Positions 1 through 64,000 of a stretch of DNA of 64,000 nucleotides are shown piece by piece. Each line of letters starts with the position of its first letter. The stretch's first letter is position 1. The notes beneath the pieces are model-generated. The model had not been told where the DNA came from. It did no database searches and was given only the letters and a program-made list of their open reading frames with translations. Source of the stretch: Closterium sp. NIES-65 (taxonomy: Eukaryota > Streptophyta > Zygnematophyceae > Desmidiales > Closteriaceae); contig CANXME010002181.1 of the NCBI GenBank assembly GCA_948144175.1, positions 2,294,001-2,358,000 on the forward strand. The letters run 5' to 3'. A program made the translations under genes and the position numbers.

Positions 1-1548
1 AGAAGTATCCCGGACCAGGGCGACCCGCGGAGGTGCCACGCATGCGGCGAAGTCGGTCACCTAAAGAGGGACTGCTCGAACTTACCTACGTGTGAACGCT
101 GCGGGAAGAAGGGGCATCGGCAGGGAGAGTGCTATCAGCGGAAACCGGGGGCAGGGTCCCAATCCCGAGAGGAGCTACAGGAAGATATTCGGAAGCTACA
201 GTCGCGGCTCGAACGAATGCCGAGGGCAGGAGGCAGGAGCCAGGCCATGATGGCCATCGAAGAAGTCGCCGAGGACGAGCTGGCTGAAGACGAGCTGGTG
301 CGGGAGTACGGCTTCATGGCGCATCCGCAGGAGCGCAGTGATTTGGAACTTCGATCCCGCCCGGACTCGATGGGGGAGTCTCGTATCTCGACGCGGCGGG
401 AACGGGCACCGGAGCGGAGAGAAGGGTCGGCAAGCAGCGATATGCGGAGGCACCTGAACGAGAGGAAGGTGTGCAAAGCGTCTGTGCTGATCGCCGAGAA
501 GGGGAGTTTGACGGTAGGGGGTCTGCCGGTCCGCCAGGGGATCATCGATACTGGGGCCTACAACATGATATTGGGAAAGGGGCTGGCTAAACAGCTCCGG
601 TTGGACCTCCCCGGGATGCATGTAGAGAGGGGGATCCTGCTGATGACAGCCGAAGGGGGGGACCCGAAGTGGATGCCCAGCACGAAAAGGCCCGTAGAAG
701 TCATGCTGTTGCCGGGCACGGATAAGGAGTGCTGCATTGGGCTGACATGCGGGATCTCGCAGTCAGAGGACTATGACGTCCTGGTGGGCATGGAGCTGCT
801 GTACAAAGTGGGGGCAACCATTTGCACGTGGCAGGAGAAAATGCTGTACCGGGTGCAGTACTGGGACCCGGAGAGCTCCGTGGGGACCTTGCCGGTCCGT
901 TTCGTCAAGCAGGAGCCGAGGGCAGCGTACCATGCGGATGAAGCTGACCTGTCTCAGGAACTGGACGATTGGACTTGGCAGGAATACGCGGAAGCAGGGA
1001 CAAAGCGGATTGAACAAGCAGAGACGGACCAACGAACGCCTGACCTGCGGGACCGAGTCAGCAGGACCTGGTGCCTCGAGGGAGCGATCGGCATCCTGGA
1101 GCTCTTCGGGGGCATAGGGTCTGGGCTCGCCGCAGCGTTGAAGGCCGGCTGTTGCGTACGAAAGTGGGTCCACGTGGAGAAGGACCCGGTAGTACGGAGG
1201 TTGGCGTACCACCACGCCATGAAACTACTCGAGGAGTACCCGCAGCAGATCTTGATCTCGGCGATCCACATGGAGGGAGAGGACGGGATTCACGATGTGC
1301 GCGACATCACCCGCTCCTGGCTGGAGGAATGTGGGCCGATATACCTGGTGGTTGCGGGTTGGGAGTGCCAGGGGTATTCGAGGGCAGGAGAAGGGAGGGG
1401 AATGGAGGACCCGCGGGGGGCTACCTTCCGAGACTTGGAGGGCGTGTTGAAGATGCTCCGGCAGACGGGCCGTGAGTTTGTCTACGTGCTGGAGAACGTG
1501 GACATGGCTGACGACCGAAGGGAACCGGTGCGGCTCGCATTCGACTAG
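1..1548 (+). CDS. Gypsy-1 gag C-terminus, protease and N-terminal half of a C5 DNA methyltransferase
   Basis: The frame is open from the first base of the window, so its true start is upstream. Two CCHC zinc knuckles (C-x2-C-x4-H-x4-C) lie at 34-75 and 91-132, typical of a Gag nucleocapsid. A retroviral-type aspartic protease follows, with Asp-Thr-Gly at 547-555 in a hydrophobic context. From about 1081 the protein becomes a cytosine-5 methyltransferase: motif I (ILELFGGIGSG, from 1093) for SAM binding, motif IV (GWECQGYS) with the catalytic Cys codon at 1366-1368, and motif VI (LENV) at 1489-1500. The usual Pro before the catalytic Cys is Glu here. The frame ends in a TAG at 1546 that interrupts the domain, so this is a decayed gene, not a natural terminus. 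Confidence 0.85.
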   Translation, partial: RSIPDQGDPRRCHACGEVGHLKRDCSNLPTCERCGKKGHRQGECYQRKPGAGSQSREELQEDIRKLQSRLERMPRAGGRSQAMMAIEEVAEDELAEDELVREYGFMAHPQERSDLELRSRPDSMGESRISTRRERAPERREGSASSDMRRHLNERKVCKASVLIAEKGSLTVGGLPVRQGIIDTGAYNMILGKGLAKQLRLDLPGMHVERGILLMTAEGGDPKWMPSTKRPVEVMLLPGTDKECCIGLTCGISQSEDYDVLVGMELLYKVGATICTWQEKMLYRVQYWDPESSVGTLPVRFVKQEPRAAYHADEADLSQELDDWTWQEYAEAGTKRIEQAETDQRTPDLRDRVSRTWCLEGAIGILELFGGIGSGLAAALKAGCCVRKWVHVEKDPVVRRLAYHHAMKLLEEYPQQILISAIHMEGEDGIHDVRDITRSWLEECGPIYLVVAGWECQGYSRAGEGRGMEDPRGATFRDLEGVLKMLRQTGREFVYVLENVDMADDRREPVRLAFD

Positions 1549-2469
1549 ATTCAGTCGGTGCTGGGAAGAGGCGTGGCGGCGGATGCGGCGCAGCTAGGAT
1601 CGCGGGCTCATCGTCCCCGGCGCTACTAGCAGAATGGAGTGTCGGATGCGGTTTTGCGGCACTCCCTAGCGCAGATGCAGTGGCTGGTCAAGGACATCCT
1701 GGGCCCGAACCGAGTTCCCGCGCCCGTAACCACCGAGGATCATCCGTCACAGTATCAGTGCAACGTGCCCGGAGAGCCCAGGCAAGCATGGCCGACGCTA
1801 GTCTCGTTCGCCGAAGCCAGAGGCTTCAAGATGGATGGGAACCTACCCGGACCCGCGATGGTGTATGACTCCCGGACGCGTAAGTGGGAGGCGCCGACAG
1901 CTGAAGAGAGAGAGCTGGCCATGGGTCACAAGTGGGGAGCCACGGCCCATCCGGACGTTACGGAGGCCCAGAGGTGCGCCGCACTGGGGAGAGCTATGGA
2001 TCTGAACGCCATGACATGGATCTTGGAGACGATCAGGATGCACCTGAAGACAAAGGCAATTCAGAGGGAGATAGACGGGAGATTGCGTTACCAAGACGAG
2101 CGAGAAGCCGCCTGGAGGAGGCAGCAGCTAGACAGTATCGAGGAGCAGCGGAACTCCCAGATCAAACAAGGATGGACCTTTATGGCGGTAGAGGTCCCGG
2201 CGAGCCAAGGGGAAGTGACAGACGCGGTACCGCTAGCCAAGGGACCAGAGGATGGCTCGGTCGAGGCTGGATGGGAGATCGGGGATGGACTGGGGGCAGA
2301 GGCAGCGACCGCGCTGCGGGGAGTGCTGAAGGAGCCCCGCTCAACCTTTGCCTTCACCCTCCAGGAGCTAGGAAGGGGCAACGTACAAGAGATGCGGATT
2401 ACGCTCAGCAGCGACGCGCCGGTCTATCACCGCAAGAGACGGATGAGCCCAAGAGACGAGGAGGTTTGA
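1549..2469 (+). CDS. Gypsy-1 C-terminal half of the C5 DNA methyltransferase and linker to RT
   Basis: This is the same reading frame as the upstream segment, after the TAG at 1546. It holds a motif VIII-like Arg block (AHRPRRY, about 1606-1626), then a second TAG at 1627, then a motif IX-like stretch (APTAEERELAMGHKWG, 1891-1938) and a motif X-like stretch (LGRAMDLNA, near 1984-2010). With the upstream half, the methyltransferase therefore appears complete in motif order. A charged coiled-coil-like linker (about 2040-2160) leads to the start of the RT (ITLSSDAPVYHRKRRMSP). It ends at TGA 2467, where the frame resumes at once, so the stop is probably CGA to TGA. Motif VIII to X assignments are by eye. 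Confidence 0.72.
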
Positions 2470-3060
2470 ATGGCCAAGTGCGCGGAGCTGCTAGCGGCAG
2501 GGCTGATCAGGAGGTCGGAGAGCGAGTTCGCAGCAGCAACAGTGGTGGCCGCACGGACCGATATTACCGGGGAAGTGTCAGCCAAGCGGATGTGCGGCGA
2601 CTATCGGGGATTGAACAAAGTAACGGTGTCGGACCGCTATCCAATGCAATCAGCAGAGGAAATATTCGACAAGCTACACGGCACAGTAGTGTTCTCGACC
2701 CTAGACCTCTGGCAAGGATTCAATCAGATCCTGATCCGAGAAGAAGATTGCAAGAAGACTGCGTTCCACGGGCCCGGATTGTATGAGTGGACAGTGATGC
2801 CTTTCGGAACGAGGAATGCACCTGCGGTGTTTCAACGGACAATGGATACAGTATTGAGGGGGGTGCCCGCGGCCGCCTGCTATATAGACGACGTGATAGT
2901 GTTCAGTGCGAACGAGGAAGAGCACACGAGAGATGTGAAGGCGACCCTGGACGCGATCCGGCAGGCGGGGTTGACCTGCCACCCGCAGAAATGCAGATTT
3001 GGGCAGCGCACCGTACAGCTTCAGGGATTCGAGGTGGGAGACGGAAAGCTGAGCGTCTAG
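2470..3060 (+). CDS. Gypsy-1 reverse transcriptase core
   Basis: Ty3/gypsy RT palm and fingers. Visible motifs in order: MCGDYRGLNK, the TLDLWQGFNQI block with the first catalytic Asp, the MPFGTRNAPAVFQ block, and YIDD at 2881-2892 carrying the two further catalytic Asp residues. It copies element RNA into cDNA inside the virus-like particle. It is in frame with the methyltransferase, separated only by TGA at 2467, so one large polyprotein is expected ancestrally. It ends in TAG at 3058, before the thumb and connection regions are finished. Confidence 0.9.
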   Translation: MAKCAELLAAGLIRRSESEFAAATVVAARTDITGEVSAKRMCGDYRGLNKVTVSDRYPMQSAEEIFDKLHGTVVFSTLDLWQGFNQILIREEDCKKTAFHGPGLYEWTVMPFGTRNAPAVFQRTMDTVLRGVPAAACYIDDVIVFSANEEEHTRDVKATLDAIRQAGLTCHPQKCRFGQRTVQLQGFEVGDGKLSV

Positions 3061-4118
3061 GAGGCGAAGGTAGAGGTCTTGGATTGAGTGCCGACGCCCA
3101 CGGACCGATCCTCGCTGCGGGCCGTGCTCGGCTTCCTGGGGTACTATCGGCGGTTCGTGCCGAACTTCAGCAAAACGGCAGCAGTGCTCAACTGCCTCCC
3201 GAGGGAGGACCAGCAGTGGCAGTGGGGTCCGAGGAGCAACAGGCCCTGAACCACTTGACGCAAGCTATCAAGATCGCAACCGTGCTGGTGCTGCCGAACA
3301 AAAACAACCCGTTCACCCTATACACGGACTGGAGCAGTGCGGGGATGGGCGCGGTCCTATGGCAGGGAAAATGGGGAGAGGAGAAGGTCGTCGCCTTCGC
3401 TAGCCGTAGCTGCAATCCCCCCGAAGCTAACTACAGCTCATACGAGGGGGAAGGGTTGGCCGCAGTCTGGGCGATCACGCATTTCCAAGTGTACCTGCAG
3501 GGAAGGCCTTTTACGCTAGTGACAGATCATCAGCCCCTGACCTGGCTAATGACCAATCAAGCGCTCACAGGCAGGAACGCGAGATGGGCCATGCGCCTGC
3601 AAGAGTATGACTTCGTCATTAAACACCGCCCAGGGAAGAGCATGCAACATGTGGACGGGCTGTCGAGGCACCCCGCGACGGACCGACCGTCGGAATGCTT
3701 GGTAGCCTTGGCACTCCATATTGACAGGGAGGGAGCCAGGAAGAACCAAACCAGAGGGCCGGATGACGTGTGGGGCGATGCTGAAGCGCTGCAGTGGGTA
3801 CAAGGCAAGACAGGGGAAGCGGGAGCGGTGCCCGAACGGGTGAGGGCACATGGGGCCCACTACCGGTGGTATCAAGGCCAACTGCAAGTGAACACCAAGG
3901 AAGGCTGGAAGGTGGTGCGAGAGCCGGGACAGCGGGAGGCAATCATAGCCAGGGTGCATCGGCAGCTTGGACATTACGGGGAGCTACGGATGCTGCAGCT
4001 GGTAGGGACGACCTGGTGGTGGGCAGGGATGCGGAAACAAGTGAAGGAGTGGGTCCAGACCTGCGAGCTGTGCAGCCTCAACAGGGCTGAACTAGACCGG
4101 GGAAGGAGGGAGCTTTAG
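3061..4118 (+). pseudogene. Gypsy-1 RT thumb, RNase H and HH-CC integrase zinc-binding region
   Basis: After the TAG at 3058 the frame continues through a second stop (TGA 3085) into the usual RT thumb motif (LGFLGYYRRFVPNFS, near 3130-3175). Near 3225 a frameshift, most simply a 1-nt deletion, moves the coding frame. RNase H follows with LYTDWSSAG, VTDHQPLTWL and the HVDGLSRH motif. An integrase-type zinc-binding region comes next (HRQLGHYG, then CELC, about 3957-4073). TAG at 4116 breaks the protein just before the integrase core, at a place where sister elements usually carry Gln. Confidence 0.85.
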
Positions 4119-5090
4119 TCACTGCCGATATATGGTCTGGGGTTCCGCTGGTCGCTAGATCTTGCGGGGGAAATGCCGCTGAGCCGACGAAGCAAACACT
4201 ACATCCTCATCATGATCGAGCATGGCTGTAAGTGGGTGGAGGTGAAAGCGCTGCCGAGCAAGAATTCCGCGCGAATAGCCGGGGCTTTCGAAGAGCAAGT
4301 GCTGACGCGGTTTGGGGCATGTGGGGAAGTGCTCACCGACCAAGGCACAGAGTTCCAGGGACACTTAGACCAGCTGTTGCAAGAGACAGGCATCACACAC
4401 AGGAGGACATCCAGGTATCACCCACAGAGCGACGGCTTGACGGAAAGGTTCGTGCATACTCTAAAGAAGGGGCTGCGGGCCTACGGCGAACAGTACAAGA
4501 GGGACTGGGACTTGAGGCTGCCCTGGGTGACGGCCGGGTACAGGTTCAGCAAGCAAGCAGTGCTGAGAGACATGTCGCCGTACTACATGCTCCTGGGCAG
4601 GGAGCCTATCTTACCCATTGACGCGCCGAAGCTGCTGACAGACACAGTACTAGTGGGGACCGAGGAAGCATGGGTCGCGGTGGCCGAGGCTCGGGCTAAA
4701 TACCTACGAGAACTACTGCCGGCAGCGCTCGAGAACCTGCACGTGACTCAACTGCGGGACGTGCAGAGGTACCGCCAGAGGGGAAGCAAGGGAAGGGATG
4801 GGAAGGAAGGCGACATCCAGCCAGGAGGGGAGGTCTACCTCAGGAAGGCGAGGGGGGACTTGCTGGACATCGGGCTCACCATAGAGAGGTGGAAAGTGCG
4901 GGATATGAAGGACTCGGGGGTGATTGTACTAGTGGGAGCCAAGGGGGAGGAGCGTAGAGATCACATCACCAATGTGGCAGCAGCCAGACCCAGGCGAATC
5001 GGCGGAGCGGAGAGCTTTCCTGCCAACAACCGTCAGGATCCATCGGCTAACCCAGGAACTAGGAGTCGAGGAGGGGGCAAGAGAATATGA
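4119..5090 (+). CDS. Gypsy-1 integrase catalytic core and C-terminus
   Basis: Retroviral-type DDE integrase. The first Asp is in RWSLDLAG (about 4150-4173), the second in VLTDQGTEF (about 4330-4356) and the Glu in SDGLTERF (about 4429-4452). This is the D, D-x35-E pattern that inserts cDNA into the genome. The segment is in frame with the upstream HH-CC region. The C-terminal 200 residues include a YRQRG/GGEVYLRKARGDLL stretch typical of the post-core region of gypsy integrases. No chromodomain is visible. The frame closes with TGA at 5088-5090, which may be natural. Confidence 0.88.
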   Translation, partial: SLPIYGLGFRWSLDLAGEMPLSRRSKHYILIMIEHGCKWVEVKALPSKNSARIAGAFEEQVLTRFGACGEVLTDQGTEFQGHLDQLLQETGITHRRTSRYHPQSDGLTERFVHTLKKGLRAYGEQYKRDWDLRLPWVTAGYRFSKQAVLRDMSPYYMLLGREPILPIDAPKLLTDTVLVGTEEAWVAVAEARAKYLRELLPAALENLHVTQLRDVQRYRQRGSKGRDGKEGDIQPGGEVYLRKARGDLLDIGLTIERWKVRDMKDSGVIVLVGAKGEERRDHITNVAAARPRRIGGAESFPANNRQDPSANPGTRSRGGGKRI

Positions 5091-5184
5091 CAGGAAAGGC
5101 AGCAGAGAGGCCGGAGGTACGATTCTGAATGAGGAAGGAGCACAAGGAGAGAAGGGCCTGGGAAGGTGGGGCAGATTCCGACAG
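5040..5184 (+). repeat. 145-bp Gypsy-1 tail, first copy
   Basis: The last codons and 3' flank of the Gypsy-1 integrase frame, including a purine-rich stretch (GGAAGGTGGGG, 5161-5171). It recurs with few changes at 5531-5675, separated by 346 bp. Which copy is original follows from the upstream gene: only this one continues from the integrase. Confidence 0.9.
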
Positions 5185-5530
5185 TTGTCACGCAATTAAT
5201 AAAGGCATCATATAATTAGCTAGCATAAGGAACCTTGATATAATTGTGTGACAGGGTAGTGTAGAATATCTCGTAGCGAGCATAGGAGATCGGCGGGAAG
5301 GACACAAAGAGCAAAGGCCCTTGTAGCGGGAAAGCCGAAAGTAGGGAGAGTCAAGAGGCAACGGTAATATTAAGAATGATACTTAGGTGCGCAGAGAGCC
5401 TTAAGGCCTCTGCTTGCTTGTATGTTTTCTTAATTAGCTAAACATCTTCCCAAACCCTAGCTAGAGAAGCCAGTTCAAGCAAGAGCCAGCCGAGTTAGTC
5501 AGCGGGGCTAGAGAGTACCACGCAATATTT
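5185..5530 (+). other. Probable 3' LTR of Gypsy-1
   Basis: The sequence leaves Gypsy-1 coding at TTGTCACGCAATT, so a TGT LTR start at 5186 is plausible. It holds an AATAAA at about 5200 and a TATA-like stretch (GATATAATTG, about 5237). The matching 5' LTR is outside the window, so neither the LTR identity nor its end can be checked. CACGCAAT occurs near both ends (5189 and 5519). Confidence 0.4.
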
Positions 5531-5675
5531 CCATCGGCTAACCCAGGAACTAGGAGCCAAGGAGGGGGCAAGAGAATATGACACGAAAGGCAGCAGAGAG
5601 GCCAGAGGTACGACTCTGAATGAGGAAGGAGCACAAGGAGAGAAGGGCCTGGGAAGGTGGGGCAGATTCCGACAG
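5531..5675 (+). repeat. 145-bp Gypsy-1 tail, second copy
   Basis: Near-identical to 5040-5184, with scattered substitutions. It ends at GACAG and passes directly into the middle of a copia polyprotein (GACTGTTACC), so it marks a rearrangement joint between Gypsy-1 and Copia-1. A long frame that starts at 5620 is an artefact of this joint. Confidence 0.9.
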
Positions 5676-5676
5676 C

Positions 5677-6762
5677 GACTGTTACCTGAGTGTACCGCCC
5701 GACCCGGGTATTGGGACCAGTGAGGTTGCAGCTCTAGGTGCTAGCGCGTCTGCTCCTCCAGGTCCTGGTGAGGCTGCTGCCCTAGGTGCTAGTGCGTCTG
5801 CGTCTGCTGGTACCGCACCTACTGAGGCACTACACACCTTCACACTAGACTCAGGTGCTTCCCGCTGTTTCTTTCGCGACCGCACTGCCCTCGAGCAGCT
5901 TCCTAGACCGGTTGCTGTCTCCCTGGCTGACCCCTCAGGGGGTCCGGTCCTTGCGACCTCCACCACTGCCCTCCCTTGTCCTGCTGTCCCGTCTGGCACG
6001 CTGTCAGGCCTCTACCTCCCCTCGTTCTCTACGAACTTGGTGGCGGGGTCCACGCTCCAGGACGTGGGTGTTCACCAGTTCAACCCCGCCTACGAGCGTG
6101 TGACGCACTACACGTGTGCCCAGACGGGCCGTCACCTGGCTACCTTCACTTGGCAGCCGGGGTCGGACCTGTACACACTGACCACTGTGTCCCCTCAGGT
6201 AGCTGCGTCTGCGTCTGCTTCTGCGTCAGGCCAGCTGTCGGCCCCCTACTCGTGTCGCTCCCTGTCGCACATTACTGTCCTCTGGCACCACCGCCTTGGT
6301 CACCCGTCAGTGCAGCGCCTTCGCGGCATGCACTCTAGGTACCTTGTATCTGGTCTTCCCAGGGTTCTCCCTCCTCTGCCACCCTCGCCTGCTCCTCCCT
6401 GTCTTCCCTGTGTCGAGGGGCGGCAGCGTGCCGCTCCCCACTCTTTCTCGTTCCCTCCCACAGAGGCTCCCCTGCAGACTCTCCACCTGGACGTGTGGGG
6501 CCCTGCCCGCGTCCGGGGACAGGGCCAAGAGCGGTACTTTCTGCTGGTCGTCGACGACTACACGCGCTACACCACGGTCTTCCCCTTGCGTACCAAGGGT
6601 GAGGTCCCTGATATCTTGATCCCCTGGATCCGCGCTGCTCGTCTCCAGCTCCGCCAGCGCTTCCAGTCGGACTTTCCTGTCCTACATCTGCACTGTGACA
6701 GAGGTGGTGAGTCTTCCTCTGACCTCTTGGCAGCCTACTGTGCGGAGCATGGCATCCGCTAG
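5677..6762 (+). CDS. Copia-1 protease, GAG-pre-integrase and integrase N-terminal half
   Basis: The copia aspartic protease shows LDSGAS (about 5848-5865). The GAG-pre-integrase region has LWHHRLGHPS (about 6280-6310) and a later CLPC pair, together making the HH-CC zinc site. The integrase core begins at LHLDVWGPARV (first Asp near 6491) and continues through VVDDYTRYTTVFP to the second Asp in HCDRGGES. It is interrupted at TAG 6760-6762, where sister copies read Gln (CAG) in GIRQTFTLP. The upstream part of the frame belongs to the Gypsy-1 tail duplicate and is not part of this protein. Confidence 0.85.
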   Translation, partial: DCYLSVPPDPGIGTSEVAALGASASAPPGPGEAAALGASASASAGTAPTEALHTFTLDSGASRCFFRDRTALEQLPRPVAVSLADPSGGPVLATSTTALPCPAVPSGTLSGLYLPSFSTNLVAGSTLQDVGVHQFNPAYERVTHYTCAQTGRHLATFTWQPGSDLYTLTTVSPQVAASASASASGQLSAPYSCRSLSHITVLWHHRLGHPSVQRLRGMHSRYLVSGLPRVLPPLPPSPAPPCLPCVEGRQRAAPHSFSFPPTEAPLQTLHLDVWGPARVRGQGQERYFLLVVDDYTRYTTVFPLRTKGEVPDILIPWIRAARLQLRQRFQSDFPVLHLHCDRGGESSSDLLAAYCAEHGIR

Positions 6763-7204
6763 ACGTTCACTCTCCCGGCCTCTCCGCAGCAGAATGGGGT
6801 TGCTGAGCGCCGCATTGGTCTTGTCATGGAGGTCGCTCGTACCTCCATGATCCATGCGGCTGCCCCCCATTTACTGTGGCCGTTTGCAGTGCAGTACGCC
6901 GCGCATCATCTCAACCTCTGGCCCCGTGTCTCCGTTCCGGAGACCTCGCCCACCCTGCGTTGGACGGGGGAGGTTGGTGATGTGTCGGTGTTCCGAGTCT
7001 GGGGATGTCGAGCTTTTGTCCGCGATACGTCTGCAGACAAGCTCTCCTCCCGTGCCGTTCCCCGTGTCTTCCTTGGCTTTGTCCATGACGCGCTTGGCTG
7101 GCAGTTTTACCACCCCACCTCGCATCGTGTCTTCGCCTCTCAGGACGTCACCTTTGACGAGTCGGTTCCCTTTTACCGTCTCTTCTCCTACCGCAATGCC
7201 CCGC

Positions 7205-7236
<32 letters not shown>

Positions 7237-9144
7237 CTCTTCCTCACCCAAGGTGTCCAGTCGGTAGACCCCCTCCCTCCCCAGGGTGCTGCTCCCTCAG
7301 GTGTTTCCCAGGTAGACCCGGTCGAGCCTGTCGAGGTAGCTGTTGACTCTGGTCCTGCGCGAGGTGTTGAGCGTGCTGAGCCTGGTGCTGCTGCGTCTGG
7401 GGGCACTGAGGTTGGGGGTGCTGAGTCAGGGGGTGCGGAGACTTTGGGTGCTGAGCCTGGAGGTGCTGCGACTGGGGGTGCTGAGCCTGGGGTTGCTGAG
7501 ACTGGGGGTAATGAGACTTGGGGTGCTGAGCCTGGTGGCGCTCCCTCGTCACACCAGCTTCGTGAGTGGTACTCCCAGCGCTACAGCCTCCGTCTGGGGG
7601 CTTCTGGAGCTGGGGGGTCTACTGGGGTCGGGGCTGGTGGCCCCGCGGGTGCAGTGTCGCAGCCAGAGCCTCCCTCCCCTCAGCGGTTACGTGAGTGGTA
7701 CGCTCGGCGCTGCAGCCTCAGAAGTGGAGCTCCTGGTGCTAAGGCACCACCAGCTGGAGGCCCTGCTGCTACTACAGGTCCTGGTGCTGTTGGAGGTGCT
7801 GCTGGTGCTACTGGAGGTACTGGAGCGGCTGGAGGTGCTGCTGGTGCTGCTGGAGGTCCTGGAGCTGCTGGAGGTGCTGCTGGTGCTGCTGGAGGTACTG
7901 GAGCAGCTGGAGCTACTGCTGGTGCTGCTGGAGGTTCTGGTGCTGTCTCTGCTGCTTCTGGGGGCGCTTCACGGCCACGGCCGTACTTTTTTCCACTCCT
8001 TCAGCAGGTTCTTGGTCAGCCACCTCCTCCTCATCCTCCTTCCTCCTTAGAGTGTCCTCCGCCAGTTCAGTCGCAGTCACAGCTACCGCCTGCCTCGCCA
8101 CTTCCTGGTCCTTCTCCCTACACTGGTCCGACAGGCGGTCTTACAGAGCGTCGTGAGCCTGAGTCTCGTCCTGTGTCGCCTGTCTCTCGTCCTGTGTCAC
8201 CTCTTCGTACTGCTCGCACTGGTCGTCGTGTTCTGCGTGAGCGTCCTCCTACTGTCCCTGGCACACACTATATGACTCTGCGTCCTTCCACTGCTCCACA
8301 GCGTGTCCCTCTGCCGTCTCCTCCTGCGTCCTCTCTTCCTATTCTTGCTAACCCGGAGTCCGACTCTCTTCGTGCTGCCCGTCCTACTGTCACGCGTCTC
8401 CTGGCCACTACTGTCACTGACCCTTCCTTTGAGTCTGCTGCTGCGTCGGCCCTAGTTGCTGAGCTTGTCGACTTTGCTGCTCTATGTCGTCTAGACTACG
8501 CTGCGAGTCTTGTTACTGAGTCAGAGTCTGTCTGCCCTCCGTCCGTCGGGGGTGAGTGTGCTCTAGGCACGGACGTCCTTGAGGACAGACAGGAGGACCT
8601 TGAGTGTCTTGCACCCGCTGCGCCTCATCTCGTGTCCATGCTGATTGCCACTGAGGGAGACCCGGATGCTCCAAACATCCCGAACCCGCGCTCTTACACT
8701 GAGGCGATCGCGGGTGAGTACTCCTCTCAGTGGCAGACAGCTATGGACGCAGAGATGGCATCCTGGAAGTCCACTGGCATCCTGGTCGAGGTTCCCCCTC
8801 CCGGGGCGAACATCGTCAGTGGCATGTGGATTTTCAGGGTGAAGCGGCCGCCGGGTTCTCCGCCTGTCTTCAAGGCTCGTTACGTCGCTCGAGGCTTCAG
8901 TCAGCGAGAGGGAGTAGACTTCTTTCAGACCTTCTCCCCCACCCCGAAGATGACCACTCTTCGGGTGCTACTGCACGTTGCTGCTCAGCGTGACTACGAG
9001 CTTCACTCTCTTGACTTCAGCACAGCTTTCTTGCAGGGCAGTCTCCTGGCTTCACTGGGTCGTTTCCTCCTGGTACCCAGTGGAGCCTCCGGCGGCCGGT
9101 CTACGGTCTCCGCCAGGCGCCACGTAAGTGGCACGACACACTGA
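6763..9144 (+). CDS. Copia-1 integrase C-terminus, glycine/alanine-rich linker and RT N-terminal half
   Basis: This is the same frame as the upstream segment after the TAG. It opens with the integrase Glu region (SPQQNGVAERR), then the conserved FLGF and WQFYHPTS stretch, a poly-Pro run encoded by 30 consecutive C, a long GGAEPGG and GAAGGTGAAGG linker, and the copia RT start (SWKSTGILVEVPPPG, FKARYVARGFSQREGVDFFQTFSP). Two LREWY modules occur in the linker (7555-7572, 7681-7700). Relative to Copia-2, -3 and -5 a 28-bp deletion just after FLQGSL (about 9032) shifts the frame, so the last 36 or so residues are out of frame. Confidence 0.85.
7206..7235 (+). repeat. Poly-C tract of 30 bases
   Basis: Thirty uninterrupted C residues encode polyproline between the integrase and linker of Copia-1. 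Sister copies have short CCCCCGCC-type versions here, so the run has expanded. Such tracts are frameshift hotspots. Confidence 0.97.
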
Positions 9145-10203
9145 GGACTACTCTTGCGGCACTTGCGTCCGCGCCTTCTACTGCTGACTTGCCGACACTT
9201 CGCTGCCGCTATTCTACATCCTCGTGTACGTCGACGACTTGGTCTTTGCCACTGCTGACACTGAGGCTCTCGCCCACGTGAATTCGGAGCTGCAGAAGAG
9301 ACACGCGTGCACAGACCTGGGTGAACTGCGCAGCTACCTTGGCTTGCGGATCACCTGGGACAGAGCACGCCGCACCATCACACTGACTCAGTCACACATG
9401 GTGCACCAGGTCCTTCAGCGCTTCGGCTTCACCTGGTCCTCAGCACAGGTCACTCCTCTGGCTATAGGTCACTCGCTCTTAGCTCTGCCTTCGGATGAGT
9501 CCGTAGAGCCGAGTGGTCCTTACCCAGAGCTAGTTGGTTGCCTCATATACCTGATGACTTGCACTTGTCCTGACCTAGCGTACCCTCTTGGCCTTCTGGC
9601 CCGCTATGTGACTCCTGGCAGGCACCGAAAGGTGCACTGGGATGCTGCAAAGAGGGTATTGCGCTACTTGCGCAGTATGTGGGCATGGGGCTCGTGCTTG
9701 GAGGAAGGAGCTCAATTGTTCTCACTGGGCACTCAGACGCTTCTTGGATTGACGACCAGGCTACTCAGCGGTCGTCACAGGGTTACACCTTCAGCCTTGG
9801 CTCTGGCTCAGTGTCGTGGCGTTCTACGCGTTCATCTTGAGTTCTCAGCTCCAGTTGTGAGGCTGAGATTTACGCCGCAGCCATGGCTGCACAGGAGTTA
9901 CGCTGGCTCACCTACCTGCTGACCAACCTCTGAGAGCGGCCTCGTTCTCCTCCAGTGGTGTACGTCGACAACAAGGCTGCCATTGCCTTGTGTGAGGAGC
10001 ACAGACTGGAGCACAGAACAAAGCACATCGCTCTACGTTACTTTCTGGCTCAAGAGCTGCAGCAGCCCGGTCAGCTTCGTCTGCGTTACGTGGCCACTCA
10101 GGCCAACACTGCTGATATATTCACTAAGGCACTTCAGCTTGGTGATCATCAGCAATTCTGTACTTTGTTAGGGCTTGTGCCCACTTTGCCTCACTTGCTG
10201 TAG
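9145..10203 (+). pseudogene. Copia-1 RT C-terminal half and RNase H, frameshifted
   Basis: RT resumes in another frame with YVDDLVFATAD (YVDD near 9228-9239) and runs to 9922. A second deletion near 9190 removes about 16 bp found in sister copies. RNase H is split again: the first part is scrambled near 9690-9900, and the last part reads VYVDNKAAIALC and LRYVATQANTADIFTKAL (9955-10203), ending at a natural TAG. No active RT/RNase H could be made. Confidence 0.85.
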
Positions 10204-10431
10204 ACCTTGCCTGTACTGTGATCTATATACTTATACCTGCATGCTTGTACTGCTAGGTAGAGATCACTATGATGTTTGTGATGCATATTTGCCTCTGCAT
10301 ATGAACTGGCCTTGTGGCTCTTTGCTTGTGCTCAGTGTATGTGGTGACTTTGTGATCCACCTTGAGCTTGCATTCTCTTTCTTGACTGGTCTTGTGACCC
10401 CTTGCTCTACCCCACTTAGCATATGGGGGTG

Positions 10432-10560
10432 TGTCAAACATTATATATGTTATTGTTGCGTAGGCTATAGAGGGTTAGCCTTTACGGGGTATATCATTCT
10501 AAGGTTTGCTACTTGTATCACCCAATGTTCATAGTTCAACCACTTGTTCATTCTGACACA
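10432..10560 (+). repeat. Copia-1 3' LTR (129 bp)
   Basis: Starts TGTCAAACATT directly after the polypurine tract ATATGGGGGTG and ends TTCTGACACA. It aligns with the other short LTRs here (shared TAGGCTATAG and ACTTGTA blocks). No partner LTR is present. Confidence 0.85.
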
Positions 10561-11194
10561 TGCGACCCGCATCTGTCTGAACAAGATCTAGGCGTTTCCT
10601 ATTTTTCCCGCTGAAATCCTATTATCTCTTATTTATCTTCGCTAAGGCGCCACGTGGCGTAGCCATGTTTCACGTGGTAACTTGCCAGATACAAAAAATA
10701 GTGTGGGGTTTGGAGCAGTCCACTTTTGCAGATGTAGGACGAACCTTGAGAGGCGGCAAACGGAACACATCAGACTGGAGAAACCACGGTGAGACACGTC
10801 AGAAAGATGAAGGAGATGAGCAGAGGTATGCGTCTCGTGCCCTCCATTGCCATGGTGTAACGAGTTTCCTAAGGAAACCCAAGCAGGGTGGTAGTAGCTG
10901 TGATGTTCAACAGAAGCGCGTGAATATCCGTAGCCGGTTAAACAAAAATCTACTGTTACTAGGAGTGCACACAACGTCAACTAGTAGTAATGAGGAATCT
11001 AAGGAGAGGAAGCAGATTCTCTGGAAAAACAAGAAAAGACTGGGGAGGTGAGGACGCGGCACCTCTTTTCATTTTGTCAGGATTGATCGTGGGAGGGGAT
11101 CGATGTGTCGCTTGTACAGTGTATTGGCGACATCGCCAATGCTTGGTATCCGTTTTTCGCTGCACGTCGAGAATATAGGATTGGTGGCACATGC
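10561..11194. other. Unassigned spacer between Copia-1 and Copia-2
   Basis: This 634-bp stretch has no recognisable domain. A 128-codon frame on the plus strand (10665-11051) is rich in Lys, Arg and Ser and matches nothing I recognise. It probably arises by chance or from an old element. It does not continue the N1 reading frame found on the other side of Copia-2. Confidence 0.4.
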
Positions 11195-11320
11195 TGTCAG
11201 ATTTATATGACATAGCTACTGTAGGCTATACTGGGGTAGCACATATGGGGTACAGTTTTCTAGGGTTTGTACTTGTACCCAACATTCCCTTACTCATTCT
11301 CATTCCTCATAATTTTCACA
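11195..11320 (+). repeat. Copia-2 5' LTR (126 bp)
   Basis: Begins TGTCAGATTTATATG and ends AATTTTCACA, directly before the primer binding site. It is very short for an LTR. It carries the family motifs TAGGCTATA, CATATGGGGTA and TACTTGTACCCA. Confidence 0.93.
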
Positions 11321-11360
11321 TGGTATAGAGCGGGTTCCCTCATGGGAACGCTTCCTAGGG
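11321..11360 (+). promoter_or_regulatory. Copia-2 primer binding site and leader hairpin
   Basis: TGGTATAGAGC abuts the LTR and matches the plant initiator-tRNA-type PBS (TGGTATCAGAGC) with one base missing. It is followed by a perfect hairpin, GTTCCC-TCAT-GGGAAC (11334-11349), and a GGGCCC palindrome. The same arrangement is present in Copia-3, -5, -6 and -7. Confidence 0.8.
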
Positions 11361-11394
11361 CCCACCCAATCGAATATTTCTTTCCTGCCCGGAG

Positions 11395-11870
11395 CGCGCT
11401 TCGCTCCTCCCCGAGTCGCGCCCCGCGTGCCCTACCTACCGTCGCGCCCACTCTAGGCCCCTTACGGCCCCTTCGCGTCGCCCTTAGCGGCCCCTCTAAC
11501 GACCCTTCCAGCTGCCCTTACGGCCCCTCGCTTCGCCCTTACGGCCCCTCGCGCCGCCCTGTCGGTCCCTCGCGCCGCCCTTACAGCCCCCCTACGGCCC
11601 GTCGCTGCCCTCCGCGGCCCCTCGCGCCGCCCTTCACGGCCCGTCGCCGCCCTTCGCGGCTCCTCGCGCCGCCCTTACGGCCTGTCGCCGACCTCCGCGG
11701 CCCCTTGCGCCGCCCTTCACGGCCCGTCGCCGCCCTTCGCGGCCCCTCGCGCCGCCCTAACGCCCCGTTGCCGACCTCCGCGGCCCCTCGTGCCGCCCTT
11801 CACGACCCGTCCGCCGCCCTTCGCGGCCTCTCTCGGCCCACCGTCGCCGCCCGAGCCGCCGTTGCCGCCA
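11395..11870 (+). repeat. Copia-2 GC-rich leader repeats
   Basis: Degenerate units of about 20 bp built on CGGCCCCTCGCGCCGCCCTT, filling most of the untranslated leader between PBS and gag. They leave long stop-free frames on both strands that look compositional rather than coding. Confidence 0.8.
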
Positions 11871-12140
11871 AGCCTCCCGAGCTGCTGTTGCTGCCGAGCC
11901 GCCCGAGCCGCCGTTGCCGCCGAGCCGCCCGCGCCGCCGTTGCCGCCGAGCCGCCCGAGGCGCCGTTGCTGCCGAGTCGCTGGTACCGCCGAGCCGCCCT
12001 GTCCGCTACACCCTGTCACTGCGGTCGCGGCGTCGTTCCTGCTGGCGAGCCTCGGTCCTTCTCGCCTGCCCGGTAAGAGCAGCACCTCTGCCACTGCACT
12101 GCCCTTAGCCTGCTGCTCGCGATGCTAGTCTACTGCTGTG

Positions 12141-13391
12141 ATGGCTACCCCCAGTGTCCTCGCTTTTGACGCTGAGGGTCGGGCCATTGACTTTGACGTC
12201 TGGGTAGATGACCTGCAGCTTTTCCTACACTGCAATAGGGCAGACGGTCTCTCCCTCTTTGACCTCACTTCTGGTGCCTCTCCTGCCCCTGCTGCTGATG
12301 CTGACGCCACTGTTCGCTCACAGTGGGCCACACGCGATGCTGCTGCACGTCTTGCTGTGCGTCGCCACTTGCCTACCTCTGAGCGTGCGCACTTTAGCCA
12401 GTACAAGAGTGCTAAGACCTTGTACGACGCTGTAGTTGCATGCTACTCTTCCCCTGCCACTGCTGCACTTAGCCGCCTCATCCTACCGTACCTCTTCCCT
12501 GACCTCGCAGCTTTTCCCACAGTCGATGACCTCATTACGCACCTTCGCACTAGTGACATTCGCTACCGCGCTGCCCTTCCTGCTGAGTTCTGCGCCAAGA
12601 ACCCCCCCCCCCCCCCTATGTACATCACCCTCTACTACATAGTCACCCAGCTCCCTGACACCCTTCGCCCGGTCAGGGACCACTTTCTCTCTGTTTGCCC
12701 CACCAACCTCACCGTTGACCTCCTCGAGGAGCGCCTCCTAGCAGCAGAGAAGAGCATAGTCGCTATAGGAGCTTCGCGTGGTGACCCTCGCGCCCCTGAC
12801 TTTGAGGGGTGCTCCCCCTCTCCTCTCTTGCCCTCTGTTGCCTCTGCTGTTGCGGCCAACCTCGTTGGTCTTGAGTCGGTCGGTGCGGCGTCTACCCCTA
12901 GCGGGAGACGCCGCCCTGGCAAGGGCAAGGGGGGCAAGGGCGCTCGAGGAGCTAGCGGGGGCGGTGGAGGCGGCGGTGGAGGCGGCGGAGGGGGTGGGGG
13001 TGGCGGTGGGGATGGTGGCGGGGGTGGAGGTGTTGGGGGCGGCAGTGGAGGTGGAGGCGGCGGCGGAGGTGGCGGTGGGAGCGGAGGTGGCGGAGGTGGC
13101 GGCGGTGGAGGAGGCGGCGGCGGAGGAGGTGGAGCAGGTGGGGGTGGCGCTGCACAGAGGGTCGGCTCCGGTGGTGGTCAACGCCAGCAGCAGCAGCAAC
13201 AGCAGCAGCGCACTCGTGAGCTCCCCCCCCCTCAGCAGCTTCTTGAGTGGTACGCTGCACGCCAGCAGGGTGGGGGTACTGGTCCGTGCACCTACGTCCT
13301 ACGCACCGGCGACCGCGCGGGTGAGCGGTGCGGGGGTGCGCACTCCACCCAGCGCTGCTTTGGCCGCCTGACGGACGCTTGGCGTCACTAG
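12141..13391 (+). CDS. Copia-2 Gag
   Basis: The ATG at 12141 starts MATPSVLAFDAEG, as in Copia-3. Residues 1-250 form the copia Gag capsid-like region (VWVDDLQLFL, LTSERAHFSQYKSAKTLYD-type helices). A long Gly tract (about 12950-13140) replaces the usual basic spacer. A poly-Gln and LLEWYAARQQ stretch leads to a Cys/His cluster, C-x13-C-x3-H-x4-C (codons at 13287, 13329, 13341, 13356), in the place of the normal CCHC knuckle. The frame ends at TAG 13389, where Copia-3 and Copia-5 read CAG, so Gag and protease were ancestrally one frame. A 15-C run at 12602-12616 encodes prolines. Confidence 0.88.
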   Translation: MATPSVLAFDAEGRAIDFDVWVDDLQLFLHCNRADGLSLFDLTSGASPAPAADADATVRSQWATRDAAARLAVRRHLPTSERAHFSQYKSAKTLYDAVVACYSSPATAALSRLILPYLFPDLAAFPTVDDLITHLRTSDIRYRAALPAEFCAKNPPPPPMYITLYYIVTQLPDTLRPVRDHFLSVCPTNLTVDLLEERLLAAEKSIVAIGASRGDPRAPDFEGCSPSPLLPSVASAVAANLVGLESVGAASTPSGRRRPGKGKGGKGARGASGGGGGGGGGGGGGGGGGGDGGGGGGVGGGSGGGGGGGGGGGSGGGGGGGGGGGGGGGGGAGGGGAAQRVGSGGGQRQQQQQQQQRTRELPPPQQLLEWYAARQQGGGTGPCTYVLRTGDRAGERCGGAHSTQRCFGRLTDAWRH

Positions 13392-14308
13392 TTCCCTGAG
13401 GCCACTGAGATCCCTCGCTGGGGCGAGCTGTCTAGGGCGGGAGTAGCTATCTTTGACCTTGACTTTGATGCTATTCTTGCTGCCATGTATGTTGTGACTA
13501 TTACTCATGACGGTGACTGTTACCGGTGTTCTCCGCCCGACCCGGGCATTGGGACTGCTGCTCTAGGTACTGGTGAGGCTGCTGCTCTAGGTGCTAGTGC
13601 GTCTGCTTCCTCAGGTGCTGGTGAGTCTACTCTCTCAGGTACTGCGTCGGCTTCGGCCTCCCACACCTTCACCCTTGACTCGGGGGCTTCTCGCTCCTTT
13701 CGAGACTGCACCACCCTCACGCCGCTTGGTCGGCCAGTTGCAGTCTCTCTGGCAGACCCCTCTGGGGGTCCTGTCCTTGCTCACTTCTCCACTGTCCTCC
13801 CGTGTCCGGCGGCCCCCTCTGGCACCCTGTCTGGTCTTTACCTCCCCTCGTTCTCTACGAACTTGGTGAGTGGTGCTGACCTACAGGATGTGGGGGTTCA
13901 CCAGTTCACTCCTGCGAGCCAGCGGGTGACCCACTGCACGGACGCTCGGACGGGTCGGCACTTGGCCACGTTTACACGTCGGTCGGGGTCAAGCCTGTAC
14001 ATACTGACTACTGAGTCTCCTCCAGTCAGTGCGTCTGGTCAAGTAGCTGCGTCGGGTCAGGTGTTTGCTGCAGCGTCCAGGTCTGGTCCAGAGTCTGCCC
14101 CCTGCTCGTGTCGCCTCCTATCTCACGAGACACTCCTTTGGCACCACCGCCTTGGTCACCCCTCCCTGCCTCGTCTCCAAGGCATGGCTTCCCGTATCCT
14201 TGTCTCTGGTCTTCCCCTGTCCCTCCCTCCCCTTCCTCCGGGGCCTGCCCCTACCTGCGTCCCCTGTGTCGAGGGGCGACAGCGGGCTGCCCCTCACTCC
14301 TCCCAGTT
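13392..14308 (+). CDS. Copia-2 protease and GAG-pre-integrase
   Basis: Continues the Gag frame after TAG 13389. It shows AIFDLDFDAILAAMY, the GDCYRC stretch, the protease signature LDSGAS (about 13677-13694), and LWHHRLGHPSLPRLQGM with CVPC completing the HH-CC site. One residue is missing after the protease motif (SRSFRD against SRSFFRD in sisters), a 3-nt deletion. The frame is lost near 14308, where 7 nt present in sister copies (TCCTCCG) are deleted just before the integrase core. Confidence 0.86.
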
Positions 14309-15588
14309 ACAGAGGCCCCGCTGCAGACGCTTCACATGGACGTGTGGGGCCCCGCCCGCGTGCGTGGACAGGGTCACGAGCGCTACTTCCTATTGGTGGT
14401 TGACGACTACTCGCGTTACACCACAGTCTTCCCCTTGCGCAGCAAGGGTGATGTCACTGAGGTGTTGATCGACTGGATCCGCGCAGCTCGTCTCCATCTG
14501 AGGCAGAGCTTCGGCTCGGACTTTCCTGTTCTGCGTCTGCACTCTGACAGAGGCGGAGAGTTCTCCTCAGGCATTCTGCGAGCCTACTGTCGTGCACGAG
14601 GCATCCGCCAGACCTTCACGCTTCCGGGCTCTCCACAGCAAAATGGGATTGCTGAGTGCCGCATTGGCATGGTCATGGACGTCGCCCGTACGTCCATGAT
14701 GCATATAGGTGCCCCCCATTTTCTGTGGCCGTTTACGGTTCGGTATGCGGCGCATCAGATCAACCTTCACCCCAGGGTCTCCATGCCGGAGACCTCCCAA
14801 GCTTTGCTGTGGACGGGGAAGGCTGGCGATGCGTGTGCGTTCCGTGTCTGGGGATCTTGGGCGTTTGTCCGCGACTTGTCTGCGGACAAGCTCTCCCCTC
14901 GTGCTGCTCCCTGCGTCTTCCTTGGCTTCCCCCCTGACGCGCCCGGGTGGCAGTTCTACCACCCCACCTCGCGCCGTGTTCTGTCCTCCCAGGACGTCAT
15001 GTTTGACGAGTCGGTCCCCTACTACCGTCTCTTCCCCTACCGCACTCCGTCCCTCCCCCCGCCACCGCTCTTCCTTGTGCCAGGCCCCCCCCCGGTAGAC
15101 CCCCTTCCCCCTCAGGGTCCTGCCCCTTTAGGTGTGTCCCAGGTAGACGCAGTCGAGCCTGTGGAGGTTGCTGGTGACTCTGGTGCTGCTGGGGGTACGG
15201 GGCTTGGGGGTGCTGAGCCTGGGGGTGCTGAGTCTGGGGGTGCTGAGCGTGGGGGTGCTGGGTCTGGGGGTGCTGATCCTGGGGGTGCTACGACTAGGGA
15301 TGCTGAGCCTGGGGGTGCTACGCTTGGAGGTGCTGAGCCTGGGGGTGCGGAGCCTGAGGGAGCTGGGCCTGCTCGTGTGGCATCTGGCGGTGTTGTGCCT
15401 GGAGGTTCTTCGGGTGCTTCATCTCGACGGGAGCCACTCTCTCCACAGGAGCTGCGCGAGTGGATTGCCCGGCGTTGGAGCCGTGCTACACGAGCTGGAG
15501 GTTCTTCGGCTGCTGAGGGTGCTGGTGCCGCGGGTCCCGGAGGTGCTCGTACTGGGAGTACTGGAGCTGCTGGGCCTCCGGTACGACT
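14309..15588 (+). CDS. Copia-2 integrase and glycine-rich linker
   Basis: DDE integrase with Asp in HMDVWGPARV, Asp in HSDRGGEFSS and Glu in PQQNGIAECR. The residue after that Glu is Cys where sisters have Arg. Copia-type C-terminal motifs (FRVWG, CVFLGFPPDAPGWQFYHPTSRRV) follow, then a GGAEP pentapeptide array and one LREW module (15447-15464). The frame differs from the upstream segment because of the deletion near 14308, and again from RT because of a deletion near 15585. Confidence 0.86.
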
Positions 15589-15744
15589 AGAGCTGGAGCT
15601 GCTGAGGGTGTTGGGGCTGAGGCTACTGCTGTCGGTCCTGGCGGCGGTCCTGCTGGGGGTGCTACTGGTGCTACTGGAGGTACTGGAGCGGGAGGTGCTG
15701 CTGGCACTGGTGCCACCACTGGGGGTACTGGTGCTGTCCCTGCT

Positions 15745-17259
15745 GTGTCTGGAGTCGCTGCGCGGCCTCGACCGTACTTCGTTCCGCTCCTTGAGCAGGT
15801 TCTTGGTCTCCCGCCTTCTACTAGTCCTCCTCCTCCCTTAGAGTGTCCACAGCTTGTCCCGTCACAGTTACAGTTACAGCCTGCCTCCCCACTGCCTGCT
15901 CCTTCTCCCTACACTGGTCCTACTGGAGGTCTTGCTGAGCGTCGTGAGCTTGCGTCTCGCCCTGCGTCGCCTGTCCGTGCTGCTCGCACTAGTGGTTCGC
16001 GTCAGCGTCCTCCTCCTGTCCCTGGCATGCACCGGATGTCTCTGCGTACGTCCACTTCTCCTCTCCGTGCCCCTTTGCCTTCTCCTCCTGAGTCCTCTCT
16101 TCCTGCTCTTCCCGACCCGGAGTCGGACTCTCTTCATGATGCCAGTCCTACTATCACGCGTCTCCTTGCTACTGTTGTCACTGACCCTTCCTTTGAGTCC
16201 ACTGCTGCGTCTGCCCTAGTTGCCGAGCTCGTCGACTTTGCTGCTCGCTGTCTTATAGACTACGCTGCTCTTCTTGTTGCTGAGTCAGAGTCTGTCTGTC
16301 CTCCGTCCATCGGGGGTGAGTGTGCCCTTGGCACGGACGTCCTTGAGGACAGGCAGGAGGAGTTCCAGTGTTTGGCTGCTGCTTCACCTCATCTCGTGTC
16401 CGTACTGCTTACCCCTGAGGGACACCCGGATGCACTTGACATCCCGACTCCGCGCTCTTACGCGGAGGCGATAGAGGGTCCCTACTCCTCTCAGTGGCAG
16501 GCAGCTATGGACACAGAGATGGCTTCCTGGAAGTCCACAGGCACCTACGTCGACGAGGTTCCCCCGCCCGGGGGGAACATCGTCAGTGGCATGTGGATTT
16601 TCAGGGTGAAGCGGCCGCTGGGTTCTCTGCCTGTCTTCAAGGCACGTTACGTGGCTCGTGGCTTCAGTCAGCGGCAGGGAGTTGACTACTTTCGGACCTT
16701 CTCTCCCACCCCAAAAATGACCACTCTTCGGGTACTGCTGCACATAGCTGCTCACCGTGACTACAAGCTGCACTCTCTTGACTTCAACACTGCTTTCTTG
16801 CAGGGCAGCCTGCACGAGGAGATCTGGCTGCGTCGCCCACCTGGCTTCATTGGGTCTTTTCCTCCTGGCACCCAGTGGAGCCTCCGGCGGCCAGTCTACG
16901 GTCTCCGCCAGGCACCGCGTGAGTGGCACGACACACTGAGGACTACACTTGCGGCTCTTGGGTTTGCTCCCTCTACTGCCGACCCGTCACTGTTTCTGCG
17001 CACCGACACCTCTTTGCCGCCGTTCTACATCCTCGTGTACGTCGACGACTTGGTCTTTGCCACAGCTGACACTGCTGGACTAGCCCACGTGAAGTCCGAG
17101 CTGCAGAAGAGACACACGTGCACTGAGCTGGGTGAACTACGCAGCTACCTTGGCTTGCTGATCACTCGGGATAGAGCACGCCGCACCATTACCCTGGCTC
17201 AGTCACACATGGTGCAGCAGGTCCTTCAGCGCTTCGGCTTCACGTACTCCTCGCCTTAG
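15745..17259 (+). CDS. Copia-2 reverse transcriptase
   Basis: Copia RT with ARPRPYFVPLLEQVLGL at the start of the block, MASWKSTGTYVDEVPPPG, FRVKRPLGS, ARYVARGFSQRQGVDYFRTFSP, LDFNTAFLQGSLHEEIWLRRP, YGLRQAPREWHD, and YVDD near 17038-17049. All three catalytic Asp positions are present. TAG at 17257-17259 replaces the CAG seen in Copia-3 and Copia-5, cutting off the end of RT and RNase H. It is otherwise the most complete RT of this family here, along with Copia-3. Confidence 0.9.
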   Translation: MSGVAARPRPYFVPLLEQVLGLPPSTSPPPPLECPQLVPSQLQLQPASPLPAPSPYTGPTGGLAERRELASRPASPVRAARTSGSRQRPPPVPGMHRMSLRTSTSPLRAPLPSPPESSLPALPDPESDSLHDASPTITRLLATVVTDPSFESTAASALVAELVDFAARCLIDYAALLVAESESVCPPSIGGECALGTDVLEDRQEEFQCLAAASPHLVSVLLTPEGHPDALDIPTPRSYAEAIEGPYSSQWQAAMDTEMASWKSTGTYVDEVPPPGGNIVSGMWIFRVKRPLGSLPVFKARYVARGFSQRQGVDYFRTFSPTPKMTTLRVLLHIAAHRDYKLHSLDFNTAFLQGSLHEEIWLRRPPGFIGSFPPGTQWSLRRPVYGLRQAPREWHDTLRTTLAALGFAPSTADPSLFLRTDTSLPPFYILVYVDDLVFATADTAGLAHVKSELQKRHTCTELGELRSYLGLLITRDRARRTITLAQSHMVQQVLQRFGFTYSSP

Positions 17260-17990
17260 GCCACTCCTCTGCCTACTCGCCACTTGCTGTCAGCTCTGCC
17301 TTTGGATGAGTCCGTAGAGTCGAGTGGCCCGTACCCAGAGCTTGTTGGCTGCCTCATGTACCTGATGACCTGCACACGACCTGACCTTGCATACCCTCTT
17401 AGCATTCTCGCACGCTATGTTGCTCCTGGGAGACACAGACCGGAGCACATGGTTGCAGCGAAGAGGGTGTTGCGCTACCTGTGCAGTACGTCGGGCATGG
17501 GGCTTGTGCTTGGAGGGCAGAGTCTAGTGGTCCTCACTGGGCACGCGGACGCTTCTTGGGCTGACGACCAGGCTACGCAGCGGTCGTCACAGGGTTACAC
17601 CTTCAGCCTTGGTTTCGGCTCTGTTTCGTGGCGAGCTACCCGCTCGTCTTCTGTTCTCGGCTCCAGATGTGAGGCTGAGATCTACGCAGGGGCCATGGCC
17701 GCACAGGAGCTTCGCTGGCTCACCTACCTGCTGACTGACCTCGGAGAGCCGCCTCGTTCTCCTCCAGTGCTGTACGTAGACAACAAGGCCATGCTGGCCT
17801 TGTGTTGGGAGCAGAGACTGGAGCACAGAAGAAGCACATTGCTCTTTGCTACTTCCTTGCTCGGGAGCTACAGCAGCGTGGTCAGCTCCGCCTTGCGTAC
17901 GTGGCCTCTGAGGCCAACACTGCTGATCATCAGCGCTTCTGTACTCAGTTGGGTCTTGTACCTGCCTTGCCTCACTTGCTCACCCCTTGG
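17260..17990 (+). pseudogene. Copia-2 RT end and RNase H, broken
   Basis: In-frame continuation after TAG 17257: GHADASWADDQ, CEAEIYAGAMAAQELRWL and YVDNKAMLALC are RNase H motifs. Near 17828 a 1-nt deletion (AGAAGAAG where sisters have AGAACGAAG) shifts the frame. A further deletion removes the IFTKAL-type segment near 17920. The remaining HQRFCTQLGLVPALPHLL tail matches the C-termini of the other copies. Confidence 0.85.
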
Positions 17991-18209
17991 CCTTGTTTGT
18001 ACTGTTACATATATATATACACCTGCTCTTGCTTGTCTAGCCTTATATATATATATATATATATATGTAATCCTGCATGTGAACTGGCCTTGTGGCCTTG
18101 AACTTGTGCTCGGAATGTGTGGTGACTTTGTGATCCACCCTGTGCTTGCTTTGCTTTGCTTGACTGGTCTTGTCACCCCTTGTTCTCCCCCACTTTGCCT
18201 ATGGGGGTG

Positions 18210-18335
18210 TGTCAGATTTATATGACATAGCTACTGTAGGCTATAGTGGGGTAGCACATATGGGGTAGAGTTTTCGAGGGTTTGTACTTGTACCCAACAT
18301 TCCCTTATTCATTCTCATTCCTCAGAATTTTCACA
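18210..18335 (+). repeat. Copia-2 3' LTR (126 bp)
   Basis: Preceded by the polypurine tract TATGGGGGTG, it starts TGTCAGATTTATATG and ends TTTTCACA. It differs from the 5' LTR at five positions by eye. A (TA)n run of about 26 bp lies upstream in the 3' region (18041-18066). Confidence 0.93.
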
Positions 18336-19092
18336 CCATCCCCTGCCTTTCCATGCCTCCCGGTCCCTGGTACTAATAGGGTCTATGACCGTCACATCAC
18401 ACACCCAAACCGCACCACTACTTCTGTCCGTCCTGGTAAAATCTGTTGTCTGCTCCTCTATGGGGCAGTAGACGTTTGTTTCCCTGTGTACTATGAACCC
18501 CGCGTCTTGCGCCATGCTGATGCATGTGTCGCGGAGTTCGTTATGAGTATTCGTATGGTGCTTCCCCGTGCCGCAGCGGAAGAGGTGGTTGGGGAGGCGC
18601 GGGTCTGTGATGGCGATGTGTTCTGCACAATCATAATTCTTCGGAGTAGAGAAAGGGAGGCCCAACCAGATGCGCACGGCGTTGCTGAAGTATACCGGGC
18701 CGATGCGCCGTGAGGAAGCTACCGGTACCGCCGTCAGCCAATCCCCTGTGCCGTAGCCTGTGAGTGAGAACATTCTCTGTGTGTGCCTGGAGAGTGGATT
18801 TAGTCTCATTCGCCTCGTCTCTTGGACCGGTACCGCGTACCTACTCCCCTGTACTTTGAGGGCCAGCGTGTGCTGGAGCTTGATGTTCGACCAAGATAGC
18901 CGCTCCTGATCAACTATGTCGCGTGCGTTTGAGGGCAGGGCTGTCTCGCACTCTGTGAGCCAGGAATGGAGCGGTGTGGTGACGTCCCGGGGCAGAATCA
19001 TGTGGCTGTGTTCTCGGGTCAGTGCTGTATCTGGTGTTAGCGTCAGGGAGGAAAAGAAGAGTGCGGCCTACGTGAAGCTGGCTACGAAGCCG
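18336..19092 (-). pseudogene. N1 non-LTR retroelement, C-terminal zinc finger and endonuclease-like region
   Basis: The minus-strand frame reads PLHSWLTECETALP, RRMRLNPLSRHTQRMFSLTGYGTGDWL, FWLGLPFSTP-type segments, then a Cys/His cluster (CGTGKHH...H, about 18550-18600) and a DRSSGAVWVCDVTV block. The order RT, zinc finger, Asp-rich DVT motif resembles the C-terminal restriction-like endonuclease of site-specific non-LTR elements; this assignment is an inference from pattern. TAG at 19068-19070 replaces CAG of N2. The 3' end is cut off by Copia-2, and the frame continues across the LTR insertion at 19093-20657. Confidence 0.75.
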
Positions 19093-19268
19093 TGTGAAAT
19101 GAAGCACTAGTCTTAGGAGCCATAGCTAGGAAAGCCCTAGCTAGGCAAGGAAGAGTTTAGGCAAAAGAGGGGTTCACTAGCAAGAATGGGGATACAAATA
19201 GCAAACCCTAGAAGGGTTGTACTCGCTATAGAGCACCCCACTACAGGCTAGAGCATAACATTCTGACA
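19093..19268 (-). repeat. Non-autonomous element, 3' LTR (176 bp)
   Basis: On the minus strand it runs TGTCAGAATGTTATGC to TTTCACA, differing from its partner at about six positions by eye. It shares the TGTAGTGGGGT and TATTTGTA-like motifs with the copia LTRs. Confidence 0.92.
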
Positions 19269-20229
19269 CACCCCCATACCCAAAGTGGGGTGTAATCAGT
19301 AGAGCAAGCAAAGCAGTACAAGCTCAGGGTGGATCACAATGTCACCACACATTCTGAGCACAAGTTCAAGAAGCAATAGTTTAAAGTTCACAATTATGAG
19401 CAAAGCTAGTGGTAGTCACAACGGACAAGTGAGGAGGAGGAGGGACAGTGAGAGGAGAGGAGATAGGAGGCGACGGCTGAAGCTGCAGACAAATGGGCAA
19501 CAGGAGGCACACTGGCACATCGGCTACCGGAACAACGCTCCGGACTACTGGAGTAACTGGCCCCGCGGGTAAAAGAAGCGGCAGACGAGCAACGAACCCA
19601 CGGGCGACTGGCACAGGTGGCTGCAACTGGGCTACCGGAACAACACCCCGGACTACAGGTACTGCTGGCGACACAACGGCAACCTCCGTTCAGCTTCCCC
19701 AAACAGTCCCACCCCCCCTGACACACACCCGCTGCTACACCCCTTGCTCCACTCCCCCTTCACCCCCCCCTTTAGTACCACTCCAACGGCTCCAACAGGT
19801 CCACCCCCCCTCAGCGGCAGCTGCAGTACTGGGAGACGGAGGAGGAGGAGGAGGAGCAGGGAACGACACACAGAAGCTGCACCCCCATACCCCCCACCCC
19901 CAAACCCTAATTCATGAGAACGGGCAGCAGGAGGGGTGGGGCGCCATCAGAAGCACGGGGGACAGCGGGGAGGGCAGTGGCAGCGAAGAACGGGCCGCCC
20001 ACAGGCCTGGGACAGCCTCCCGAGCCGCGCGCAGGCGGCCTGAGCCGCGCACGGGCCTGGCGCAGCTCGTACGGGCCGCGCGCGGGCCTGGCGCAGCCCG
20101 TACGGGCCGCGTGCAGGTCGTACGGGCCGCGCGCAGGCCACGACGGGCGACGGGGAGCGATGCGCGGGTCCCCGTCGCCCGTCGCAGCGCCTCCCGGGAG
20201 CAATGCGCCGAGTGACGGGGCAGAAACCC

Positions 20230-20365
20230 GCTGCGCGCCTCGGGGAGCACGGCGGGCAGAGAACCGCCACGCGCCTCGGGGCGCACGGCGGGCAGAAAAC
20301 CGCCGCGCGCCTCGGGGCGCACGGCGGGCAGAAAACCGCCGCACGCTCCGAGCGCGCGGCGGGAT
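20230..20365. repeat. Tandem GC-rich repeat in the non-autonomous element
   Basis: About four units of roughly 36 bp built on GGCGGGCAGAAAACCGCC and CGCGCCTCGGGGCGCA. A second GC-rich set (GCGCGGGCCTGGCGCAGC type) precedes it at about 20030-20130. Confidence 0.8.
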
Positions 20366-20469
20366 GAAAACCCTAAACTTGACGCCGCGCACCACGGGGC
20401 GCGCGGCGGACAGGGAGTAGCAGTAGCAGCGGAAGCAGTGAAGTGGGGCCCACAGGCCAGGAGCATGTA

Positions 20470-20657
20470 GCTCTGATACCATGTGAAATGAAGCAGTAGT
20501 CTTAGGAGCCATGGATAGGAAAGCCCTAGCTAGGCAAGGAAGAGTTTAGGCAAAAGAGAGGTTCACTAGCAAGAATGGGGATACAAATAGCAAACCCTAG
20601 AAAGGTTGTACTCGCTATAGAGCACCCCACTACAGGCTAGAGCATAACATTTTGACA
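20470..20657 (-). repeat. Non-autonomous element, PBS and 5' LTR
   Basis: The LTR occupies 20482-20657 (176 bp). The complement of TGGTATCAGAGC at 20470-20481 abuts it exactly, which fixes the orientation as minus strand. Confidence 0.9.
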
Positions 20658-22620
20658 AACCGTAGACGCCTTCTACGAGTGGGTCCATGATTCCTAGGCC
20701 GCCCAGGGAAGATGGAAGCGAAGCCTGCGCCCACACTCTCGTCTTCTCCGTGCTACAGGTAGGGACTCTAATCCCGCAGGATGTCAGGAGCGCGTCTAGG
20801 AGGTCTCTCCCCTACTGTGCCCAGGTGTCTCGTGGAAGAAGGTTCAGTGGTGTGGTCCTAGTGAGGTATGCTACGCGTCTGGAAATGCAGCGAGTAAGGA
20901 GCAGGGAGGCTACTTGGGGGTCGGCACGTTCTAAGAGCGGCAGCGGCTTCGCCATTTCTTCTAGCTGCCCTGCAAGGAATTTGGCGGCGCCGGCCGCTGG
21001 CCCCAGGAAGCTGCCTAGAAGGCGTATCCCGCCCTTTGAAAACGGGACCCCTGGTGGCAGCTGCGTTGACTCGTCGCCGCTTGTGCTCCATGCAGCACAT
21101 TTCTGTGGGTCATGTTTAAGCCCCAGCTGCGCTAGCTTGCTCGTGAAGAAATTGAATGCTGCTACAGTATCGGTGTCATCCCCCAAAAATGTCACATCGT
21201 CTGCATACGCCAAGTAGAGTACATGGGGGTATGCTTCGGCAGTTTCGCGAAGGGCTGGGTGAATCCCTGCCGCGAACAGTAGAGGGCTGAGTGGGTCCCC
21301 CTGCCTCACGCCGCGTTCACTGTTTAGCGGGTGGCTGGCGAAGTTCGAGTCGAGATACATCTTCGACGAGTTACCGTACGTTAGCCGCACCAGAATGAGC
21401 AGTAACGAAAGGTTGTTGTTGCGTAACCCGTCGATGATTGCCTGTCGTCAAATGTTGTTAAAGGCGTTTGAAATGTCGGTCAGTAACACCACGCAGCAGT
21501 CTCTTGAGTCAACGAAGGCACGTGCGACATGGATGTTTGCCTCAGCTCCCCCTGGTACCGCCACCCCGTACTGTAGTGGAAAGAAGTGGTCACGTGCAGC
21601 TTCCCCAATTGCGGTCAGAGCTGCCTTGGCCGCGAGGCGCGTCAGGCATTCGCCAATTGCAATTGGCCGAACCCCCCCACCTGGCTTGGACAGCGTGATT
21701 ATGCGTGACGCTGTCAGCAGGTCTGCCACTGGCTCGCGTAATTTGCCTGCCAGGACGGTGTTGACTAGGGCATGCAGATGGATGCAGACCGATGCGTTGG
21801 TTGCAGATGAGTCGCGCAGGTGTTCGAATGCGGTTCCGGACGGTCCAGTCCCCACCCCATTTTTGCACCGACCCAGAAGTTTGGAGAAATCGGCTTGGCT
21901 GATTTGCAGGTTCGTGCCAGGTGTTGTTGGCCAGCTCGGCTGCTCGTTGACGGCTCGCGGGTGTTTCACGCGAAGTTTATCCAAGATTGCTGGGCCCGCC
22001 GTGCAGACTGGGGTTGACTCGAGGGCCAGCACGGCTCGGCGTAGACTTCCACGCTTGGCTAGGCCCTCCGCCCTGCTGAGTACTCCCGCCTCGTCAGGCT
22101 GGTGACGTGGAGGCGGTGGGGTGTTGATGGCTTCTATTGCGTCAGAATACAGCTGCCCCCATTCGCCACGCAGGAAAGCTCTGAGACGGGCTTTGACTTC
22201 GGGCCACTTCGGTCTTCTTGGCGACAATTGGCGAAGTGTGAGCCGAGGGAGAAACAGCAGCAGTCGCCACCCTGCGACCGAGTCCGGATTTCGCGCGAGG
22301 TGAAGGAGCGGGGTGAGTAACACCAGTGAAAACAGCTGACACAAATTGGGCGATAATCGGCGCGACAGGGATGGCTGACGACTGTCGCATAGGGCCGCCA
22401 AGTCCCAATCAGGGATGGCTGCGAACGGGTCTGTTCGCTTCGCCAATTCCTTTGGCGAGAAGTAGCAGGGAAAATGTGTTTGATTTGCTGATGCACTGCC
22501 AGAGCGCGTGGTTTGATTCCTCTGCGCGCACCTCGGTGTATCGCCTTGTCCATGAGTTGGAATCGTAGCCGTCCGATTCGCTTGTTGCACTCCTCCTACC
22601 TCCCCCGTCTCATGCTCAGC
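20658..22620 (-). pseudogene. N1 non-LTR retroelement, reverse transcriptase
   Basis: The minus-strand frame opens in a helical N-terminal region (WPEVKARLRAFLRGEWGQLYSDA) and enters the RT fingers (GPSGTAFEHLRD, IITLSKPGGGVRPIAIGE). It continues with motif A (LLTDISNAFNNI), motif B (GVRQGDPLSPLLFA) and motif C (YADD, 21196-21207). The layout is non-LTR RT, not LTR type. TGA near 21445 breaks the frame just after motif A, where CGA is the likely ancestor, and TAG near 20809 replaces the Trp of N2. It ends at the 5' LTR insertion and resumes at 19092. Confidence 0.87.
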
Positions 22621-22758
22621 TGTCAGAGGTCCACTGGTGATCCCCGATTGATCCTAGGGAAGGGTTACAGGCATGTTGGCCTGGGGGGTTATGGGCGCAC
22701 TGACCCGCTACTTAACAAGCCCTTTTATCCCAATGGTCTAGTGGTTGGGATTCTGACA
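22621..22758 (+). repeat. TRIM 5' LTR
   Basis: 138 bp. Near its end it contains TGGTCTAGTGG (22734-22744), a match to the tRNA-type RNA polymerase III A box. Confidence 0.93.
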
Positions 22759-22828
22759 TGGTATCCAGAGCGAAGGTCTCGGGTTCGAATCCCAGTGTGT
22801 GCACCTCGGGCATCCCAGTGCGGGGGGG
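22759..22828 (+). promoter_or_regulatory. TRIM internal region: PBS, B-box-like sequence, polypurine tract
   Basis: PBS TGGTATCCAGAGC (one extra C against the family form) at 22759. A perfect polymerase III B-box consensus, GGTTCGAATCC, lies at 22782-22792, 48 bases from the A-box-like sequence in the LTR. CGGGGGGG just before the second LTR is the polypurine tract. Confidence 0.75.
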
Positions 22829-22966
22829 TGTCAGAGGTCCACTGGTGATCCCCGATTGATCCTAGGGAAGGGTTACAGGCATGTTGGCCTAGGGGGGTAT
22901 GGGCGCACTGACCTGCTACTTAACAAGCCATTTTATCCCAATGGTCTAGTGGTTGGGATTCTGACA
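22829..22966 (+). repeat. TRIM 3' LTR
   Basis: 138 bp, starting after G7. It repeats the A-box-like sequence at 22942-22952, but with no B box downstream. Confidence 0.93.
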
Positions 22967-23290
22967 TCAGCAGCTTGCCTCCCAGGCCTTAGCCTCCCAG
23001 CCTCATCAATTTCTTCCTCGTCATCTTCACTTAGTGGGAGCAGCTCCTCCCTATAAGAAGGATCCCCTTGATCCTCCTCCTTATTAGCCCTTTCCAGAGC
23101 TGTTAAAGCCCGTCGCCCTGCCGCTTGGAAGCCATTCTCCGGTCCACCTCCTTCGCCGCTAGCTGTCACTCTCCCTCTGCCTCGCCCTCCTCGGCCCCTC
23201 GATGGTGATTGCTGGGCCGACCGATTATTCGCCAATGCGCGCAGGCGCTGCGTCGGTTGCGTACGAAAGGCCACCGCCTGCCTCCGAAAC
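22967..23290 (-). pseudogene. N1 non-LTR retroelement, N-terminal region
   Basis: The minus-strand frame joins the RT frame exactly when the TRIM is removed. It reads an RGRGGRGRGR basic stretch, ALTALERANKEEDQGD and an acidic SEDDEEEIDEAG segment, as in nucleic-acid-binding N-termini of retroelement proteins. The start is uncertain: the frame stays nearly open further up to about 24297, interrupted by TAG at 23323 and 23785, but that part overlaps a better-looking plus-strand frame. Confidence 0.5.
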
Positions 23291-24842
23291 AGGGACCATG
23301 TCGACGGGCTCCCCGACGCTGCCTACTCCGAAGCCCGTGACAGAAGACGCTGAAATCCTTCCTCGCCCCGCACCGTCGTTTCGCGAGGCCCTGGCGTCTC
23401 TGCCTGGCGACGGTGGTCGCCAGGCTCCCATGCTGTCTGCACCTCGTCCCGTCGCACCGCCTGTCCTTCTCGCTGCGATGTCTGATGTGTCTGCTCCGCC
23501 TGGCGCTCTTCAAGCTGCCGACCCCGCCGCTCCGTCTGCGGCCGCCGAGTGGGCGGTTGTTGCTGGCGGCGTGACGGCCCAGTCGGTGGGGTCCGCCACC
23601 ACTGACGTCCAGGGCCAGCCGGCGCTTCCCGCCTCTCCGGCTCCCCTGTCTGCACCGCCTCCAGCTCTGGCGCCTCCTCTGCCTGTGCAGGCGGGATCTG
23701 CTCCTGCACTGCCCGTGGCTGTACCTCCCGCGTCTCTTGTGATTGCGTCCCCTGCACCGTCCGTGGGTGCTCCTCTCGCGCCGCCTAGAGTTGCTCCTGT
23801 TGCTCAGCCTGATGTTGCACCGCCAGCTCCGCACGTGGCGGGTCCATCTGCGCCGCCTGTGGCCGTTCCCGTTGCGCCGCTGGTGGCAAATCCCTCTGCA
23901 CCGTCCGTTCCGCGTCCGCAGTCTCCTGGCCGTCGTCAGCAGAGGCCCCAATCCCCCGCGCGGTAGGACGAGCGCGAGACGTCCCGGCGCCGCCACAATT
24001 CCCCGCATCGCCGCGGTTCCCAGGCGAACTGGGCAGCGCAACGTGATGGCCAAGGCGGCTGGTGGGGGCCGCGTCAGCAGGGTGGCGGCTGGGGGTATGA
24101 TCAGCTGGTGACGATGGCTGACCTGCAGCGCGCGGTATCTGCTGCTGTGCGCGAGGAGCGGAACGAGCAGGCGAGCCATAGCAACTCCCCGCGTGTTGCT
24201 CAGACCCCCGTGGCACCCCCTCCAACTGCACCTCCTGCCCGGGCTGCCCCTCGTCCTCCTGCGATTGCTCCTCCTCCTCATGTTCCCGCCACTTCAACCC
24301 CTGTCCCGGGGAATCACCGCCAAGTGCCGTGGGTCCCCCCTGTGGCGGGGGTCGAGTTTTTTACCGCGGATGGTGGGCCCGTGACTGCGCAATATCCGTC
24401 CCTGCTGTCTGTTGATCCCCCTCCCCCGTCCGCAGGTGCGGCGCACTCGTTCTCGGCCGTGCTGGGGCCTCAGCATCCGGTCGCGGTTCTGGAGGTGACC
24501 CTTCGTCAGATCTGGCGCCTCTTGGAGGCTCTGCGGGTCGTGCATCTGGTGCAGGTGTATGGTCATGCCGCCTTGTCCCAGGGCGACTCACTGGTGGGCG
24601 GCTCTCGGGATGATTGTTTCGCGGCAGCTGATCACCTCGCCGAGCTGCTAGCGCCCGTGTTGGCTGCGCCCGCGCTGGGTGGGCTTGAGGGGGTCGGGCC
24701 CCTTGGTTCGGCCGTACGTGGGCTGCGGCGGTTGTTGCATGCAGGGACTGGATCCGGGGCGATCGCCGCAGGCACGGTGTTGGTGCGGCCGCGCTGTCGA
24801 GCGTCGGCCGCCGAAGGCGGCTGGCGCAAGCCTCTAGGTTAG
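23202..24842 (+). CDS. Proline/alanine-rich gag-like protein (function not recognised)
   Basis: The ATG at 23202 opens a frame with one internal TAG (23964-23966, possibly from CAG). The first 250 residues are a Pro/Ala/Val-rich low-complexity region with SFREALASLPGDGG near its start. After the stop a basic region (RRRHNSPHRRG) and a Gly/Trp/Gln-rich stretch (GGWWGPRQQGGGWGYDQ) lead to MADLQRAVSAAVREERNEQ and a C-terminal helical domain (QIWRLLEALRVVHLVQVYGHA, SAVRGLRRLLHAG). The layout resembles a structural gag-like or ORF1-like protein, but no family was recognised. The opposite strand is also nearly open here. Confidence 0.5.
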
Positions 24843-24950
24843 AAGGAATGAACCCGCAGCTGAATAATGAGGAACAAACCAGGCCCAAAGGCCTTATAAA
24901 CTAGGGGTATGGGGGGCTGAGAGGCTGAGAGGCTAAGGAGTTAAGCTATG

Positions 24951-24951
<1 letters not shown>

Positions 24952-25017
<66 letters not shown>
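24952..25017. repeat. (CT)n microsatellite
   Basis: About 66 bp of uninterrupted CT dinucleotides between the gag-like frame and N2. Confidence 0.98.
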
Positions 25018-25018
<1 letters not shown>

Positions 25019-25362
25019 ATGGTCCTTGTATTGATAGAGGATCAAAGCACATGCATGCAGGTTTATGGAATACTAGAACAAAGCTTGCAACACATCATAT
25101 CCTACCAACTACCTCCTCTAGAGCTCCAGGTAGGGCTCAACCACCGCAAAACAGTCCCCTGGGTGAAGCTCCTGACCGATTCCTCCTACAGGCGGGTTCT
25201 CTGCTGCTGCCGCCTCGCCCAACTTGAGAAGGAGACCCACCGATTAGGCCCTCTGAAGGGCCACTGACCAGCGCTGCTGGAATAAGTGCAGAAACTTGGC
25301 GGCATAAAAGGATTTAGAGGCGGCGTTGAAGTGCCGCTGAGCCGCTGTATCTGCGAGTAGCT

Positions 25363-26720
25363 TTAGGAAGACCGGGACTTCCGTGCACGGGCAGCCATAG
25401 GTGTCCACCGCCAGTGGAATAACCCCACTGTCTCTGGCCGATTGGCATAGTGCTTGATTTTCTTATCCGCTTGTTCCCGAGCCGCCCAGCCCCTGCCCTT
25501 CTCGGCTGCTCGGTCCCTCGTGCTAATGGGATATCTGATGGTAACGTCGCACACGTAAACCGCCCCACTGCTTCTATCTGTCATGGTGAAGTCGGCGGTT
25601 TGTTTCTCGATGGGGCAGTAGACCGCCGACTCGCTGTGAACAATGAAACCTGCATGCTATGCCATGCTAATGCACGCATCCCGCAACTCGTTGTGGGTAT
25701 TAATGCGGTGCTTGCCTGTGCCGCAGCGGAGGAGATGGTTCGGGAGGCGGGGATCTATTATAGCTACCTAATCCGCACAGTCACAGTTCTTGGGCGTTGA
25801 AAAAGGTAGACCCAGCCAAAACCGCACAGCATTCGCGAAGTGCACAGGGCCTATCCGTCTAGTGGCCTCAATTGGGATCGCAGTCAGCCAGTCCCCGGTG
25901 GCGTACCCAGTCAGCGAGAACATCCACTGCGTGTGGCTAGAGAGAGGGTTTAGCTGCATGTGCCGAGTTGCCTGGACCTGCACAGCGTATCTGCTCCCGT
26001 GCACCTTCAAGCCGAGCACGTGCTAGAGCCTAACATCCGAACGCTCTAGCCGTTCCTTCTCTATGATCTCTCGCGCATCAAGAGGCAGGGCTGCTTCGCA
26101 CTCCGTGAGCCACGAGTGTAAGGGGGTGTCGTCCTCCCTGGGCCCCAGCATGTGGTTCCTGGCCATCTTCAAAGCGCTTTCTGGTTCTAGAACGAGGGAG
26201 GTGAGGAAAAGCGCCGCCTGGGTAAAGCTCGCGGTGAAACCGCAAATTCCTTCTATAAGCGGGTCCGTAATGCCTATGCCGCCCATCGACGATGGCAACG
26301 GCGCCTGTTCCCAGACCCGCTTTTGCTCAGCGCTGCATGTTGGTGCGCAAATGTCGCACGAGGTGAGTAAGGTAATGAGCAAGTCCCTGCCCCACTGGCT
26401 CCACGTGGCACGAGGGAGTAAGTGGAGGGGGGTCGTCCTAATGAGGTAAGCTACCCGCCTGGAAATACACCGCCTGAGGAGCAGTGCGGCCACCTGGGGG
26501 TCTGCTCATTCTAACAGCGGTAACGGCCTCGCCATCTCTCCTAACCGGCCCGATAGAAACCCGGCTGCTCCAGCGTCTGTCCCAACGTAGCTACCTAGAA
26601 GCCGCACTCCCTCCTTGGAAAACGGCACCCTGGGCGGGAGATGATGCTGTGCGACTGCGGTTGAACTCCAAGCGGCGCATTTCTGGGGATTATAGGTCAG
26701 GCCTAGCTGCGCCAGTTTGG
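25363..26720 (-). pseudogene. N2 non-LTR retroelement, 5' truncated
   Basis: A second copy of the N1 family on the minus strand. It begins in the RT region after YADD (LAQLGL, PQKCAAW) and runs through RRCISRRVAYLIRTTPLHLLPR, GITDPLIEGICGF, HSWLTECEAALP, the CGTGKH zinc-finger-like cluster, and DRSSGAVYVCDVTI. It ends with a natural TAA at 25363, so it supplies the C-terminus that N1 lost. Stops inside the frame (near 25664, 25768, 26023 and 26493-26511) match Gln, Arg or other residues in N1. The 3' untranslated part probably extends to about 25020. Confidence 0.8.
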
Positions 26721-27289
26721 CTGTGATTGCGCCGGCAGGGGCGCGCGGGTGTTTCGGGGGATGCTGCGGGATTTCGAGGGGTGCTCAGGTTTGACTCGGG
26801 TTTGAGTCAAGATTTCAGTTTTGTAACTGAATCTCGAGTCTCGTCATTTTCTGTGCGTGGCACACAGAAACTTCGCGGCAAAGCACCGCGCGTAAAAGGA
26901 CAATTTCGATACAGGGAAAAACGGTGAAAAATCACGAAGTAGACTGTAAGGCTTCTTGGAAAACGGCGAGAAACCGTTTTGTAACTGTGAACGTTCGTGA
27001 TAACGGTAATCCCACACGAATTCTCATGATTGCGCGTGGGAAATCATGAATGTTCGCGAAGACAGTCAGTAGGGGAATTTGGCAGGAGTGCAGCTTGAAG
27101 TCAGTTATTTCCACAAGGCGAATCAAGCCAAATTCAAGCGCAGTTTCGTAACGATTTTTCAAAGGCAGCAAGGAGAAGTCATGAAGTCAAGTTAAACAAC
27201 TGCTCAGTGCTTTCACTATGCTTGTGTGTTAGACGAAATATAAATGCGTGCTTGTGCCTGGTTGTATCCATCATTTGAGTTAATATTTT
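26721..27289. other. Unassigned AT-richer segment
   Basis: No gene recognised. It contains scattered TCATGA-type short palindromes (for example near 27026 and 27048) similar to those at about 56000-56110. It may be the decayed interior or LTR of an unknown element. Confidence 0.35.
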
Positions 27290-27742
27290 GCTCTATCATC
27301 GTATTGACGTGAAGAGCGATTCTACACACGAGCCATTCGTCGTCCCAACGCTGCGCAGGGATTCTTGGGAGTGCTCTAGTGCACACCGTTGTCTTCACAC
27401 TTAGTGCGCCCCTCTACAAAACACGGACCCTTGGTTAGGGGCTGGCTTTGCCAGGCACTCGAGGACCCTTGGAGGTGACCCCGTGGGGACTAACTAGTGT
27501 GAATTAAAGGACGTGCATAGAGGTCATAGATCTTATTAGTAGTAATAGAGAGCCCACGTGAACTGGATTTGATAGAGTTGAGCATCTGTTTAGAGTTAAC
27601 AGGTTGTGTTGTTTTGTGTGAATTTTCATTATTTAAATATTATGCGATTAGCTCCCCTCCATGCTGGACATGAGATGGGGTAGCATAATTTTTGTGTTGT
27701 TAGCTTTTCCACACCAAAATCTTTATGAATATGCATCATGCA
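27290..27742. repeat. AT-rich repeat R, copy 1 left part
   Basis: Homologous to 56330-56740: both share CGTATTGACG, GAGAGCCCACG, GAACTGGATTTGATAGAG, ATGGGGTAGCATAATTTT and TTATGAATATGCA. Copia-3 inserted into it at ATGCA. Its continuation (ATTATTCATATCGAACTTAAG) is on the far side of Copia-3 at about 41797. Confidence 0.8.
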
Positions 27743-27873
27743 TGTCAGAACATTATAGCTTATGCTTTTGTGTAGGCTATAGTGGGGTATCCCATAGGGG
27801 GTACAACCCAATTAGGGTTAGTACTTGTACCCACTTCATTCATAGTTCATTCATTCTCGTTTGTATTTCCTCA
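27743..27873 (+). repeat. Copia-3 5' LTR (131 bp)
   Basis: TGTCAGAACATTATAGC to TATTTCCTCA. The termini are TG and CA. It is followed directly by the PBS. Confidence 0.94.
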
Positions 27874-27920
27874 TGGTATCGAGCAGGTTCCCTCGTGGGA
27901 ACTGTTCCTAGGGCCCACCA
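27874..27920 (+). promoter_or_regulatory. Copia-3 PBS, hairpin and GGGCCC palindrome
   Basis: TGGTATCGAGC (PBS variant), then GTTCCC-TCGT-GGGAAC at 27887-27902, then CTAGGGCCCACC. The spacing is the same as in the sister elements. Confidence 0.8.
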
Positions 27921-27959
27921 ACCGATTTTTTTTTCCTGCCCGGGGCGCGTCCTGCCCCC

Positions 27960-28980
27960 CTGCCCGAAGCGCGCCTAACCTAGCAGCGGCCCCTAGCGGC
28001 CCGTCGCCCTTTCCGCAGCGGCCCACCGCCGCCCTAAGACGGCCCGTCGCCGCCCTTTCCGCAGCGGCCCGCCGTCGCCCTAAGGCAGCCCGTCACCGCC
28101 CTTTCCGCAGCGGCCCGCCGTCGCCCTAAGGCGGCCCGTCAACGCCCTTTCCGCAGCGGCCCGCCGCCGCCCTAAGCGGCCCGCCGCCGCCCTTTTCGCA
28201 GCGGCCCGCCGCCGCCCTAAAACGGCCCGCCGCCGCCCGTTCTGCAGCGGCCCGTCGCCGCCCTAACCCGGCGCGCCGCCGCCCGTTCTGCAGCGGCCAG
28301 TCGCCGCCCTACACCGGCCCGCCACCGCCCGTTCTGCAGCGGCCCATCGCCGCCCTAAACCGGCCCGCCACCGCCCTTTCCGCAGCGGCCCGCCTCCGCC
28401 CTAAAGCGGCCCGTCGCCGCCCGCTCCGCAGCGGCTCGACGCCTCCCCCACCGCAGCGGCTTGCCGCCGCCCTAAAGCGGCCCGTTGCCGCCCTATCCCC
28501 AGCGGCCTGCCGCCGCCCTACAGCGGCCCGTCGCCGCCCTATCCGCAGCGGCCCGCCGCCACCCTAGCGCGGCCCGTCGCCGCCCGTCTCTGCTGCGGCC
28601 TCGCCGCCCTCACTGCGGCCTCGCCGCCCTCACTGCGGTCTCGCCGCCTCCTGCTGCGGCCACGCCGCCCTTCTACTGCGGCCTCTGCCGCTGTCACCTA
28701 CAGCCTTGCCGCCCTCTACTGCGGCCTCACCGCCTCTCACCTGCTGCAGCGCCGCGCCGCCCTGCAGCAGCACCGCCGAGCCGCCCGGGCACCGGAGCAG
28801 CCGGACAGCCGAGCCGCCGAGCCACTCAGCAGCCGAGACGCTCTGCAGCCGAGCCGCCGAGCAGCCGAGCCGCCCAGCAGCCGAGCCGCCCAGCAGCCGA
28901 GCCACCCAGCAGCCGAGCCGCCCAGCAGGCGAGCCGCCCTGCAGCCGAGCCGCCGAGCCGCCCTACTCCCGACCTGCCTG
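27960..28980 (+). repeat. Copia-3 leader repeats
   Basis: About 30 degenerate units built on GCAGCGGCCCGCCGCCGCCC (27990-28600). A second set follows (about 28800-28975) with AGCAGCCGAGCCGCCC. The unit differs from those in Copia-2 and Copia-6, so each element has expanded its own leader. Confidence 0.85.
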
Positions 28981-29062
28981 TGCTGCCCTGTCTGGTGAGC
29001 ACAGCGCCTCTTTCACTGCACTACCCTCACCCTACTGCTTGCACTGCTAGTATACTCTAGTC

Positions 29063-29530
29063 ATGGCTACCCCTAGTGTCCTAGCTTTTGACGCTGAGGG
29101 TCGGGCCATTGACTTCGAGGTCTGGGTAGATGATCTGCAGCTATTCTTATAGTGCGATAGGGCAGACGATCTCTCTCTCTTTGACCTCACCTCTGGCGCT
29201 TCCCCAGCCCCTGCTGCTGATGCTGACGCCACTGTTCGTTCCCAGTGGGGCACGCGCGACGCTGCTGCACGTCTTGCTGTGCGTCGCCACCTCCCTACCT
29301 CCGAGCGTGCACACTTTAGTCAGTACAAGAGTGCTCAGACCTTGTACGACACTGTAGTTGCACGCTACTCCTCCACTGCCACTGCTGCACTCAGCCGTCT
29401 CATGCTGCCGTACCTCTTCCCTGACCTTGCTGCCTTTCCCACAGTCGCTGATCTCATTACGCACCTCCGCACTAGTGACACTCGCTACCGCGCTGCGCTT
29501 CCTGCTGACTTCTGCGCCAAGAACCCCCCC
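29063..29530 (+). CDS. Copia-3 Gag N-terminal part
   Basis: ATG at 29063 (MATPSVLAFDAEG, as in Copia-2). TAG at 29150 lies in the DLQLFL block (His codon in Copia-2, Gln a likely ancestor). The rest of the capsid-like region follows (HLPTSERAHFSQYKSAQTLYD, LITHLRTSDTRYRAALP). The frame is lost in a 15-C run (29524-29538): Copia-2 has an extra T after its run, so one base has been lost here. Confidence 0.85.
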
Positions 29531-29538
29531 CCCCCCCC

Positions 29539-30777
29539 ATGTACATCACCCTCTACTTCATAGTCACCTGACTCCCTGACTCCCTTAGAGCGGTCAGGGA
29601 CCACTTCCTAGCTGTGTGCCCCACCACCCTCACCATTGACCTCCTCGAGAAGTCCCTCCTAGCGGCGGAAAATAGCATAGTCGCTGTAGGAGCTTCTCGT
29701 GGTGACCCCCGCACCCCTGTCTTTGAGGGGTGTTCTCTCTCCCCCCTCTTGCCCTCTGTCGCTTCTGCTGCTGCTGCCGACCTCGTTGGTCTCGAGTCGG
29801 TCGGCACTGCATCTGCCCCTTCGGGGAAGCGCCACACAGGCAGGGGCAAGGGGGCCAAGGGCACTCGAGGAGCTGGCGGGGGCGGTGGAGGTGGCGGTGG
29901 AGGCGGCGGAGGGAGTGGGGGTGGTGGAGGGAGCAGTGGAGGGGATGGGGGTACCGGTGGCGGCAATGGGGGCGGAGGCGGCGGCGTTGGCGGAGGGAGC
30001 GGAGGAGGCGGTGGTAGCGGAGGCGGCGGTGGTGGTGGAGGCGGCGGTGGTGGCGGAGGCGGCGGAGGCGGCGGAGGTGGCGGTGGAGCTGGTCGCGGGT
30101 CTACGCAGAGGAGTGGCTCCGGTGGTGGTCCGCGCCAGCAGCAGCAGCGTGGTCATGAGACCCTGTCCCCTCAGCAGCTCCGTGAGTGGTATACTGCACG
30201 CCAGCGGGGTGGGGGTTTTGGTCCGTGCACCTACGTCCTGCGCACCGGCGACCGTGCGGGTGAGCAGTGTGGGGGTGCGCACCCCACCCAGCGCTGCTTT
30301 GGCCGCCTGACGGACGCGTGGCGTCACCAGTTCCCTGAGGCCACAGAGATCCCTCGCTGGGGCGAGCTGTCTAGGGCGGGAGTAGCCATCTATGATCTTG
30401 ATTTTGATGCTATCTTGTCTGCCATGTATTCTGTGACTATTAGTGATGAGGGTGACTGTTACCGGTGTTTCCCGCCCGATTTGGGCATTGAGACTGCTGC
30501 TCTAGGTACTGGTGCGGCTGCTGCCCTAGGTGCTTGCGACGCTGCTGCTCTAGGTGCTAGTGCGTCTGCGTCCTCGGGTACTGGTGATTCGGCGCTCTCA
30601 GGTACTGCGTCGGCTTCGGCCTCCCTCACCTTCACCCTTGACTCTGGAGCTTCTCGCTCCTTCTTTCGGGACCGCACCACACTCACACCGCTCAGTCGGC
30701 CGAATGCTGTGTCTCTGGCTGACCCCTCTGGGGGTCCTGTCCTGTCTCACTTCTCCACAGTCCTCCCGTGTGGTCTC
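29539..30777 (+). CDS. Copia-3 Gag C-terminus and protease
   Basis: Resumes after the poly-C frameshift with MYITLYFIVT, a TGA at 29569 (CGA or CAG ancestrally), LTIDLLEKSLLAAENSIVAVGASRGDP, a Gly-rich tract, LSPQQLREWYTARQ, and the C-x13-C-x3-H-x4-C cluster (about 30225-30300). The position of the Copia-2 TAG is CAG here (HQFPEATEIPRWGEL). The protease signature LDSGAS follows near 30641. A deletion near 30778 (about 11 bp against Copia-2) shifts the frame within the protease domain. Confidence 0.87.
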
Positions 30778-31160
30778 TGGCACCCTGTCTGGTCTCTACC
30801 TCCCCTCGTTCTCTACGAACTTGGTGAGTGGTGCTGACCTACAGGATGGGGGAGTCCACCAGTTCACTCCTGTGAGTCAGCGAGTGACGCACTGTACAGA
30901 GGCTCGCACAGGCCGACACATGGCTACGTTTACACGTAAGCCGGGTTCGAGCCTGTACACACTGACCACTGCGTCTCCTCCAGTTGTTGCGTCTGGTGTG
31001 GTTCCTGCGTCAGGTCAGGTGTTTGCTGCAGCGTCCAGGTCTGGTCCTGAGTCTACCCCCTGTTCGTGTCGTCTCCTGTCTCACGAGACTCTCCTCTGGC
31101 CCCACCGCCTTGGTCACCCCTCTCTGCTTTGGCTCAGAGGCATGGCCTCTCGTCTTCTTG
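30778..31160 (+). pseudogene. Copia-3 protease end and GAG-pre-integrase
   Basis: In a second frame: GTLSGLYLPSFSTNLVSGADLQD, TFTRKPGSSLYTL, and LLSHETLLWPHRLGHPS. The usual LWHHR reads LWPHR, so one of the zinc-binding His is replaced by Pro. Another shift near 31160 returns to the integrase frame. Confidence 0.82.
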
Positions 31161-31947
31161 TTCCAGGTCCCTCCCTCCCCTTCCTCAGGGGCCTGGCCTT
31201 TCCTGTGTCCCATGTGTCGAGGGGCGCCAGAGGGCTGCCCCTCACTCCTCCCAGTTTCCTCCGACAGAGGCCCCGCTGCAAACGCTTCACATGGACGTGT
31301 GGGGCCCAGCGCGCGTCCGTGGACAGGGTCACGAGCGCTACTTCCTGCTTGTTGTTGACGACTACTCGCGTTACACCGCAGTCTTCCCCTTGCGCAGCAA
31401 GGGTGATGTCACTGAGGTGCTGATCGACTGGATCCGCGCAGCTCGTCTCCAGCTCAGGCAGAGCTTTGGCTCGGACTTTCCTGTTCTGCGTCTGCACTCG
31501 GACAGAGGTGGAGAGTTTTCCTCTGGCCTTCTGAGAGCCTACTGTCGCGCACGAGACATTCGTCACACCTTCACGCTTCCAGACTCTCCGCAGCAAAATG
31601 GGATTGCTGAGCGCCGCATTGGCATGGTCTTGGACGTTGCTCGTACGTCCATGATGCATGCGGCTGCTCCCCATTTTCTGTTGCCGTTTGCGGTGAGGTA
31701 CGCGGCACATCATATCAACCTCCACCCCAGGGTCTCCAGACCGGAGACCTCCCCAGCCTTGCTGTGGACGGGGAAGGTTGGCGATGCGTCGGCGTTCCGG
31801 GTCTGGGGATCTCAGGCGTTTGTCCGCGACTTGTCTGCGGACAAGCTGTCCCATCGTGCTGCTCCTTGCGTCTTCCTGGGGTTCCCCCCTGACGCCCCTG
31901 GGTGGCAGTTCTACCACCCCACCTCTCGCCGTGTTCTGTCCTCCTAG
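31161..31947 (+). CDS. Copia-3 integrase
   Basis: CVPC, then HMDVWGPARVRG, VVDDYSRYTAVFPLRSKGDVTEVL, HSDRGGEFSS and SPQQNGIAERR supply the DDE triad. It continues to CVFLGFPPDAPGWQFYHPTSRR and stops at TAG 31945-31947, where Copia-2 and Copia-7 read CAG. The frame then carries on (DVTFDESVPYYRLFPYR) to 32039, where Copia-4 is inserted. Confidence 0.87.
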
Positions 31948-32039
31948 GACGTCACGTTTGACGAGTCGGTCCCCTACTACCGCCTCTTCCCCTACCGCAG
32001 TCCGTCCCTCCCCCCGCCCCCGCTCTTCCTTGTCCCAGG

Positions 32040-32868
32040 TGTTGGTGCAACCCTATGGTTTGCACTCGGCTTGTTGTCCGTGTGCGTGCATGTGTGTGTG
32101 TATGGAATGGTATGAGGGCATGGGATAATATATATTTCATGCTTATAATAGTGTGTGAATGTTGAGTCATGATGTCGAGTGTGTGTGTTGAGTCAATAGC
32201 GAGTTATCTCTAGACGCGTGTTACGCGGTCGTTTGTGTCTCGCGCGCGGTTTCTATTTTGTCGTGCGCGGTTTCTATTTTGTCCCGTGTCGAACGTTCGG
32301 TGTGTCGCAGGTGTGTGCAGCAGACCCATCAAGAACTCAAGGATGAGTTTGTGATGAAGAGCCCGAGCCTTGGTGTCAAGCCTCAGGTGATTTCAAAGCT
32401 CGCCAAAAGGGTACACCTCCAGATATTGAAGATAGTTACATTACTTTGTGTAGTGTAACATTTCACTTGGTGTAGGCCCTAGTGAAGGGTAGTTTCGAGA
32501 CCCTTCGTGGTTGGGGACAGTGTGGCACTGTTCCACATCACTGTACCTCGGCTCTTGGGGTTTGTAGGAGCTGGGAGTCATTCCCAACTCGTAACTCTTC
32601 CTAACTCTTCCTATCTTGTGTTCTAAGACCATAGTGGCTGCCATAGTGCCGTTCGTTCAAACCAACCCTGTGTCGTCAATACTTGGTCAAATCGTGCGAT
32701 CTAAATTGCCTATTGTAGGCGACAATAAGAAGCTCCAGATCCAAGTTGAATCAAGTCATTTGAAGCTGTGACCAGAACGCTATGAACGTTTGAAGCCGCT
32801 GTGCAGAAATCCGACTGTGCACTCTATCTTTCGTTTTAGGCACATTGGAGCCTACTGTGACTATAACA
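32040..32868 (+). repeat. Copia-4 5' LTR (829 bp)
   Basis: TGTTGGTGCAACC to GACTATAACA. Carries a TATA-like stretch (GATAATATATATTTC, about 32124), GT-rich runs and a duplicated GCGCGGTTTCTATTTTGTC (about 32246 and 32263). Confidence 0.96.
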
Positions 32869-32870
32869 AG

Positions 32871-32882
32871 TGGTATCAGAGC
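32871..32882 (+). promoter_or_regulatory. Copia-4 primer binding site
   Basis: TGGTATCAGAGC, the canonical plant copia PBS complementary to the initiator methionine tRNA, two bases after the LTR end. Confidence 0.93.
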
Positions 32883-32902
32883 GCCTTGGAGCAGTTTCGA
32901 CA

Positions 32903-35900
32903 ATGGCTGGACATGAGGAAAGGGGTGGCAGAGGTGTTGGTGGTAGAGGAGAAGCCCAAGCTCAAGGCCAACTCCGTGACTCAGCCATGGCGCCCGTGCA
33001 ACCAAGTGTTGGCCCATCTAGGGATGAGCCTAGAGTGTTTGGCCTTGACAAGTTCAATGGTGACAACTTTGCTGAGTGGTCCTTCAGAATGGAGAACATA
33101 TTTGACCACTATGACCTGCTGGAGGTGATGGAAGGAACGGAGAAGCGTCCCGAGAACGACCCGGAGAAGAGCCCGTGGGTGCGGAAGAGCGCACAAGGCT
33201 ACCTCCTACTTGGGCAAGCGTTGGGGAGCAGCCAAATCCGTCATATCAAGCCTTTCCAGCGTGAACCAGAGAAGGGACCAAAAGCATGGGCTGCTCTCAA
33301 GGGTGTACACGCTCCTGCAACAGCGGCGGTAGCTGTGGTGTTGGAACGGCAAATGGCGACGTTACGAATTGAAGAGGATGAAGCGGTTGAAGAAGGGGTG
33401 CAGAAATTCTTCGACTTGTTGACGCGGCTTGAGGGAGCGGATTTGAACTATAGTGAGCTCCAAAAGAAGACCAAGTTGCTGGCCCTACTCCCCGAATCAT
33501 GGTCCTCGCTCATCATCAACCTCAATCGCGACTTGCCCCGCCTCTCGCTCGAAGACGTGAAGCGGGCTATCCTTCAAGAGGATTTCCGCCGTCGTGAGTT
33601 GGCGAGTGCGGATGGCGCTGGGGCAGCGAGCATCGGCCGTGGATATGGTCGAGGAAGAGGCAGAGGAAAAGGGGGAGGAAGGTTTGGTGGCAGCAACTTT
33701 GGCGGAGGCCGCGGGAGTGGCGGTTACGGCAGCAATGACAAGAGCTACGGACGCGGTCGCGGCCGATTCGACGGCGAGTGTCACTATTGTCACAAGAGCG
33801 GACACATGTGGCGCGACTGCTACAAACTCCCTGATGGTTGGACCCCTGCTCAAGGCCAAGAGGGTAGAGGAGCAGGAGGAGGGAGAGGACGAGGCCGTGG
33901 AGGCCGTGGCGGTCGCGGTGGCGGAGCTGCAAACATGAAGAACGGAGACAACGACAGGGACCCGAGCGACGATCGATACCCGGGTCTATTCTACTTCGTG
34001 TCGACGCAAGTACCGGCTGGTCCAGAGAAGGATGAAGGCTTTGAGGAGCCAGCAGCTGTGGGGAAGGTGACCCTACACCCCCTGGACTATTGGGTGATTG
34101 ATAGTGGCGCTACCTATAGCATGACACCTCGCCCGGACTTGCTCACCGAACTCGAGCCGTCACCGGTGAAGCATGTCACATCGGCTTTGGGGCAGCGAGC
34201 AGAGGTGAAAGGCATGGGGAAGGCCATGTTCAAGGGTGCTGATGGGAAGATGGTGGGCCTCAAGAACGTGCTTTGGGTGCCCAGCCTTGCTGCAAACCTG
34301 ATTTCCGTGCGGCGGTTGGCAAAGGCCGGCATGGACACTAACTCGAAGGGAGCCAAGACCTACACCGCAAGGCTTGGCGATCGGATTCTTTGGGACCTTC
34401 ATGAGGACAGAGATGTCTACAACGAGATGTGGCAGATCCCTGTGGTCCCAATGCCTAAGGAGAGGCAAGTGGCAGCAAGCGTCAGCACTAAAGGTGGAGC
34501 GGTCGGTAGCGACGATGGCGCGAACGGTCGCGCTAAGGAGAATGAGCTCAAGAAGAGCAAACCTGGAGGGACCAGCAAGTTCAGTGAACCTAAGGAGAGT
34601 GGTGCAGCAGCCAAGGGGCAGCAAAAGGGTGAGGAGAACCCCGAGGCAGCAGCGGAGGAGGACTACGGAGAGAGTATGTGGGGCGCTATTGCGAGCGCGG
34701 CATTCTCCAATCCAACTTCGGCTACGGGGGAGTGTGATTGGCTCACCTTGCATCGGCGCATGGGGCATGTGGCCCTGCCTATCTTGCAGCAGCTAGTGAA
34801 GAATGAGATGGTTGCTGGCATACGTGTGAAGGGGGAGCCCGATGAGGTGCTTGGCTGCCCGACGTGCATTCAAGCCAAGTTCACCCGGTTTCCGTTCTCT
34901 AGTTCGGATGCAACGGCAAAGGCACCGCTTGATGAGGTGGTGATGGACGTGGTGGGCCCCCTGAAGCTTGGAGCTGCTGGAGCTGAGTATTTTCTCACCA
35001 TTGTTGACGTCTACACCCGCATGACTTGGGTGTACGTGCTGGCCAAGAAGAGTGACGTGGCTGAAACGTTGAAGGCGGATTGGTTCCCGATGGTGGAGCG
35101 GCAACAAGACCGTCTAGTCAAGTCAATCCGCACCGATCGAGGGGGAGAGTTCCTGAGCAAGGAGTTTGGGTTGTGGCTGAAGAAGAATGGTATTCGGCAC
35201 TCCCTCACCATGCCATACTCCCCTGCAATGAATGGCATCGCCGAGCGAGCGAACCGTACAATCACGGAGGCGGCACGCGGGTTGCTCATTGAAGCCGGGC
35301 TACCCGACTATTTCTGGCCTGATGCGGTGCGGAGCGCGTGTGTGGCTAAGAACAGAGCCTTGACTCATGTGGGAGCAGACAAATGGGTGCCCTATGTGGA
35401 GTGGCTAGGAAGGAAGCCAAAAGTGGATATGCTTCGGGTGTTCGGGTGCATGTGCATGGCGCTTGTGCCTAAGCATCTTCGGCACAACAAGCTTGGTGCC
35501 AAGGCGGTGTGGGCCGTGCACTTGGGCATGGCTCAAAACAGCAAGGGATGGCTTCTTTGGGACCCATTCACCAAGAAGTTCTTGGTGAGCAGGGACTGCA
35601 AGTTCATGGAGAACTTCATGTACAAGGATTGGAAGGCGGAGAATGAGGCGAAGATAGGCGTGCGGTTTGGGGAGGTGAAGAGTTCCGGTTTGGAGCATGT
35701 GGAGCTGCCTTTGGAGCTGAGCAGCGGCAGCACAACCACGAGGCAATCCTCCCTTGTGAATGGGGGAGAGGAGGCCAATGATGCAGAGGAAGAAGAGGAG
35801 GAGGTGCAGCAAGTGAGCGAGCGTGCACCGTCACTCCCTTCCCGTACCACGAGTGCTCCACGGATTCGAGCCACACCGCAGCAACGCCAAGGCCTTCAAG

Positions 35901-37672
35901 TCCCTGCAGCTGAGGAGGAAGGAAGGGGGAAGAGGATAGTTCAACCCCCTAATAGGCTGACCTATGATGCACTTGGAAAGCAAGGCAAGACAGCCCTGGC
36001 CGGAGCGGCAATGATGGTCGGAGACGACGAGGAGAGTGACTACGAGGAGTGTGCCTTCGCGTTCTTCTCTCCGGTGGAGATGCCGGGAGAACCAGCAACT
36101 CTCAAGGAGGCTTTGGAGAGTAGTGATGCTGAGGAGTGGAAGAAGGCCATGGAGAGTGAGCTGAAGAGCATCGAGGAGAATGACACGTTTGAATTGGTGG
36201 AGCTACCGGAGGGGCGTACGGCGATAACGTCCAAGTGGCTCTTCAAAATCAAGTCGGATGCCGACGGCAAGATCGAGCGTTACAAGTCTAGGCTTGTAGC
36301 CAAGGGGTACCAGCAGAAGGAGAAGGTGGACTTCAAGGAGCTGTTTGCCCCTGTGGTGAAGCCGACGACGCTGCGCACCCTATTCGCGGGAGCCGCCATC
36401 AAAGGATGGGTGGTGAAGCAAATGGACATTGTGACGGCATTCCTTAACGGCATCCTTGAGGAGGAGATTTTTATGGCGCAGCCAGAGGGGTTTGATGATG
36501 GTAGTGGCAGAGTGTGGAAGCTGAAGAAGGCCCTCTATGGGCTGAAGCAGGCCCCTAGGCAATGGTACATGAAGCTACGCGAAGTGTTGGAGGAGATCGG
36601 CTTCACTCCCTCAACGGCCGATCACTCCTTGTTCATGCTTGGCGAGGGGGAGCAGAGGAGCTTCATGGTGGTTTATGTGGATGACATTCTCATATTCTCA
36701 CCCTCCTCTGACCTTGTGAAGGAGGTGATGCTGAAGCTGCATGACAAGTTCAAGTGCAAGTCTCTTGGTGACGTGAACTTCTACCTTGGGCTCCACATCG
36801 AACGAGACGTGGAGAAGCGGAGCATGCGAGTGCACCAACGGAAGTACCTGGAGGCGTTGGCTGCCAACTTCGGCCAGAGTGAAGGTCATGTGGCTACTCC
36901 CTTTCCCTCTGGGTTCAAGTGTGTGAAGGGGCCAGAGGAGGAGAGTGTTGGAGAAGAGGAGAGGCGCCGATTTCACTCGTTGGTGGGCAGCCTCATGTAT
37001 GCGGCGGTAAACACCCGACCGGACGTCACGTTTGCTACCGGGCAGCTGGCTAGGGTTGTGCAATGCCCTAATGAGGAGCAGGTAGCAGCTGGAATGAGGG
37101 TGGCCAAGTATCTTGGCCAAACACCGACCGTTGGGCTGCAATACTCGGCGGCGGCACAAAGGCGCCAAAAGGGCGCGGATGGTGTTGAACCCGGGCGTTT
37201 GTACCTCACCGCCTACTCGGATGCTTCATATGCATCAGAACCAGAGGACATGACAAGTGTGGGAGGCTTCATATGCTGTGTTGGTGGAGGCCCAACTGCT
37301 TGGGAGAGCAAGAAGCAGGTTGACCAAGCTTTGAGCTCGGTGGAGTCCGAGTACATGGCACTCTTCCGTGCCGTACGGGAGATTGTATGGCAGCGGCGTT
37401 TGTTGGCTGAATTGGGGGAGGAGCAGCAAGGACCTACCCCACTGTATTGTGACAGCCAGGGTGCCATTGCTCTTGCTAAGAACCCTGTGTTGCATGGACT
37501 CACGAAGCACATGAGGGTGAAGTGGCATTGGACGAGGAGCATGGTAACCGCGGGTGAAGTTGAGTTGCGCTACGTGAAGACCACGGGGCAGCCGGCTGAC
37601 ATGATGACCAAGAGGTTGGTGGAGCAGCAGCATTGGAAGTGTTGCAAGCTGGCTGGGATGGCTCTGAACTGA
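32903..37672 (+). CDS. Copia-4 Gag-Pol polyprotein (1589 aa)
   Basis: The start is ATG 32903 (MAGHEERGGRG). An in-frame GTG at 32870 overlaps the PBS and is not credible. Gag capsid-like region about 45-235 (FGLDKFNGDNFAEW to EDFRRREL), Gly/Arg-rich RGG segments, CCHC knuckle at 293-306 (CHYCHKSGHMWRDC), protease Asp-Ser-Gly at 400-402, pre-integrase HH-CC near 617-650, integrase D682, D745 and E781 (D-x35-E), RT from about 1090 with YVDD and Asp 1260-1261, and RNase H acidic residues D1440, E1481 and D1517. Nothing is missing or interrupted, and the length fits an autonomous copia. It is the only intact polyprotein in the window. Confidence 0.97.
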   Translation: MAGHEERGGRGVGGRGEAQAQGQLRDSAMAPVQPSVGPSRDEPRVFGLDKFNGDNFAEWSFRMENIFDHYDLLEVMEGTEKRPENDPEKSPWVRKSAQGYLLLGQALGSSQIRHIKPFQREPEKGPKAWAALKGVHAPATAAVAVVLERQMATLRIEEDEAVEEGVQKFFDLLTRLEGADLNYSELQKKTKLLALLPESWSSLIINLNRDLPRLSLEDVKRAILQEDFRRRELASADGAGAASIGRGYGRGRGRGKGGGRFGGSNFGGGRGSGGYGSNDKSYGRGRGRFDGECHYCHKSGHMWRDCYKLPDGWTPAQGQEGRGAGGGRGRGRGGRGGRGGGAANMKNGDNDRDPSDDRYPGLFYFVSTQVPAGPEKDEGFEEPAAVGKVTLHPLDYWVIDSGATYSMTPRPDLLTELEPSPVKHVTSALGQRAEVKGMGKAMFKGADGKMVGLKNVLWVPSLAANLISVRRLAKAGMDTNSKGAKTYTARLGDRILWDLHEDRDVYNEMWQIPVVPMPKERQVAASVSTKGGAVGSDDGANGRAKENELKKSKPGGTSKFSEPKESGAAAKGQQKGEENPEAAAEEDYGESMWGAIASAAFSNPTSATGECDWLTLHRRMGHVALPILQQLVKNEMVAGIRVKGEPDEVLGCPTCIQAKFTRFPFSSSDATAKAPLDEVVMDVVGPLKLGAAGAEYFLTIVDVYTRMTWVYVLAKKSDVAETLKADWFPMVERQQDRLVKSIRTDRGGEFLSKEFGLWLKKNGIRHSLTMPYSPAMNGIAERANRTITEAARGLLIEAGLPDYFWPDAVRSACVAKNRALTHVGADKWVPYVEWLGRKPKVDMLRVFGCMCMALVPKHLRHNKLGAKAVWAVHLGMAQNSKGWLLWDPFTKKFLVSRDCKFMENFMYKDWKAENEAKIGVRFGEVKSSGLEHVELPLELSSGSTTTRQSSLVNGGEEANDAEEEEEEVQQVSERAPSLPSRTTSAPRIRATPQQRQGLQVPAAEEEGRGKRIVQPPNRLTYDALGKQGKTALAGAAMMVGDDEESDYEECAFAFFSPVEMPGEPATLKEALESSDAEEWKKAMESELKSIEENDTFELVELPEGRTAITSKWLFKIKSDADGKIERYKSRLVAKGYQQKEKVDFKELFAPVVKPTTLRTLFAGAAIKGWVVKQMDIVTAFLNGILEEEIFMAQPEGFDDGSGRVWKLKKALYGLKQAPRQWYMKLREVLEEIGFTPSTADHSLFMLGEGEQRSFMVVYVDDILIFSPSSDLVKEVMLKLHDKFKCKSLGDVNFYLGLHIERDVEKRSMRVHQRKYLEALAANFGQSEGHVATPFPSGFKCVKGPEEESVGEEERRRFHSLVGSLMYAAVNTRPDVTFATGQLARVVQCPNEEQVAAGMRVAKYLGQTPTVGLQYSAAAQRRQKGADGVEPGRLYLTAYSDASYASEPEDMTSVGGFICCVGGGPTAWESKKQVDQALSSVESEYMALFRAVREIVWQRRLLAELGEEQQGPTPLYCDSQGAIALAKNPVLHGLTKHMRVKWHWTRSMVTAGEVELRYVKTTGQPADMMTKRLVEQQHWKCCKLAGMALN

Positions 37673-37713
37673 CAGAGCAACATATCCTAAGGCCAACAAT
37701 CCGAGGGGGAGTT

Positions 37714-38542
37714 TGTTGGTGCAACCCTATGGTTTGCACTCGGCTTGTTGTCCGTGTGCGTGCATGTGTGTGTGTATGGAATGGTATGAGGGCATGGGAT
37801 AATATATATTTCATGCTTATAATAGTGTGTGAATGTTGAGTCATGATGTCGAGTGTGTGTGTTGAGTCAATAGCGAGTTATCTCTAGACGCGTGTTACGC
37901 GGTCGTTTGTGTCTCGCGCGCGGTTTCTATTTTGTCGTGCGCGGTTTCTATTTTGTCCCGTGTCGAACGTTCGGTGTGTCGCAGGTGTGTGCAGCAGACC
38001 CATCAAGAACTCAAGGATGAGTTTGTGATGAAGAGCCCGAGCCTTGGTGTCAAGCCTCAGGTGATTTCAAAGCTCGCCAAAAGGGTACACCTCCAGATAT
38101 TGAAGATAGTTACATTACTTTGTGTAGTGTAACATTTCACTTGGTGTAGGCCCTAGTGAAGGGTAGTTTCGAGACCCTTCGTGGTTGGGGACAGTGTGGC
38201 ACTGTTCCACATCACTGTACCTCGGCTCTTGGGGTTTGTAGGAGCTGGGAGTCATTCCCAACTCGTAACTCTTCCTAACTCTTCCTATCTTGTGTTCTAA
38301 GACCATAGTGGCTGCCATAGTGCCGTTCGTTCAAACCAACCCTGTGTCGTCAATACTTGGTCAAATCGTGCGATCTAAATTGCCTATTGTAGGCGACAAT
38401 AAGAAGCTCCAGATCCAAGTTGAATCAAGTCATTTGAAGCTGTGACCAGAACGCTATGAACGTTTGAAGCCGCTGTGCAGAAATCCGACTGTGCACTCTA
38501 TCTTTCGTTTTAGGCACATTGGAGCCTACTGTGACTATAACA
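37714..38542 (+). repeat. Copia-4 3' LTR (829 bp)
   Basis: Follows the polypurine tract CCGAGGGGGAGTT. Same sequence as the 5' LTR as far as I can read, including the identical 66-codon chance frame at 37932. Confidence 0.96.
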
Positions 38543-39376
38543 CCAGGTCCCCCCCGGGTAGACCCCCTCCTCGCTCAGGGTCCTGCCCCTTCAGGTGGGT
38601 CCCAGGTAGACGCAGTCGAGCCTGTCGAGGTTACTGGTGACTCTGGTGCTGCTGAGGGTGCTGAGCCTGGGGGTGCTGAGCCTGGGGGTGCTGCGACTGG
38701 GGGTGCTGAGCCTGGGGGTGCTGAGCCTGAGAGTGCTGAGCCTGGGGGTGCTTAGCCTAGGGGTGCTGTACCTGGGGATGCTGAGCCTGGAGGTGCTGAG
38801 CGTGAGGGTGCTGAGCCTGGAGGTGCTACGCCTCGAGGTCCTCCGGGGGCTTCGTCTCGCCGGGAGCCACTCTCTACACCGGAGCTGCGCGAGTGGTTTG
38901 CCCGGCGCTGGAGGCGTGCTGCTGGAGCTGGAGTTTCTTCGGCTGCTGAGGGTGCTGGTGCCGCGGGTCCCGGAGGTGCTCGTACTGGGAGTACTGGAGC
39001 TGCTGGGCCTGCGATTTCGACTGGAGCTGGTGCTGCTGCGGGCGTTGGTGCTGAGCCTACTGCTCGTGGTCCTGCTGGGGGTACTACTGGTGCTGCTGGA
39101 GGTGCTACTGGAGCGGGTGCTCCTGCTGGGGGTACTAGTGCTGTCCCTGCTGTGTCTGGCGTCGCCGCGCGGCCTCGACCGTACTTCGTTCCACTCCTGC
39201 AGCAGGTTCTTGGTCTTCCGCCTTCTACTGGTCCTCCTCCCTCTTCAGAGTGTCCACAGCCTGTCCAGTCACAGTTACAGTTGCAGCCTACCTCCCCTTT
39301 GCCTGCTCCTTCTCCCTACACTGGTCCTACCGGAGGTCTTGCTGAGCGTCGTGAGCCTGCGTCTCGTCCTGCGTAG
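38543..39376 (+). CDS. Copia-3 integrase-RT linker, right of Copia-4
   Basis: Continues Copia-3 after the CCAGG duplication: PGPPRVDPLLAQGPAPSGG, a GGAEP pentapeptide array, one LREWFARR module (38881-38896), GAAGGATGAG-type repeats, and ARPRPYFVPLLQQVLGLPPS. Two stops: TAG near 38753 (sisters read GAG) and TAG 39374-39376 (sisters read TCG). These two are not of the CAG to TAG type. Confidence 0.82.
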
Positions 39377-41227
39377 CCTGTTCGTGCTGCTCGCACTAGT
39401 GGTTGCGGTTCGCGTCAGCTTCCTCTCCCTGTCCCTGGCACGCACCAGATGTCTCTGCGTCCGTCCACTGCTCCTCTGCGTGCCCCTTTGCCTTCTCCTC
39501 CTGAGTCCTCTCTTGCTGCTCTTCCCGACTCGGAGTCGGACTCTCTTCGTGCTGCCAGTCCTACTCTCACGCGTCTCCTTACTACTGTTGTCACTGACCC
39601 TTCCTTTGAGTCCACTGCTGCGTCTGCCCTAGTTGCTGAGCTCGTCGCCTTTGCTGATCGCTGTCGTCTAGACTACGCTGCGCGTCTTGTTGCTGAGTCA
39701 GAGTCTGTTTTTCCTCCGTCCGTCGGGGGTGAGTGTGCCCTTGGCACGGACGTCCTTGAGGATAGGCAGGAGGAGTTCAAGTGTTTGGCTGCTGCTTCAC
39801 CTCATCTCGTGTCTGTACTGCTTACCCCTGAGGGAGACCCGGATGCACTTGACATCCGTACTCCGCGCTCTTACGCGGAGGCGATAGAGGGTCCCTACTC
39901 CTCTCAATGGCACGCAGCTATGGACGCAGAGATGGCTTCCTGGAAGTCCACAGGCACCTACGTTGACGAGGTTCCCCCGCCTGGGGCAAACATCGTCAGT
40001 GGCATGTGGATTTTCAGGGTGAAGCGGCCGCCGGGTTCTCCGCCTGTCTTCAAGGCGCGTTACGTGGCTCGTGGCTTCAGTCAGCGGCAGGGAGTTGACT
40101 ACTTTCAGACCTTCTCTCCCACCCCGAAGATGACCATTCTTCGGGTACTGCTGCACATAGCTGCTCACCGTGACTACGAGCTGCACTCTCTTTACTTCAG
40201 CACTGCTTTCTTGCAAGGCAGCCTACACGAGGAGATCTGGCTGCGTCGCCCACCTGGCTTCACTGGGTCTTTTCCTCCTGGCACCCAGTGGAGCCTCCGG
40301 CGGCCAGTCTATACTCTCCGACAGGCACCGCGTGAGTGGCACGACACACCGAGGACTACACTTGCGACACTTGGGTATGCTCCTTCTACTGCCGACCCGT
40401 CGCTGTTTCTGCGCACCGACACCTCTCTGCCGCCTTTCTACATCCTCGTGTACGTTGACGACTTGGTCTTTGCCACTGCTGACACTGTTGGACTCGCCTA
40501 CGTGAAGTCCGAGCTGCAGAAGAGACACACGTGCACAGACCTGGGTGAACTGCGCAACTACCTTGGCTTGCAGATCACCCGGGACAGAGCACGCCGCACC
40601 ATTACCCTGGCTCAGTCACACATGGTGCAGCAGGTCCTTCAGCGCTTCGGCTTCACGTACTCCTCGCCTCAGGCCACTCCTCTGCCTACTCGCCACTCAC
40701 TCTCAGCTCTGCCTTCGGATGAGTCCGTAGAGTCGAGTGGCCCGTATCCAGAGCTTGTTGGCTGCCTCATGTACCTGATGACCTGCACACGACCTGACCT
40801 TGCATACCCTCTTAGCATTCTCGCACGCTATGTTGCTCCTGGGAGACACCGACCAGAGCACATGGCTGCAGCGAAGAGGGTGTTGCGCTACTTGTGCAGT
40901 ACGTCGGGCATGGGGCTAGTGCTTGGAGGGCGCAGTCCAGTGGTCCTCACTGGGCACGCAGACGCTTCCTGGGCTAACGAACAGACTACACAGCGGTCGT
41001 CACAGGGTTACACCTTCAGCCTTGGTTCCGGCTCTGTCTCGTGGCGGGCTACTCGCTCGTCTTCGGTTCTCAGCTCCAGTTGTGAGGCTGAGATCTACGC
41101 CGGGGCCATGGCTGCACAGGAGCTTCGCTGGCTCACCTACCTGCTGACCGACCTTGGAGAGCAGTCTCGTTCTCCTCCAGTTCTGTACGTAGACAACAAG
41201 GCCATGCTGGCCTTGTGTCGAGAGTAG
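39377..41227 (+). CDS. Copia-3 reverse transcriptase and RNase H
   Basis: In frame with the linker. RT motifs: MASWKSTGTYVDEVPPPG, ARYVARGFSQRQGVDYFQTFSP, STAFLQGSLHEEIWLRRPPG, LRQAPREWHD, and YVDD near 40450-40461. RNase H: TGHADASWANEQ, SCEAEIYAGAMAAQELRW and YVDNKAMLALC. It stops at TAG 41225-41227, where Copia-2 reads CAG. Substitutions at usually fixed positions (LYFSTAF for LDFSTAF, YTLRQ for YGLRQ) show relaxed selection; the first removes an RT catalytic Asp. Confidence 0.9.
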   Translation, partial: PVRAARTSGCGSRQLPLPVPGTHQMSLRPSTAPLRAPLPSPPESSLAALPDSESDSLRAASPTLTRLLTTVVTDPSFESTAASALVAELVAFADRCRLDYAARLVAESESVFPPSVGGECALGTDVLEDRQEEFKCLAAASPHLVSVLLTPEGDPDALDIRTPRSYAEAIEGPYSSQWHAAMDAEMASWKSTGTYVDEVPPPGANIVSGMWIFRVKRPPGSPPVFKARYVARGFSQRQGVDYFQTFSPTPKMTILRVLLHIAAHRDYELHSLYFSTAFLQGSLHEEIWLRRPPGFTGSFPPGTQWSLRRPVYTLRQAPREWHDTPRTTLATLGYAPSTADPSLFLRTDTSLPPFYILVYVDDLVFATADTVGLAYVKSELQKRHTCTDLGELRNYLGLQITRDRARRTITLAQSHMVQQVLQRFGFTYSSPQATPLPTRHSLSALPSDESVESSGPYPELVGCLMYLMTCTRPDLAYPLSILARYVAPGRHRPEHMAAAKRVLRYLCSTSGMGLVLGGRSPVVLTGHADASWANEQTTQRSSQGYTFSLGSGSVSWRATRSSSVLSSSCEAEIYAGAMAAQELRWLTYLLTDLGEQSRSPPVLYVDNKAMLALCRE

Positions 41228-41434
41228 CGACTGGAGCACAGAACGAAGCACATTGCTCTCCGCTACTTCCTTGCTCGTGAGCTACAGCAGCGTGGACAGT
41301 TGCGGCTTGCGTACGTGGCCTCTGAGGCCAACACTGCTGATGTTTTCACCAAGGCACTTGCGCCTTGTGATCATTAGCGCTTCTGCACTCAGCTAGGTCT
41401 TGTCCCTGTCTTGCCTCACTTGCTCTCCTCTTGA
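41228..41434 (+). pseudogene. Copia-3 RNase H C-terminal end
   Basis: In-frame after TAG 41225: RLEHRTKHIALRYFLAREL, LAYVASEANTADVFTKAL. A second TAG at 41375 stands where Copia-1 and Copia-5 have CAG. The frame ends at a natural TGA after LPHLLSS. Confidence 0.85.
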
Positions 41435-41644
41435 CCTTGCTTGTACTGCTACATATATATATACCTGCTCTTCCTTATCTAGCTTTATATATATATGTAC
41501 TCCTGCATGTGAACTGGCCTTGTGGCCTTGAACTTGTGCTCAGAATGTGTGGTGACTTTGTGATCCACCCTGAGCTTGCTTTGCTTTGCTTTGCTTAACT
41601 GGTCTTGTGACCCCTTGTTCTCCCCATCTTTGCCTATGGGGGTG

Positions 41645-41775
41645 TGTCAGAGCATTACAGCTTATGCTATTGTGTAGGCTATAGTGGGGTATCCCATAGG
41701 GGGTACAACCCAATTAGGGTTAGTACTTGTACCCACTTCATTCATAGTTCATTCATTCTCGTTTGTATTTCCTCA
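41645..41775 (+). repeat. Copia-3 3' LTR (131 bp)
   Basis: Follows polypurine TATGGGGGTG. Three differences from the 5' LTR by eye. Ends TTTCCTCA and is followed by the ATGCA duplication. Confidence 0.94.
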
Positions 41776-42148
41776 ATGCATTCTCAATAATTAGCATTAT
41801 TCATATCGAACTTAAGTCATGTATTTTTCTATTTATCATATTATTTCTTACACAATATACCATATTTCATGTAATATTATTCTGTTCATCTATATTTACC
41901 AATCACCATATTCATTTGTTCATATCAAAAACAAATTATCCAGTGGAAATTAAAAAACTTCATAAATCACAAAACCTCCCTAGTTATAGAAGAAAACACT
42001 ACCACCACGTTAGCAAAATTGTTCTATATAAGACCCCATAAAGATTACGTAGGTAGCATTTGGTGCTTCCATTTCTTTTCACACTTTATATTAAATGGAT
42101 GTAAAGATGAAAAACAAACCAGCCATATCGATCGTAATAGGTTACTTC

Positions 42149-42186
<38 letters not shown>

Positions 42187-42453
42187 GTTCGATACTCGAC
42201 CACTTTCAAAAGCACAGTTTATTACCCCAGATCAGCCGATCAACCGGCATTCTTTATAGTTCGGCCTAGGCCTGGCCAGACCAAGGATCCGTCAAACCAG
42301 CCGACAGCTGGGGAAATATACCCATTCGTAGAGGGCCCGCACCGCAATGCATTTCGACCGCGTTGCGGCAGCAAGCTACAGTACATAGCCAGCCTACAAC
42401 ACCCTTTCGCTATCGACTTTTGTGTGTGGCTACAAATCTCGTGTATGCACAAA
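41776..42453. other. AT-rich segment: right part of repeat R and poly-A tract
   Basis: Begins with the R repeat continuation (ATTATTCATATCGAACTTAAG, about 41797). About 32 consecutive A follow at 42151-42182. No coding sequence recognised. The last 270 bp are GC-balanced and unassigned. Copia-5 inserts at its right end. Confidence 0.6.
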
Positions 42454-42578
42454 TGTCAAACTTATATGCTATAGTCTGTGTAGGCTGTAGCGGGGTATAC
42501 AATATGGGGTACAACATTTCTAGGTTTTCCTAGTTGTACCCACCTCTTTCCTAGTTCATTCATTCCTCATTCTTCACA
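42454..42578 (+). repeat. Copia-5 5' LTR (125 bp)
   Basis: TGTCAAACTTATATGC to CATTCTTCACA, followed by TGGTATCAGAGC (42579). Confidence 0.94.
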
Positions 42579-42625
42579 TGGTATCAGAGCAGGTTCCCTC
42601 GTGGGAACGCTTCTCAGGGCCCACC
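42579..42625 (+). promoter_or_regulatory. Copia-5 PBS, hairpin and GGGCCC palindrome
   Basis: Canonical TGGTATCAGAGC, then GTTCCC-TCGT-GGGAAC (42593-42608) and CAGGGCCCACC. Confidence 0.82.
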
Positions 42626-42649
42626 ACTGAACTCGACTTTTTTTTTTCC

Positions 42650-43004
42650 TACCCGAGGCGCACCCCGTAGGCCGCCCTCACGTCGCGCCATCCTAAAGGC
42701 CCCTCTCACAGCCCCGTCGCCACCCCTTACGGCCTCGTCGCAGTCCTTTGCGGCCCCGTTGCCGCCCCTCTAGGCCCCTCACGGCCCCTTCGCGGCCCCG
42801 TCGCCGCCCCTCTAGGCCCCTCCCAGCCCCTTCGCGGCCCCGTCACCGCCCCTAGCGGCCCCGTCGCCGCTCTTCGCGGCCCCGTCGCCGCCTCTAGCGG
42901 CCCCGTCGCCCTTCGCGGCCCCATCGCCGCCTCTACCGGCCCCATCGCCGCCCTTCACGGCCCCTTCACCGCTGAGCCGCCCAGCAGCCGAGCCGCCGAG
43001 CCGC
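42650..43004 (+). repeat. Copia-5 leader repeats
   Basis: Short degenerate units (GCGGCCCCGTCGCCGCCCCT type). This leader resembles that of Copia-7, which marks the two as one subfamily. Confidence 0.8.
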
Positions 43005-43007
43005 TGA

Positions 43008-45910
43008 GCCGGCGGAGGCGGCGGTGGCGGTGGGAGCAGAGGAGGAGGCGGTGGCGGCGGTGGCGGAGGTGGCGGCAGAGGAGGTGGAGCTAGTCGGGGT
43101 GGCTCTGCGCAGCGGGGTGGCTTAGGTGGTGGTCAGCGCCAGCAGCAGCAGTGCACTCGTGAGACCCCGTCCCCCCAGCAGCTTCGTAAGTGGTACGCTG
43201 GGCGTCAGCGAGGTGGGGGTACTGGTCCCTGTACCTACGTCCTCCGTACCGGCGCCCGCGCTGGTGAGCAGTGCGGGGGCTCGCACTCCACCCAGCGCTG
43301 CTTCGGCCGCCTGACGGACGCTTGGCGTCACCAGTTCCCTGACGCCACTGAGATCCCTCGCTCGGGAGAGCTGTCTAGGGCGGGGGTTGCTATCTTTGAT
43401 CTTGACTATGATGCTATTCTTGCTGCCATGTATGCTGTGTCTACTAGTGATGAGGGTGACTGTTACCTGTGTATTCCGCCTGACCCGTGCATTAAGGCTG
43501 GTGCTCTAGGTGCTAGTGAGGCTGCTGCTCTAGGTGCTAGTGCGTCTTCTGCCCCAGGTGCTGGTGAGTCTGCTCTCTCAGGTACCACGTCGGCTCATGC
43601 CTTACACACCTTCACCCTTGACTCGGGTGCTTCCCGCTCCTTCTTTCGAGGCCACACCACGCTTACGCCGCTTAGTCGGCCGGTTGCGGTCTCCCTAGCG
43701 GACCCCTCTGGGGATCTTGTCCTTGCTCGCTTCTCCACTGTCTTACCATGTCCGGCAGCCCCCTCTGGCACCCTGTCGGGTCTCTACCTCCCATCGTTAT
43801 CTACGAACTTGGTGAGTGATGCTGATGTACAGGATGGAGGGGTTGACCAATTCACTCCTGCGAGTCAGCGGGTGACCCGCTGTACGTGTGCTCGGACGGG
43901 CCGACACTTGGCCACGTTTACCCGTCAGCCGGGGTCGAGCCTGTACACACTGACTACTGAGTCTCCTCCGGTTGCTGCGTCTGGTCAGGTAGCTGCGTCG
44001 AGTCAGGTGTTTGCTGCAGCGTCCAGGTCTGGTTCTGAGTCTACTCCCTGCTCGTGTCGTCTCCTGTCCCACCAGACTCTCCTCTGGCACCACCGCCTTG
44101 GTCACCCCTCCCTGCCTCGTCTCCGAGGCATGGCCTCCCGTTACCTTGTCTCTGGTCTCCCCCGGTCCCTCCCTCCCCTCCCTCCGGGGCCTGCCCCTAT
44201 CTGCGTCCCCTGTGTCGAGGGGCGGCAGCGCGCCGCCCCTCACTCCTCCGAGTTTCCTCCGACAGAGGCTCTGCTGCAGACTCTTCACATGGACGTGTGG
44301 GGCCCCGCCCGCGTCCGTGGCCAGGGGCACGAGCGTTACTTCCTGTTTGTGGTTGACGACTACTCGCGTTACACCACGGTGTTCCCCTTGCGCAGCAAGG
44401 GTGACGTCACTGAGGTGTTGATCGACTGGATCCGCGCAGCTCGTCTCCAGCTCAGAGAGAGTTTCGGCTCGGACTTTCCTGTTCTGCGTCTGCACTCTAA
44501 CAGAGGCGGGGAGTTTTCCTCTGCCTGTCTAGGAGCCTTCTGTCGTGCACAGGGCATCCGCGAGACCTTCACGCTTTCAGCCTCTCCACAGCAAAATGGG
44601 ATTGCAGAGCGCCGCATTGGCATGGTCATGGACGTCGCTCGTACGTCCATGATCCATGCGGCTGCCCACCATTTTCTGTGGCCGTTTGTGGTTCAGTACG
44701 CAGCGCATCAGCTCAACCTTCAGCCCCGGGTCTCCTTGCCAAAGACCTCCCCCACCTTGCGGTGGACCGGGAAGGTTGGCGATGCGTCTGCGTTTCAGGT
44801 CTGGGGATCTCGGGCGTTTGTCCGCGACTTGTCTGCGGACAAGCTGTCCCCCCGTGCTATTCCCTGCGTCTTCCTTGGCTTCCCCCTTGACGCGCCTGGG
44901 TGGCAGTTTTACCACCCCACCTCGCGCCGTGTTCTGTCCTCCCGGGACGTCACCTTTGACGAGTCGGTGCCTTACTACTGTCTCTTCCGCTACCGCACTG
45001 CGCCCCTCCCCCCGCCGCCGCTCTTCCTTGCGCCAGGTCCTCCCCCGGTAGACCCCCTCCCCCCTCAGGGTCCTGCCCCATCAGGTGTGTCCCAGGTAGA
45101 TGCACTCGAGCCTGTCGAGGTAGCTGTTGACTCTGGTGGTGCTAGAGGTGCTGAGCCTGCGGGTGCCGGGTCTGGAGGTGCTGAGCCTGGGGGTGCGGAG
45201 CCTGGGGGTGCTGAGTCTAGGGGTGCTGAGCCGGGGGGTGCTGAGTCCGGGGGTGCTGAGCTTGGGGGTGCAGAGCCTGGGGGTGCTGAGCCTGGGGGTA
45301 CGGACCCTGGGGGTGCTGGGTCTGCTCGTTTGGCCTCTGGCGGTGCTTCGTCGAGGCGGGAGCTACTCTCTCCGCAGGAGCTGCGAGAGTGGTTTGCCCG
45401 GCGCTGGAGCCGTGCTGCTAGAGCTGGAGGTGCTACTGTTACTGCTGGTCCTGGAGGTGCTCGTACTGATGGTACTGGAGCTGCTGGGACTGGGGGTGCT
45501 GCTGAGGCTGCTGGAGGTGGTCCTCCTGGAGGTACTGCTGGAGCTGCTGGCGGTACTGGAGCTGCTGGAGCTGGAGCTGCTGGGCGTGTTGGCGCTGGAG
45601 GTGCTGCTGGCGTTGGTTCTGCTGGAGTTGCTAGGGCTGGAGCTGTTGGGGGTGTTGGCGCTGGTGGTTTTGCTAGCGCTGGTGCTTCTGAGGCTGCTGG
45701 AGTTGGCACTGTTGGAGCTGGAGGTAATGCTGGCGCTGGTGCTGCCTCTTGGGGTACTGGTGCTGTCCCTGCTGGTTCTGGAAGCGCTGCGCGGCCGAGG
45801 CCGTATTTCGTTCAGCTCCTTGAGCAGGTTCTTGGTCTCCCGCCCTCTACTGGTCCTGCTCCTCCCTTAGAGTGTCTACAGCCTATCCAGTCGCGGTCAC
45901 AGTTACAGCA
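43008..45910 (+). CDS. Copia-5 Gag tail, protease, integrase and linker
   Basis: One frame without any stop for 2.9 kb. The in-frame codon before it is TGA (43005). Order: Gly-rich tract, LRKWYAGRQR (43176-43194), the Cys/His cluster CTYVLRTGARAGEQCGG with H and C following (about 43230-43305), GDCYLC, protease LDSGAS (near 43618), LWHHRLGHPS, integrase HMDVWGPARV, second Asp region reading HSNRGGEFSS, and SPQQNGIAERR. The catalytic Asp of HSDRGGEF is Asn here, so the integrase is inactive. A GGAEP array and one LREWFARR module (45375-45393) follow. A short deletion near 45905 ends the frame before RT. Confidence 0.88.
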
Positions 45911-46141
45911 CTGCTCCTTCTCCCTACACTGGTCCTACTGGAGGTCTTGCTGAGCGTCGTGAGCCTGCGTCTCGTCCTGCGTCGCCTGTTCGTGCTGCTC
46001 GCACTAGTAGTCGCTCTCCGCATCCGCGTCCTCCTGCGGTCCCAGGCACACACCAGATGGCATTGCGTCCTTCCACTGCTCCTCTACGTGTCCCGTTGCC
46101 GTCTCCTCCAGAGTCCTCTTTTCCTGTTCTTTCTGACCCGG

Positions 46142-46509
46142 TGTGAGGATCTAGGATCGAGCTCAGAAAAGAGAATGTGAATTGAATTATCACCTGAGTA
46201 CAACACGAGGCTATATATAGGCTCGACACAAGGCCCCGTAACCAGGTGTTACGCGAAGGTTCCGCGGGTCGCGAAGCGTCCCGAACAGATCCTTCCCGAA
46301 TTTGGTAGAAGGCAATTCGGTGGCAACCAAAAAGCCAGAATTCGGTGCACCCAACCTAGCTCGGTGCTATAACTATAATAAAATATAGGAAAGAACCTAG
46401 CCTAGGAGATCACGCAATTCATGCATGCATATAATTATCATATGCTAGAAATAGCATAATAAAGTAAAGGCAAGCAAGCATAGCTGGCATAAGCCGTCGT
46501 TCTCTCACA
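46142..46509 (-). repeat. Gypsy-2 3' LTR (368 bp)
   Basis: On the minus strand TGTGAGAGAACG to CTAGATCCTCACA, preceded by polypurine GAGGGGGGGACA. Contains CTATATATAG (about 46210). Confidence 0.93.
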
Positions 46510-46519
46510 TGTCCCCCCC

Positions 46520-46720
46520 TCAAAGCTGGGTGGCGTTAGCTACACCCTGCTTGACAAGATAGTCCTTGAGAGCACAGCGTGCGTTGCCCATATCAGCTTC
46601 TGCAACCCAACTGTCCTCAGTGGGGTCGTATCCCTTCCAGCGTATCAGGAACTCGAGGGTCTTGCCGCCGCGGCGCCAAGGGGTGAGAACACGCTCGATC
46701 TCGTACTCAGGTTCATCCTA
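46520..46720 (-). CDS. Gypsy-2 chromodomain
   Basis: Minus-strand frame DEPEYEIERVL, then GGKTLEFLIRWKGYDPTEDSWV and ADMGNARCALKDYL, ending at TGA (46520-46522). The aromatic and acidic residues of a chromodomain are present (Y in YEIE, W in RWKGY, W in EDSWV). Such domains at the end of chromovirus integrases read histone marks and steer integration into silent chromatin. It lies in a different frame from the integrase, so there is a shift near 46780, and TAG at 46718-46720 precedes it, likely CAG originally. Confidence 0.87.
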
Positions 46721-46779
46721 TATGAGAACATGTGGTGGTGGCGGTAGTTGCCGTCCCAGGAATAGGTGGTTGGCGTCCT

Positions 46780-48765
46780 TTAGGGCTTCAGTAGCTGGAC
46801 ATGGAAAGCGTTGTGAAGCTTCCATGTATCTGGTAAGCGCAAGCGGAATGTAACTGGTGTCACCTGTGCCTCAACGAGAAAAGGACCACAGAAGCGAGGC
46901 CAGAGTTTGGATGGTAGGTGAGACAGGTTCAAGTTGCGCGTGTCAAGAAGCACCTGATCTCCGACTGCTACTGAGTGATCACGTCGCTGACGATCGGCAT
47001 ACTGCTTCTGGGAGTTCTGCATCGTGGTGAGACGTCGCTGAGTCTTCTCCCATAGCTGCTGCATGGTGGTGACGAAGTCATGTGCGGCTTGGACGTGTGC
47101 CGGTGTGGTTGGCTGCTGTGGTGTGAGTGGTTCCCGTCCGTAACACAGGAAGAAAGGAGTTTTCCCTGTGGCCGCATGTGACGCGTTGTTGTAGGCGAAC
47201 TCTAGGGTCGGTAACTGTGTATCCCAGTGGCGGACGTCGTCTTTGCAAGCTGTGCGCAGTAACTGTTCAACCACTTGATTGAGTCGCTCTGTCTGTCCGT
47301 CAGTCTGGGGGTGGTATGCTGAAGACATTGCAAGCTTTGTCCCCAACAGTCCCATGAGCTCCTTCCAGAACTTACTAGTGAATTTTGGGTCTCTGTCTGA
47401 GATGAGTGTAGCGGGGATGCCGTGGATGGTGATGATGCGGTCGAAGAAGAGGCGAGCAGTTGCTTCAGCTGTAGCTGTGGCGTTGGTCGGTATGAAGTGA
47501 CCCATTTTGGAGAACTTATTGATGACTACGAGGATGGAATCGTGCCCTCGTGAGGTTGAAGGAATTCCTGTGATAAAGTCGAGGCTAACGACCTGCCATG
47601 GCTGCTCCGGTACAGGTAGAGGCTGAAGTAACCCTGTTTTTTTCTGCTTGCTGCTCTTCATCCGCTGGCACGTGTCGCATGAGGTGACGAACTGCTGCAC
47701 GTCTGCTGCCATCCCGGGCCAGTAGTAATACTTCGCTATCCCTGCTAACGTCTTGTTGCTCCCGAAATGTCCCGCGTAATGTACGTCGTGAAACTCCTCC
47801 AATAGGATCTGCCGTAGCGGGGCGTAATTCGGTACCCAAGTCTTTCCTGAACCCTTCCTTACAGCTAAGTCTTTCTCCCACTGTAACAGCTTCTTGGTCT
47901 GTGCTGTAGCGATTTCTGCGTCCACGGAGTACCCATGTTGGAATAGACCCTTAAGCAGAGGGTTCATCCCGTCGAGCTGGATGCCTGCTACATGTTCGGG
48001 GCGGCTCAACGCGTCTGCCTTGTTGTGTAGCCCGGGCTTGTAGACGATGTCGTAGTGGAAGTGAGTTTCTAGGAAGTCCACCAACCGCACCTGTCGCCGT
48101 GAGAGCGTCGGCTGCGACTTCAGGTATTTGAGACTGCAGTGGTCAGTATAGACTGTAGTCTTGTCTCCCTCTAGGTAACACCTCCACGCCTTGAAGGCTA
48201 TGACTATCGCTAAGGCTTCCTTGTCATGGATGGGGTAGTTTAGTTCTGCTCCAAGTAGCTTCTTACTGAGGTAGGCGATGGGCTGCAAACCGCGTCCGTG
48301 ATCCTGCATCAGTACTGCTCCGACTGCTTGGTCACTAGCGTCTGCTTCCACCATGTAGTCCTTGTCTGGATCTGGTAGGATGAGTACTGGCGCTGTAGTC
48401 AGTGCTGTTTGTTGCTGCTCCATGGCTTGCTGATGAGGCGTATCCCATTTGTAGGGCGTATCCTTTTTCAGTAGGTCGGTCAGTGGCGCTGCTATCTTAG
48501 CGTACTGCGGCACGAACCTGTTGTAGTAGTTGGCGAAGCCTAGGAACTGCTGCAACTCCTTCACGTTCTCCGGTACTTTCCATTTCTTGACAGCTTCGAT
48601 CTTCCGCGGGTCCACGTGTACGCCCTCGGCACTCACCATGTGCCCGAGAAACTGCACCTTCTTCAGGGCGAAGTCGCTCTTCGACAGCTTCACGTATAAC
48701 TTGTTTTTCCGCAGGATCTCGAACACCTTCGGCAAATGCTCCACGTGCTCCTTCCTGTTCTTGGA
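46780..48765 (-). CDS. Gypsy-2 RT thumb, RNase H and integrase
   Basis: Begins after TAG 48766 with SKNRKEHVEHLPKVFEIL, then LGHMVSAEGVHVDPRK and LGFANYYNRFVPQYAKIA (RT thumb). RNase H: VEADASDQAVGAVLMQ, VYTDHCSLKYL, NKADALSR. Integrase: HYAGHFGSNKT and CDTCQRMK (HH-CC), then Asp in VSLDFITGIP, Asp in LISDRDPKFTSKFW and Glu in TDGQTERLNQ. The C-terminal DTRNLNLSHLPSKLWPRFCGPF and FHVQLLKP are the GPF/Y-like module. It is uninterrupted over 660 codons and looks chemically complete. Confidence 0.93.
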   Translation of the reverse strand, partial: SKNRKEHVEHLPKVFEILRKNKLYVKLSKSDFALKKVQFLGHMVSAEGVHVDPRKIEAVKKWKVPENVKELQQFLGFANYYNRFVPQYAKIAAPLTDLLKKDTPYKWDTPHQQAMEQQQTALTTAPVLILPDPDKDYMVEADASDQAVGAVLMQDHGRGLQPIAYLSKKLLGAELNYPIHDKEALAIVIAFKAWRCYLEGDKTTVYTDHCSLKYLKSQPTLSRRQVRLVDFLETHFHYDIVYKPGLHNKADALSRPEHVAGIQLDGMNPLLKGLFQHGYSVDAEIATAQTKKLLQWEKDLAVRKGSGKTWVPNYAPLRQILLEEFHDVHYAGHFGSNKTLAGIAKYYYWPGMAADVQQFVTSCDTCQRMKSSKQKKTGLLQPLPVPEQPWQVVSLDFITGIPSTSRGHDSILVVINKFSKMGHFIPTNATATAEATARLFFDRIITIHGIPATLISDRDPKFTSKFWKELMGLLGTKLAMSSAYHPQTDGQTERLNQVVEQLLRTACKDDVRHWDTQLPTLEFAYNNASHAATGKTPFFLCYGREPLTPQQPTTPAHVQAAHDFVTTMQQLWEKTQRRLTTMQNSQKQYADRQRRDHSVAVGDQVLLDTRNLNLSHLPSKLWPRFCGPFLVEAQVTPVTFRLRLPDTWKLHNAFHVQLLKP

Positions 48766-48768
48766 CTA

Positions 48769-50463
48769 GATGAGGATATCGTCCAGGTACACCACTACGC
48801 ACTCGTCCAGCAAGGGTCGTAAGATGTGATTCGTCTCCGCCTGAAACGTTGCGGGTGCATTGCAGAGTCCGAACGGCATCACCAAGTATTCGTAGGAGCC
48901 GTATCTGGTACGGAACGCCGTCTTGTGGACCGAGTTGTCTGCCATCTTGATCTGCCAGTAACCCGATCGTAGGTCCAGCTTCGGAAATACTGTTGCTCCA
49001 CGCAGTTGATCCAATAGGTTGTCTATGCGCGGTATGGGATATTTGTTTTTGACTGTCTGTTTGTTCAGTGCGCGGTAGTCGATGCACATCCTTAGACTGC
49101 CGTCTGGTTTTGGAGTGAAGAGGACTGGTGCAACGTAGGGAGAGGTGGATGGGCGGATCAGTTGTCTTTCCAGTAGATATTCTATATGTTTCTTCATGTC
49201 TGTCAGTTCGGTCGGACTTAGTCGGTATGGTGCATGTGAGACGGGTTTAGCACCTGGTTCCTCCACGATCTCGTGCTCGTGGGTGCGTGCTGGAGGTACG
49301 CCTGCGGGTAGGTCGTCGGGCATTATATCCTTGTACTGCTCCAAGACCTCCTTTACTGTTGCAGGTAGCTCCGAACTCGGCTTCTCCTCCTCTGCTGCTG
49401 CCATAACCAGTGCTAAGTATCCCGTGTTACTCTCGTTCACAGTCCGTTCGAACCGTGCCAGTGTCGTTTCAGGAACGCTCCCTGTATCCGTCCAGCTTCG
49501 CAGCTCCACTCGTTTCCCGTTGTTGTAGATGCGCGCCTTCCTGTTGACCCAATCGATCTCGGGGTTGAACCGCTTCAGGAAATCTCGCCCCAAGATGAAA
49601 TCTAAACCCTTGATGTTCGTGATCGGCAACGTCGGCTTCCATCTCAGCGCCCCTATGTGCAGCTGCAGTGATGCTTCGCCGTGGATGGGAAGTTTCGTAC
49701 CGTCCACCATCGTTGCCATGAACTTGGTCTCCTCCGAAGGTTCTCCAATTTTCTCCAACGTCCCGCGGTCGCACACCGAGTGGGACGCACCACTGTCCAC
49801 CATTGCCTGGAGGCGTCGCCCGTTGCAGATCACCTCGAGTAGTAGTGGTTGTTGCTGCTCCGAGTAGCCGTAGATGGACTCGCTTATAAAATCGTAGGGT
49901 ACGTCGAATAGATCATCCCTCGGTCCTGCGCTCGAAGCTGCTGATTCCATTTCAGTTTCCAACTGAGCAGGTTTAGAAGGATTTATCCGAGGCCGATTCA
50001 GCTTTGTCTTGGCCTGGAACCTTCTCTTAAGCCTTTGCAGCTGTGTAGGCTTCTCCTGTGGGCAATGGGGAGCCTTAACACTATGCTGCGGGGAGAGAAT
50101 ATGAACTCCTTGGAACGCACGACCTTTTTCAACGCTCCGGAGTGGTTTGGCCAACTTTGCAGGTACCTGAATAATTTCTGAAGGCTTTTTCTTGGCCTTG
50201 AAATCTCCCCGCAATTTTTTAAAGGCTTGAAAACCTCGAGAGGGAATATTCTTACTCTCGGGGGTGTTTGGCTGGAGTTTCCCGGTCGGTGCAGATTCTT
50301 GTTTCGCGGAGCCTCCATTTGTCTCGGCGATTTCCCCTGTTGCCGGCCGGTCGTGGCGTTTTAAATTCGCGCCATCATATCCTCCTTTTTTCGCCATCGT
50401 GGATGTTGCACTTTTGTTGCCCTGCAGCTCCGCTAGTGCCTTCTTCATTTTCCAACACGCCAA
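48769..50463 (-). CDS. Gypsy-2 protease and RT
   Basis: A basic, Lys/Arg/Pro-rich region of 190 residues leads to the protease ([14 protein letters not shown]) and [13 protein letters not shown]. After a linker, RT shows [45 protein letters not shown] and VVYLDDILI with YLDD near 48780-48791. TAG at 48766-48768 follows directly after DDILI, where Tyr or Phe is usual, so this stop is probably not of the CAG type. Confidence 0.92.
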
Positions 50464-51354
50464 GAATCAATATCCTGCTGCGCCGCAAAATTCACACTTC
50501 TCATGTTTTGTCGGCTGTTGCTTCGCGTCGATCTTGTCGATATCCATTGGGTCGGCGGTCGTGGGTGGTGCCGATCGTTTCGTGCCAAATGATCAGTTTG
50601 GCACGTGGCGTCGCGTCTCGGGCTCACATCACATTAGCGCATTGAATCTCTCTGCTGCACACACCATGTCGCGGTAGTTGTTGTGGTTTGCGGCAATCAC
50701 CTGTCGGCGGACTTCCATCTTTAGCCCCTCAGTATACGCTTGGATTTTTTCCCCTTCGGTCAGGTCGGTGATTCGGTTGAAGAGGCTCTCCATCTGCTGC
50801 GTGTACTGTGTTACACTGCCGAACTGTTTATGTCGATGAATCTGCTGCCGCGCTATGTAGGTGGAGTTGATTGGTTCGAAACGTTGAATTAAAGCTTCCC
50901 GAAACTGCGTCCATGACCCCTCACCTCGGATCTTATTGCTGTTGTAAATCCACTCGAGCGCCGGGCCTCGTAACAGTGTCGCTGCGAGCCGAATCCGCAT
51001 TGCATCGTGTGTCGGGGTCGTACAGCCAACGGCCTCAAAGTAAATTTCGAGGGTCGCAATGAATCGACGGACGTCGGTGTCTCTAGCATTCGGATTGAAT
51101 GTCTCCGGTAGCCTCAGACGTGCCGCCTCAAGATTCACTGTAGCTGCTGCCGCTGCTGCTGGGTGAAGTGTCGGTGTCGCTGCTGCTGCTGCTGGCGTCG
51201 CTGCTGCATTCGCTGCTACGTTCGCTGCTACTGTGGCGGCTACCAACTGGTTCGCGAGAAGCTCCTCTATTCGCTGGAGTGCCGCCCGCGTCTGGTCCAG
51301 GCCGGTGTGAAACTCCGTAATTTTTCGTACGGAATTATCACCGTTTTCCTCCAT
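50464..51354 (-). pseudogene. Gypsy-2 Gag
   Basis: MEENGDNSVRKITEFHTGLDQ opens a Gag with an Ala-rich spacer and the gypsy capsid core (FIATLEIYFEAVGC, WTQFREALIQRFEP, QYTQQMESLFNRITDLTEGEKIQAYTEGL). TGA codons at 50629-50631, 50593-50595 and 50467-50469 break it; all three are likely CGA to TGA. The zinc knuckle reads CEFCGAAGY-stop-FLAC: its His is Tyr and the next codon is TGA. It is in frame with protease-RT, so Gag and Pol were one frame. Confidence 0.88.
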
Positions 51355-51359
51355 TTGGC

Positions 51360-51768
51360 GATTTACAGGAAAATGTGCGACGAAAATAATTGAATTCTAG
51401 GCGCTGGTCATCTTACTGTGAGTCGAATTGACTGTAGAAATGACGAGCGCTGATTCTGTAGGTCGCGTAATTCTCCCTTAGTTGAAATTCGCGTCCGATC
51501 TCGGCCGTTGAGAAGAAATTCGATCCGACGCTCCAAATTCCAACCCTTTGGTCGAAATTCCCAGGGCCGTTGAGATTCGAATCGATCCAACGGTCGAAAT
51601 TCCAACTTTTTCGCCACTAGACCTGAGGAGTGTTCGAAAACCGGTTCGAGGGGGACGTTAGAAAATAGCGCGGAACTGGTTTACGTACCCGAAATCGACG
51701 CTTTCCGTCGTCGCCCCCGCGGTTTTAAAAGCTAGGTTTTAGCGGTAGAAAAACTTCGCTTCGAACAG
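51360..51768 (-). other. Gypsy-2 untranslated leader
   Basis: About 410 bp between PBS and gag. Contains several GAAATT and CGAAATTC motifs (51480-51600). No coding potential recognised. Confidence 0.6.
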
Positions 51769-51783
51769 GCTCTGATTACCAAG

Positions 51784-52151
51784 TGTGAGGATCTAGGATC
51801 GAGCTCAGAAAAGAGAATGTGAATTGAATGATCACCTGGGTACAACAGAGGCAAATATATAGGCTCGACACAAGGCCCCGTAACCAGGTGTTACGCGAAG
51901 GTTCCGCGGGTCGCGAAGCGTCCCGAACAGATCCTTCTCGAATTCGGTAGAAGGCAATTCGGTGGCAACCGGAAAGCCAGAATTCGGTGCACCCAACCTA
52001 GCTCGGTGCTATAACTATAAAAAAATATAGGAAAGAACCTAGCCTATGAGATCAAGCAATTCATGCATGCATATAATTATCCTATGCTAGAAATAGCATA
52101 ATAAAGTAAAGGCAAGCAAGCATAGCTGGCATAAGCCGTTGTTCTCACACA
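51784..52151 (-). repeat. Gypsy-2 5' LTR (368 bp)
   Basis: The PBS (complement of TTGGTAATCAGAGC, 51769-51782) sits beside it. The right flank is CCCGG. Confidence 0.93.
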
Positions 52152-53287
52152 CCCGGAGTCTGACTCTCTTCATGCTGCCAGTCCTACTGTCAATCGTCTC
52201 CTGGCCTCTGTTGTCACTGACCCTTCCTTTGAGTCCACTGCTGCGTCTGCCTTTGTTGCTGAGCTTGTCGACTTTGCTGCGTTGTCGTGTAGACTACGTC
52301 ACTAGTCTTGTTGCTGAGTCTGAGTCTGTCTGTCCTCCGTCCGTCGGGGGTGAGTGTGCTCTTAGTACGGACGTCCTTGAGGACAGGCAGGAGCAGTTCC
52401 AGTGTTTTGCTGCTGCTTTGCCTCATCTCGTGTCCACGCTGATTGCCCCTGAGGGAGACCCAGATGCATCAGACATCCCGACTCCTCGATCGTACGCTGA
52501 GGCGATCGAGGGTCCCTACTCTTCACAGTGGCAGTCAGCCATGGACGCAGAGATGGCTTCCTGGAAGTCCACAGGCACCTACGTCGACGAGGTTCCCCCA
52601 CCTGGGGCGAACATCGTCAGTGGCATGTGGATTTTCAGGGTGAAGCGGCCGCCGGGTTCCCCGCCTGTCTTCAAGGCGCGTTACGTGGCTCGAGGCTTCA
52701 GTCAGCGGCAGGGAGTTGACTACTTTCAGACCTTCTCTCCCACCCCAAAGATGACCACTCTTCGGGTGCTGCTGCACATAGCCGCTCAGCGCGACTACGA
52801 GCTTCACTCTCTTGACTTCAGCACAGCTTTCCTGCAGGGCAGCCTGCATGAGGAGATTTGGCTGCACCGCCCACCTGGCTTAACTGGGTCGTTTCCTCCT
52901 GGTACCCAGTGGAGCCTCCGGCGGCCAGTCTACGGTCTCCGCCAGGCGCCCCGTGAGTGGCACGACACACTGAGGACTACACTTGCGGCTCTTGGGTTTG
53001 CTCCTTCTACTGCCGACCCGTCGCTGTTTCTGCGCATCGACACCTCTTTACCGCTGTTCTACATCCTCGTGTACGTCGACAACTTGGTCTTTGCCACAGC
53101 TGACACTGCTGGACTCGCCCACGAGAAGTCCGAGCTGCAGAAGAGACACACGTGCACAGAACTGGGTGAACTGCGCAGCTACCTTGGCTTGCAGATCACC
53201 CGGGACAGAGCACAGCGCACCATTACCCTGACTCAGTCACACATGGTGCAGCAGGTCCTTCAGCGCTTCGACTTTACGTACTCCTAG
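52152..53287 (+). CDS. Copia-5 reverse transcriptase, inactive
   Basis: The frame is out of register at first (about 52152-52290) and correct after a small indel near 52280. SYAEAIEGPYSSQW, FKARYVARGFSQRQG, LDFSTAFLQGSLHEEIW and YGLRQAPREWHD are present. The active site reads YVDN (near 53070-53081) instead of YVDD, a G to A change that removes a catalytic Asp. TAG at 53285-53287 replaces TCG. Confidence 0.88.
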
Positions 53288-54056
53288 CCTCAGGCCACTC
53301 CTCTGTCTACTCGCCACTCGCTCTCGGCTCTGCCTTCGGATGAGTCCGTAGAGCCGAGTGGCCCGTACCCAGAGCTTGTTGGCTGCCTCATGTACCTGAT
53401 GACCTGCACATGACCTGACCTTGCATACCCTCTTAGCATCTTGGCACGCTATGTTGCTCCTGGGAGACACCGACCAGAGCACATGGCTGCAGCGAAGAGG
53501 GTGTTGCGCTACTTGTGCAGTACGTCGGGGATGGGGCTAGTGCTTGGAGGGCGACGTCGAGTGGTCCTCACAGGTCACGTAGACGCTTCTTGGGCTGACG
53601 ACCAGGCTACGCAGCGGTCGTCACAGGGTTACACCTTCAGCCTTGGCTCCGGCTCTGTTTCGTGGCGGTCTACCCGCTCGTCTTCTGTTCTCGGCTCCAG
53701 CTGTGAGGCTGAGATCTACGCGGGGGCCATGGCTGCACAGGAGCTACGCTGGCTCACCTACCTGCTGATTGACCTAGGAGAGCAGCCTCGTTCTCCTCCA
53801 GTTCTGTATGTAGACAACAAGGCCATGCTGGCCTTGTGTCGGGAGCACAGACTGGAGCACAGAACGAAGCACATTGCTCTTCGCTACTTCCTTGCTCGTG
53901 AGCTGCAGTAGCATGGTCAGCTGCGCCTTGCTTACGTGACCTCTGAGGCAAACACTGCTGATATCATTACCAAGGCACTTCCGCCTTGTGATTATCAGCG
54001 CTTCTGTACGATGCTAGGTCTTGTGCCTACTTGGCCTCACTTGCTCACTTCTTGAC
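53288..54056 (+). pseudogene. Copia-5 RT end and RNase H
   Basis: Continues in pieces: TGA at 53411-53413 (CGA in Copia-3), then ARYVAPGRHRPEHMAAAKRVLRYL, GHVDASWADDQ, SCEAEIYAGAMAAQELRW and YVDNKAMLALC. TAG at 53909-53911 stands where Copia-3 has CAG. The last part reads ADIITKAL and LTS before a natural TGA. Confidence 0.85.
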
Positions 54057-54252
54057 CTTGCTTGTACTGTGATCTTTCTATACCTGCACTTGCTTGTTCA
54101 CCTTTACATATGATCTTGCATGTGAACTCGCCTTGTGGCCTTGCTCTTGTGCTCGGAATGTGTGGTGACGTTGTGATCCACCCTGAGCTTGCTTTGCTTT
54201 GCTTGACTGGTCTTGTGACCTCTTGTTCTCCCCCACTTTGCCTATGGGGATG

Positions 54253-54377
54253 TGTCAAACTTATATGCTATAGTCTATGTAGGCTGCAGTGGGGTAGACA
54301 ATATGGGGTACAACATTTCTAGGTTTTCCTACTCGTACCCACCTCTTTCCTAGTTCATTCATTCCTCATTCTTCACA
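54253..54377 (+). repeat. Copia-5 3' LTR (125 bp)
   Basis: Follows CCTATGGGGATG, a polypurine tract with one A interrupting. It ends CATTCTTCACA and is followed by the ACAAA duplication. Confidence 0.94.
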
Positions 54378-54382
54378 ACAAA

Positions 54383-54787
54383 TGTTTACCCTAGTTAACC
54401 TTAGATCACCTTTCTTCATGTGGTAACGTTCCAATTGAAGCATTCCCTCAACCACAACCACCTTCGGCTGTTATGGTAAGAGTAGCCTTCCTCTCCTCGT
54501 CTCCCATAGCGCCTACTTTAATCTCCAAAGATTATCGCTTCTGCAGCTCCTCCAAGACCGCAATTTTCCATTTCCTCGTTCTCGCTTGTTCAATCTCTGT
54601 ACTTGTAGACTTTGTGTACATCTGCTGCTGGAGCATTTTCGGTATGAACCTTCCGCTGCATGCAGAGGAGTATTGGTATTCAGGGGATTCAAGCGTGACG
54701 GAGCGCGCGGGGCATCTGTTCAAGCTAAACATGATGTCACACCTCAATTCGCAATCGTTATATCATCTCTCTCCCACACACACATAG

Positions 54788-54848
<61 letters not shown>

Positions 54849-56329
54849 CTCTTTCATTTTATCTGTCTACGTGGTTCGTAAGTCGTGTTTTCTTGATTCC
54901 AAATTTATTCGTTGATGTTCAAGTGTGTATCTGCTGATTCATACAAATTCGTTTTCTTTTTTGTTGTCTTCAATTTCTTGATTGTTTTCATTTGTGATTT
55001 CATAATAAATTTCTCATTTTACCCATTCTATTTCACGTTTATCTCCCTGTTTTTTCCTCAGAGGCTTTGCTGTATCCTTCAACAAGTCAACGTTAATCTG
55101 GAATATCTAACAATACGAATGGTTGATGATGTGTAGGATAATTGTATTGTTTTGAAAAATCTTCTTGCATGTTTTCTGTTCGCTTCGTTTGCGTTTTGAG
55201 GTTTGTGTGCGTACATGTGTGGTTGTGTTTGCATGTTTGTCTGTGTGTACGTGCATCCATGTCCATCGATAATTGCATCAACAATGCATGTATGTGGGTC
55301 AGGCCCTCAAATTCACTTTTAGGGGCGTATATGCACCAGGGTCCCTGTGAAAAAAGGCTGATTTTCAGTGTCCCTTAAAAAACAATGCCTGATTTCTCGG
55401 TGTTCCTAAAGAAAAAACTCCGATTTTCACCAACATGGATACCTTGTACACGATTCAGACCTCCCCAATTATGGAGCCTAAGAGAATCGTCAGTGGATTT
55501 ACGAACAACTAAAACACTCTGAGCTGTTTGGAAGCGGTTTGTAGTTTATACAAACTTAGACCTGATCATCTCGAGCATTTTTTAGGAATGATTACGAATG
55601 TGCATTCAGTGTACACTTCGACACAAGGCTGAAAACCTAGTGTTAACTATGAAATGAAGCCTGAAAAAACAGTCTCACAAAAATCTACAAACTAAAAAAT
55701 CAGTGTAGGTAAACAAAAATAGGCTGAAAATGAGGAATTTCAGGGAACGATTCCTGATACCGTAGGGCATGATGTGGGGTTTAAAAAGGTGAAACAGGTC
55801 TATCATTTCATCAGACTGTTCTTTGGCACGCCTGTCAATGTTGTGTGCAAAATACTATTTTTGCACTGCAACCAGCCGCCTGCATAATGTTATGCATTTT
55901 GCGTATGTTCTGTGTGCATTCGTTTTCGTATTTTGTTTCGTGTGTTGTTGCTGTCGGATCATGATCGGTCGTGACGGACCATGACAAGTCATGTTCGTTC
56001 ATATCGGCTCATGTCCGCTCATGTTTGTTTTCATTGACGAACATTTGCGTTCATGAAAGTTCTGTGTTTCATGAATGTTCTGTATTTCATGAGTGTCGCG
56101 TTTCCTCATGAATGTTTGGGTGTGAATATCAAGTGAGTTTGGTGTGGGGCTCGATAGTTTGACCAGCCCCGTTGACCACTTCGCGCAGGTCAACTAAAAA
56201 GTGCGCGAAGTCAGGACCCGCGCGTGGGGTCCTGACATGCGCGTGTGGCTCCTCTGGGCCTACGCGTGTGTCGCCACTGTTTCGATCATGCACAATGCTT
56301 TCATGATTTCAAGCTTACAATCTACTACT
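54383..56329. other. AT-rich intergenic segment
   Basis: No gene recognised. A 105-codon frame at 54473-54787 has no family features. It contains a (CT)n microsatellite, T-rich tracts (54900-55080), GT-rich sequence (55195-55260), and a cluster of GTTCATG/TCATGAA short repeats (55980-56115). It could be host intergenic DNA or a very old element. Confidence 0.5.
54790..54845. repeat. (CT)n microsatellite
   Basis: About 28 CT units without interruption, read directly. Confidence 0.97.
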
Positions 56330-56740
56330 ACGTATTGACGAGAGTAGATACACACCGAAGTACTTTCGAAACTCTGCTCAACCAGAACACTCACTCTAAA
56401 AGCTAAGCTTGGCATAACTACTAACTTGGTTCACAAGTGATGTTAACTGTTGCCTAGTGTATGTTTGTGGCACTGAGTTAATTGCTTCCGCATAGTAATT
56501 AGACTTAGCAGTCGAGAGCCCACGCGAACTGGATTTGATAGAGATGACCATCTGTTTAGAGTTTACAGATTGTGTTGTTTTGTCTTAATTTTCATTGTTT
56601 AAATATTATGCTATTAGCTCCCCCCCATGCTGGGCATGGGATGGGGTAGCATAATTTTGGTGTTGTTAGCTTTCACGCATTTTCATCATTATGAATATGC
56701 AATAATAATCATTATTCATATCGAACTTAAGGCACGTAGT
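56330..56740. repeat. AT-rich repeat R, copy 2 left part
   Basis: Aligns with 27290-27742 and then with the right part at about 41797, so it shows what the Copia-3 target looked like before insertion. Copia-6 is inserted in it after CACGTAGT. It includes a C-rich run (GCTCCCCCCCATGCTGGGC). Confidence 0.8.
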
Positions 56741-56865
56741 TGTCAAACTGATATGCTATAGTCTGTGTAGGCTGTAGTGGGGTAGACAATATGGGGTACA
56801 ACTCTTTTAGGTTTTCCTACTTGTACCCACCTGCTTTCTAGTTCATTCATCCTCGTTCTCTCACA
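56741..56865 (+). repeat. Copia-6 5' LTR (125 bp)
   Basis: TGTCAAACTGATATGC to TTCTCTCACA. Closest to the Copia-5 LTRs (shared AATATGGGGTACAAC and TAGGTTTTCCTA). Confidence 0.9.
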
Positions 56866-56912
56866 TGGTATAGAGCAGGTTCCCTAGTGGGAACGTTTCC
56901 TAGGGCCCACCG
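56866..56912 (+). promoter_or_regulatory. Copia-6 PBS, hairpin and GGGCCC palindrome
   Basis: TGGTATAGAGC, then GTTCCC-TAGT-GGGAAC (56879-56894), then CTAGGGCCCACC. The loop differs from its sisters while the stem does not. Confidence 0.8.
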
Positions 56913-56989
56913 AATATCGATTTTTTTTCATGCCCGTAGCGCGCTTCGCCCCTGCCCGAGTCGTGCCCCGTGTGCCTACTCTCCCGTCG

Positions 56990-57700
56990 CGTCCCCTGAC
57001 CTTAGTGGCCCGTCGCGCTCCCCTACGGCCCCGTAGCGGCCCCTCTCACGGCCTCTCACGGCCCCTCTCACGGCCCTTCGCGGCCCCTTCAGGCTCCTCG
57101 TGGCCCCTTCGCAACCTCCCTTCGCGGCCCCTTCGTGGCACCTTCGTGGCCCCTTCACGGCCCCTCTCATGGCCCTTCGCGGCCCCTTCAGGCTCCTCGT
57201 GGCCCCTTCGCGGCCTCCCTTCGCGGCCCCTTCGTGGCACCTTCGTGGCCCCTTCACGGCCCCTCTCACAGCCCTTCGCGGCCAGTTCAGGCCTCTCGTG
57301 GCCCCTTCGCGGCCTCCCTTCGCGGCCCCTTCGTGGCACCTTCGTGGCCCCTTCACGGCCCCTCCACGGCCCCTTCGCGGCCCCTTCACAGCCCCTTCGC
57401 GGCCCCTTCGCGGCCCCTTCGTGGCACCTTCGTGGCCCCTTCACGGCCCCTTCGCGGCCCCTTCACGACCCCTTCAGGGCCCCTTCGCGGCCCCTTCGCG
57501 GCCCCTTCACGGCCCCTTCACGGCCCCTCGCGGCCCCCTCGCGGCTCCCTTCGCGGCCACTTCGCGGCCCCGCCCCGCTGCCCGTAGCGACCTCGCCCTG
57601 TCGCCCTTCGCGGCCCCTTCGCGGCCCCGACCCGCTGCCCGTAGCGACCCCGCCCCGTCGCCCTTCGCGGCCCCGCCGCGTCGCCCCCGCCTCGTCGCGT
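56990..57700 (+). repeat. Copia-6 leader repeats
   Basis: Units of 10-20 bp built on CCCTTCGCGGCCCCTTCACGG, with a higher-order repeat of about 110 bp (57060-57350) seen three times. Long frames on both strands are compositional. Confidence 0.85.
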
Positions 57701-57819
57701 CGCCCCTGCGAGACCCGCGAGGCGCGGCTCCTGTGCGTCGCGACGCCCCTGCGGGACCCGCGTGGCGTCACCGCTGCCCGCCGCGACGCCCTGCCCCAAC
57801 CCGCGCCCTAGAGCAGCCG

Positions 57820-58660
57820 CCACCGCAGCAGCCGCCCCTGGAGCAGCCGCCACTGCAGCAGCCGCCCCTGGAGCAGCCTCCCCTGCAGCAGCCACCCCTG
57901 GAGCAGCCGCCCCTGAAGCAGCCGCCCCTGGAGCAGCCGCCCCTGAAGCAGCCGCCCCTGGAGCAGCCGCCACTGCAGCAGCCACCCTTGGAGCAGCCTC
58001 CCCTGCAGCAGCCGCCCTTGGAGCAGCCGCCCCTGAAGCAGCCGCCCAAGGAGCAGCTGCCACTTAAGCAGCCGCCCCAGGAGCAGCCGCCACTGCAGCA
58101 GCCGCCCCTGGAGCAGCCACCCCTGCAGTAGCCGCCCCTGGAGCAGCCGCCCCTGCAGCAGCCGCCCTTGGAGCAGCCGCCACTGCAGCAGCCGCCCCTG
58201 GAGCAGCCGCCACTGCAGTAGCCGCCCCTGGAGCAGCCGCCCCTGCAGTAGTCGCCTCTGGAGCAGCCGCCACTGCAGCAGCCGCCCCTGGAGCAGCCGC
58301 CACTGCAGCAGCCGCCCCTGGAGCAGCCGCCACTGCAGCAGCCGCCCCTGGAGCAGCCTCCCCTGCAGTAGCCGCCCCTGGAGCAGCCGCCCCTGAAGCA
58401 GCCGCCACTGAAGCAGCCACCCCTGGAGCAGCCGCCACTGCAGCAGCCGCCCCTAGAGCAGCCACCCCTATAGTAGCCGCCCCTAGAGCAGCCGCCCCTG
58501 CAGCAGCCGCACCTGGAGCAGCCACCCCTGCAGCAGCCGCCCCTGGAGCAGCCACCCCTGCAGCAGCCGCCCCTGGAGCAGCCGCCTCTGCAGCAGCCGC
58601 CCCTGGAGCAGCCGCCACTGCAGCAGCCGCCCCTGGAGCAGCCGCCCCCGCAGCTGCCGC
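57820..58660 (+). repeat. 15-bp minisatellite (PPLEQ/PPLQQ coding register)
   Basis: More than 50 tandem units of CAGCCGCCCCTGGAG and CAGCCGCCCCTGCAG, mostly alternating. One register encodes a PPLEQPPLQQ repeat from the frame opening at 57100. Several CAG units have become TAG (for example near 58129 and 58219). In the related elements this position is the short GAGCCGCCCAGCAGC part of the leader before gag, so the array is probably an expansion of leader sequence. Confidence 0.9.
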
Positions 58661-58923
58661 GGAGCCCTCGCCCTACAGTGGTAGCGGCCTCGCCGTTGCC
58701 ACCGTCGTACGCCTGCCCTTCTCGCCACTAGTGAGCACTGCCCTGCCCGTACAGCTATTACTGCTGCTCTTGCTGCTACTGCTCTTTCTACCGCTACTGC
58801 TACTCCTGGCTTGGCCAAACGCAGCTCCAGCGACGTCCGCGTGAGTCCCTCACGCCCTAGCAGCTTCGTGAGTGGTGCGCTACTTGGGGTTGTCGGGGTG
58901 GCCGTAGTGGGAGTCGTCCTAGA

Positions 58924-59205
58924 GTGAGTAGTTCGGCAGCTGCTTGTAGTGGCCAGGTGCAGCTGCAGCGTCGTCCGTGCGCAGTCCTTTCGTCCCAGCA
59001 GCTTCGTGAGTGGTACACTCAACGTGGCCGGTCACGGGGTACTGCTCGCTGTCCGTACCTTATTCGCACTGGTGCTCGGACTGGTCAGCCTTGCGGGACG
59101 TTTGATCACGCAGAGTCCCGCTACTTCGCCCGTCTGAGCAACGCACGGAGTTTGGCGACGTGGCTGAGCTCCCTGACTGGGTGGAGCTGCTTAGGCTGCA
59201 GGTAG
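58924..59205 (+). CDS. Copia-6 Gag tail with variant zinc-finger-like cluster
   Basis: SSQQLREWYTQRG (58996-59013) followed by CPYLIRTGARTGQPCGTFDHAE. The first two Cys and the His of the family C-x13-C-x3-H-x4-C cluster are recognisable, but the spacing before His is one longer and the last Cys is Tyr. A second, older LREW copy lies at 58861-58876. The capsid region of Gag was not found. The frame is lost near 59150. Confidence 0.65.
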   Translation: MSSSAAACSGQVQLQRRPCAVLSSQQLREWYTQRGRSRGTARCPYLIRTGARTGQPCGTFDHAESRYFARLSNARSLATWLSSLTGWSCLGCR

Positions 59206-59594
59206 ATATCTATACTCTTGACTATGATGCTATCCTCACTACCATGTATGCATTGCCTACTAGTGATGAGGGTGACTGTTACCTATGTGTTCCGCCTGAC
59301 CCGGGCATTGAGGCTGCTGCTCTAGGTGGTGGTGAGGCTGCTGCTCTAGGTGCTAGTGCGTCTGCTGCCCCAGGTGCTGGTGAGTCTGCTCTCTCAGGTA
59401 CCACGTCGGCTCAGGCCTTACACACCTTCACCCTTGACTCGGGTGCTTCCCGCTCCTTCTTTCGAGACCGCACCACGCTTACGCCGCTTAGTCGGCCGGT
59501 TGCGGTCTCCCTGGTGGACCCCTCTGGGGGTCCTGTCCTTGCTCACTTCTCCACTGTCTTACCGTGTCCGGCAGCCCCCTCTGGCACCCTGTGA
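59160..59594 (+). CDS. Copia-6 protease
   Basis: VDIYTLDYDAILTTMYALPTSDEGDCYLC leads to the protease signature LDSGAS (near 59434) and VSLVDPSGGPVLAHF. It ends at TGA 59592-59594 where sister copies read TCA (Ser), a C to G transversion rather than a deamination. Confidence 0.85.
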   Translation: MAELPDWVELLRLQVDIYTLDYDAILTTMYALPTSDEGDCYLCVPPDPGIEAAALGGGEAAALGASASAAPGAGESALSGTTSAQALHTFTLDSGASRSFFRDRTTLTPLSRPVAVSLVDPSGGPVLAHFSTVLPCPAAPSGTL

Positions 59595-60104
59595 GGTCTC
59601 TACCTCCCCTCGTTCTCTACGAACTTGGTGAGTGGAGCTGATCTACAAGATAGGGGGGTTGACCAGTTCTCTCCTGCGAGTCAGCGGGTGACCCACTGTA
59701 CGTGTGCTCGGACGGGCCGACACTTGGCCACGTTTACCCGTCGGCCGGGGACGAGCCTGTACACACTGACTATTGAGTCTCCTCCGGTTGCTAAGTCTGG
59801 TCAGGTAGCTGCGTCGAGTCAGGTGTTTGCTGCAGCGCCCAGGTCTGGTCCTGAGTCTGCTCCCTGCTCGTGTCGTCTCCTGTCCCACCAGACTCTCCTT
59901 TGGCACCACCGCCTTGGTCACCCCTCCCTGCCTCGTCTCCGAGGCATGGCCTCCCGTGTCCTCGTCTTTGGTCTCCCCCGGTCCCTCCCTCCCCTCCCTC
60001 CGGGGCCTGCCCCTACCTGCGTTCCCTGCGTCGAGGGGCGGCAGCGCGCCGCCCCTCACTCCTCCGAGTTTCCTCCGACAGAGGCTCCGCTGCAGACTCT
60101 TCAC
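59595..60104 (+). CDS. Copia-6 protease end and GAG-pre-integrase
   Basis: Same frame after the TGA: GLYLPSFSTNLVSGADLQD, LLSHQTLLWHHRLGHPSLPRLRGM, CVPCVEGRQRAAPHSSEF, EAPLQTLHM. The match to the family stops at LHM, and the frame runs on into the non-coding leader of Copia-7. Confidence 0.86.
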
Positions 60105-60105
60105 A

Positions 60106-60155
60106 TGGTATCAGAGCAGGTTCCCTCGTGGGAACGCTTCTCAGGGCCCACCACT
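60106..60155 (+). promoter_or_regulatory. Copia-7 PBS, hairpin and GGGCCC palindrome
   Basis: TGGTATCAGAGC, GTTCCC-TCGT-GGGAAC (60120-60135), CAGGGCCCACC, as in Copia-5. Confidence 0.8.
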
Positions 60156-60174
60156 GAACTCGACTTTTTTTTTT

Positions 60175-60600
60175 TCCTGCCCGAGGCGCGCCCCGTAGGC
60201 CGCCCTCACGTCGCGCCCTCCTAGAGGCCCCTCTCATGGCCCCTCGCGCCACCCTTAGCGGCCGCGTCGCCATCCCTTACGACCCCGTCGCCGTCCTTTG
60301 CGGCCCTGTTGTCGCCCCTCTAGGACCCTCACGGCCCCTTCGCGGCCCCGTCGCCGCCCCTCTAGGCCCCTCGCAACACCTTCGCGGCCCCGAGCCGCCC
60401 CTAGCGGCCCCGTCGCCGCTCTTCGCGGCCCCGTCGCCGCCCCTAGAGGCCCCATCGCCGCTCTTCGCGGCCCCATCGCCGCCTCTAGCGGCCCCGTCGC
60501 CCTTCGCGGCCCCGTCGCCGCCTCTACCGGCCCCATCGCCGCCCTTCACGGCCCCTTCACCGCTGAGCCGCCCAGCAGCCAAGCCGCCGAGATGCCCAGC
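60175..60600 (+). repeat. Copia-7 leader repeats
   Basis: GCGGCCCCGTCGCCGCCCCTAG-type units, as in Copia-5, ending in CCGAGCCGGCGGAGG where the Gly-rich Gag tail begins. Confidence 0.8.
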
Positions 60601-60614
60601 AGCCGAGCCGCCGA

Positions 60615-62561
60615 GCCGGCGGAGGCGGCGGCGGCGGTGGCGGTGGGAGCGGAGAAGGAGGCGGTGGCGGCGGTGGTGGTGGGAGCGGAGGAGGAGGCGG
60701 TGGCGGCGGTGGCGGTGGTGGCGGCGGAGGAGGTGGAGCTAGTCAGGGTGGCTCTTCGCAGCGGGGTGGCTTAGGTGGTGGTCAGCGCCAGCAGCAGGAG
60801 CGCACTCGTGAGACCCCGTCCCCCAAGAAGCTTCGTAAGTGGTACGCTGGGCGTCAGCGAAGTGGGGGTACTGGTCCCTGTACCTACGTCCTCCGTACCG
60901 GCGACCGCGCTGGTGAGCAGTGCGGGGGCTCGCACTCCACCCAGCGCTGCTTCGGCCGCCTGACGGACGCTTGGCGTCACCAGTTCCCTGACGCCACTGA
61001 GATCCCTCGCTGGGGAGAGCTGTCTAGGGCGGGGGTTGCTATCTTTGATCTTGACTATGATGCTATTCTTGCTGCCATGTATGCAGTGTCTACTAGTGAT
61101 GAAGGTGACTGTTACCTGTGTGTTCTGCCTGACCCGGGCATTGAGGCTGCTGCTCTAGGTGCTGGTGAGGCTGCTGCTCTAGGTGCTAGTGCGTCTGCTG
61201 CCCCAAGTGCTGGTGAGTCTGCTCTCTCAGGTACCACGTCGACTCAGGCCTTACACACCTTCACCCTTGACTCGGGTGCTTCCCGCTCCTTCTTTCGAGA
61301 CCGCACCACGCTTACGCCGCTTAGTCGGCCGGTTGCGGTCTCCATAGCGGACCCCTCTTGGGGTCCTGTCATTGCTTGCTTCTCCACTGTCTTACCGTGT
61401 TCAGCAGCCCCCTCTGGCACCCTGTCAGGTCTCTACCTCCCCTCGTTCTCTACGAACTTGGTGAGTGATGCTGATGTACAGGATGAGGGGGTTGACCAGT
61501 TCACTCCTGCGAGTCAGCGGGTGACCCACTGTACGTGTGCTCGGACGGGCCGACACTTGGCCACGTTTACCCGTCGGCCGGGGTCGAGCCTGTACACACT
61601 GACTACTGAGTCTCCTCCGGTTGCTGAGTCTGGTCAGGTAGCTGCGTCGAGTAAGGAGTTTGCTGCAGCGTCCAGGTCTGGTCCTGAGTATGCTCCCTGC
61701 TCGTGTCGTCTCCTGTCCCACCAGACTCTCCTTTGGCACCACCGCCTTGGTCACCCCTCCCTGCCTCGTCTCCGAGGCATGGCCTCCCGTGTCCTTGTCT
61801 CTGGTCTCCTCCAGTCCCTCCCTCCCCTCCCTCCGGGGCCTGCCCCTACCTGCGTTCCCTGCGTCAAGGGGCGGCAGCGCGCCGCCCCTCACTCCTCCGA
61901 GTTTCCTCCGACAGAGGCTCCGCTGCAGACTCTTCACATGGACGTGTGGGGCCCCGCCCGCGTCCGTGGCCAGGGTCACGAGCGTTACTTGCAGTTGGTG
62001 GTTGACGACTACTCGCGTTACACCACGGTGTTCCCCTTGTGCAGCAAGGGTGACGTCACTGAGGTGTTGATCGACTGGATCCGCGCAGCTCGTCTCCAGC
62101 TCAGAGAGAGTTTCGGCTCGGACTTTCCTGTTGTGCGTCTGCACTCTGACAGAGGCAGGGAGTTTTCCTCTGCCCGTCGGGGAGCCTTCTGTCGTGCACA
62201 GGGCATCCGACAGACCTTCACGCTTCCGGCCTCTCCACAGCAAAATGGGATTGCTGAGCGCCGCATTGGCATGGTCATGGACGTCGCTCGTACGTCCATG
62301 ATCCATGCGGCTGCCCCCCATTTTCTGTGGCTGTTTGCGGTTCAGTACGCCGCGCATCAGCTCAACCTTCAGACCAGGGTCTCCTTGCCAGAGACCTCCC
62401 CCACCTTGCGGTGGACGGGGAAGGTTGGTGATGCGTCTGCGTTTCGTGTCTGGGGATATCGGGCGTTTGTCCGCGACTTGTCTGCGGACAAGCTGTCTCC
62501 CCGTGTTGTTTCCTGCGTCTTCCTTGGCTTCCCCCCTAACGCGCCTGGGTGGCAGTTTTAA
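60615..62561 (+). CDS. Copia-7 Gag tail, protease and integrase
   Basis: A Gly-rich tract, KKLRKWYAGRQR (60825-60842), the Cys/His cluster CTYVLRTGDRAGEQC with H and C (about 60880-60955), GDCYLC, protease LDSGAS (near 61267), LWHHRLGHPSLPRL with CVPC, and integrase HMDVWGPARV, HSDRGREFSS and SPQQNGIAERR. The usual GGEF after the second Asp is GREF. The frame is open for almost 650 codons and ends at TAA 62559, a TAC to TAA change in WQFYHP. Confidence 0.9.
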   Translation, partial: AGGGGGGGGGGSGEGGGGGGGGGSGGGGGGGGGGGGGGGGGASQGGSSQRGGLGGGQRQQQERTRETPSPKKLRKWYAGRQRSGGTGPCTYVLRTGDRAGEQCGGSHSTQRCFGRLTDAWRHQFPDATEIPRWGELSRAGVAIFDLDYDAILAAMYAVSTSDEGDCYLCVLPDPGIEAAALGAGEAAALGASASAAPSAGESALSGTTSTQALHTFTLDSGASRSFFRDRTTLTPLSRPVAVSIADPSWGPVIACFSTVLPCSAAPSGTLSGLYLPSFSTNLVSDADVQDEGVDQFTPASQRVTHCTCARTGRHLATFTRRPGSSLYTLTTESPPVAESGQVAASSKEFAAASRSGPEYAPCSCRLLSHQTLLWHHRLGHPSLPRLRGMASRVLVSGLLQSLPPLPPGPAPTCVPCVKGRQRAAPHSSEFPPTEAPLQTLHMDVWGPARVRGQGHERYLQLVVDDYSRYTTVFPLCSKGDVTEVLIDWIRAARLQLRESFGSDFPVVRLHSDRGREFSSARRGAFCRAQGIRQTFTLPASPQQNGIAERRIGMVMDVARTSMIHAAAPHFLWLFAVQYAAHQLNLQTRVSLPETSPTLRWTGKVGDASAFRVWGYRAFVRDLSADKLSPRVVSCVFLGFPPNAPGWQF

Positions 62562-63929
62562 CACCCCACCTCGCGCCATGTTCTGTCCTCCCAGGATGTC
62601 ACCTTTGACAAGTCGGTGCCTTACTACCGTCGCTTCCCCTACCGCACTGCGCCGCTCCCTCCGCCGCCGCTCTTCCTTGCGCTAGGTCCTCCCCCGGTAG
62701 ACCCTCTCCCCCTTCAAAGTCCTGCCCCGTCACGTGTGTCCTAGGTAGACGCAGTGGAGCCTGTCGAGGTAGCTGTTGACTCTGGTGCTGCTAGAGGTGC
62801 TGAGCCTGCGGGTGCCGGGTCTGGAGGTGCTGAGCCTGGGGGTGTGGAGCCTGGGGGTGCTGAGTCTAGGGGTGCTGAGCCTGCGGGTGCCGGGTCTGGG
62901 GGTGCTGAGCCTGGGGGTGCGGAGCCTGGGGGTGCTGGGTCTGCTCGTGTGGCCTCTGGCGGTGCTTCGTCGAAACGGGAGCTACCCTCTCCGCAGGAGC
63001 TGCGCGAGTGGTTTGCCCGGCGATGGAGCCGTGCTGCTGGAGCTGGAGGTGCTACTGTTACTGCTGGTCCTGGAGGTGCTCGTACTGACAGTACTGGAGC
63101 TGCTGGGACTGGGGGTGCTGAGCCGGGGGGTGCTGAGTCTGGGGGTGCTGAGCCTGGGGGTGCGGATCCCGGGGGTGCTGAGCCTGGGGGTACGGAGCTT
63201 GGGAGTGCTAGGTCTGCTCGTGTGGCCTCTGGCGGTGCTTCGTCGTGGCGGAAGGTATTCTCTCCGAAGGAGCTGCGCGAGTGGTTTGCCCGTCGCTGGA
63301 GCCGTGCTGCTGGGGCTGGAGGTGCTACTGTTACTGCTGGTCCTGGAGGTGCTCGTACTGACGGTACTGGAGCTGCTGGGACTGGGGGTGCTGCTGAGGC
63401 TGCTAGAGTTGGTCCTGCAGGAGGTACTGCTGGAGCTGCTGGCGGTACTGGAGCTGCTGGAGCTGGAGCTGCTGGGCGTGTTGGCGCTAGAGGTGCTGCT
63501 GGCGTTGGTGCTGCTGGAGCTGCTAGGGCTGGAGCTGCTGGCGGTGTTGGCGCTAGTGGTGCTGCTGGCGCTGGTGCTTATGAGGGTGCTGGAGTTGGCG
63601 CTGTTGGAGCTGGAGGTACGGCTGGCGCTGCTGGCGGTACTAGAGCTGCTAGGCGTGTTGGCGTTGGAGGTGCTGCTGGCGTTGGTGCTGCTAGAGCTGC
63701 TAGGGCTGGAGCTGCTGGGGGTGTTGGCGCTTGTGGTGCTGCTGGCCCTGGTGCTTCTGAGGGTGTTGGAGTTGGCGCTGTTGGAGCTGGAGGTACTGCG
63801 GGCGCTGTGGGGGTACTGGTGCAGTCCCTGCTGGTTCTGGAGGCGCTGCACGGCCGAGGCCGTATTTCGTTCCGCTCCTTGAGCAGGTTCTTGGTCTCCC
63901 GCCCACTACTGGTCCTGCTCCTCCCTTAG
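62562..63929 (+). CDS. Copia-7 integrase C-terminus and duplicated glycine-rich linker
   Basis: In-frame continuation with DVTFDKSVPYYRRFPYR, PPPVDPLPLQSPAPSR, TAG at 62742 (CAG in sisters), then EPVEVAVDSGAARG and GGAEP arrays. The linker holds two LREWFARR modules (62994-63012, 63265-63284) because about 270 bp are tandemly duplicated. A GAAGVGAAGAARAG-type array follows. The register may be lost near 63800. Confidence 0.8.
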
Positions 63930-64000
63930 AGTGTCCATAGCCTGTCCAGTCGCGGTCACAGTTACAGCCCGCCTCCTCCCTGCCTGCTCCTTCTCCCTAA

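Follow-up and report, generated by a model that had tools for sequence, protein, structure and literature searches.

The closest described relative of the element reported here is KnitGypsy-Dnmt3 of Klebsormidium nitens, in which a DNMT3 lies in Pol of a gypsy element, evolves at Ka/Ks <0.2 and is accompanied by repeats structured as in a DIRS retrotransposon (de Mendoza et al. 2018, PMC5890265). The main text of that paper makes no mention of target sites, direct repeats, circular forms or self-priming; it does suggest that retroelement methyltransferases methylate cDNA. In dinoflagellates, SymbioDIRS-Dnmt3 and SymbioLINE-Dnmt are likewise cytosine methyltransferases borne by retroelements, but they are described as independent captures by other element classes, and the former methylates CG in yeast (PMC5890265). 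An earlier note on the locus, made from its sequence alone, had spoken of dinoflagellate copia elements; those described in 2018 belong to the LINE and DIRS classes instead, and a paper of 2025 mentions DNMT3 members carried by elements of the DIRS and LTR Copia types.

The window, a stretch of 64,000 nucleotides of Closterium sp. NIES-65 DNA, opens within such a gypsy element. In Pfam comparisons its domains follow the order CCHC knuckle, protease, methyltransferase, reverse transcriptase (RT), RNase H and integrase (Table 1). Frame 1, open from 1 to 1545, contains the CCHC knuckle, the weak aspartyl protease match and a match to PF00145 that scores 25.2 bits (cut-off 22; E 1.4e-5), the profile match that the earlier note had proposed as a check. 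The RT match, with one stop read as X, shares this frame, and the RNase H and integrase lie in others. The note's reading of methyltransferase motifs in order in one frame with protease and RT, with the catalytic Cys codon at 1366, was therefore borne out, as was the death of the copy by TAG codons at 1546 and 1627, to which a TGA at 2467 and a TAG at 3058 are to be added. Its extent for the domain, 1081 to 2035, located it properly but has to be shifted to 1093 to about 2046. In the intact relative L022 the protease match (PF13975, E 3.1e-5) is likewise below the cut-off. Upstream of the window, from L036:347 to L021:6871, the gag of this copy is interrupted by an unrelated stretch of ~7.7 kb that carries direct repeats of 309 bp (96%). 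Elsewhere in the window, a copia element at 32040-38542 (829-bp LTRs 100% identical, open frame of 1601 aa) is a very recent conventional insertion, and a gypsy element without methyltransferase match occupies the minus strand at 46141-52151 (LTRs of ~370 bp, 96% identical; Tf2-1-like SH3 at the integrase end). Rfam gave no matches over the window at gathering scores.

Table 1. Features of the element copy at the start of the window (window coordinates)
Feature	Position	Strand	Basis or remark
CCHC zinc knuckle, Gag end	31..78	+	PF00098, E 3.8e-6
Aspartyl protease, weak	508..618	+	PF13650, E 0.022, below cut-off
C5-cytosine methyltransferase domain, DNMT3-type, broken by TAG 1546 and TAG 1627	1093..2046	+	PF00145; 69% identity to intact relative
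Catalytic Cys codon TGC, motif IV	1366..1368	+	Glu codon 1363-1365 just before
Reverse transcriptase, methyltransferase frame	2377..3057	+	PF00078, E 2.7e-29 in piece 2470-3057
RNase H, other frame	3303..3608	+	PF17917, E 1e-34
Integrase zinc-binding H2C2	3930..4088	+	PF17921, E 4.4e-15
Integrase core (DDE, rve)	4146..4424	+	PF00665, E 3.9e-8
Repeat B1	5039..5183	+	Repeat comparison
Polypurine tract GGAGGGGG	5070..5077	+	Read in sequence; B of window copy begins 31 nt upstream
Spacer dinucleotide, B1-A2 junction	5184..5185	+	GT in window copy; GC in 6/6 intact copies
Repeat A2	5186..5529	+	Pieces 88-89% identical to relative L031
CTTGCTTGTATGT, complement of primer-binding site; putative RNA 5' end	5413..5425	+	13-nt perfect complement, 0/300 shuffles
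Repeat B2, element right end (...CCGACA)	5530..5674	+	97% to B1

By sequence comparison, the window copy is a dead member of a large, recently active Ty3/gypsy family with a DNMT3-type methyltransferase captured between protease and RT. KnitGypsy-Dnmt3 is said to be lower in copy number than the Symbiodinium elements (PMC5890265); the 874-Mb host genome of the window (2400 contigs) holds at least 124 matches to the 323-aa methyltransferase domain of an intact relative, most of them full-length and some partial, and at least 84 to the window's Gag-protease-methyltransferase piece, both counts being lower bounds over the best candidates scored, with a few places duplicated between contigs. The intact relatives that the earlier note had anticipated are among them: for 13 of the matches a frame of 2,074-2,178 aa is listed, and the matched region of one of the 13 also contains a TAG. 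The note had named as counter-evidence intact members without motifs I, IV and VI. None was encountered: all nine examined copies with frames of 2119-2178 aa carry GGIGTG, WECQGYS and ENVD, preceded by the CCHC knuckle and followed by the RT motif YIDD. In two intact copies Pfam lists CCHC, methyltransferase, RT, RNase H, H2C2 and rve; one of the two also matches the protease weakly, and neither has a tyrosine recombinase among its matches. The Ty3/gypsy order of protease, RT, RNase H and integrase with rve is thus present, the protease weakly. On two contigs, methyltransferase matches are spaced exactly 7064 bases (twice; C995 at 460522, 467586 and 474650) and 7088 bases apart (C382 at 36104 and 43192), possibly as head-to-tail arrays about one element unit long that arose via multimeric cDNA or unequal crossing-over. 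The assembly also contains 20 rbcL matches of equal score over the whole profile (C75, C97, C162, C1848, C2174 and others), presumably unmerged plastid contigs. Its rbcL shares 91-93% identity with sequences of land plants and other streptophytes, the best full-length match being a EukProt protein whose prefix SM000511 denotes Spirogloea; together with the named methyltransferase relatives this points to a streptophyte alga, probably close to Closterium.

In frame 1 of the window copy, LELFGGIGSG (motif I, 1096-1125), WECQGYS, ENV (1492-1500), SRAHRPRRY (ending at TAG 1627) and LGRAMD follow one another; in the family alignments the order I-IV-VI-VIII-IX-X is unrearranged, and the stretches align to DNMT3A in order. 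The host lineage of L004 and L005 has ENP in place of ENV. Both the nearest profile and the predicted fold among solved structures point to DNMT3 (DNMT3A/B), and DRM is not among the 50 matches listed in one of these comparisons. Motif IV of DNMT3-type C5 enzymes reads Pro-Cys; the window family has Glu-Cys. The Glu that the earlier note regarded as unusual is indeed there, but it is not peculiar to this element: among 33 related domains (with 6 of 20 host rows used, and the partial domains P0001-P0004, P0030 and P0031 excluded, here and in the trees), 25 have Glu and 8 have Pro before the catalytic Cys, and Glu-Cys is, on this alignment, a family trait. From the alignment of host loci, L014, L009, L010 and L017 had been dropped as the same places as L022, the window, L031 and L030, and L001, L003, L007, L011, L012, L013 and L016 for a methyltransferase match that is partial or split over frames. 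The domain appears to have been retained intact by selection, as strong as that on RT in the diverged pair L022/L024, in which pN/pS is 0.082 for the methyltransferase, 0.084 for RT and 0.082 for the integrase with synonymous sites near saturation (pS ~0.75); in the closer pair L022/L027 the methyltransferase (0.223) is higher than RT (0.151) and integrase (0.063). CpG observed/expected ratios of 0.79-0.85 in two intact copies and the window copy, against 0.76 in the rest of the window, are no sign either for or against methylation.

What the domain does can be read in several ways. Chance resemblance is ruled out by the match of the intact relative's domain (residues 2-323) to window 1093-2046 at 69% identity (E 7.7e-145); the breakage of the window copy might still suggest a random likeness or the remains of a host gene next to a retrotransposon, but this has a vanishing probability given the same order in the open frames of nine out of nine copies and relatives in Closterium and Klebsormidium. 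To our knowledge, C5 methyltransferases almost always have Pro ahead of the catalytic Cys, and Glu in its place could weaken catalysis. Were it to abolish methyl transfer, the domain might be kept for DNA or RNA binding, for instance as a cofactor of RT or integrase, and its prevalence in the family would fit, as would the Klebsormidium enzyme, which gave no methylation in a yeast assay that its authors deemed inconclusive (PMC5890265). Such a pseudo-enzyme is rather unlikely, however: the catalytic Cys is present in all 33 rows, with motif VI and the AHRxR block largely conserved (the broken relative L031, outside the 33, has Phe in place of Cys), selection equals that on RT in the diverged pair, and the residue before Cys has switched between Pro and Glu at least five times on the methyltransferase tree, which suggests that both forms work. 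Methylation of RNA instead of DNA has been raised as a possibility for the dinoflagellate LINE enzyme (PMC5890265); here there is a slight chance that the substrate is the element's own genomic RNA or a tRNA. The preferred reading is that the methyltransferase, released with or tethered to RT, would most likely methylate the freshly made DNA of the element or the site where it inserts, and a copy would then arrive already marked; self-methylation of the cDNA is a hypothesis.

Named relatives of the methyltransferase occur in Closterium sp. NIES-53, NIES-54 and Naga37s-1 and in Klebsormidium nitens. The Closterium proteins, unannotated and unnamed products, are the nearest of these (45-79% identity) and share Glu-Cys in those examined that show motif IV. 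Among 31 related proteins, those with enough domains fall into two architectures, methyltransferase-RT-RNase H-integrase, found in Closterium, Klebsormidium and ENA and JGI contigs, and RT-RNase H-methyltransferase-integrase, found in 15 proteins of metagenomic contigs (P0013-P0015, P0017-P0023, P0025-P0028, P0031). A PHD finger is listed in 13 of these 15, positioned after the integrase in both proteins scanned (P0015, P0023), and in one protein of the former architecture (P0029). The placement between protease and RT, correctly described in the earlier note, is therefore not unusual as it had supposed: the methyltransferase also precedes RT in the Closterium proteins showing both domains (P0001-P0003, P0030) and in Klebsormidium P0024 (308-568, with RT at 713-937), presumably one of the KnitGypsy-Dnmt3 proteins; P0024 differs in having Pro-Cys and EHV instead of Glu-Cys and ENV. 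In the methyltransferase tree, built within the retroelement family alone, the two architectures form the two sides of one branch (support 100/99, 1 change), and in the RT tree, restricted to rows with a sufficiently long RT match, P0024 groups with the RT-RNase H-methyltransferase-integrase kind (96/93). On these trees, one capture followed by a move and two captures cannot be told apart.

More unusual than the placement of the methyltransferase is the terminal structure. Insertions take the form A-coding-B-GC-A-B, or A-coding-B without any terminal repeat, as in 4 of the 14 fully matched copies of the L024 subfamily, which have no second A and B. With A as left end and B as right end, or no repeat, the insertions do not show the identical LTRs at both ends that characterize Ty3/gypsy elements; the split direct repeats A1...B1-A2-B2 are DIRS-like, except in those four copies. 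The first six A-coding-B-A-B copies all start with TGTCAT and finish with CCGACA (one with TCGACA); each has a perfect 4-bp target duplication, and B1 and A2 are separated by GC, forming the palindrome GACAGCTGTC. Seven further copies have the duplication in five cases and lack it in two (11/13 in total), and among four A-coding-B copies it is perfect in three, the fourth matching in 3 of 4 bases and ending in GACG. Within six copies A1 and A2 are 98.9-100% identical over 360 nt, which implies recent insertion. In the window copy only the last ~58 nt of A1 were recovered, and the primer-binding site lies upstream of the window (L036). A copy of lineage C has A1, A2 and the GACAGCTGTC junction, with no B2 found within 311 bases after A2.

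Genome-wide, the L024 subfamily has 38 A-starts and 41 B-ends (at most 2 mismatches), and no reversed patterns. Its 34 places comprise 10 ABAB, 4 AB, 6 AA (6846-6863 apart) and 5 BB (577-583 apart), the last two groups (11) classed by spacing only, and 9 unclassable ones (2 single A, 7 single B). The 20 A-starts of the L022 subfamily make up 10 pairs that flank the coding part; 8 pairs are spaced 6792-6954 apart, and the other two, 14.3 and 18.8 kb apart, were counted as single elements with inserts. Spacing of the order A-B-A-coding-B occurs in none of the 31 two-unit places of the two subfamilies. The idea that the coding region is spliced out from within an A-B repeat was rejected, as there is no GT/AG at the borders of A and B, and an assembly artefact is contradicted by the conventional LTRs elsewhere in the window and the target duplications at repeat-less copies. 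Copies that end in mid-repeat rather than at repeat edges suggest an unusual mode of insertion.

The borders of the repeats coincide with signals for reverse transcription. A ends within a few nt of the primer site ACATACAAGCAAG, which in lineage C is ACATACAACGAAG, and A holds a perfect 13-14 nt complement of the primer site in 4 of 5 lineages tested; in lineage C the altered site is matched by a correspondingly altered complement, a compensated change. A chance origin of this complementarity was rejected, none of 300 block shuffles reaching it in 5 of 6 sequence sets; in lineage B (L032), over a stretch without the end of A, no primer complement was found, the 8 nt there being reached by 24 of 300 shuffles. 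The start of B lies within 2 nt of GGAGGGGG in 5 of 6 copies and 29 nt farther on in L025; that of the window copy lies, against the model, 31 nt before the purine tract. The A2/B2 join is TTAC/AAG or TTTC/AAG in 8 of 13 copies and different in L025, L026, C1829, C2050 and C2111. Self-priming through an RNA 5' region complementary to the primer-binding site defines the Tf1/sushi type, and the window family likewise has such a region, if the RNA 5' end is placed correctly. With a self-complementary primer site at the end of A and the polypurine tract close to the start of B, reverse transcription should yield an LTR of the form B-GC-A, and if it proceeds conventionally A and B would both be homogenised, as observed.

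These features could arise in the following order: The RNA would start at CTTGCTTGTATG inside A1, and conventional, self-primed reverse transcription would produce the B-GC-A LTR. The integrase would then act on the palindrome GACA-GC-TGTC in mid-LTR, not on the LTR edges. A cut after CA on both palindrome strands would keep GC inside and lose it outside, as seen. The palindrome used is most likely that of the 5' LTR, perhaps, as a conjecture, because this junction is the first to be double-stranded. Joining of the outer cDNA ends to each other would give A-coding-B-GC-A-B, with a variable A2/B2 join, LTR edge to LTR edge, as end-joining would leave it; a single LTR would give only A-coding-B. 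Against this account speak the two A-coding-B-A-B copies without target duplication, the lineage C copy in which no B2 was found and the missing primer complement in the stretch of lineage B.

Split direct repeats have been described for tyrosine-recombinase elements, and the order A1...B1-A2-B2 is common to PAT, Ngaro and VIPER of the DIRS type; the figure legend on KnitGypsy-Dnmt3 also calls its repeats DIRS-like (PMC5890265). The inner B1-A2 might accordingly serve as template for joining the cDNA ends into a circle. We reject this template-joined mechanism as unlikely, since PAT, Ngaro and VIPER have a tyrosine recombinase, whereas rve and H2C2 are present in the two intact copies of the window family and 4-bp target duplications at its insertions, A ends at the primer site and B starts at the purine tract, the A2/B2 join is not constant, and the A-coding-B copies would be left unexplained. 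A plain two-LTR circle, opened at random at either B-GC-A junction, would account for both product forms, for GC kept inside and lost outside, and for the variable join, but would produce A-B-A-coding-B about half the time; that order being absent from the two-unit places, the circle was rejected as very unlikely. Given the one-sided order of A and B, random cutting of a free circle does not explain the insertions, and a directional step must be assumed. That a DNMT3-type methyltransferase in this gypsy family methylates its own DNA or insertion site, combined with self-primed reverse transcription and integration from the mid-LTR palindrome, is the joint explanation we consider probable. The narrower joint version, in which an element with DDE integrase cuts GACA^GC^TGTC in the 5' LTR and end-joins its cDNA ends while a Glu-Cys enzyme marks the cDNA, is tentative, with a chance somewhat short of even.

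With near-identical repeats, intact frames and many recent copies in one host, self-methylation by a mobile element can be put to the test. The need for Pro in motif IV is called into question by Glu-Cys, and for the DIRS-like repeats described in gypsy elements of this kind the termini offer a concrete explanation that can be tested. Among green-algal elements, Chlamydomonas TOC1 has an unusual repeat arrangement and REM1 shows gypsy kinship; both may be relatives in structure. The integrase of REM1 is described as truncated and in the reverse frame (PMC2774666). The circle-junction model for spleen necrosis virus (Panganiban and Temin 1984, via PMC11054761), later abandoned for retroviruses, likewise had LTR ends that were joined in a palindrome and integrated from there, but the palindrome of the window family lies inside the LTR. 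With KnitGypsy-Dnmt3, the window family shares an intronless DNMT3-type domain in gypsy Pol under purifying selection and a DIRS-like repeat arrangement. It thus belongs to this published kind, and a gypsy-borne DNMT3 with DIRS-like repeats is not a first; the earlier note, right about a retrotransposon-encoded DNMT3-type C5 methyltransferase with Glu, had missed both this kinship and the terminal structure. The present family, with more than 100 matches, takes gypsy-borne DNA methyltransferases beyond Klebsormidium into another streptophyte alga, and it is new in its Glu-Cys motif, in its scale and, most of all, in its termini.
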